Source of the DNA: a virus
Direction: 5' to 3' (one strand)
IMG/VR virus record: IMGVR_UViG_3300022187_000210
Coordinates: 1 to 25,629 of that record
Length of the DNA: 25,629 nt
Shown in pieces: positions 1 to 25,629 of this stretch. Position 1 is the first letter of the stretch. Each line of letters opens with the position of its first letter. A program made the translations under genes and the position numbers. The notes under the pieces were generated by a model that did not search any database, was not told where the DNA came from, and saw only the letters and a program-made list of their open reading frames with translations.

Positions 1-510
1 CATGTGGTTCTTAAATACGTGTGACAGTCTTGGTGCGCTGGGTGCATCAGTATGTGTGATCTGTGTGTAAGTAGTACCATCATACGTAGCTGCAGGGTTG
101 ACAGCATCAGTAAGTAAAACTTTAGAACTACCCCAGTTGTACTTAGTGAAGCGTACTTTTGTTACACCTGTCATTGTAGGTGAACCAGAAGTAGTTACTG
201 CAACCCAAGCCTCTGTAGCTGTATCCCAGTAGTGTAAGTAGTTAGAACCACTAGAAGGTGTACGACAAGCTAGAATACCATCGTTGATACCATTAGCTAC
301 ACAAACACCTAAGACATTACCTGTACCTGTAACTGTACCGTAGTCATTACTAAAGCCGCTGATCTTACGATAGCCACCAGTAACAGCAGGTTCATAGTTA
401 ATCAAAGAGATAGCTGAACCAGGTTGAGTCTCACCTTGTGATAGCACATCACGACTAGTGTTAAGACCACCTTGGCAGAATACTTTGAAGGATGCTAAGT
501 TATCAGCCAT
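1..510 (-). CDS. Tail/virion structural protein, 3' part missing (cut by window edge)
   Basis: An open frame begins at the ATG at 510 and runs off the left edge, giving about 170 residues starting MADNLASFKVFCQGG. It contains NYEPAVTGGYRKISGF near residue 45, followed by Gly/Thr/Ser-rich beta-strand-like sequence with repeated short strands such as VLGVCVANG and NYLHYW. That pattern is typical of large beta-rich tail nozzle, hub or stabilisation proteins encoded just after the head-tail adaptor in podovirus-like phages. The start overlaps the stop of the adaptor gene (TAATGG on the minus strand), so the two are translationally coupled. The exact role is inferred from position and composition. 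No catalytic motif is visible in the part present. Confidence 0.7.
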   Translation of the reverse strand, partial: MADNLASFKVFCQGGLNTSRDVLSQGETQPGSAISLINYEPAVTGGYRKISGFSNDYGTVTGTGNVLGVCVANGINDGILACRTPSSGSNYLHYWDTATEAWVAVTTSGSPTMTGVTKVRFTKYNWGSSKVLLTDAVNPAATYDGTTYTQITHTDAPSAPRLSHVFKNHM

Positions 511-1235
511 TAGATACCGCCGTTAAAAGAGCTTGTCCCTGAGCGTGAAAGAACTGTAGAGCGTACAGATAGTGGGTCATCCATCAGTACTCGACGCATA
601 GACTTAATGCCATCCTCAAAGTTATTCTGATGCATAGCTGCACTCTGTTCATTACTACGGAAGCGCATCATAAACATCATAGCACCATCAATAACTACGT
701 GCTTAAAACGATCAGGTATAACTGCTACGTCATTATATAAAGCCATATCAGCAGGGTAAGACCAGTATGTATACTCAATCTCGTAAGCTGCGTTAGGAGT
801 AGGTGTAACACCAAATGACTCACCTAATGTTTGATACACACGAATGGGTGGACCATCACCGTTTACTGTATCGCCCTCGTCATCCAAAGCACGTACATTC
901 TGTATATATTCCTCATAAGACATAGCCTTTAGTCGCATAGGGCTATTACCTTGAGAGGATAACTTCTTTAGATAAAACGTGTCCCAGTCTGCACTAGAGT
1001 AGTCTGAGGGAAAGCTGTACTCACGTGTGCCTACTGTAAGTGTTTGTGTATAAGTAGTTTTAAGGAAAGGCCACTCTTGACCGTCCTGCAGAATAAGTCT
1101 AATACTACTGTTGATTGCGTCTTTAGCTAAAGCTTGAACGTTACGTACTGTATCAAAGCCATCACCTGCAGTATCAAGTGTAACCTCATTAAGTCTACGT
1201 AGTAATTCATTTGTTAATGCGACATAAGTAGCCAT
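510..1235 (-). CDS. Head-tail adaptor / tail tubular A-like protein
   Basis: 241 residues. The N-terminus is helical (LTNELLRRLNE, then NVQALAKDAINSSIRLI), followed by EWPFLKT, a Thr-rich strand and REYSFPSDYSS. This helix pair, then W-P-F, then Y-x-x-P-x-D arrangement is what I expect of the gp4/gp11-type adaptors that attach to the portal ring and receive the tail. It lies directly downstream of the major capsid gene and overlaps the next tail gene, which fits that order. It is somewhat longer than the roughly 160-200 residues of classical members. Function is inferred from pattern and gene order, not from a catalytic signature. Confidence 0.65.
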   Translation of the reverse strand: MATYVALTNELLRRLNEVTLDTAGDGFDTVRNVQALAKDAINSSIRLILQDGQEWPFLKTTYTQTLTVGTREYSFPSDYSSADWDTFYLKKLSSQGNSPMRLKAMSYEEYIQNVRALDDEGDTVNGDGPPIRVYQTLGESFGVTPTPNAAYEIEYTYWSYPADMALYNDVAVIPDRFKHVVIDGAMMFMMRFRSNEQSAAMHQNNFEDGIKSMRRVLMDDPLSVRSTVLSRSGTSSFNGGI

Positions 1236-1264
1236 AGAGTTATCCTACCGTTAGATGTGCTAAA

Positions 1265-1289
1265 GGGCCAGCTTATAGAAAGCCAGCCC
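1265..1289 (-). terminator. Hairpin after the major capsid gene
   Basis: Read on the minus strand, the arms GGGCTGGCTT and AAGCTGGCCC pair except for a 2x2 internal mismatch, with a short TCTAT-type loop, and are followed by TTTAGC. It sits between the capsid stop and the adaptor start. It would act as a weak or partial intrinsic terminator, which would help make capsid mRNA more abundant than tail mRNA. Confidence 0.5.
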
Positions 1290-1305
1290 AATAGTCTATA
1301 CGTTA

Positions 1306-2364
1306 CTACGCAGCGTTGTATACTGCAGACACAAGAGCTTCTGGGCGAAGAATCTTGCGACCATACAAATGCATACCACGAACGATGTCTGCGAATGAAT
1401 CAGGGTCACGGTAGTTCTCAACTTTGTTGATTTGCTCCGCTGAAGCTACTGCTTCTTCCTGACCTGCAACGATAACACCGTAGTTAGTTGACTGTGCAGA
1501 TGTACCTGAAGTACCTGCGCCTGTACCTGCTGCTGGTAGGTTGTTTGAAACGTAAACACGGAAGCCGTGTAGGTTGTTCAATACCAAACCGTTTTGCAAG
1601 CCTGAGCCACCGAAATCTGCGTTCAATAGACGTGAATCTTCGTCTTTTAGCATTTCGATAAATACAGGATCACATACCATCCAACGCCCACGTGAGTCAA
1701 CGTTTGCTGTATCCATCTGACGAGCCATACGAGCTACGACTGACAAAGGTGATACAGTTGTTGCTGACAACGCAGTTGCGCCTGGTAGACGTGGTGCTAG
1801 TGGGATAGAATCCCCTGCTGTAGCTGAACTTGAAATAGTCAAGCTAGAGAAGTCTGTAGCATCCAAGTGGTTAGCTGTTAGCCATTCACCTGTTAGGTTA
1901 CCTGGTGTGTCGTGCTGTGCATCACCTGATGTAGTTGTGATTGCAACACCTGCAGTTGTGTAACCTGATAGGTAAGACAATACGTCTGCGTCCATCGCGT
2001 CAGCCATTTTATATGCTGCACGATCAGCAGCTAGGCTAACGTAATCAACGTTTGCGAACTGATCTTCGATGTCATCCATTTTGAATGCGAAGTAGTTAGC
2101 TTTGTCGATTGTCAATGAGAAGTCTTCGTTTGCAAGCTTCTCTACAGAAATACCTGTGTGACGCTCTAGTGCGTTAACAGTTACGTCTGGTTCTTTCTGA
2201 ATGCGAACCACATCACCTTGGTTGGCGATCTCACCGAAGTAAGAGTTGTTTGTGATTGCGTTTGTGACAGCAGATTTACGTAGAGCAATCTGTGCCTGTT
2301 TGGAGTAGATAATTGGGGACCAGTTGGTACCTGTAAATCCACCCGATGCGGATGTAATAGCCAT
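1306..2364 (-). CDS. Major capsid protein (HK97-fold type)
   Basis: 352 residues, beginning MAITSASGGFTGTNWSPIIYSKQAQ. Support comes from position (directly after the scaffold gene), length, and capsid-like sequence features. These are an N-terminal segment of assembly type (QIALRKSAVTNAITNN), VVRIQKEPDVTVNALERH, a helix-rich spine region (YVSLAADRAAYKMADAMDADVL), RGRWMVCDPVFIEML and a C-terminal GMHLYGRKILRPEAL strand. The start has a strong ribosome site (AAGGAG, spacing 8-9). The gene has its own long leader of about 195 nt with a promoter-like element (2559-2590) and a hairpin, and is followed by a hairpin terminator. This arrangement suits high, independent expression. The exact capsid subfamily cannot be fixed by eye. 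Confidence 0.88.
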   Translation of the reverse strand: MAITSASGGFTGTNWSPIIYSKQAQIALRKSAVTNAITNNSYFGEIANQGDVVRIQKEPDVTVNALERHTGISVEKLANEDFSLTIDKANYFAFKMDDIEDQFANVDYVSLAADRAAYKMADAMDADVLSYLSGYTTAGVAITTTSGDAQHDTPGNLTGEWLTANHLDATDFSSLTISSSATAGDSIPLAPRLPGATALSATTVSPLSVVARMARQMDTANVDSRGRWMVCDPVFIEMLKDEDSRLLNADFGGSGLQNGLVLNNLHGFRVYVSNNLPAAGTGAGTSGTSAQSTNYGVIVAGQEEAVASAEQINKVENYRDPDSFADIVRGMHLYGRKILRPEALVSAVYNAA

Positions 2365-2530
2365 AGTTAAAATCTCCTTATAGATATGGCGTGATATTGG
2401 TACACTACATATCCACTAAAGAGGCCGTTCATAATAGGGTAGTCAGCTTAGCTCAATCAGATTGGCCTATCTTAGTAGAGCGCTGGGCCTATATGTCTGG
2501 GTAGTTCTTTGTGTGGCTAGTGCTAATTAA

Positions 2531-2559
2531 AGCATACACACTATTAAGGTGTATATGCT
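2531..2559 (-). promoter_or_regulatory. Inverted repeat in the capsid mRNA leader
   Basis: AGCATACACAC (2531-2541) and GTGTATATGCT (2549-2559) form an 11-bp inverted repeat with one mismatch and a 7-nt loop. It lies immediately downstream of the promoter-like element at 2559-2590, so it would be at or near the 5' end of the capsid transcript. It may be a stabilising or processing hairpin or an operator. Which of these applies cannot be told from sequence. Confidence 0.45.
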
Positions 2560-2590
2560 ATAGTTTTACTTATGAATTAGTGAATGTCAA
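2559..2590 (-). promoter_or_regulatory. Promoter-like element upstream of the capsid gene
   Basis: The minus strand reads AATGCTTGACA, 15 nt, then GTAAAACTATA. TTGACA is a perfect sigma70 -35 hexamer, but the -10 is atypical: TAAAAC at 16-nt spacing, or TATAGC at 22. The identical bipartite arrangement occurs at 16823-16854. It starts directly at the scaffold stop codon and would drive the capsid gene about 195 nt downstream. Confidence 0.5.
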
Positions 2591-2593
2591 GCA

Positions 2594-3550
2594 TTACTTT
2601 GTCATATCATAAATAAATTTACCTGAGCGTTGGGCATTAAGTATTTCTTCCTGCCGCTTCTCATACTCTTTGATGGACATCTTAGCTACCTGAGATTCAC
2701 TTAGATAGTTAGATGCATCGTCTTCTTGAATTTGTGTACTACGTTTAGTTCGTACAGATGATGCTGCATTTTTGTCACTAGAGGCTGCACGAGTTGCTTT
2801 GATACCGTTGTCAGCCTTGTATAGATCAATGACACGACTTACAGCTTTAGCGTCTTCTGAGTTCTCGTATAGCGCATCTTGTACCCACTTAGGTTGTTCT
2901 TCTGCCCAGTTGTGGAACGCATCGTCTTGACGTAACTGCTCAAAGTCAGGGTGCATCTGTAGTAGTTCAGCTTCTGCACGTTGACGCTTAGCATCTACAC
3001 GTAGCTCTTCGATCTCTTTCAAACGCTTATCAATGTCAGATGCACGTTCTTCAGCTTTACGATCTGCAATAGCTTCTACGATACCAGCTACATCAGGGTA
3101 CTTCTTAGCCCAAGCTTCAATCTCTTTCTCTGTCTTAGGTAGTACAAGCTCATTCTTTGTAGCCTTATCCAGCTGAGACTGTAGTTGCTCAAACTTTACT
3201 TTCCACTCTTGTTCTTTCTCTTGAACGTGGCGGCGTAGATCACCGTAGCGCTTCTTGAAGTTCTTCTCTTCAGCGTTTAACTCTGAGTCATCCTCTTCTT
3301 GTGCTTCGGCTTTAGCTGGCTCTTTCGCTTCTTGTTTGCGTACACCCTCATCCTGAACTGAGGTGTTCTCAACTCTTTGGCTATCGGGTTCACTATCGGA
3401 GGCTTCTTCCTGCGTTTCATTGTCTTGCTGTGAGGCTATCCCAGCCTGCTCCATTAGTTCCTTGAGTTCTTGCTCGTCACGCTGGATACGTGCTGCATTT
3501 CGTGAGTGTGCAGGTGAGTCCACCTTAATTTGCTGTTCTACTTCAGGCAT
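2594..3550 (-). CDS. Capsid scaffolding protein
   Basis: 318 residues, extremely charged and helical. The N-terminal half is Glu/Gln/Ser-rich and disordered-looking (QEEASDSEPDSQ, KEPAKAEAQEEDD). A long coiled-coil region follows, about residues 90-200 (FKKRYGDLRRHVQEKEQEW, ASDIDKRLKEIEELRVDAKRQ), then a basic C-terminal part ending in YEKRQEEILNAQRSGKFIYDMTK. Composition, length and position directly before the major capsid gene are those of an internal scaffold that guides procapsid assembly and then leaves. Translation starts after a clear AAGGAG site. The MHPDFEQLRQDDAFHNWAEEQP block resembles the linker seen in scaffolds of marine podoviruses and relatives (from memory). Confidence 0.85.
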   Translation of the reverse strand: MPEVEQQIKVDSPAHSRNAARIQRDEQELKELMEQAGIASQQDNETQEEASDSEPDSQRVENTSVQDEGVRKQEAKEPAKAEAQEEDDSELNAEEKNFKKRYGDLRRHVQEKEQEWKVKFEQLQSQLDKATKNELVLPKTEKEIEAWAKKYPDVAGIVEAIADRKAEERASDIDKRLKEIEELRVDAKRQRAEAELLQMHPDFEQLRQDDAFHNWAEEQPKWVQDALYENSEDAKAVSRVIDLYKADNGIKATRAASSDKNAASSVRTKRSTQIQEDDASNYLSESQVAKMSIKEYEKRQEEILNAQRSGKFIYDMTK

Positions 3551-3593
3551 TTGTTTCTCCTTATGTTGGGGCCAGCGTAGTGCTGGGTAGCCT

Positions 3594-3603
3594 TATAGTT
3601 ATA
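3594..3603 (-). promoter_or_regulatory. TATAACTATA motif upstream of the scaffold gene
   Basis: The minus strand reads TATAACTATA about 45 nt before the scaffold start. The same decamer, or GTAAAACTATA, lies before the DUF1127 gene (11840-11850), before the capsid gene and at the head of the late block. TATAAC could serve as a -10. No good -35 is seen here, so it may depend on a phage factor or be coincidental. Confidence 0.3.
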
Positions 3604-3623
3604 TGGATAGTATTGTAGTGTTA

Positions 3624-5075
3624 CTATTTCTTCTTTTTCTTATTTGGACGTTTGACAATACCACCTTGGTTAAGCCCTGTAATTCCGTATTTTTCATCTA
3701 AAGCTGCCCCGCCTGTCATACCTGATGACTCCGCTACTCCTGCGGCAGAAGAGGTGTCAGTTATCGTAGTGTCAACTTCTGGTTCAGTTTCTGGTTCTGC
3801 TGAAGGTGTCACAGCTGGGCTACCGCCATCGTCATCATCATCACCGCCTGTACGACGAGAGCCACCGAATGAATCTCTTAGGTTATCACCTTGTACGCCA
3901 GCCTCTCCGTCGAAGCCCAATAAGTCACCTAACCAAGTATCACCGAAGTTAACATTGCCGTCACCACTTGTGTCAGCTAAGTTCTCATATAAGCTAGATT
4001 CACCACCGAAAATAGAGCCTTTCTTCTTCAGCCCTTCTTCGTTAATTCCAAGATCATCCATACGATCAACGATGTCGTTATATTGAGCTACTGCTGCTGT
4101 ATTGATAAACGCCGCTACTGGTAGTCCTGCACTAGAAGCTATAGCTGTAGCAATGTTAGTCATTACGCCTAGACCTTTAGCTGTTTTAGATAGGTCTTCT
4201 GGCTTAATACTATCTACATCAATAGGCTCTGGTCTTACTTGTGTTTTAGTAGGTTCACCCTCATCTTGCTGCCCTACTGTAGTCTCTGTAGTAGTTTGTA
4301 TTTGTGTCTCAGAGTAACCTAGCTCTAGTAGTTCTTCATATCGTGCTTGCTGTGCAGGAAGTGTAAGTGTTTCTACTTCTCCATTAGGGCCATACATAAT
4401 AACAGTATGTACTGGGGTAGCAGTAGTACCTAAAGTCTGATCAATTAAGTAACCAGGAGAGAACATAGAAGCTTGCTGTGTTCCGAATTGTGGTTGATAC
4501 GGATCAATGTCTGACTCTTGATTTGTGACAGGGTTTGTTATACCTGTACCTGTGCTAACATCTGTACCAGGAGCAGCGTAAAGTACCTGACCCCCTTTGT
4601 TATACTGACCAGTATTACCCATAGCTACAGGAGCAGGCTGTTGATACATCTGCTGTTGTTGCAGATAAGGGTTAGTACTTTGTGTAGGTTGAGGGACCAT
4701 ACCACCTACAGCCATACCTGTGATCTGCTCTAATGCAGCTAGTTCTTCAGGAGTCAGATCGCCACTAGCTTGATTATCCATAGTCATAGCTACAGGCTCA
4801 CCACCAATGCGTCCGTTAGCTTCCATATCCATCAAGCCACGCTTGGCTTCAGTACGTAGGTCTTCAAAGAACTTTACACCGTAGAAGCGTACAACGTCAG
4901 CAGGTACAACATATTCACCTTCACTTAGTTGCGCTGGGACATCATCACGTACTTCTTCAGCCATAGAACCAGGAGGCACTTCGTTACCGCTTACAGGGTC
5001 CATAGTAGTCCCATCATCAGTAAGACCACCTTCCTCCATCATAAAGGCCATCTGCATTTGCTTAGCTGTGTCCAT
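3624..5075 (-). CDS. Large acidic virion-associated protein of unknown function
   Basis: 483 residues. The N-terminal 90 residues contain a block I recognise from many marine phages: MDPVSGNEVPPGS, then AQLSEGEYVVPADVVRFYG and KFFEDLR. A Gln/Pro-rich section follows (YLQQQQMYQQPAP), with VGGMVPQP and YNKGGQV. Later come a calcium-loop-like DTSGDGNVNFGD, an Asp run (GGDDDDDGG), and a C-terminus NQGGIVKRPNKKKKK. Its place between the polyvalent-like protein and the scaffold suggests a virion or internal head component, but no enzymatic domain is visible. The start is the first ATG and overlaps the preceding 67-residue gene by 14 nt. Function is unknown. Confidence 0.75.
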   Translation of the reverse strand: MDTAKQMQMAFMMEEGGLTDDGTTMDPVSGNEVPPGSMAEEVRDDVPAQLSEGEYVVPADVVRFYGVKFFEDLRTEAKRGLMDMEANGRIGGEPVAMTMDNQASGDLTPEELAALEQITGMAVGGMVPQPTQSTNPYLQQQQMYQQPAPVAMGNTGQYNKGGQVLYAAPGTDVSTGTGITNPVTNQESDIDPYQPQFGTQQASMFSPGYLIDQTLGTTATPVHTVIMYGPNGEVETLTLPAQQARYEELLELGYSETQIQTTTETTVGQQDEGEPTKTQVRPEPIDVDSIKPEDLSKTAKGLGVMTNIATAIASSAGLPVAAFINTAAVAQYNDIVDRMDDLGINEEGLKKKGSIFGGESSLYENLADTSGDGNVNFGDTWLGDLLGFDGEAGVQGDNLRDSFGGSRRTGGDDDDDGGSPAVTPSAEPETEPEVDTTITDTSSAAGVAESSGMTGGAALDEKYGITGLNQGGIVKRPNKKKKK

Positions 5076-5265
5076 TAACTTCTTCCCTCATAAGTTTTAA
5101 TCTACGTAGTGCAGCTATCTCGCCTTGTATGCGATACATTGCCTCTGCGTCATTACTTTGCTCTATACGGACGTGCGCTGCGCTGATCTTACTATCTAGG
5201 TATTCTACGTAAGCATCCCATAGAGGCTTGTCATTTGTGATCTTCTTTAGTGCGCCTAAATTCAT
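5062..5265 (-). CDS. Small helical protein of the capsid operon
   Basis: 67 residues, predicted all-helical (WDAYVEYLDSKISAAHVRIEQ, then AMYRIQGEIAALRRLKLMREE). It sits between the polyvalent-like and large acidic genes with overlapping ends: its start overlaps the upstream stop (ATGA type) and its stop overlaps the next start by 14 nt. It is therefore translated with its neighbours and is probably structural or an assembly factor. I do not recognise a named family. A short helical protein at this place between portal and scaffold is common in related phages. Confidence 0.7.
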   Translation of the reverse strand: MNLGALKKITNDKPLWDAYVEYLDSKISAAHVRIEQSNDAEAMYRIQGEIAALRRLKLMREEVNGHS

Positions 5266-6656
5266 TTAGTTGGTCTCTCTACTAATCCACCTTTGTTGAA
5301 GCGTAGTTTAATATTTGTTGGATCAATAGTCAAGTTAGAAATGTCTAGAAGTGTACCTTGTACTGTTTCGACAGACTGTTTATAACTCTTATCGTCATAT
5401 ACATAATAGTTAAGCGGTTTCTTACCTACCTTAACCTGATTACCTAATTCGTTCTTTAGCTGCTTGAGAACCTTTTGATATGCTGCTACATAGGTGTTAT
5501 AGAAAGCAGAACCCTTGGCAATCTTGGAAGCTAGCTCATCTTTGTCAAAACGCTGCTCTGCTAGTTTTTCTACAGGAGGTAAGACAATCTCATCTACACC
5601 TTTTCCTTTAGCGTCTGCTATAATAGCCTGTAGGGACATACGAATTGAGTCAGTGATACGCTGAACAGGTAAGTCTTTTTTAGTAGTAACTGTTTCCATT
5701 TTACCTAGTCCAGTTTCTACCGCCTCAAATAACATATCTGACAGATCAGGTAAGTACATATGTCCTTCAAATTCAAACTCGCGTCCTACAATTTCACTTG
5801 CTACGTGAGATAAGCTACCTTGAGGTGTAAGGATATTAGGTTTTACTCCAATATCATCTAAAGCTTCTTTAAATATGTCCTTTTTCTGCTTATCAGAAAG
5901 CGTCTTATTTTTACGTGTAGGTATTACCGTGTCATAGATGTATGACTTTAAGTCTTTTATAGCCTTATCAGGATATCCACTACCTTCAGACTCTATCATA
6001 AATTCAAGCTGCTCTAAGATTTCAGATACTTCTTCATCCATCTCTTCAGTAGTTTTCTTTGTATATGCAGCTACATCATCTACTACATTCTGTAAGGCGT
6101 CAGACTGTAGCTCTTCAATAAGTATGTAATTACCTTCATCGCCACCACGCAAGCTATAACGTGTATGAGCTAGGTTAGAAGGGCCGTAGTGAGTAAAATA
6201 CTCAAGATCATCAGATGCATCTAAGCCCAACTCAGTGTAGTCCAACTCTTTATCCTGTAAAGAGCTTTGACGTTGCATATTACGATAACGAAAACCCTTT
6301 TTAACAGCCTTAACATCTAATCCCTTAAGTCCTTCTTTAGCTGTCTCAGCTGTGTATAACTCACCAGGCTCTAGTCCTAACCCACGATACTCCATCTCAG
6401 CTTGTGTGACTTTAGGCGCACGTTTACGTACAAACGCTTCGATGTTCTCACCACGTGTACCCTCTTTACCGATAGGCGCTTCGTCAATAGCACTCTCTAG
6501 TGGGCTATAGAATCGTGCAACGGTAGGGTCACTAGGGTCAGCCACATCCGTCAGTACCTCTTCTGTTTGTTTAAACATAGGGTTGTACTTGGGGTTGTCA
6601 GTGATGCCAAGCGATGCGCTTAGCTGCTTAGCTATCATACGAGAGATACCTGACAT
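5262..6656 (-). CDS. Polyvalent-protein-like virion protein (LPD-type domain)
   Basis: 464 residues directly after the portal. Residues 49-57 read FYSPLESAI, followed at 63-92 by KEGTRGENIEAFVRK and then EMEYRGL. Residues 157-186 contain YG, HTRYSLRGGDEGNYILIEELQSD. These pieces match, in order, the pattern of phage polyvalent-protein domains: FYSxxxxA, KGTxxQ, EExxWxGL and the core FIEExQSD. Such proteins are packaged and injected in other phages, where they are often part of much larger polypeptides, so here the domain stands alone. The later segment IVLPPVEKLAEQRF fits the same domain's end. The C-terminus FNKGGLVERPTK resembles the neighbour's NQGGIVKRP tail. Assignment is by recalled motif; activity is unknown. 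Confidence 0.6.
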   Translation of the reverse strand: MSGISRMIAKQLSASLGITDNPKYNPMFKQTEEVLTDVADPSDPTVARFYSPLESAIDEAPIGKEGTRGENIEAFVRKRAPKVTQAEMEYRGLGLEPGELYTAETAKEGLKGLDVKAVKKGFRYRNMQRQSSLQDKELDYTELGLDASDDLEYFTHYGPSNLAHTRYSLRGGDEGNYILIEELQSDALQNVVDDVAAYTKKTTEEMDEEVSEILEQLEFMIESEGSGYPDKAIKDLKSYIYDTVIPTRKNKTLSDKQKKDIFKEALDDIGVKPNILTPQGSLSHVASEIVGREFEFEGHMYLPDLSDMLFEAVETGLGKMETVTTKKDLPVQRITDSIRMSLQAIIADAKGKGVDEIVLPPVEKLAEQRFDKDELASKIAKGSAFYNTYVAAYQKVLKQLKNELGNQVKVGKKPLNYYVYDDKSYKQSVETVQGTLLDISNLTIDPTNIKLRFNKGGLVERPTK

Positions 6657-8773
6657 TAGCCTACGTTCCCACTAAATCCTTGTTCGCCTGGTTGTGGTGC
6701 TGTACCTGTACCCATCTGTGCTCCACCTGAGCCAGTTGTGTCTTGTACGTTAGCACCTGCTGGAGTTTGACCTTCTGGGCCTGGGGCTGGTCCTGGCTGC
6801 GCTGGGGGTTGCTGTGGTGCGAACTTCTTAAACAGTTCAGCTTGGATAGCTGCGTCTTGCATAGAGTTAGTAACCTTGTCTGGGTCTAAGTCCATACTCT
6901 TAGCGATCTCACGAATGATGTAATCCATCTTAGCGAAAGGCGCAAGCATTGGGTTAGACGCTACCTGTAGGAACTGCATTAGGCGCTGGGAGCGTACTTC
7001 GTTAGACATCAAGCTCTCTGTACCTGATGCTTTAACTTCTAAGTCACCCTTGATTGACTCATCAAAGTCAAACTGCATATTGAAGCTAAAGAATGCTTTA
7101 CCTAGAGGACCAAGCAAGTAGTCGTCTACGTTCTTAACTACTGAACGGATAGAGCCGTTGGCAGCAGACATAAGCATAGAAATACCAGAGGCAGTCCGAC
7201 CAACGCCGCTGACTCCAGTTTGTCCGTGAGCGAACGAAGGAAAGCCAGTACTTTCATCAGCTAAGACCCTAGCTTTGTCAAAGAGTTGCATATTCTCTTG
7301 AGCAACGTTGGGGAACTTGGTGCCGAAGATGGCCTGTCCAGGTGCACCACCTTGTCGCCTAAACACCTTCCCTGGGTACACTGACATATCTTGTCCTGGC
7401 ACCAGGTTGGTTTCGTCAAGCTCAATAATGAGGTTTCCAGATAAAGCAGCATTGTCGATTGCCATCCTCATAAAGCCATTCATTAGGGTCTGGGTATCGT
7501 CCATATTCTCAGCGATACCTACACCAAAGAATGAGTAAGGGTTATGTTCGTAAGGTGTTGCGTAGTAAGGGATACGTGCTGGTTTGAATGGGTTTAGTAC
7601 CATACGTAGTACTTCACCGTTACAAATCCAGATGTTGCAGCTGATCTCAACTAAGTCTTTAAACTCACGTGGAATCTTTACGCCATTCTCTTCTAGGATG
7701 TCTGTATCTACGAAACCCCAGAACTCTAACACTTCCCAGCGCTCTGACTCAGACAGGGTGTCGTCGTCTTCCATCTTCATTTCCCAGTGTTTACGTACAT
7801 AGTCTGGGCTTTGAGCAATAGCTGTTTCGATAGCTTCGTCACGGAAGTAAGGACGACCTTTTAAGCTACGTAGTTGGTTACGTGACATCTTGTGACGTTC
7901 AACTACATACTCTGCATCGTCCATAGATGTAGCTTCTGGGTCAGGGTAGAAGTTCCAAACTGAGACATTGTTACACTCAGGTACAGTCTTGATCAGTGGG
8001 TCATACTCACCGTTCTCATTCCAGTTAGGGTACTCTTTGTCTACAGCGAATGGGCCTTTCATTACGCCCGTACCAAGTAGTGCCATCTCGAAAGCCATAG
8101 AGCGTAGATGCTTAGATGCACCACTCTCTTGTAGCTGATCGTGAATCTTCTTTTCCATCTTCTTAGCTGCAACAAGCGCTGGGTGGAAAGACACTGTAGT
8201 AGGAGTAGTACCGTCACCTTCAATGACTTTATCAGCTACTGGAGCTAGCTTGTTACGCATTCCAGCTAGACGTTCCTGCAAATCAATGATAGTCTCACCT
8301 GGGCGTAGCTTGCCGTCATCACCTAGGAGAGGTGTAACTGCTGCGGGTTGCTCAGTGACAGCTTTACCTTCTTCTCCTGCTTGCTCCGCATTAGGATCGA
8401 CATTGATGTGTACAGCCTCTGCAACGCCATCAGGAAGCACGGTAGGGTCTACCGAGAGGGGGAACTTGTTATTACCAAACAACACGTCTACAATCTGCCC
8501 ATACGCAGCGAGAGTCTTTGTTTTGGTGACCTTAACAAACACACGAGACTTTTCTGTGTCAGTGAACTGTACGTCAGGACCATACAAGCCACGATAGTTA
8601 CGATACGCTCGTAGCCAACGCTCTTCGTCTACTTGTCGTGCATCCTCTGCACGTTTATAACGCTCGTTAACATACGTTACTACGCTACTGACAGACTCGA
8701 AGAGCTTATCACTGCCGTCTTCTGCAGCAACTACTTCGTCTGTGTCAAAGTTTAGATCATCAATGTCTGCCAT
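6656..8773 (-). CDS. Portal protein
   Basis: 705 residues. It lies directly after the large terminase gene and before the capsid cluster. The N-terminus has the portal-like ERYKRAEDARQVDEERWLRAYRNYRGLYG, followed by KVTKTKTLAAYGQIVDVLFG. The middle has KHWEMKMEDDD, YATPYEHNPYSFFGVGIAENMDDTQ and LMNGFMRMAIDNAALSGN, a segment typical of the stem/clip part in podovirus-like portals (SFFGxGxxENM, QxxxN). The last 50 residues are Pro/Gly/Gln-rich and probably disordered. The long size fits portals that carry a C-terminal barrel or extension. It forms the dodecameric DNA entry ring at the capsid vertex. Its last base is shared with the start of the next gene. Confidence 0.87.
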   Translation of the reverse strand: MADIDDLNFDTDEVVAAEDGSDKLFESVSSVVTYVNERYKRAEDARQVDEERWLRAYRNYRGLYGPDVQFTDTEKSRVFVKVTKTKTLAAYGQIVDVLFGNNKFPLSVDPTVLPDGVAEAVHINVDPNAEQAGEEGKAVTEQPAAVTPLLGDDGKLRPGETIIDLQERLAGMRNKLAPVADKVIEGDGTTPTTVSFHPALVAAKKMEKKIHDQLQESGASKHLRSMAFEMALLGTGVMKGPFAVDKEYPNWNENGEYDPLIKTVPECNNVSVWNFYPDPEATSMDDAEYVVERHKMSRNQLRSLKGRPYFRDEAIETAIAQSPDYVRKHWEMKMEDDDTLSESERWEVLEFWGFVDTDILEENGVKIPREFKDLVEISCNIWICNGEVLRMVLNPFKPARIPYYATPYEHNPYSFFGVGIAENMDDTQTLMNGFMRMAIDNAALSGNLIIELDETNLVPGQDMSVYPGKVFRRQGGAPGQAIFGTKFPNVAQENMQLFDKARVLADESTGFPSFAHGQTGVSGVGRTASGISMLMSAANGSIRSVVKNVDDYLLGPLGKAFFSFNMQFDFDESIKGDLEVKASGTESLMSNEVRSQRLMQFLQVASNPMLAPFAKMDYIIREIAKSMDLDPDKVTNSMQDAAIQAELFKKFAPQQPPAQPGPAPGPEGQTPAGANVQDTTGSGGAQMGTGTAPQPGEQGFSGNVG

Positions 8774-8776
8774 ATT

Positions 8777-10363
8777 TTAGTACCCGAATGTTGAGTCTGA
8801 AGCTTGAAAGCCTGTACGTTGGTTCTTAGCTGGATCGTAATCCCATATAGAACTACGTGGTCTTGTCATTATACCATACCTTAATGCGTCATACAAGTGG
8901 TCTTCTGCATTTGTATCTACATCTTCTGGATTTCTTTTGTCCAAAGGTATAGACGGTAGTTGCGATATAGTATTGGTACAGGAAGAAAAGAATACGAGCC
9001 TTGGCTTCTCAGTAAACTCATCTACCTGTAATCGGCGGTGTATCTCGTTCTTGCCTGAAACACGAGAGCCTTTTGAGCGATCAGAAGGTCTCCATCGGCA
9101 ACCTTTCATATTCATCTGCTCTGCCAAGGATGGGCCAGTATCACCTCGGTTGTGCCACAAAGAAGAGTCCAACACGCCGTATCTGATTGTACCGTCATTA
9201 GCTTCTGCTTCTAATATCATATCAGCTAGGTCTGATGCCGTGACTTTGGAACAGTATAGCTCTCTATATACAACCAGTTGTTCACTAGGGGTTACCGCTA
9301 ACCATACGACACCAGTAAAAGAACCATAACCGTAGTCACACGCTCTAAACTTAGTCCACGAATGTGGTATGTCGTAAGGTTCTACAACGTGTATAGCCCT
9401 GTTAAACTCAGGGAACGCTGCACCCTCGTTAATATCCCAGTTACCTTCAAGAAGTTGCTTCCTTTGGTGTTCAGGTAGTGAGAGAAGCATTGCTTCGTAG
9501 TCACCGCCTTCAGCTAGGTAAGGATTATCAAACAAGCTAGCTGGGATAAATCTGCGTTTAAATAGTGGCTCTCCTGCTCTGGTATGCCCAGGGGGAAAGG
9601 CTAGTGTTTCACCTGTCTCTATATTCGTAGCCCAGAACGGCTCATTGGGAGGCGATGGGTCTATGAACATCTTCTTAACCCAAGAGTGGCCTGGACCACC
9701 AGGGTTTGTCGTAGCTCTCATATACAAGCCTAACTCTTTAGAGCTAGTACGTAGACGTGACCTCATATAGTTCCAGCTATAGGGGCTGTTCCACTGAGTC
9801 AATTCGTCGAAAGCTACATAGTTAAACGCCTGTCCTTGGTAGCGCATAACGTCTGTGTCTTTGTCGAGGTAGGACATCCAGAGTCGTCCTCCTCTTGGTG
9901 TGGTCCACTGAGACTTACGCTCTGACCACTTAATCCCAGGAATCGCTTTAGGGTATAACTCTTGGCTTTTCTGTATGAGTTCCCTTAGTTCTTCCGTTGT
10001 GTGTCGAACAAGTAGACCACTAAAGTCTGGGTTGTTCATATCACGCAGAGGGTCTGCTAGAGTCGCATAGGACTTGCCACCGCCAGCTGCTCCACCATAT
10101 AGTACTTCACGTTCACTAGAAGCTAGATATTGTGTCTGTGGCCCTGGGTTAGGCTTAAAGACTACTTCACGTGCAGCTATCGGATCAAACTCAGCAGGCT
10201 TAACTTCAGCTGGTTTCAAGCTCTGCGTCTGAGTCTTCGTCGGCGTAGGTGTAGTAACCGAGTCTTTCTTTTTCGAGTATCTCGTACTGCTTGAGCGCTT
10301 TTTCGTACCTTTGGGTAAGCTTGCGTTTAATTGCAGCAAGTGATTTACGTTTTCTTTCGACAT
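8777..10363 (-). CDS. Terminase large subunit (packaging ATPase/nuclease)
   Basis: 528 residues from the ATG at 10363. Walker A is GGAAGGGKS (90-98), Walker B is NYVAFDE (181-187) and the coupling motif is ATTNPGGPGH (217-226). The RNase H-fold nuclease shows acidic residues in ACDYGYG (D343), GVLDSS (D399) and AEDHLYDALRY (D488). It cuts and pumps concatemeric DNA through the portal. The first 48 residues are Ser/Thr/Lys low complexity and lie in a 158-nt overlap with the preceding gene, where the other frame looks more protein-like. The true start may therefore be the TTG at 10219 or another non-ATG codon. Everything from about residue 64 on is certain. Confidence 0.95.
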   Translation of the reverse strand: MSKENVNHLLQLNASLPKGTKKRSSSTRYSKKKDSVTTPTPTKTQTQSLKPAEVKPAEFDPIAAREVVFKPNPGPQTQYLASSEREVLYGGAAGGGKSYATLADPLRDMNNPDFSGLLVRHTTEELRELIQKSQELYPKAIPGIKWSERKSQWTTPRGGRLWMSYLDKDTDVMRYQGQAFNYVAFDELTQWNSPYSWNYMRSRLRTSSKELGLYMRATTNPGGPGHSWVKKMFIDPSPPNEPFWATNIETGETLAFPPGHTRAGEPLFKRRFIPASLFDNPYLAEGGDYEAMLLSLPEHQRKQLLEGNWDINEGAAFPEFNRAIHVVEPYDIPHSWTKFRACDYGYGSFTGVVWLAVTPSEQLVVYRELYCSKVTASDLADMILEAEANDGTIRYGVLDSSLWHNRGDTGPSLAEQMNMKGCRWRPSDRSKGSRVSGKNEIHRRLQVDEFTEKPRLVFFSSCTNTISQLPSIPLDKRNPEDVDTNAEDHLYDALRYGIMTRPRSSIWDYDPAKNQRTGFQASDSTFGY

Positions 10364-10658
10364 CTATACGCTTTCTTAACCCTGAGTGAGATATGCGGCG
10401 ACCTGACTGTGTAGATAACCAAGCTGCCACTTCTCTGTAACTATACTGCTTTAAGTGTTTCTTTGCAAGCTCTAATAGTTCTAATTCTTTAGAGATGGGT
10501 TTTAGCCAGTCGTCATCTTCAGGATCAATCTCGTACCCGAAAGGTATCTGATGTGTTAGACGTGGGATTCGCTCCCATCTTTTTACTTTGAAGTCAGGCT
10601 TAGGTAACATCCAGTAGCCTAAGCTCTCACGTTCTTTTTGTTTAGTTATCCGTATCAT
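10206..10658 (-). CDS. HTH protein between the terminase subunits
   Basis: 150 residues from the ATG at 10658, chosen because it just overlaps the end of the small terminase gene. The N-terminal part contains GYWMLPKPDFKVKRWERIP and PFGYEIDPEDDDWLKPI. A helix-turn-helix-like block then follows (YSYREVAAWLSTQSGRRISHSGLRKRI) and a long basic helix (RKSLAAIKRKLTQRYEKALKQYEILEKER). The HTH resembles the C-terminal DNA-binding part of serine recombinases, but there is no catalytic domain. Its place suggests a packaging-associated DNA-binding protein, perhaps a second small terminase component. The last 158 nt overlap the annotated large terminase start. Function is inferred. Confidence 0.75.
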   Translation of the reverse strand: MIRITKQKERESLGYWMLPKPDFKVKRWERIPRLTHQIPFGYEIDPEDDDWLKPISKELELLELAKKHLKQYSYREVAAWLSTQSGRRISHSGLRKRIDVERKRKSLAAIKRKLTQRYEKALKQYEILEKERLGYYTYADEDSDAELETS

Positions 10659-11016
10659 TACTATCTTTAGGGGGCAGAATAAACAAACCACCCGATGCTT
10701 GTACTTCCATACGCTCTGTCTTAATAATACCTGCACGGTCAAGTACTTCTTTAGCAGCTTGCATCTTTTCTTTTACGCCTAGCTCTGTAGGATCAACAAG
10801 AGCTTGACCAAATGCTACAGCTGCTTTAGGTCCGATACGAGACATATAGGTTTTAGTTGCATCGAATATCTCATCTTTCAACGCATCTACAATAAGACGT
10901 GTAGGTGTATTCTCGCTGTAACCTGCAAGCTTCTTAGCTTTAACTACATCACCGCCAGCTTCATCGAACAGTACTTCGAGAAACTTTACTTGATTTTCTG
11001 TTAGATTTTTTGCCAT
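10642..11016 (-). CDS. Terminase small subunit
   Basis: 124 residues. It begins MAKNLTENQVKFLEVLFDEAGGDVVKAKKLAGYSENTPTR, the N-terminal HTH pattern of small terminases of marine tailed phages (KFLEALF, GD, AxxxAGYS). A helical oligomerisation region follows (EIFDATKTYMSRIGPKAAVAFGQALVDP, KMQAAKEVLDRAGI), then a short acidic tail. It would recognise the packaging start and load DNA onto the large subunit encoded two genes downstream. Start choice: the ATG at 11016 is preceded by AGGAAA. The stop overlaps the next gene by 17 nt. Confidence 0.8.
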   Translation of the reverse strand: MAKNLTENQVKFLEVLFDEAGGDVVKAKKLAGYSENTPTRLIVDALKDEIFDATKTYMSRIGPKAAVAFGQALVDPTELGVKEKMQAAKEVLDRAGIIKTERMEVQASGGLFILPPKDSNDTDN

Positions 11017-11119
11017 TAGCTTTCCTGTCTATGTTCTCAGCTATACGTTTATATGTGGTAATGATGAGTAACTTACCATCCTTATCAAAGACGTAGTACT
11101 TACTGTTTCTTTTAGTTAT
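10961..11119 (-). CDS. Possible small protein without a normal start codon
   Basis: The 97-nt gap before the small terminase is open in one frame and reads like protein: NSKYYVFDKDGKLLIITTYKRIAENI followed by a basic tail. The pattern (V-x-D-x-DGK, II-T, RIAE) resembles short phage proteins I have seen. The only natural start is ATA at 11119, exactly where an ATGA-type junction with the preceding stop would be (ATAA). The alternative is a TTG at 11188 deep inside the upstream gene. It could be an AUA-initiated gene, a start-codon-lost remnant, or chance. The 3' end overlaps the small terminase gene by 56 nt. Confidence 0.3.
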   Translation of the reverse strand: MTKRNSKYYVFDKDGKLLIITTYKRIAENIDRKANGKKSNRKSSKVSRSTVR

Positions 11120-11571
11120 GCCACTAGGTAAAGTACGAATCCCAATACACCAAACCCTAATAATAAAAGAAGACCTGATACAGTCCAAGTTATGATAGCT
11201 TCCTGTAGTTCAGCCTTACGATACTCGTGTTCTTTCTTTTGCTTTCTAATCTTAGCTTCAATAGCTACAAGCTCATCCCAAGCTGATGGACCCATCGTGA
11301 AACTTATATAATCCTTTAGCTCTTTTCGCATAGACTCAGCTTTACGCTTAGCTGCAAAAACTTCCATAGCCTCAGACTCTATAGAGCCACCAATAGACTT
11401 CCACCACGGAGGGTTCTTAACTTGCTTCTCAGCTTGCCCTAAGTCAGCCATATGACCAGCCCACTTGTTTAGTTGGCTACCCATATCTTGTAAGTCCTTG
11501 CCTATAGCAAAGCCTTTCTTAAGGGCGTTAAAGGCGACAGTGGCCCCACTTATGATTGTAACTGGGTCCAT
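11116..11571 (-). CDS. Phage protein with C-terminal membrane segment
   Basis: 151 residues. The N-terminus, MDPVTIISGATVAFNALKKGFAIGKDLQDMG, is a block I recognise from marine T4-like and podovirus-like phages. Residues 30-120 are charged and helical (EAMEVFAAKRKAESMRKELKDYI, KIRKQKKEHEYRKAELQEA). The C-terminus is one clear transmembrane helix (WTVSGLLLLLGFGVLGFVLYLVA). There is no signal peptide, so it is a tail-anchored protein with its helical domain in the cytoplasm. Function is unknown. Lysis control or virion membrane interaction are possible, and a single-helix pinholin-like role cannot be excluded. Confidence 0.75.
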   Translation of the reverse strand: MDPVTIISGATVAFNALKKGFAIGKDLQDMGSQLNKWAGHMADLGQAEKQVKNPPWWKSIGGSIESEAMEVFAAKRKAESMRKELKDYISFTMGPSAWDELVAIEAKIRKQKKEHEYRKAELQEAIITWTVSGLLLLLGFGVLGFVLYLVA

Positions 11572-11595
11572 ACTGCCTCCTCAAACAAGTATAGA

Positions 11596-11808
11596 TCATT
11601 CTTTACCTTCTCTTACGATACGCTTGATGTCACCACGTCCGATACCTAAATCGTTTAGCTCACGGTCTGACATACGCCATAGGTGCATCTCTGCGATACG
11701 TGCATTAGCTTGACGTTGACGTGCTTCAATCATTGCGTTAAACACTCTGACCAGCCAAGCTTTAAAATTAGTGGCCCACTTTGATGATTCAGAAATTACT
11801 AGTTCCAT
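11596..11808 (-). CDS. DUF1127 (YjiS-like) protein
   Basis: 70 residues. The C-terminal half (RIAEMHLWRMSDRELNDLGIGRGDIKRIVREG) is a clear DUF1127 signature: L-x-x-M-S-D-R-E-L-x-D-L-G-I-x-R-x-x-I. The N-terminal half is an amphipathic basic helix (FKAWLVRVFNAMIEARQRQANARI). In alphaproteobacteria, DUF1127 proteins are abundant small RNA- or metabolism-linked regulators. A phage copy suggests capture from, and interference with, such a host system. It has its own good ribosome site (AAGGAG, 9-10 nt spacing) and a TATAACTATA motif about 32 nt upstream, so it may be expressed separately from the rest of the block. Confidence 0.88.
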   Translation of the reverse strand: MELVISESSKWATNFKAWLVRVFNAMIEARQRQANARIAEMHLWRMSDRELNDLGIGRGDIKRIVREGKE

Positions 11809-11839
11809 TATATGTACTCCTTATGTTAACGGAAACATA

Positions 11840-11850
11840 TATAGTTATAC
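11840..11850 (-). promoter_or_regulatory. GTATAACTATA motif upstream of the DUF1127 gene
   Basis: The minus strand reads GTATAACTATATATG within a 97-nt AT-rich gap, about 32 nt before the DUF1127 start. TATAAC would be a reasonable -10, with no convincing -35. The same decamer occurs before the scaffold gene (3594-3603) and twice in the divergent region (about 16891 and 17031, there in the other orientation). Confidence 0.3.
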
Positions 11851-11905
11851 TAGAATACTGGGCCTTTTAAAATAGCTTATTTGGAATACCCGCTATGCAT
11901 TTATG

Positions 11906-12265
11906 CTATCCGACTGGGATAAACGTTTCTACTACAGTGACAATACTATCAATATGCCCTGCTGAAACAGGTGTAACTTGAATCTTGTCACCAGGCTCAA
12001 GAACAAGCTCTATACCTTGAAACTCTATAAAGTCACCAGCGTTTAAGCTTTTACCTTCTACAAAACCTGATGCATAACTATCAGAAGAGTCATACCACTT
12101 AACACTAACACTGTTAGTAGACCCACCAGAGTTATTTACAATCATATAAACAACCTCTGCACTACAGTTAGCAGGACAAGTATATACATCTTCTGTTGTA
12201 GTACCAGTATTGTGGCCCCACACAGAACGTTTACGTGATGGTTTACCCTGCGTAACTAATGTCAT
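11906..12265 (-). CDS. Small beta-rich virion-like protein
   Basis: 119 residues with alternating strands throughout (VYTCPANCSAEVVYMIVNNSGG, VSVKWYDSS, IEFQGIELVLEPGDKIQVTP, IVTVVETFIPVG). The pattern is a compact beta-sandwich with the motif LxxGDxIxV near the end, as seen in small decoration or fibre-associated proteins of marine phages. No signal peptide. It starts 2 nt after the preceding stop in the same operon. The specific role is not identifiable; a virion surface protein is an inference from fold and context. Confidence 0.7.
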   Translation of the reverse strand: MTLVTQGKPSRKRSVWGHNTGTTTEDVYTCPANCSAEVVYMIVNNSGGSTNSVSVKWYDSSDSYASGFVEGKSLNAGDFIEFQGIELVLEPGDKIQVTPVSAGHIDSIVTVVETFIPVG

Positions 12266-12267
12266 TA

Positions 12268-12636
12268 TTACTTCTTCTTCTTACTTTTAACTACGTAAGC
12301 TTCATTCACATCAGGTGTAGAGGGATCATCAGCGATGAAATGTCCATTCTCATCACGTGCACGTACAATCTCAAGATCATCTGACTTCACTGCCTTTGCT
12401 TTAGGTGTTACTTTCTTAACTACCTTCTTAACTGCAGCTTTAGCTTTAGTAGATAAACTCATCTCAGCTTCTTGACAGATAGCATTTACATTAGGGTCTT
12501 TACTTTGTACGTTACCGTAGTTGTCTTCACCTGCAGACTGATTACCCATAGAGTCCCACACGTAGCCGTGCTCGTCTACACGATAACCTTTAGCTTCTAG
12601 TGCGTCTTTATATTTATGGTAATACTTCTGTGCCAT
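12268..12636 (-). CDS. Lys-rich protein of unknown function
   Basis: 122 residues. The N-terminal part, KYKDALEAKGYRVDEHGYVWDSMGNQSAGEDNYGNV, looks folded. The middle is a basic, Ala/Lys/Val-repetitive stretch (KAKAAVKKVVKKVTPKAKAVK), reminiscent of histone-H1-like tails. A short acidic section follows (DENGHFIADDPSTPDVNEAYVV) and it ends KSKKKK. The start overlaps the previous stop (TAATG). The basic tract suggests nucleic-acid contact, perhaps with packaged DNA, but this is inference and I recognise no named family. Confidence 0.65.
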   Translation of the reverse strand: MAQKYYHKYKDALEAKGYRVDEHGYVWDSMGNQSAGEDNYGNVQSKDPNVNAICQEAEMSLSTKAKAAVKKVVKKVTPKAKAVKSDDLEIVRARDENGHFIADDPSTPDVNEAYVVKSKKKK

Positions 12637-12866
12637 TATGAACTCGTGTTGATTGGGCGCTCAGCTGGATTAGATGCACCACAGTAGCCACCTTTATTGT
12701 AGCCCTTCTTAGCAGTCATACCGCCTTTGGACATACCCATAGCCATATAGTCTTTCTTCTTTTTAGAAGCCATACCACCATAAGCCATACCTGTCTTTTC
12801 TTTCTGACAGCCTTCTTTGGCACACTTAGCTGGGGTTTTACACCCTGGACAAGGTTTAAATTTCAT
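12636..12866 (-). CDS. Small Cys/Gly/Lys-rich protein with KGG repeats
   Basis: 76 residues from the ATG at 12866. Upstream in-frame codons are ignored because the conserved-looking sequence begins MKFKPCPGCKTPAKCAKEGC. Four cysteines in a C-x2-C-x5-C-x4-C array could bind a metal. The rest is low complexity: YGGM, KKKK, SKGGM, YNKGG. The CKTPAKC block is one I associate with small proteins of marine phages. No enzymatic function is visible. The KGG motifs recur in two larger virion proteins of this window (3624-5075 and 5262-6656). Confidence 0.65.
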   Translation of the reverse strand: MKFKPCPGCKTPAKCAKEGCQKEKTGMAYGGMASKKKKDYMAMGMSKGGMTAKKGYNKGGYCGASNPAERPINTSS

Positions 12867-12868
12867 AA

Positions 12869-13153
12869 TTATGCTCTCTTTCTTCCTGATGCTGTTGTTG
12901 ACCAATTAACTTTAGATGGTCCTGTCTTTTTCTGTGCCTCTTTTTTGGATATTTTTGAGGCAACTTTCTTCGGCCTACACGCTGGGTACGGTCTACTTGA
13001 GTCACTGGCTGAACTACGCCCACATTCTTTACCTGTCTTAACGTCTGTCCATTCTTCACCAAACCACTTACCTAAGCCTCCTTGAGAAAAACTCCTACGC
13101 TGACTTTGTAATACGTGTTGGCTATTACGTGACCTTGTTCTTGGTTGTGCCAC
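12869..13153 (-). CDS. Small basic protein, GLGKWF...YPACRP family
   Basis: 94 residues if started at the GTG at 13153, which has an ideal ribosome site (GGAGG, 8 nt spacing). The GTG at 13168 has none. The core is GLGKWFGEEWTDVKTGKECGR followed by PYPACRPKK and a Lys/Ser-rich tail. This core (LxxWFxExWVDVKTGxPCGR...YPxCRP) is a small conserved unit I remember from marine phages and from giant DNA viruses. Two Cys residues are invariant in that recalled pattern and present here. It overlaps the upstream DUF5872-like gene by 29 nt. The role is unknown and probably virion-associated. Confidence 0.65.
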   Translation of the reverse strand: MAQPRTRSRNSQHVLQSQRRSFSQGGLGKWFGEEWTDVKTGKECGRSSASDSSRPYPACRPKKVASKISKKEAQKKTGPSKVNWSTTASGRKRA

Positions 13154-13295
13154 TGTACTTGCCTCCACGCTTCTTGTACTCTTTGGTTAACCACGCTGAT
13201 GCATATGCGCTGGGCCACACATCAAACTTCTTTTTAGCTTCTGCCTTTACTTGAGAGTATAACTTTTTGTTAGTTGGTGTTGGTGATTTACTCAT
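13125..13295 (-). CDS. DUF5872-like small basic protein
   Basis: 56 residues, ATG at 13295 to TAA at 13125. The sequence includes LYSQVKAEAKKKFDVWPSAY, then ASAWLTKEYKKRGGKYSG, which matches my memory of DUF5872 (VKxEAKxKFxVYPSAYAxxxxxxxYKxRGGxY). Such domains occur in phages and large eukaryotic DNA viruses; the function is not known to me. It lies in a run of three to five tiny basic genes and overlaps its downstream neighbour by 29 nt. The WPSAY codons also contain one copy of the CCCAGCGC octamer. Confidence 0.75.
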   Translation of the reverse strand: MSKSPTPTNKKLYSQVKAEAKKKFDVWPSAYASAWLTKEYKKRGGKYSGTTKNKVT

Positions 13296-13296
13296 A

Positions 13297-13482
13297 TTAC
13301 GAACTCGTTCCTACTTCAAAACAGGCAGGTACAGCATACATACCTTTTTGTAACATACCTACAGCTACAGCTTCTGCTTCTTCTAAACAAGACTTCTCAC
13401 TGTAGAACGCTTCTGGTTTAGCTATCACTTGACACGATAACGCAGAAGGATCAAGACATATAAGCATTATTGCAACCCACAT
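13297..13482 (-). CDS. Small Cys-containing protein, probably exported or membrane-bound
   Basis: 61 residues from the ATG at 13482 (preceded by AAGG), beginning MWVAIMLICLDPSALSCQVIA and ending AVPACFEVGTSS. The first 16 residues are hydrophobic, signal-like. The remaining part has cysteines at C17, CLEEAEAVA and ACF, the last two likely to form a disulfide outside the cytoplasm. I have seen similar short proteins (ending YAVPxCFxxG) in marine phages, with no known role. It starts 2 nt after the stop of the DUF6321-like gene. Confidence 0.65.
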   Translation of the reverse strand: MWVAIMLICLDPSALSCQVIAKPEAFYSEKSCLEEAEAVAVGMLQKGMYAVPACFEVGTSS

Positions 13483-13483
13483 A

Positions 13484-13768
13484 TCACCAAGCCTTACAAG
13501 ACCAGTAACGTGCAGTAAACTTATCCGTTGCTGTATCACAATTATGTCTAGCTCTGAAGCTAGCACGACGACCTGGTTGATCTTTCTTGATAGACATATT
13601 AGGATCACCGAAGCGTACAATCTTTACTTGGTCACCCTTCTTAGCTAGAACAGCTGACTTTTTAGCTTCACCAGGGGTGCGCTTAGGTTTATTGTACCCA
13701 GGGAAAGTCTCACCACGATACTTGAGCTTTCCGCTAGGTAAACGTTCTACGTCTTTAGTTGTAGCCAT
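13484..13768 (-). CDS. DUF6321-like small basic protein
   Basis: 94 residues. It reads KLKYRGETFPGYNKPKRTPGE, then KKSAVLAKKGDQVKIVRFGDPNM, RRASFRARHNCDTA and ending TARYWSCKAW. This order (FPGYNKPKRTP, AVLAKxGDxVKxVRFGDxNM, RxSFRARHNCDTAKDK, ARYWSCKxW) is how I remember DUF6321. The family is widespread in marine phages and also seen in giant viruses. Two Cys plus His/Asp may bind metal. It overlaps the end of the u-spanin candidate by 14 nt. Family recognition is strong; the biochemical role is unknown. Confidence 0.75.
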   Translation of the reverse strand: MATTKDVERLPSGKLKYRGETFPGYNKPKRTPGEAKKSAVLAKKGDQVKIVRFGDPNMSIKKDQPGRRASFRARHNCDTATDKFTARYWSCKAW

Positions 13769-14120
13769 TCATCCGATCTTTCAGTGTTTTGCGTCTAAAG
13801 GGTGCTGTAATGAATCTATATATAGCCTTAGCCATCTGAGTAGGAGTAGGAAGTATCCAACCTAGTATAAGTACAAGTATTACCCACGGAGGTATATTCG
13901 TATTTATTATATCTAAGTTTTCCACTTTACCTGTTTCTACTTCTTTTGTTACTACGTCACGCCCAGCGCTAGTTTTATTTTCTACAGATAATACAGACTG
14001 TCTGTTCTCTTTGCCTATCTGAGCGTTTGAGTTTACTGTTGGACCTCCAGACCCACCAAGAAGACCTAGAGTACTCAAACCACAACCAGATAAGAAAAGA
14101 GCTAAGACTACCCATCTCAC
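13755..14120 (-). CDS. Lipoprotein with C-terminal membrane helix; u-spanin candidate
   Basis: 121 residues. It starts with a lipoprotein signal (MRWVVLALFLSGCG; lipobox LSGC with Cys13). A polar Asn/Thr/Lys-rich periplasmic section follows. Then comes one transmembrane helix at about 77-92 (PPWVILVLILGWILP) and a basic 29-residue tail (FITAPFRRKTLKDRM). An outer-membrane lipid anchor plus an inner-membrane helix in one polypeptide is the design of unimolecular spanins such as T1 gp11, which fuse the two membranes at the end of lysis. The gene is directly downstream of the endolysin gene. The cytoplasmic tail is longer than in T1 gp11. Function is inferred from topology and context. Confidence 0.6.
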   Translation of the reverse strand: MRWVVLALFLSGCGLSTLGLLGGSGGPTVNSNAQIGKENRQSVLSVENKTSAGRDVVTKEVETGKVENLDIINTNIPPWVILVLILGWILPTPTQMAKAIYRFITAPFRRKTLKDRMNGYN

Positions 14121-14126
14121 AATGTA

Positions 14127-14600
14127 CTATCCCATCATCAATTCAAAATGTGGGGCATCTATGAAGGGACGACGACCTTGTGATCTACGTAGGTCAATGT
14201 AAGCGTTCATTGCATCCTCAGCTGTATCATCGTAGTAACGAATGTCACCCTCTGACCAAGCTGCACCCCATTTGATAGGCACCTCTAGTTCTTCTGCTGC
14301 TTGAGCCATAGCGTCACAGATATTATCGTAAACATTGAGTTCCCAACTTACATTAGAACCAAAGTACGCTACAAGGTCTACAGCGTGGCTATAACCGTCA
14401 CCCTGGATCAAGTGCTTACTTTTCATAGTCTGGCTACGGCCTGACTCGTATAACTCTTTCTGTTCAGCTAAAGTTCTGACTCCATACGTCACACCGAAGT
14501 CTACATCAGTAAGCTCAATAGCTCGTTTAACTACAGCTACCATATCTGGATGTACACCATCTAGTTTATCTAACGAGCGCTGGGAAAGTCTAAATGCCAT
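14127..14600 (-). CDS. Endolysin, M15-family (VanY-like) peptidase
   Basis: 157 residues. Signature pieces are FGVTYGVRTLAEQKELYESGRSQ (35-57), SKH (61-63), SHAVDLVAYFG (71-81), IKWGAAW (109-115) and PHFEL (150-154). The probable zinc ligands are His63, Asp75 and His151, the H...D...H set of M15 peptidases, which cleave the peptide stems of peptidoglycan (T5-type L-Ala-D-Glu or D-Ala-D-Ala). There is no signal peptide, so export would need a holin. It lies between a lipoprotein gene and the u-spanin candidate, forming a lysis cassette. Confidence 0.9.
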   Translation of the reverse strand: MAFRLSQRSLDKLDGVHPDMVAVVKRAIELTDVDFGVTYGVRTLAEQKELYESGRSQTMKSKHLIQGDGYSHAVDLVAYFGSNVSWELNVYDNICDAMAQAAEELEVPIKWGAAWSEGDIRYYDDTAEDAMNAYIDLRRSQGRRPFIDAPHFELMMG

Positions 14601-14606
14601 CAGTTA

Positions 14607-15140
14607 TTACTCACAAGTATAGGTTGCATCAGATACACAGATAGTGGTGTTGTTTACCACCTCTGGGTTCACTACTTCAGGGTTAACTATAGTAACTTCA
14701 GCAATGCCTGCCATAGTATCATTAGTGTGCGTAGCTACAGTAGTGTCATTATTAGAGCTATTGATAGCTACCTCTTTATTGTTGTTACTATTATTAATAG
14801 CTATATCTTTTTGTACTTCAGCAGCATAAACTGTAGCACCAATTTGACCTACACCAATAAGTGTATTACCTAGTGCTGGCATAATAGTCTTAGCTAAGTC
14901 TACAGCACGGTCACCACCTGTACGTGGGGGTGCGGCATTGTATTGACCATTCTGTTGCATAAGTAAGGCAGCAGCTACTACCCCACTCTCACCTTGTTTA
15001 GCTATCTCAGAAATAGCCTCAAGCCGTTTCTGTTCAGCGTGAGACTTACTCCACTGATAATCTGTGTTCATAGCTACATCGTTCTTAGATGAACAAGCTG
15101 CTAATAAGACAGCAACAGGTATTACTAATAAGTATTTCAT
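14607..15140 (-). CDS. Lipoprotein of the lysis region
   Basis: 177 residues with a clear lipoprotein signal (MKYLLVIPVAVLLAACSSK; lipobox LAAC, Cys16). The mature part is helical at first (EQKRLEAISEIAKQGESGVVAAALLMQQ) and Gly/Ala-rich in the middle (LGNTLIGVGQIGATVYAAEV). An Asn-rich repeat follows (NNSNNNKEVAINSSNN), then VNPEVVNPEVVNN. It ends with two Cys (ICVSDATYTCE) that may pair in the periplasm. It is encoded just upstream of the endolysin, so it may be an outer-membrane lysis or exclusion factor. No family is recognised. Confidence 0.65.
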   Translation of the reverse strand: MKYLLVIPVAVLLAACSSKNDVAMNTDYQWSKSHAEQKRLEAISEIAKQGESGVVAAALLMQQNGQYNAAPPRTGGDRAVDLAKTIMPALGNTLIGVGQIGATVYAAEVQKDIAINNSNNNKEVAINSSNNDTTVATHTNDTMAGIAEVTIVNPEVVNPEVVNNTTICVSDATYTCE

Positions 15141-16144
15141 TACCCCATAAGTCCTCTTACATTTGTATTTATACCACCATACTGACTAGGAGCCATCCCT
15201 GCTTTACGCTTAGGTTTAGATACTAAGGTGTTAGTAGGTATATTCTCTTCTGGGTCTACCTCTGGTTTTGGAGGCTTAGGAACGAAAGGTTGACGTATAG
15301 GATCAACAATCATCTGCGGCCCTCTGTTCGGTAAAGCAGGAATACCACCCTGACCACCTATGCCTTGACCAGAATGCTTTGCACCTGTAGTATCTGCAGG
15401 TTTGAAATCTACAAGCGGTCTTCCACCACCGCCTGTCATTTTTACAAAATCCTCATAGTCAGTAGTACTTTTTCGATCTGGTACTTTTAAAATCTTCTCT
15501 TCTGGGTCTACTTCAGGCTTTACAGGTTTAGGAACAAAAGGCTGACGTATAGGGTCAACAACCATATTAGTATTAGTAGATGTAGGTACTGAAGGAGTAA
15601 AGCTTTCTGGAATCTTTTCTTCAGGGTCAACTTCAGGCTTAGGGGGTGGAGCAAGAATCTGAGGTGGTGCAGGTTGCAGTATTTCTTGCCGTTGCTGCAA
15701 GCTGTTTAAGGTCTTTATCCTTTGCTCTTCTTCCAATCGCCTCTGTACTTGCTCCCCATAAAATGGTATTTGCTGTTGTAATTGTTGTTGCTGTTGTTGT
15801 ACCTGCGAATACTGATTGGCTTGATTATTAAGACTTTGTAGCCTTTGTAAATCTGGAGCATATGTATTGTTGACATAGTTTTGTAGTTGTGCACTCAGAT
15901 TTTGTATCTGTTGCATTAAACTAAGATAATTCTGATCAGAGTTTAGACGATTAAAGTAACTATTACTTGCTGTTCTATATAAATCTACAGGAGTTGGTGC
16001 TCTAACAGCAGGGTCAACTTCAGGTCTAGGTGGGGGAGCAGTAGATACAGGAGGGGCTATAGCAACAGAATCTAAGTTTCTAGCATTAGCTACCGTCTGT
16101 TGACGCATACCTTGAAAAGCTGTTCTGTCTGGTAGTGCTACCAT
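15140..16144 (-). CDS. Proline/glutamine-rich repeat protein
   Basis: 334 residues, mostly low complexity. It has four related repeats (RPEVDPAVRAP, then three copies of KPEVDPEEKI or similar). Two of them sit in a larger unit, VVDPIRQPFVPKPVKPEVDP and IVDPIRQPFVPKPPKPEVDP. A Gln-rich coiled-coil section lies between about residues 70 and 150 (SLMQQIQNLSAQLQNYVNN, QVQQQQQQLQQQ). The C-terminus reads YGGINTNVRGLMG. The repeat is also visible in the DNA (15246-15313 and 15499-15566). Composition suggests an extended linker or assembly scaffold, perhaps in the virion. Function unknown. Confidence 0.65.
   Translation of the reverse strand: MVALPDRTAFQGMRQQTVANARNLDSVAIAPPVSTAPPPRPEVDPAVRAPTPVDLYRTASNSYFNRLNSDQNYLSLMQQIQNLSAQLQNYVNNTYAPDLQRLQSLNNQANQYSQVQQQQQQLQQQIPFYGEQVQRRLEEEQRIKTLNSLQQRQEILQPAPPQILAPPPKPEVDPEEKIPESFTPSVPTSTNTNMVVDPIRQPFVPKPVKPEVDPEEKILKVPDRKSTTDYEDFVKMTGGGGRPLVDFKPADTTGAKHSGQGIGGQGGIPALPNRGPQMIVDPIRQPFVPKPPKPEVDPEENIPTNTLVSKPKRKAGMAPSQYGGINTNVRGLMG
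15246..15566 (-). repeat. Imperfect direct repeat inside the proline-rich gene
   Basis: Two roughly 65-bp segments, 15246-15313 and 15499-15566, encode the same DPIRQPFVPKP-x-KPEVDPEE unit. Further single KPEVDPEE-type units lie near 15623 and 16011. They probably arose by internal duplication and can recombine. Confidence 0.65.
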
Positions 16145-16485
16145 TACCTCATATCCACTTTACTTGATGTCATTGCTACTTTGTTACCCATAGGCTTACC
16201 AGCCATATAAGCTGTAGCACCCATATATGCAGCTACAATACCAGTCTGTGCTATATAGAACAAACCAAATAGATCAGCTAATGCATTAACACGAGAGTCA
16301 CTTATCAAGCCATCATAAAATAGTACAGCTGTAAAGCCTATCATCATAAGCATAGCTACCCAAGCCATCTTCTTCTGAGACTCAGCTTTCTCTTCACGTA
16401 GCTCTATCTCAAGCATACGCTCCTTCATTGCTACTTCTTCTAGTGTGACCTTACCGTCACCGTCTATGTCAAAATCTACTACCAT
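16144..16485 (-). CDS. EF-hand membrane protein; holin candidate
   Basis: 113 residues from the ATG at 16485, which overlaps the stop of the 39-residue gene. Residues 6-17, DIDGDGKVTLEE, form a textbook EF-hand calcium loop (Asp at 1, 3, 5; Gly6; Glu12). A charged helix follows (KERMLEIELREEKAESQKK) and two transmembrane helices, about 40-58 (MAWVAMLMMIGFTAVLFY) and 72-95 (LFGLFYIAQTGIVAAYMG). Small size, two membrane helices and position near the endolysin suggest a holin or holin regulator. I recall similar EF-hand/two-helix proteins in marine phages. Calcium control of membrane activity is an inference. Confidence 0.75.
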   Translation of the reverse strand: MVVDFDIDGDGKVTLEEVAMKERMLEIELREEKAESQKKMAWVAMLMMIGFTAVLFYDGLISDSRVNALADLFGLFYIAQTGIVAAYMGATAYMAGKPMGNKVAMTSSKVDMR

Positions 16486-16598
16486 AGCCAGTGATACACC
16501 TCGTGAGCTACAGCCAGAGCTACAATACAAAGGATGGCTGTCTTAGGGTTATTCTTAACACAAGTCCAATATTGTTTTACTTTATCAAGTATCTGCAT
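16479..16598 (-). CDS. 39-residue single-span membrane peptide
   Basis: ATG at 16598 to TAG at 16479. The sequence begins MQILDKVKQYWTCVKNNPKT, then a hydrophobic span AILCIVALAVAHEVYHWLW to the end. Its stop overlaps the EF-hand protein's ATG (ATGGTAG), and its start lies inside the last codons of the preceding gene. It is therefore packed like a real gene. The topology suggests a cytoplasmic N-terminus with a C-terminal anchor, a possible antiholin or pinholin. No family recognised. Confidence 0.6.
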   Translation of the reverse strand: MQILDKVKQYWTCVKNNPKTAILCIVALAVAHEVYHWLW

Positions 16599-16845
16599 AG
16601 TGTCTCTTTCTATCTGGGTCTAACACTTCATTACGATGTAAGTGACCCTCTAAGTACATAGCTCTCTCTACGTGATCCAATGTGTACCACACACCTGTGT
16701 CTTGATATATAGCTTGACGTACATAGAAAACGTCTGACTTGGGTATGTGTACTTTCTGTAAGCTACGAGTATCATTAGAGGCTAATGCATCGTAAAACTC
16801 TTCGATTACACGATCTGTTGCATATAGTTTTACGTCTTTTTTCAT
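16585..16845 (-). CDS. First late-block gene, unknown function
   Basis: 86 residues from the ATG at 16845. The sequence looks folded: YATDRVIEEFYDALASNDT, then VFYVRQAIYQDTGVWYTLDHVERAMYLEGHL. It resembles short proteins seen in other marine phages, with no known role. There is no ribosome site before this ATG. The upstream sequence is instead the promoter-like AATGCTTGACA, and the rest of that element (GTAAAACTATA) lies inside the first codons. So either the message starts close to the ATG (leaderless) or this gene is read from promoters further upstream. It is the leftmost-reading gene next to the divergent region. Confidence 0.65.
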   Translation of the reverse strand: MKKDVKLYATDRVIEEFYDALASNDTRSLQKVHIPKSDVFYVRQAIYQDTGVWYTLDHVERAMYLEGHLHRNEVLDPDRKRHYADT

Positions 16846-16854
16846 AGTTGTCAA
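16823..16854 (-). promoter_or_regulatory. Second copy of the AATGCTTGACA-N15-GTAAAACTATA element
   Basis: It has the same two blocks and the same 15-nt spacing as 2559-2590, although the 15-nt spacer sequence differs. Here it straddles the start codon of the 86-residue gene. It could start transcription of the lysis/late block just inside that gene. Confidence 0.45.
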
Positions 16855-16899
16855 GCATTAATTACTACAAATATAGGAATACTTCCCCTATAGTATAAC

Positions 16900-17145
16900 T
16901 ATAAGAGTTTAAACTTCCATAGATTGCTTAGGGAATGTTAGGTTAGTTAAACATTATGTAGAGTTTAACTATTGAGTGAGGAGGAGACTAAGAGGGAGTT
17001 TAACTCTACCCTAGTTTAACTAACCTTAAGTATAACTATATCATAGTTTAATATTAGTGTCAAGCTATTTCTTTAGTTAAACTACAGTAGTTATACTATA
17101 TATTAGTTTAAACTCTTCCTATGTCCAAACTTTATAGTTTAACTA
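16900..17145. repeat. Cluster of AGTTTAAC / GTTAAACT repeats
   Basis: Nine copies or near copies of AGTTTAA(A/C), in both orientations, lie within about 240 bp (near 16906, 16938, 16962, 16995, 17012, 17043, 17072, 17104 and 17132). Two carry a full GTTTAAAC palindrome and form a long-range inverted pair (AAGAGTTTAAACT against AGTTTAAACTCTT). TATAACTATA is interspersed. Such AT-rich iteration suits an unwinding element or cooperative operator cluster. Confidence 0.6.
17035..17063 (-). promoter_or_regulatory. Sigma70-like promoter reading into the late block
   Basis: The minus strand has TTGACA (17063-17058), a 17-nt spacer, then TATAGT (17040-17035): perfect -35, five of six at -10, ideal spacing. 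It is preceded by GC as in the other TTGACA elements here. The nearest leftward gene starts at 16845. Confidence 0.6.
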
Positions 17146-17163
17146 AGCCCCCTTACCCCCGTA

Positions 17164-17192
17164 GTTATGCATAAAATGTAGGTACTTGTCAA
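17164..17192 (-). promoter_or_regulatory. Second sigma70-like promoter reading leftward
   Basis: TTGACA (17192-17187), a 17-nt spacer and CATAAC (17169-17164), which matches four of six at -10. Tandem with the promoter at 17035-17063, it would also feed the late block. Confidence 0.4.
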
Positions 17193-17540
17193 GTGATTCT
17201 TTGTAGCTGTAGCATAAAAGTGATAATTACGTAGCGTCACTGTAATAGATTGAAACATTCTGTGATATACTTACTAGAAATACAAGGGAATGTGTGGAAT
17301 TATATAGGAAAACAAGGGAATAGTGTAACTGTTATAATGTAACACCCTTTTGAAAAACCACTTCTGTTGCAGAGTACATATATACGTAACGGTATAGGGG
17401 GGTGTGGCCCCTGCCCGCCCGTGTTTAACGTGTGTGTTGCGCGTCCGAGGCGCGAGATGGGGTGCTAAGTTGTTGAAAATAAAGGGTTTTTATAGTGATA
17501 TGACTTCACAGATTCGCTAAAATAGGCTGATTCACGGGCG

Positions 17541-17715
17541 CTCACGCATCACGCGCACAGCTCAGCGTTTTATGCACATAACACCCCTATCCCCCCGAAC
17601 GCATTGCACACAGCACACCCCCCAGCGTTTGCGCATCATACGCATCACGCTCTCGCATCACATCACGTCAGGCGCATCAGGCAGGCACATCACGTTGCGC
17701 TATCCGCATCACGCG
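17541..17715. repeat. CATCACG iteron cluster
   Basis: Six GCATCA and two ACATCACG units (near 17546, 17634, 17641, 17654, 17660, 17673, 17687, 17705), several flanked by CGC or TACG. The spacing is irregular (about 7-15 nt) except for an outlier at 17546. The repeats are on one strand and short, as in replication-initiator iterons. They make spurious His-rich reading frames. Confidence 0.55.
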
Positions 17716-17718
17716 AGG

Positions 17719-17770
17719 CAATGTTGCTGATTCGTTCCACCCTGCCGATGTCCAATGTTGCTGATTCGTT
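17719..17770. repeat. 18-bp direct repeats CAATGTTGCTGATTCGTT
   Basis: Perfect copies at 17719-17736 and 17753-17770 (34-bp period). The inner part, GCTGATTCGTT, occurs inverted at 17844-17854, next to a TTGACA (17835-17840), and partly at 17526-17533. They flank the first member of the palindrome family and lie in front of the first early gene. They are probable binding sites for a regulator or initiator. Confidence 0.6.
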
Positions 17771-17784
17771 CTCATCAAAAAAAG

Positions 17785-17809
17785 CTATTTTCGGACCGTC
17801 CGAAGATAG
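17785..17809. promoter_or_regulatory. Palindrome family, copy 1
   Basis: A 25-bp palindrome centred on C17797: arms CTATTTTCGGAC and GTCCGAAGATAG, one mismatch. It is the most symmetrical copy and lies about 105 nt before the first early gene. A TACCCT-AA-AGGGTA hairpin followed by AAAAAAA comes directly after it. Confidence 0.8.
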
Positions 17810-17914
17810 ATACCCTAAAGGGTAAAAAAAGTGTTTGACATAAAACGAATCAGCTGCCAAGTTAAATGCATCGAAACGGCGACAATCGCCCAACAGCAAA
17901 AAAGGATTTTCGAT

Positions 17915-18451
17915 ATGACAAACGCAGTAGCAAAAACACACATCGACGCAAAAGTAACATACAAAGGCACATCATATACATTCACAGAGGCTTGTGATCA
18001 CGTTTCACACCTATTTGATCAGCGTGATGACACCGCAGAATTGGTGCTCTTTCAGACCCGTGATATTGGCCTATGGTTGCTACAGCTTCGCTCAGTCTAC
18101 AAGTCGAACAAGCAATTTGGTGCAGCTATCGCCGCCACACCCCTAAGCAAGCGCTCAGCACAAGACCGCAACGATGCAATGTTCGTCGCTGAGAACTGGG
18201 ACAAAGTAGCGAAGCTAAACAAAAAAGGTGAACTCAATTCACTTGGTGCCTCAGCGGTCCGTAAGCGGGTCAAAAAAGCGCAGACTGCAGGTAACACATC
18301 CAAGGGCAAGCAAGCGGCTAAACCCACAGCGGAAGCGGATGCACCTATCACAGCGGACAGCCTTGCCAAGGCCACAATGAAATTGTTGAACGACAACGGC
18401 ATCACACTTGCAGACTTCCGCAAGGCATTGACCAAGGCAAGCAAGGCATAA
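17915..18451 (+). CDS. First early protein, probable DNA-binding regulator
   Basis: 178 residues from the ATG at 17915. Upstream in-frame ATGs are rejected because AAGGA lies 8 nt before this one, exactly as in the gene at 18836. The protein has a helical N-terminal half (ACDHVSHLFDQRDDTAELVLF, IGLWLLQLRSVYKSNKQFG), then RSAQDRNDAMFVAENWDKVAKLNKKGE and SLGASAVRKRVKKAQ, an HTH-like run. An Ala/Lys linker and a C-terminal helix (ITADSLAKATMKLLNDNGITLADFRKALTKA) follow. It resembles loosely the layout of DUF3102-type plasmid/phage regulators, but that match is weak. It follows palindrome copy 1 and ends in a terminator. Codons are richer in G+C than in later genes. Confidence 0.75.
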   Translation: MTNAVAKTHIDAKVTYKGTSYTFTEACDHVSHLFDQRDDTAELVLFQTRDIGLWLLQLRSVYKSNKQFGAAIAATPLSKRSAQDRNDAMFVAENWDKVAKLNKKGELNSLGASAVRKRVKKAQTAGNTSKGKQAAKPTAEADAPITADSLAKATMKLLNDNGITLADFRKALTKASKA

Positions 18452-18459
18452 TGAACACG

Positions 18460-18482
18460 GCCCCGCTTAGCGGCGGGGCTTC
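18460..18482 (+). terminator. GC-rich hairpin after the first early gene
   Basis: GCCCCGC (18460-18466), a six-base loop, then GCGGGGC (18473-18479) and TTCCCT. The stem is strong but the U-tract short. It ends only 4 nt before palindrome copy 2. Confidence 0.65.
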
Positions 18483-18483
18483 C

Positions 18484-18504
18484 CTATCTTCGGATCGTCC
18501 GAAA
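18484..18504. promoter_or_regulatory. Palindrome family, copy 2
   Basis: CTATCTTCGGATCGTCCGAA followed by AATA. One base of the arm differs (T for C at 18495). It lies between the terminator at 18460 and the gene at 18536. Confidence 0.8.
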
Positions 18505-18535
18505 ATAAAACTTTAATCCTGAAAGGATCAGTAAA

Positions 18536-18754
18536 ATGAAAGTAGTTTATGTTATTCACGGCTCAGACAATGACGGCACACTAGGCGCATTCAATCGCAA
18601 GAGTGATGCACTCGATAACGCAATCGCATATGTAGGTGATAACGCCGTCATAGACGGGGACGATAGCTGTTGGCATTTCAATATTTATGGTGATCGCCGC
18701 AATGCATCCATCCAATTGGTCCCGCTCGACGTTGAACTTACAGTTCCTGCATAA
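18536..18754 (+). CDS. Small early protein, unknown function
   Basis: 72 residues with a good ribosome site (GAAAGGA). The sequence begins MKVVYVIHGSDNDGTLGAF, with YVGDNAVIDGDDSCWHFNIYGD in the middle: a compact alpha/beta pattern with many Asp residues. It is an isolated unit, with palindrome copy 2 upstream and a classical terminator directly downstream. A small acidic inhibitor of a host function is a possible role. I recognise no family. Confidence 0.7.
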   Translation: MKVVYVIHGSDNDGTLGAFNRKSDALDNAIAYVGDNAVIDGDDSCWHFNIYGDRRNASIQLVPLDVELTVPA

Positions 18755-18758
18755 ACAC

Positions 18759-18785
18759 AGCCGCCCTTCGGGGCGGTTTTCTTTT
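18759..18785 (+). terminator. Intrinsic terminator with TTCG tetraloop
   Basis: CCGCCC (18761-18766), TTCG, GGGCGG (18771-18776), then TTTTCTTTT. A near-ideal rho-independent terminator. Confidence 0.9.
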
Positions 18786-18791
18786 GTCCCC

Positions 18792-18811
18792 CTATCTTCG
18801 GACCGTCCGAA
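18792..18811. promoter_or_regulatory. Palindrome family, copy 3
   Basis: CTATCTTCGGACCGTCCGAA, the consensus form, 7 nt after the terminator T-run and about 25 nt before the 40-residue membrane protein gene. Confidence 0.85.
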
Positions 18812-18835
18812 AATACAACACAAGGATTTTTTGAT

Positions 18836-18958
18836 ATGACTAGCAAACAACGCAAAGCGAAACAACGCACTCACACCTTTATGCTCCTGCTCAATATGCT
18901 ATGCCTGTGCCTGTTCGGCTATGTGCTCGGCTATGCTATGGGTGCGGGGCTGCTGTGA
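18836..18958 (+). CDS. 40-residue single-span membrane protein
   Basis: ATG at 18836, AAGGA 9 nt before, TGA at 18956. A basic N-terminus (MTSKQRKAKQRTHTF) is followed by a hydrophobic span rich in Leu/Cys/Gly (MLLLNMLCLCLFGYVLGYAM, ending GAGLL). It is probably an inner-membrane peptide with the basic end in the cytoplasm. It sits right behind palindrome copy 3, and its stop is one base before the next possible start (TGATATG). An early superinfection-exclusion or membrane-targeting role is possible but not shown. Confidence 0.7.
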   Translation: MTSKQRKAKQRTHTFMLLLNMLCLCLFGYVLGYAMGAGLL

Positions 18959-18959
18959 T

Positions 18960-19139
18960 ATGGGACGCAGAAAATACCCGCTACGCAAGCGTATACTGAT
19001 GCGACCTATGAAGTTCTGTTGGCCTCATTATGGTGGGGTTGACAAACATTTTATGGGGTGTCATTCTTATATACATACGAGATCGAAACCGCTATCTTCG
19101 GACCGTCCGATGACAGCACAACCCAGAAGGAGAAAATGA
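18960..19139 (+). CDS. Possible small basic protein containing a palindrome copy
   Basis: 59 residues, ATG at 18960 one base after the previous stop. It is strongly basic (MGRRKYPLRKRILMRPMKF) with Cys and His residues (CWPHYGG, GCHSYIH), and it ends RRRK. Palindrome copy 4 is read inside it as LSSDRP (residues 45-50). Its stop is one base before the next ATG. The open frame is convincing at the start; the last 15 residues may only be read-through of the element and the next ribosome site. No family recognised. Confidence 0.45.
   Translation: MGRRKYPLRKRILMRPMKFCWPHYGGVDKHFMGCHSYIHTRSKPLSSDRPMTAQPRRRK
19092..19110. promoter_or_regulatory. Palindrome family, copy 4
   Basis: CTATCTTCGGACCGTCCGA, about 30 nt before the 147-residue gene and inside the last codons of the possible 59-residue gene. 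Confidence 0.8.
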
Positions 19140-19140
19140 T

Positions 19141-19584
19141 ATGGGTGAATATGTAATCTTTGCAATCGACAACGATGATGACGTACACACTAACGCTAAG
19201 TTCCTACGCTACGTAGATGAGCGTGAGGTGATGGGTAAAACCAAAGGCAAGATGAAGCTATGCATCGGCTCATACAAGGGCAAGCTTGAACGCTCGTACA
19301 TAATGAGATGGGATGACTTTATGGAACACATCGCTGAGTCTGGCTATGTAGATAAGCAAGAGTCTATCCTGATACTGCGTGATGGGTACTACGGCAAGGT
19401 GTACGCCACGCTCAAGTTCAACAATGAGGCAGGGCAGTTCCCTAATGTAGGGTATGATGACTTGTTCTTGGGTGAGTTCAAATCCATCCCTGCAAGTGAG
19501 GCACAGTATGAGGAGGCGTGGACATACCGCCCAGACCTTGACACATACTATGTATGCGAGGAGATCACGGAGGAGGTGGCTTAG
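19141..19584 (+). CDS. Early protein, unknown function
   Basis: 147 residues with a strong AAGGAG site. It begins MGEYVIFAIDNDDDVHTNAKF, with KLCIGSYKGKLERSYIMRWDDF, then SILILRDGYYGKVYATLKF, and an acidic C-terminus (YYVCEEITEEVA). The mix of short strands and acidic patches suggests a small globular protein. There is palindrome copy 4 in front and copy 5 behind, so it is a separate unit in the early array. No family recognised. Confidence 0.75.
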   Translation: MGEYVIFAIDNDDDVHTNAKFLRYVDEREVMGKTKGKMKLCIGSYKGKLERSYIMRWDDFMEHIAESGYVDKQESILILRDGYYGKVYATLKFNNEAGQFPNVGYDDLFLGEFKSIPASEAQYEEAWTYRPDLDTYYVCEEITEEVA

Positions 19585-19591
19585 GCCATCT

Positions 19592-19610
19592 CTTTCTTCG
19601 GACCGTCCGT
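19592..19610. promoter_or_regulatory. Palindrome family, copy 5
   Basis: CTTTCTTCGGACCGTCCGT, 8 nt after the 147-residue gene stop and 20 nt before the 53-residue HTH gene. It has two differences from consensus, both at the outer ends. Confidence 0.75.
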
Positions 19611-19629
19611 AAATAGAGGAGTTGACAAT

Positions 19630-19791
19630 ATGGACAAGATTAAATTACAAGGTGGCTTCCACTGGAGCGACGAAGAGATTTTGTATTTCTTTGATACGCA
19701 TTGGGGTGTCACAGTAGAGAAACTGAGTGCGATGTGTGGACGTTCAGTGCCATACGTCAAGCAGCTATTATTAGAGGAGCAATACCAATGA
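19630..19791 (+). CDS. Small HTH (Myb/GcrA-like) protein
   Basis: 53 residues, ATG at 19630, AGAGGAG in front. The sequence HWSDEEILYFFDTHWGVTVE, then KLSAMCGRSVPYVKQLLLEE has the pattern W-[ST]-x-E-E, a helix, then LSxxxGRSxxxVxxxL. This is a tri-helical HTH like Myb/SANT or GcrA N-terminal domains. It therefore probably binds DNA. It lies 20 nt behind palindrome copy 5, which makes it a candidate autoregulated binder of the palindromes (inference). Its stop overlaps the next ATG (ATGA). Confidence 0.65.
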   Translation: MDKIKLQGGFHWSDEEILYFFDTHWGVTVEKLSAMCGRSVPYVKQLLLEEQYQ

Positions 19792-20054
19792 AACGTCACG
19801 CTAAATCTGCATACACTATGCTCAAGAATATGGGTGTGCCTATGTACATTCACGAAGGTGAGAGCTATCACTTCCTGATCAGCGCAGAGGAGAACTACGA
19901 TACAGTATGGGCTGACTATTGGGCTATGTCTGATGGTTCCTATGGTGAGCTAGATGACTTCGGTGTAAACGAAAAGATTAACAAGGTGTTAGATCAGTAT
20001 GATCTATTCTGTGAATGGCAGAACCCTGGTGCGTTAGGAGTGTATGATGCGTAA
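19788..20054 (+). CDS. Early acidic protein, unknown function
   Basis: 88 residues from the ATG at 19788, which overlaps the previous stop and is preceded by GAGGAG. It begins MKRHAKSAYTMLKNMGVPMYIHEGESYHF, followed by the Trp/Tyr/Asp-rich ENYDTVWADYWAMSDGSYGELDDF and a last third KINKVLDQYDLFCEWQNPGALG. Upstream in-frame starts are rejected because they lie inside the HTH gene. Net acidic. No family recognised. It is part of a run of overlapping small genes to 20461. Confidence 0.7.
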   Translation: MKRHAKSAYTMLKNMGVPMYIHEGESYHFLISAEENYDTVWADYWAMSDGSYGELDDFGVNEKINKVLDQYDLFCEWQNPGALGVYDA

Positions 20055-20229
20055 GCAACCTATAACACTCGTAAATACTATTGATGGGGAAGTGTGGGAA
20101 GCCACACTGTTTGATATACTGCGTGAAATAAATGATGATCGTGGTGAGGAATGGGAACCCTACGATGAAACCGATTGGCTAGAAGGACTGTTGAACTTTA
20201 CTACTTGGGAGATAAAGAAAGATGCGTAA
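20047..20229 (+). CDS. Early acidic protein, unknown function
   Basis: 60 residues if started at the ATG at 20047; the ATG at 20044 is only 3 nt from the GGAG, so 20047 fits better. The sequence is TLVNTIDGEVWEATLFDILRE, then NDDRGEEWEPYDETDWLEG and TTWEIKKDA. It is very acidic in the middle with four Trp residues. It overlaps both neighbours by 8 nt. Such small acidic early proteins are frequently inhibitors of host enzymes, but nothing specific is recognisable. Confidence 0.65.
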   Translation: MRKQPITLVNTIDGEVWEATLFDILREINDDRGEEWEPYDETDWLEGLLNFTTWEIKKDA

Positions 20230-20461
20230 GAGATACTATGTAAATGTGTATGAGTATAGCCGTGAGTACGGTGGCCCAGAAGAAGGCGGGTGGTACTACG
20301 ATGCAGGCTATAACGGTTATGTGTGGAACTCATACTTCGATGAGGACGCTGCACTCAATAGAGCAACTGAACTTAGGATGGGTATTGACAAACATCTGAA
20401 GGTCAGAGTAGAAGAGCATAGACCTAGGGATTGGCCTGAGGTTAGACCACATTACGAGTGA
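20222..20461 (+). CDS. Early Tyr/Gly-rich protein, unknown function
   Basis: 79 residues, ATG at 20222, overlapping the previous gene. The N-terminal half is strand-forming and Tyr-rich (YYVNVYEYSREYGGPEEGGWYY, then AGYNGYVWNSYFDED). The C-terminal half is a helix plus a basic end (AALNRATELRMGIDKHLKVRVEEHRPRDWP). It starts with the same ATGCGTAAG as the preceding gene, which could reflect duplication of a start region. No family recognised. Confidence 0.65.
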   Translation: MRKRYYVNVYEYSREYGGPEEGGWYYDAGYNGYVWNSYFDEDAALNRATELRMGIDKHLKVRVEEHRPRDWPEVRPHYE

Positions 20462-20472
20462 TGGAGAATGTA

Positions 20473-20619
20473 ATGACTGATCAAGAAAAAGAACAGCTAG
20501 TACGTGAGAGCTTACGCTTTGTACGTGAGGCTATCAAGGAAGCTATTGACAATGATGACACATCAGGTTTAACTGGTGCTCTATATGTCATCGGCCTACT
20601 GGATGGCACAGAAAGATAA
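20473..20619 (+). CDS. 48-residue helical protein
   Basis: ATG at 20473 with GGAG 6-7 nt before it. An in-frame ATG at 20461 lacks a ribosome site. The sequence is MTDQEKEQLVRESLRFVREA, an IKEAIDNDD helix continuation, and SGLTGALYVIGLLDGTER. It is a short two-helix protein, slightly acidic. It follows the previous gene closely and has 24 nt before the HhH gene. No family recognised. Confidence 0.6.
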   Translation: MTDQEKEQLVRESLRFVREAIKEAIDNDDTSGLTGALYVIGLLDGTER

Positions 20620-20643
20620 AACGATACGAGAGGAGACTTCACA

Positions 20644-21264
20644 ATGTATCAACGTGACTGTAACGCAATCGCTCAATACGCTATGGCATCAGCCGATGGA
20701 TTGTATGACGTGATAGAGTTCACCCTATGCACAATCAATATGCCACTCTCACGTGTCATACAGCAGCGTGTATCTATTAAAGCGGAGGGCATCCACAGCA
20801 AGTGGGTGTCCAGTACCAAGGCGCAAGGCATAGAGTATGCCAAGGCTAACGCCCAGCGCTTGCACGAAAAGATCAACTCTATCGCTCAGCAGTATGGCAA
20901 GGACACTATTGACGGTGCTCAAGAGGCTGTCGATTTGTTTGTGTCTATTCCGTCTATCGGTATGGTCAAGGCGGGTTTCATTGCACAGATGTGCGGCTTT
21001 GAGGTGGCTTGTCTGGATCGCCACAACATTCGTATGCTCGGACGGTCCGAAGATAGCTTGCTGCTTAACAAGAAGGTCAAGCCTGAGCTACGCCGCCGCA
21101 AGATACGTGACTACGTTAAGCTGTGTAGACGCAGAGGTGCCGAGTACTGGTGGAACACGTGGTGTAACTACGTAGCTGACAAGGGTGGTATGAATAAGTC
21201 CTTGCCAACTGGTGATGCTGTGTCTAAGTATCACGTCACTGCAATTATGGAGTTAGAACAATGA
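20644..21264 (+). CDS. HhH-GPD-like protein (DNA glycosylase/endonuclease III fold)
   Basis: 206 residues with a GAGGAG site. Residues 99-129, FVSIPSIGMVKAGFIAQMCG then EVACLDRHNIR, match the helix-hairpin-helix plus Gly/Pro-Asp signature of the endonuclease III superfamily (LPGxGxxxAxxxx...xxVDTHxxR), with the conserved aspartate as D125. The catalytic lysine of bifunctional enzymes (in LPGVGRK) is not at its usual place (Val108), so a monofunctional or purely DNA-binding role is more likely. A long basic tail follows (RRRKIRDYVKLCRRR). Right after the HhH-GPD motif, palindrome copy 6 is read as GRSEDS (133-138). The gene ends in the ELEQ junction shared with two others. Confidence 0.6.
   Translation: MYQRDCNAIAQYAMASADGLYDVIEFTLCTINMPLSRVIQQRVSIKAEGIHSKWVSSTKAQGIEYAKANAQRLHEKINSIAQQYGKDTIDGAQEAVDLFVSIPSIGMVKAGFIAQMCGFEVACLDRHNIRMLGRSEDSLLLNKKVKPELRRRKIRDYVKLCRRRGAEYWWNTWCNYVADKGGMNKSLPTGDAVSKYHVTAIMELEQ
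21038..21056. promoter_or_regulatory. Palindrome family, copy 6 (inverted, inside a gene)
   Basis: TCGGACGGTCCGAAGATAG on the plus strand, i.e. the consensus CTATCTTCGGACCGTCCGA on the minus strand. It lies in frame within the HhH-like gene. Confidence 0.85.
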
Positions 21265-21467
21265 AGACAGTTAAGATACGTTTAAATACTACGGTTGAAT
21301 ACGAGGTCACACGCCGTGTAGCAGACGATTGTACTGATGATGAGCTTCGTAATATGGCAGATAATTTAGAGCGTGATGATTTGTATGATGAACCTGATGC
21401 CAAACAGATATGTTATTATACTGAATGGATTGGTTGGGATGTTGTACCAGAGGAGTTAGAACAATGA
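21261..21467 (+). CDS. Early acidic protein, unknown function
   Basis: 68 residues, ATG at 21261 in an ATGA overlap, with GGAG 8 nt before. It begins MKTVKIRLNTTVEYEVTRRV (a beta hairpin), then an acidic helix (DDCTDDELRNMADNLERDDLYDEPD), and it ends WIGWDVVPEELEQ. Strongly acidic overall. The last four residues, ELEQ, are encoded by the next gene's ribosome site and are shared with the genes ending at 21264 and 21796. No family recognised. Confidence 0.65.
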   Translation: MKTVKIRLNTTVEYEVTRRVADDCTDDELRNMADNLERDDLYDEPDAKQICYYTEWIGWDVVPEELEQ

Positions 21468-21796
21468 GTAACGATGTAGCATACAAGATGATCAACGATG
21501 TGATTACACACACTGAGTGCGTAGTAATGATATCGTGGGAGGGTGAGATAGATTACACAGGCCGCAACCCTGATGCGATATGGGAAGCTGCCACTGCGTG
21601 TGATGAGGTAGAGCTTGAGCTATGCACCGTGAACCCTGACACACTGGAGCTTACACCTGTAGACTGGGCATACCTAGTGCACGGCAATGCACCTGATGAA
21701 ACTATCTGTGACTGCTTGCACGGCAAGTGGATTGATAACTGGTGTAACGTTACCGACTTTGGTAGCAAACCTTATGTAATGGAGTTAGAACAATGA
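21464..21796 (+). CDS. Early acidic protein with several Cys, unknown function
   Basis: 110 residues from the ATG at 21464 (ATGA overlap; upstream in-frame codons lie inside the preceding gene). It begins MSNDVAYKMINDVITHTECVV, then ISWEGEIDYTGRNPDAIWEAA, ACDEVELELCTVNPDTLEL, and CDCLHGKWIDNWCNVTDFG. Six Cys residues and repeated Trp/Asp could give a metal site, but the spacing is not a standard zinc motif. It resembles the neighbouring small genes in composition. Ends ELEQ. Confidence 0.65.
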   Translation: MSNDVAYKMINDVITHTECVVMISWEGEIDYTGRNPDAIWEAATACDEVELELCTVNPDTLELTPVDWAYLVHGNAPDETICDCLHGKWIDNWCNVTDFGSKPYVMELEQ

Positions 21797-21936
21797 AGTA
21801 TAAGTTTATCATATCATATCCTGACGGACAGTATCATCTGTGGAATGCTATGCCTGACAACGAATGGCAGATCACATTCGAGTACGAAGAGCAGATGCTA
21901 AAGTTTATGCAGAGATTACTTCAGGAGGAAAACTAA
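21793..21936 (+). CDS. 47-residue protein, unknown function
   Basis: ATG at 21793 in the third copy of the GGAGTTAGAACAATGA junction, TAA at 21934. It begins MKYKFIISYPDGQYHLWNAM, then NEWQITFEYEEQMLKFMQRLLQEEN: two strands with aromatic residues, then an acidic helix. The stop overlaps the next ATG (TAATG). No family recognised. Confidence 0.6.
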   Translation: MKYKFIISYPDGQYHLWNAMPDNEWQITFEYEEQMLKFMQRLLQEEN

Positions 21937-22178
21937 TGCCCCTAATATGTAGAGCAACACGAACAGAACTTGTAGCTGAGATTGCAGGTGCTGTACTAGA
22001 GAATATGTACTATGCTAATGTGACTGCACCAGAGGACTTGTACTTTCACGACAAGGTGCACGACTGTGTGATGTACACGGATGATGCACAAGATAGATTC
22101 AATACGCTATTCGATATAGTCGAGGAGACTATAGGTAGCTACTTACTTAACGAGGAGATGAGTGATGCCCAGAGTTAG
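21936..22178 (+). CDS. Early acidic helical protein, unknown function
   Basis: 80 residues. The ATG at 21936 is preceded by CAGGAGGA; an in-frame upstream start at 21864 is rejected because it lies in the 47-residue gene. The sequence is CRATRTELVAEIAGAVLENMYYANVTAPEDLYFHD, then YTDDAQDRFNTLFDIVEETIGSYLLNEE, mostly helices with acidic faces. It overlaps the next gene by 14 nt. No family recognised. Confidence 0.65.
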   Translation: MPLICRATRTELVAEIAGAVLENMYYANVTAPEDLYFHDKVHDCVMYTDDAQDRFNTLFDIVEETIGSYLLNEEMSDAQS

Positions 22179-22356
22179 ATCGACAGCACAAATGATTAGC
22201 TTCTTGGATTGGGAGGGTTATGTACCTGATGATATTCCAGAGGACGAATGGTGGCGTTGGATCAAGGACAACGTTGACGGTGGCGAGTTCAACGACAGCG
22301 GTGTAGGTGATTGGGTATGGGAAACAGATGTGGAGTTATTGGAAGATGAGAGTTGA
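22165..22356 (+). CDS. Very acidic Trp-rich small protein
   Basis: 63 residues, ATG at 22165 with GAGGAG 7 nt before; the upstream GTG is less likely. The N-terminus is basic (MPRVRSTAQM). The rest is strikingly acidic and Trp-rich (FLDWEGYVPDDIPEDEWWRW, then DNVDGGEFNDSGVGDWVWET, ending DVELLEDES). The negative charge and aromatic residues recall DNA-mimic inhibitors of restriction or nucleases, though no sequence family is recognised. It overlaps the next small gene by 11 nt. Confidence 0.65.
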   Translation: MPRVRSTAQMISFLDWEGYVPDDIPEDEWWRWIKDNVDGGEFNDSGVGDWVWETDVELLEDES

Positions 22357-22486
22357 TAGACGTACAGATGAATCGGTTTATGTAGAAATAAATGGATGGG
22401 TTATTTACTTAGAGGTGTCGGAAGCCACAGGAAATAAACCTTATGTAAGTAAATGGAAGAAAGGGTGTGTCAATGAAACGAGTTGA
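22346..22486 (+). CDS. 46-residue protein, unknown function
   Basis: ATG at 22346, a few bases behind a TTGGAA-type weak ribosome site, to TGA at 22484. It begins MRVDRRTDESVYVEINGWVI, then YLEVSEATGNKPYVSKWKKG. It reads as three beta strands with alternating hydrophobic residues, so it looks like a real mini-protein. It overlaps both neighbours (11 and 14 nt). No family recognised. Confidence 0.55.
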   Translation: MRVDRRTDESVYVEINGWVIYLEVSEATGNKPYVSKWKKGCVNETS

Positions 22487-22880
22487 AGTATACTTTAATC
22501 TGCACAAGAAGTTATTCAGTGTGCGTGACTGTAAGACAGGGCGTGTGATTGACCACACTAATCACATTGCTATCGCTAACCCTCAGTTCGTAGTACGTAA
22601 GGCAGGACGTGAGCGTGTACTACGTGAGCGTAAGAAGAATGTCCACGCTTTTGTACGTGGTTACATCTTGCCAGAGGATGACGAGGCTTGTGCTCGTAAC
22701 TACTTCCACGCTGTGTTTCACGGCAAGGAGGTGACGTACAATCCATACAAGTACAGCAGCTTCGTAGTTAAGGACACTGGAGAGCCTATTGACAAAGCAA
22801 CATTGGCTGTGCTAACTGGTGGTGGTGACCAGAAGGTTACGACAAAGGTGATGCTAGGAGCAGGCTATGAATACATATAA
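22473..22880 (+). CDS. Conserved-looking phage protein, unknown function
   Basis: 135 residues from the ATG at 22473; a GTG two codons upstream is less likely. The sequence is VEVYFNLHKKLFSVRDCKTGRV, then HIAIANPQFVVRKAGRERVLRERKKNVHAFVRG, YFHAVFHGKEVTYNPYKYSSFVV and VLTGGGDQKVTTKVML. It is basic, in contrast to its acidic neighbours. I recall similar proteins (RERKKNVHAFVxG, VTYNPYKYxSFV) in diverse phages, with no function assigned. The middle may bind nucleic acid. It overlaps the next gene by 14 nt. Confidence 0.75.
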   Translation: MKRVEVYFNLHKKLFSVRDCKTGRVIDHTNHIAIANPQFVVRKAGRERVLRERKKNVHAFVRGYILPEDDEACARNYFHAVFHGKEVTYNPYKYSSFVVKDTGEPIDKATLAVLTGGGDQKVTTKVMLGAGYEYI

Positions 22881-23082
22881 AATATTCATTGACGGTAAGT
22901 TCATAGCAACTGTACCTGAAGATCGTATAGATGGTACGCTCAAGAAGTTAAGACATTACAAAGTAGATGTAAGGAGACACAACAATGACTATGCATACAC
23001 TCGACGAGACAGACGAGGATACCCGCTACCTTTCCGAGGTGATCAACGACAACAAGTATTTGATTACGGCTTGCAGGACTGA
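22867..23082 (+). CDS. Small protein with a long overlap into the next gene
   Basis: 71 residues, ATG at 22867 with GGAG 6-7 nt before. The first 40 residues look folded: MNTYKIFIDGKFIATVPEDR, then GTLKKLRHYKVDVRRHNND. The remaining 30 (RRDRRGYPLPFRGDQRQQVFDYG) overlap the next gene by 98 nt and look like an out-of-frame translation of it. The original stop may have been lost. The N-terminal part is probably a real gene product; no family recognised. Confidence 0.5.
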   Translation: MNTYKIFIDGKFIATVPEDRIDGTLKKLRHYKVDVRRHNNDYAYTRRDRRGYPLPFRGDQRQQVFDYGLQD

Positions 23083-23287
23083 GCAGTCAGGCATACGTAT
23101 GCTTGCATTGCTTGAGACCCTGTTCAACTTCGCTTGGTTTGATCTATCTTCGGACCGTCCGAAGTTAAGACTCGATGAGTATGACTACGATAGGTTCCTT
23201 GAGTACAGACACGAACTCATACGTCCTGTACCCAAGGCTGCCTACAAACCTAAACTTATTGTCATAGACGGAGGGCTTGACAAATGA
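22985..23287 (+). CDS. Early acidic protein carrying a palindrome copy
   Basis: 100 residues with an excellent AAGGAG site. It begins MTMHTLDETDEDTRYLSEVI, then NKYLITACRTEQSGIRMLALLETLFNF. Palindrome copy 7 is read in frame as LSSDRP (54-59). A polar C-terminal part follows (RLDEYDYDRFLEYRHELIRPVPKAA, KLIVIDGGLDK). The element sits between two well-structured halves, as an inserted linker would. Its stop overlaps the next ATG. No family recognised. Confidence 0.7.
   Translation: MTMHTLDETDEDTRYLSEVINDNKYLITACRTEQSGIRMLALLETLFNFAWFDLSSDRPKLRLDEYDYDRFLEYRHELIRPVPKAAYKPKLIVIDGGLDK
23144..23163. promoter_or_regulatory. Palindrome family, copy 7 (inside a gene)
   Basis: CTATCTTCGGACCGTCCGAA, identical to copy 3, in frame inside the 100-residue gene. 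Confidence 0.85.
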
Positions 23288-23418
23288 TTACTAAACAACT
23301 AAACCTGAAGATACTTGATATGTGTGAGAAGATATTGCCTAACACTCGTATGGCTAACAACGCAGAACTCAAGAACTTACTATCTGAAATTCGTACAGCA
23401 CTAGAGGAGACAAAATAA
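23284..23418 (+). CDS. 44-residue helical protein
   Basis: ATG at 23284 (ATGA overlap; GGAG 10 nt before), TAA at 23416 overlapping the next ATG. It begins MITKQLNLKILDMCEKILPN, then TRMANNAELKNLLSEIRTALEE: two amphipathic helices. It is tightly coupled to both neighbours, which supports translation. No family recognised. Confidence 0.6.
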   Translation: MITKQLNLKILDMCEKILPNTRMANNAELKNLLSEIRTALEETK

Positions 23419-23642
23419 TGTTTGTATGTTTCGCAACTAAACCACTTAACGATGGCACTACTGGCTTCCGCTTTAACTTCGCAGGCATCAAGGGCTTGAC
23501 CCGCAAGCGCCAATATATCAAACGCTTTGGCGTGACACGTGGTGCTTGTATGACTGCATACCACATAGGTAAGCGCAGCGTGTACATCGAACAGTCTGGC
23601 AACAAGCGTGGCTCACGTAAGGTGCGTCACTTTGCAGGCTAA
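23418..23642 (+). CDS. Small basic protein, unknown function
   Basis: 74 residues, ATG at 23418 in a TAATG overlap with GAGGAG in front. The sequence is FVCFATKPLNDGTTGFRFNF, then IKGLTRKRQYIKRFGVTRGACMT, and HIGKRSVYIEQSGNKRGSRKVRHF. Strongly basic, unlike most neighbours, so it may bind nucleic acid. It is the last gene before a terminator with a TTCG loop. No family recognised. Confidence 0.7.
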   Translation: MFVCFATKPLNDGTTGFRFNFAGIKGLTRKRQYIKRFGVTRGACMTAYHIGKRSVYIEQSGNKRGSRKVRHFAG

Positions 23643-23646
23643 ACTA

Positions 23647-23672
23647 GTGGGGCTTCGGCCCCGCCTTTACTT
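23647..23672 (+). terminator. Intrinsic terminator with TTCG tetraloop
   Basis: GTGGGGC (23647-23653), TTCG, GCCCCGC (23658-23664), then CTTTACTT. A strong stem with a modest U-tract, 5 nt after the preceding stop. Confidence 0.8.
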
Positions 23673-23690
23673 ATACATAGGAGAACAACA

Positions 23691-24176
23691 ATGCCTAACT
23701 GGTGTATGAATACAATCACTGTCAGTGGAACCAAAGAGAAGATGGATGCTCTGGTTGCTGCTGCTCAAGAAGATAAACTATTAGAGTTCCTTAACCCTAT
23801 CGGTGAGTGGGACTACGGCACAGCACTCGAAGAGTGGGGTACTAAGTGGGAGATCAGTGACGCTACTGTAGATGGACCTGAAGAGATTGAAGGTGATTAC
23901 TTTGCTTACGTGAGCTTTGATAGTGCGTGGGGTCCACCCATCGCAGCCTATCAGAATGGTGAAGCTAATCACGACATCAAAATATCTGCGTCATACTATG
24001 AGCCAGGTATGTGCTTCATAGGTCTGTATGATCTAGGCGAAGACAACAGCTACGAAGTAGACTTTACAGATGATGACTGGTCTGATAATGTACCTAGTGA
24101 TCTAATCTCTGAGTGGAGTTTAGATGATGAGTATGAGAACTGGAAAGAATACCAAGAGGAGTATGAAGATGCCTAA
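23691..24176 (+). CDS. Api92-like ferredoxin-fold protein (DUF1281-type)
   Basis: 161 residues. It begins MPNWCMNTITVSGTKEKMDAL, the hallmark of the Api92/YubB-like family (MPNWCxNxLxVxG). Typical later elements are LEFLNPIGEWDYG, EEWGTKWEI, FAYVSFDSAWGPPIAA and ISASYYEPGMCFIG, followed by a very acidic tail (YEVDFTDDDWSDN, DDEYENWKEYQEEYEDA). The family is common on phages and plasmids; its function is not established. It has a good AGGAG site directly after the terminator at 23647, so it begins a new transcription unit or is reached by read-through. Confidence 0.85.
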   Translation: MPNWCMNTITVSGTKEKMDALVAAAQEDKLLEFLNPIGEWDYGTALEEWGTKWEISDATVDGPEEIEGDYFAYVSFDSAWGPPIAAYQNGEANHDIKISASYYEPGMCFIGLYDLGEDNSYEVDFTDDDWSDNVPSDLISEWSLDDEYENWKEYQEEYEDA

Positions 24177-24348
24177 CTATGATGATCCACGTTTGTCACC
24201 TATCAATGAGGAGCATAATCGTGTAGCTCGTGCTATCGACGATGCTGACTGGGATGGTGAGTTCGATGAGGCTGATGCTTTACGTCAAGAGCTACGCCAC
24301 ATTGATGCACTACGTGACAAGGGGGAACTGTATGTTCCAAATTTTTAA
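24169..24348 (+). CDS. Small charged protein, unknown function
   Basis: 59 residues from the ATG at 24169, chosen because GAGGAG lies 7 nt before it; the ATG at 24163 is too close. It begins MPNYDDPRLSPINEEHNRVA, then RAIDDADWDGEFDEADALRQELRHIDAL, an acidic helical pair, ending GELYVPNF. It overlaps the Api92-like gene by 8 nt and the next membrane peptide by 17 nt. No family recognised. Confidence 0.65.
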   Translation: MPNYDDPRLSPINEEHNRVARAIDDADWDGEFDEADALRQELRHIDALRDKGELYVPNF

Positions 24349-24421
24349 AGACCTACTATTGTACTGCGCCATCGTACTGATGGCGTGGGTTACATTTGGT
24401 CTAGGCTTTGGAGTATTTTAA
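24332..24421 (+). CDS. 29-residue membrane peptide
   Basis: ATG at 24332, GGGGGAA in front, TAA at 24419. It starts MFQIFKD and continues as one hydrophobic helix (LLLYCAIVLMAWVTFGLGFG) to the end. The coupled position suggests it is translated. A tiny inner-membrane peptide; its role is unknown, with interference at the host membrane possible. Confidence 0.5.
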   Translation: MFQIFKDLLLYCAIVLMAWVTFGLGFGVF

Positions 24422-24447
24422 TATGACAGAAGAGAGTGGAGAAGAGG

Positions 24448-24687
24448 ATGACCCGACTGATGATGTTACACACTGGGTTGGTAATCTACCTGAGTCGAGT
24501 ACTGACAGCACTGAGCGTACTGATAAACGTAATCCTCGGAGGACAAAACAATCAGACGTTCAGCGCAAGGAACTACCAGTGGCAAAAGGAAAAGAAACCT
24601 AACGTTGTGTACTTCATTGATCTTGTGCTAGGGCAAGGACATTGTGTAGAGTGTTGGGCATACTGGAAAGTGAGGAAAAAATGGTGA
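24448..24687 (+). CDS. Small membrane-associated phage protein (GGQNNQTFSARNY type)
   Basis: 79 residues from the ATG at 24448, with GGAG 6 nt before. An N-terminal hydrophobic helix (GLVIYLSRVLTALSVLINVILGG) is followed by GGQNNQTFSARNYQWQ, PNVVYFIDLVLGQGHCVECW and AYWKVRKKW. I recall proteins with LxGGxxNQTxSARxW...IDxxxGxxHC...W in several phage groups, as small unknown proteins. The competing frame at 24423 is rejected. Its stop overlaps the recombinase start. Confidence 0.7.
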   Translation: MTRLMMLHTGLVIYLSRVLTALSVLINVILGGQNNQTFSARNYQWQKEKKPNVVYFIDLVLGQGHCVECWAYWKVRKKW

Positions 24688-25610
24688 AACATAAACAGCT
24701 AGACTTGAAGGGTACTAACACCCTGCGTGATGCAATCACTGCATACTTGAATAGCCCTGCCTTTGCTGAACTAAGTGGCCCAACACAGAAGCAGTACGAG
24801 ACTAGACTGGTTGTAGTTTGTATGACTAAGGTGCAGAAAGGTAAGGTGCTAGGTAACATCAAGCTACGTGACATCAGCCTCAAGCACGTCACTTACGCTT
24901 ACGACACGTGGCTTAACGAGAGAGGCCCACGTGCAGCTAACTACAACGCTTCGTGCCTGAGTATAGTACTTAACCTAGCTCGTCGGCACGAGGCTCTCTT
25001 GTACAATCCTGTGTCCCTGCTGAAGCGTAAGGTTGACAAGCCTCGCAATGTGAAGTGGACGACTGATGATGTGCGCTTGTTCCTAGACACAGCGTACTCA
25101 CACTGGTGGTCCCGTAGCATAGGTCTAATCGTACATATGTCATACGAGTGGGGCCAACGTATAGGTGATATGCGTCTACTCAAGTGGGACGCTATCGACT
25201 TTGAACAGGAACGTGTAGACATCACACAGTCTAAGCGTGGCGCTGAGGTACACCTGCCTATTGATGATGGGCTAATGCCTATGCTCAAACAACAGAAGGA
25301 AGACTTCGGGTTCCAACCATACGTAGCACCACACGTCAAGCCTAAGAGTGGTAGCTACAATCCATACTCAGAGACTGACATACATCACTACGTCAATCGC
25401 GTTAAGGATGAGGCAGGACTAGACCCTGACTTACAGGCACGTGACTTACGCCGCACAGCTATCACTGAGATGGTGGAAGCAGGCGTTGATCTCGTAGGTA
25501 TTATGCAGGTGAGTGGACACCAGAACCCTGCCAGTGTTAAGCCTTACCTAGTCAACACACTCAGCGGTGCATCAGCTGCACTAGCTAAACGCAAAGGAAT
25601 TACTGAATGA
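24681..25610 (+). CDS. int: Tyrosine recombinase / integrase
   Basis: 309 residues from the ATG at 24681 (GTGAGGA in front; longer in-frame starts lie in the previous gene). A core-binding domain spans about 13-110 (TLRDAITAYLNS, YETRLVVV, ISLKHVTYAYDTWLNERG, ANYNASCLSIVLNLARRHE). The catalytic domain has Arg160 (EWGQRIGDMRLLKW), Lys185 (SKRGAEVHL), R254-D-L-R257 in place of H-x-x-R, His280 (VSGHQNP) and nucleophile Tyr289 (KPYL). The first His of box II is thus Arg, a change tolerated in some family members. It would integrate the phage or resolve multimers. No att site can be identified without the host junction. It ends in an ATGA overlap with the next gene. Confidence 0.9.
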   Translation: MVKHKQLDLKGTNTLRDAITAYLNSPAFAELSGPTQKQYETRLVVVCMTKVQKGKVLGNIKLRDISLKHVTYAYDTWLNERGPRAANYNASCLSIVLNLARRHEALLYNPVSLLKRKVDKPRNVKWTTDDVRLFLDTAYSHWWSRSIGLIVHMSYEWGQRIGDMRLLKWDAIDFEQERVDITQSKRGAEVHLPIDDGLMPMLKQQKEDFGFQPYVAPHVKPKSGSYNPYSETDIHHYVNRVKDEAGLDPDLQARDLRRTAITEMVEAGVDLVGIMQVSGHQNPASVKPYLVNTLSGASAALAKRKGITE

Positions 25611-25629
25611 ATATCAGAGGCTTCCTAGA
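25607..25629 (+). CDS. Start of the next early gene (cut by window edge)
   Basis: ATG at 25607 in an ATGA overlap with the recombinase stop; seven codons, MNIRGFL, are present before the window ends. AAAGGAA lies about 9 nt upstream. Nothing about function can be said. Confidence 0.5.

Follow-up and report, generated by a model that had tools for sequence, protein, structure and literature searches.

The DNA examined here is a viral stretch of 25,629 nucleotides (the window). Its head operon carries a gene for a 464-residue protein, P0001, and the question is what a domain of the kind found in very large polyvalent phage proteins does there as a gene of its own. An earlier note on this DNA had described a 464-residue gene at 5262–6656 with four motifs in a set order. 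Reading-frame analysis found the plus strand packed with stops across this interval, and the translated minus-strand frame contained the motifs FYSPLESA (residues 49–56), KEGTRGENI (64–72), EMEYRGL (87–93) and YILIEELQSD (177–186) in that order. The description was borne out by the open reading frame, the motif positions, and the hidden Markov model (HMM) searches and controls given below. Coordinates are collected in Table 1.

Table 1. Features of the P0001 locus, in window coordinates
Feature	Position	Strand	Basis or remark
P0001, 464-aa gene of the EELQSD domain	5262..6656	-	open reading frame and relatives
Constant N-terminal 20 codons of P0001 (MSGISRMIAKQLSASLGITD)	6597..6656	-	retained when the payload is exchanged or missing
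P0001 residues 49-93, FYS...GT...EMEYRGL block	6378..6512	-	common to the EEIQSDWHQ family
P0001 residues 175-186, strand ending YILIEELQSD, predicted GNAT-like beta-4	6099..6134	-	model and profile alignment
P0001 residues 195-322, variable helical insertion, predicted beta-4/alpha-3 interval	5691..6074	-	model
P0001 residues 334-438, predicted alpha-3/beta-5/alpha-4/beta-6/beta-7 of GNAT-like core	5343..5657	-	model
P0001 C-terminal tag LRFNKGGLVERPTK, residues 451-464	5265..5306	-	
Terminase large subunit	8777..10363	-	phrog_979
Portal	6656..8773	-	phrog_332/1216
67-aa gene	5062..5265	-	homologues come after portal in cultured HMO-2011-type phages
483-aa core protein (DPVSGNEVPPGS...)	3624..5075	-	fused payloads at front end in relatives
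Scaffold-like protein	2594..3550	-	phrog_13678, a PHROG of unknown function
Major head protein	1306..2364	-	phrog_267

Gene order on the minus strand was terminase large subunit, portal, P0001, 67-aa gene, 483-aa core protein, scaffold-like protein, major head protein and tail protein. The portal stop codon TAA overlaps the P0001 ATG as TAATG (6654–6658), and the P0001 TGA overlaps the ATG of the 67-aa gene as ATGA (5262–5265). P0001 is a separate gene within the head operon, as the order portal, P0001, 67-aa gene confirms. The note had placed it between portal and scaffold; the portal gene does adjoin, but two genes (5062–5265 and 3624–5075) come before the scaffold-like gene at 2594–3550, which owes its name to its position ahead of the major head protein.

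The window portal shared 80.9% identity with its counterpart in Roseobacter phage CRP-2 (705 aa compared) and 67.1% with that of HMO-2011, and on this basis the phage is assigned to the HMO-2011-type podoviruses; portal and gene order were common to the window, HMO-2011 and the roseophages. HMO-2011-type phages are a common ocean group. In the core protein (window 3624–5075) and its homologues, a DPVSGNEVPPGS...DDIPAQLSEGEYVVPADVVRFYG segment is conserved between variable front and rear parts, and the protein is possibly an internal or ejection protein of HMO-2011-type phages. Three other parts of the window may be recorded here. An 89-aa Lys/Gly-rich protein at 12636–12905 repeats a KGG motif (MSKGGMTAKKGYNKGGY), which the ends of P0001 and of the core protein also contain. 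The small protein at 11596–11808 is a candidate counterpart of CRP-603 gp69, which is annotated DUF1127 and lies two genes ahead of the terminase small subunit. Across 17000–25629, large open reading frames move to the plus strand, and the GC skew changes sign near 19 kb.

Relatives of the P0001 domain were found in large phage proteins. A DNA pattern for the motif EEIQSDWHQ matched at least 120 viral stretches, of which the 80 listed were used. Many of the large proteins displayed the order FYS..GT..V.K.E....GL, LAH.R and EEIQSDWHQ, as in P0001. With Z=1000, P0001 matched an HMM of the EEIQSDWHQ domain, made from 38 sequences, at E=1.9e-4, and of 30 P0001-type proteins 14 matched it at E<0.01; none of 30 reversed or 300 shuffled control sequences did. 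Alignment of the two families with hhalign gave collinear blocks at residues 44–~90 (E about 1e-5) and 154–190 (E about 3e-8); a third block, at about 339–373, was weak (E 0.009 vs 0.09 for the reversed control). Three of the EEIQSDWHQ giants were checked and carried, respectively, GGDEF, LPD22, and LPD38 plus RadC, all of which are polyvalent-protein domains in the account of Iyer et al. 2017 (PMC5512222). At E<=0.001, a Foldseek search of predicted viral proteins (BFVD) returned 15 matches, of which two bore the name 'Large polyvalent protein associated domain-containing protein'. The homology to polyvalent-type proteins that the note had proposed is supported by these results, and P0001 has a domain in common with recognised polyvalent proteins. 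Its position between the portal and major head genes is likewise near late virion genes, where phage polyvalent genes have been placed (PMC5512222, section 32). Polyvalent proteins combine at least two different domains; P0001 comprises one predicted domain and its end tags.

The note had also treated the stand-alone form as special, and this did not hold. EEIQSDWHQ open frames ranged from 349 to 3429 aa, and 48 of the 80 listed (from at least 120) were shorter than 1000 aa, some of them shortened by contig ends. Solo LPDs beside phage structural genes had already been noted (Iyer et al. 2017, PMC5512222, section 29).

Curated collections gave little. The profile match that the note had named as a check was obtained with our own profiles and, on the relatives, with phrog_7348, but not with Pfam or NCBIfam: neither has a model covering the EELQSD/EEIQSDWHQ domain in P0001, in 14 family members or in the EEIQSDWHQ domains. 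The EEIQSDWHQ relatives match only positions of about 1640–2070 among the 2564 of phrog_7348, so its endolysin label may mislead for this domain. LPD models in Pfam, which may not cover all 40 LPDs, gave no match to P0001 at E<=10, to the 14 family members at E<=1 or to five EEIQSDWHQ domains at E<=0.1. PADLOC and PHROGs yielded nothing usable for P0001 itself, tblastn of P0001 against 50,697 phage records gave no match, a profile search of genome contigs with the 30-member P0001-type alignment found no relative, and the best PDB sequence match of the 14 family members was only E 0.3 or worse. Titles and abstract openings retrieved on the EIQSD motif, on large polyvalent proteins, polyvalent acetyltransferases and ejected cargo, and on the virion proteins of HMO-2011-type and Puniceispirillum phages, with passages of PMC6918029 and PMC10386132, neither named the domain nor described HMO-2011-type virion proteomics.

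Some family members carried additional inserts. In L021 (6001–7881) and L070 (8001–9947), a GHDGRHRAWALKKIGV / GHEGRHRAMAINALGL domain, which by motif we take to be ParB-like, is inserted between two strands ahead of YILIEELQSD, giving two-domain variants. The L021 insert region produced one marginal tblastn match among the 50,697 phage records (Phage NCTB, E 1e-3). In L005, L015, L016 and L018, an insert of ~130 aa (IPVQRIEGYADPF...IDVDDVIAIGNPTEREV) follows the FYS block at gene residues ~98–230; that of L005 had no Pfam match.

Analysis of related loci showed that the gene occupies a fixed slot. A P0001-type gene was recognised by script in 55 of 56 loci, the one missed being a locus in which the search expression was unmatched; the 55 include near-duplicates. 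In 54 of these 55, a long open reading frame ends 3 bases ahead of the gene (L045 is cut there), and of 37 in which the core gene was visible, 36 had a core-protein front of only 19–25 residues before the DPVSGNEVPPGS core.

Fusion provides a second arrangement. Among 80 loci selected by the core protein, seven had a P0001-type domain fused ahead of the core (E 1e-13 to 1e-28), and other fronts ranged from 87 to 1643 residues. These included a Hydrolase_2 cell-wall hydrolase (CRP-2, L221, L252) and, above cut-off, LPD23 (L248, L272, L265) and a DUF6782 metallopeptidase (L259). A fused relative, L285, combined domains, with an NlpC/P60 or CHAP match below cut-off. The fused fronts finish with a linker, for example FNKGGAVM or FAEGGTV, resembling the C-terminal LRFNKGGLVERPTK of P0001. 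For 43 loci with the portal visible, a separate gene was accompanied by a short core front in 12 and by a long front in none; without a separate gene, the front was short in 14 and long in 17 (Fisher p 0.001, 43 of 80 loci, kinship ignored). The table omits eight loci that lacked the core motif, 11 whose 5′ end was open and 18 in which no portal was recognised, L283 being one of the last. Separate gene and fused front are not strictly alternatives, because L064 and L283, both outside the table, carry the two together.

The slot itself was found filled, re-filled and empty. When the constant N-terminus was used as query, 80 loci were found, and the gene was recognised in 78: 66 had E[EQ][ILM]QSD, four an unrelated payload of 327 aa, four a remnant of 34 codons, and four were cut ahead of the motif. 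The first ~20 residues were the same in all slot states. The unrelated payload was an identical protein in four contigs, including L296, and the remnant occurred in L326 and three more contigs; each represents one sequence type. Locus L299, in the EELQSD state (contig of L071, 649 aa), served for comparison. Nucleotide identity between L296 and L299 was 98.4% from the portal through the initial 20 codons and 95.6% downstream of the gene; for the portal, L299 and the empty L326 were 96.8% identical. The unrelated payload, 'EWTQVGFDPRRQGGFY...QIGPLVLA', is a domain that cultured CRP-207, and likewise ctYwJ313, carries joined to the core. A profile of it, built from five of seven sequences (two lacked the anchor motif), matched in one protein of 1706 residues (L130). 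This payload had been expected to be common in the EEIQSDWHQ giants, and the profile matched none of the EEIQSDWHQ proteins.

Exchange extends to the interior of EELQSD genes, between constant ends, as comparison of P0001 with L019 established at the level of sequence. Residues 1–40 were 100% and 436–464 were 93% identical, with changes at 5% and 0% of four-fold sites, respectively, while residues 196–325 were only 15% identical. For this interior exchange the backbone was 93–96% identical up to the break in L040, L045 and L038. Of 66 complete genes, 62 had the C-terminal GG tag; the four that did not were the empty ones. Taken together, the aligned loci demonstrate a slot, coupling to the neighbouring genes, cassette exchange, fusion, and absence in close relatives.

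The cultured relatives checked lack the domain at this place. At E<0.01, profile search found no EELQSD domain in the slot of any of 15 phage records, most of them isolates (11 roseophages, HMO-2011, HTVC115P, RHph_N3_19 and ctYwJ313). The gene had been presented in the note as a natural model for the function of the domain; because none of the 15 records has the domain in the slot, that use is limited. Comparison of filled, re-filled and empty slots is a better model than the stand-alone gene.

Because related phages keep, swap, fuse or lack the module, it has the look of cargo and not of a shell component. We consider it somewhat probable that P0001 serves an HMO-2011-type podovirus as an exchangeable cargo (effector) module, probably virion-borne and acting early in infection. 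Fusion to a protein that bears wall hydrolases in relatives speaks for delivery. It also bears on the possibility that P0001 is a late intracellular enzyme which is not packaged, for example a host-takeover or superinfection-exclusion factor. A virion role is suggested by the neighbourhood only, as this explanation would have it; yet relatives join this domain to the core protein at a place where others bear cell-wall hydrolases, as would be expected for virion-delivered domains, and we regard an unpackaged enzyme as unlikely. Less likely again is a morphogenetic or structural accessory of portal or head, such as an assembly chaperone or connector part. Such a role would suit a gene that sits between portal and capsid genes, is coupled to both neighbours and has strongly conserved ends. 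However, in close relatives its place is taken by a 34-codon remnant or by an unrelated domain, cultured HMO-2011-type phages are without the gene, and the middle is far more variable than expected of a structural partner. Absence and exchange of the gene therefore speak against a structural role.

The fold of the domain was predicted twice with AlphaFold2, from alignments with no sequence in common. Model 1, on the P0001 alignment (30 sequences), had pLDDT 81.3 and pTM 0.75; model 2, on the EEIQSDWHQ alignment (38 sequences), had pLDDT 84.6 and pTM 0.77. In both, a short FYS strand, helices, a strand and three long strands, the third ending in EELQSD or EEIQSD, preceded a helical insertion, which was followed by helix, strand, helix and two strands; the second half of model 2 contained further elements. 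Foldseek against the PDB gave no match at E<=0.001 for either model. The top 1000 Foldseek chains were re-aligned by VIA, and among the best 50 rows listed for each model, GNAT-fold proteins, as judged by title, made up 46 for model 1 and 36 for model 2. The best GNAT-type chain in both was the M. tuberculosis ICL2 C-terminal domain (model 1: Z 8.7, close to the tool's quoted background of 7–8, 3.7 Å, 141 residues; model 2: Z 10.8, 3.1 Å, 140 residues). Two bestrophin rows on the helical insertion outscored the GNATs in model 1 (Z 9.1 and 8.9). Rows of bestrophin type, DNA polymerase epsilon and EmrA aligned with the helical insertion only and were set aside (4/50 in model 1, 14/50 in model 2).

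The models predict a GNAT-like fold for the P0001 domain, with the invariant EELQSD at the end of the central strand. GNATs hold CoA between beta-4 and alpha-3. At this place, the usual CoA-pyrophosphate loop is predicted to be replaced by a long, fast-changing helical insertion, which is the most variable part of the P0001-type domain. The CoA-loop motif [QR]xxGx[GA] was missing near the EELQSD strand in 30 of 30 P0001-type members, so the domain is named GNAT-like and not filed as an acetyltransferase; the motif fell somewhere in range in 12 of 38 EEIQSDWHQ proteins, which may include chance matches. The ICL2 C-terminal domain was itself called GNAT-like by its authors, prompting their acetyl-CoA test (PMC6788997).

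Two nucleic-acid roles were weighed against the models. If P0001 were an Alba-like nucleic-acid-binding protein that coats or organises phage DNA, the top two Foldseek PDB rows of model 1 would be explained: these are small archaeal-type DNA-binding proteins (E 0.06 and 0.09; Foldseek probability 0.97 and 0.96), which we take to be of the Alba family, with RNase P Pop/Rpp proteins in several rows further down. In its C-terminal half, a GNAT resembles Alba-like proteins in the order of elements. Only about 110 columns were aligned, the rmsd of the top two rows was 6 Å or more, and the independent model 2 puts GNATs on top, so that this role appears very improbable. Modification of the phage's own DNA as anti-restriction, as by the GNAT-fold DNA modifier Mom of phage Mu, is equally hard to credit: Mom (8bv8) was one of the chains that aligned best (148 residues, Z 8.0) but level with many other GNATs, a late head-operon gene would act late, and a swap with an unrelated domain gives no hint of DNA modification.

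If P0001 is cargo, it would be made late, together with the portal, loaded into the head and ejected with the DNA into the bacterium. In the first minutes of infection it may there modify or bind a host target, with acyl-type transfer as a possible means. Its target would be set by the variable insertion, whose standing as the most variable part would agree with a changing target or with evasion of a host factor. A wider proposal, which we offer tentatively and would not yet expect to hold in full, is that the head operon of HMO-2011-type phages contains a dedicated cargo slot in which the constant N-terminal helix and the C-terminal 'NxGGLVxRxxK' tag form a loading address. Unrelated effectors (EELQSD GNAT-like, 'WTQVGFDP', fused cell-wall hydrolases) would be swapped in and delivered with the DNA, and EELQSD/EEIQSDWHQ would be a large uncatalogued GNAT-like effector family across phage polyvalent proteins.

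Polyvalent proteins often have thousands of residues and are hard to dissect, and here a widespread, Pfam-less domain sits alone. Since the slot is filled, re-filled and emptied on almost identical genomes, a clean comparison of the domain's role is possible. The predicted GNAT-like fold suggests an activity to test first. Should the ends prove to be a loading address, marine phages would possess a ready-made route by which unrelated proteins enter virions.

Phage polyvalent proteins are the nearest known system, with a homologous domain alongside LPD22, LPD38, RadC or GGDEF (Iyer et al. 2017, PMC5512222). They resemble P0001 also in placement among virion genes, and in relatives the slot is occupied by fused forms bearing endopeptidase-like and LPD23 domains; P0001 differs as a single domain in its own gene with no Pfam LPD match. 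GNAT acetyltransferases, of which the ICL2 C-terminal domain, NatD, AtaT and TacT2 were the nearest solved, share the predicted strand and helix order and gave the best structural alignments, the GNAT fold of P0001 being that of predicted models. Unlike them, P0001 lacks the [QR]xxGx[GA] loop and has a long helical insertion after beta-4 and an extra FYS block in front. Among polyvalent proteins, two RimI-like GNAT families are known, with solo versions beside late structural genes (PMC5512222, section 11). These resemble P0001 in its predicted fold and in placement, whereas neither P0001 nor the EEIQSDWHQ family had an Acetyltransf match by sequence (Pfam). T7 gp16 and the P22 ejection proteins are head proteins with an enzyme domain, for example a wall hydrolase, that is delivered at infection. 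The core protein differs from these in sitting between portal and scaffold and in having no match among solved chains (PDB sequence search, E<=0.1), and is like them in bearing a Hydrolase_2 domain in CRP-2.
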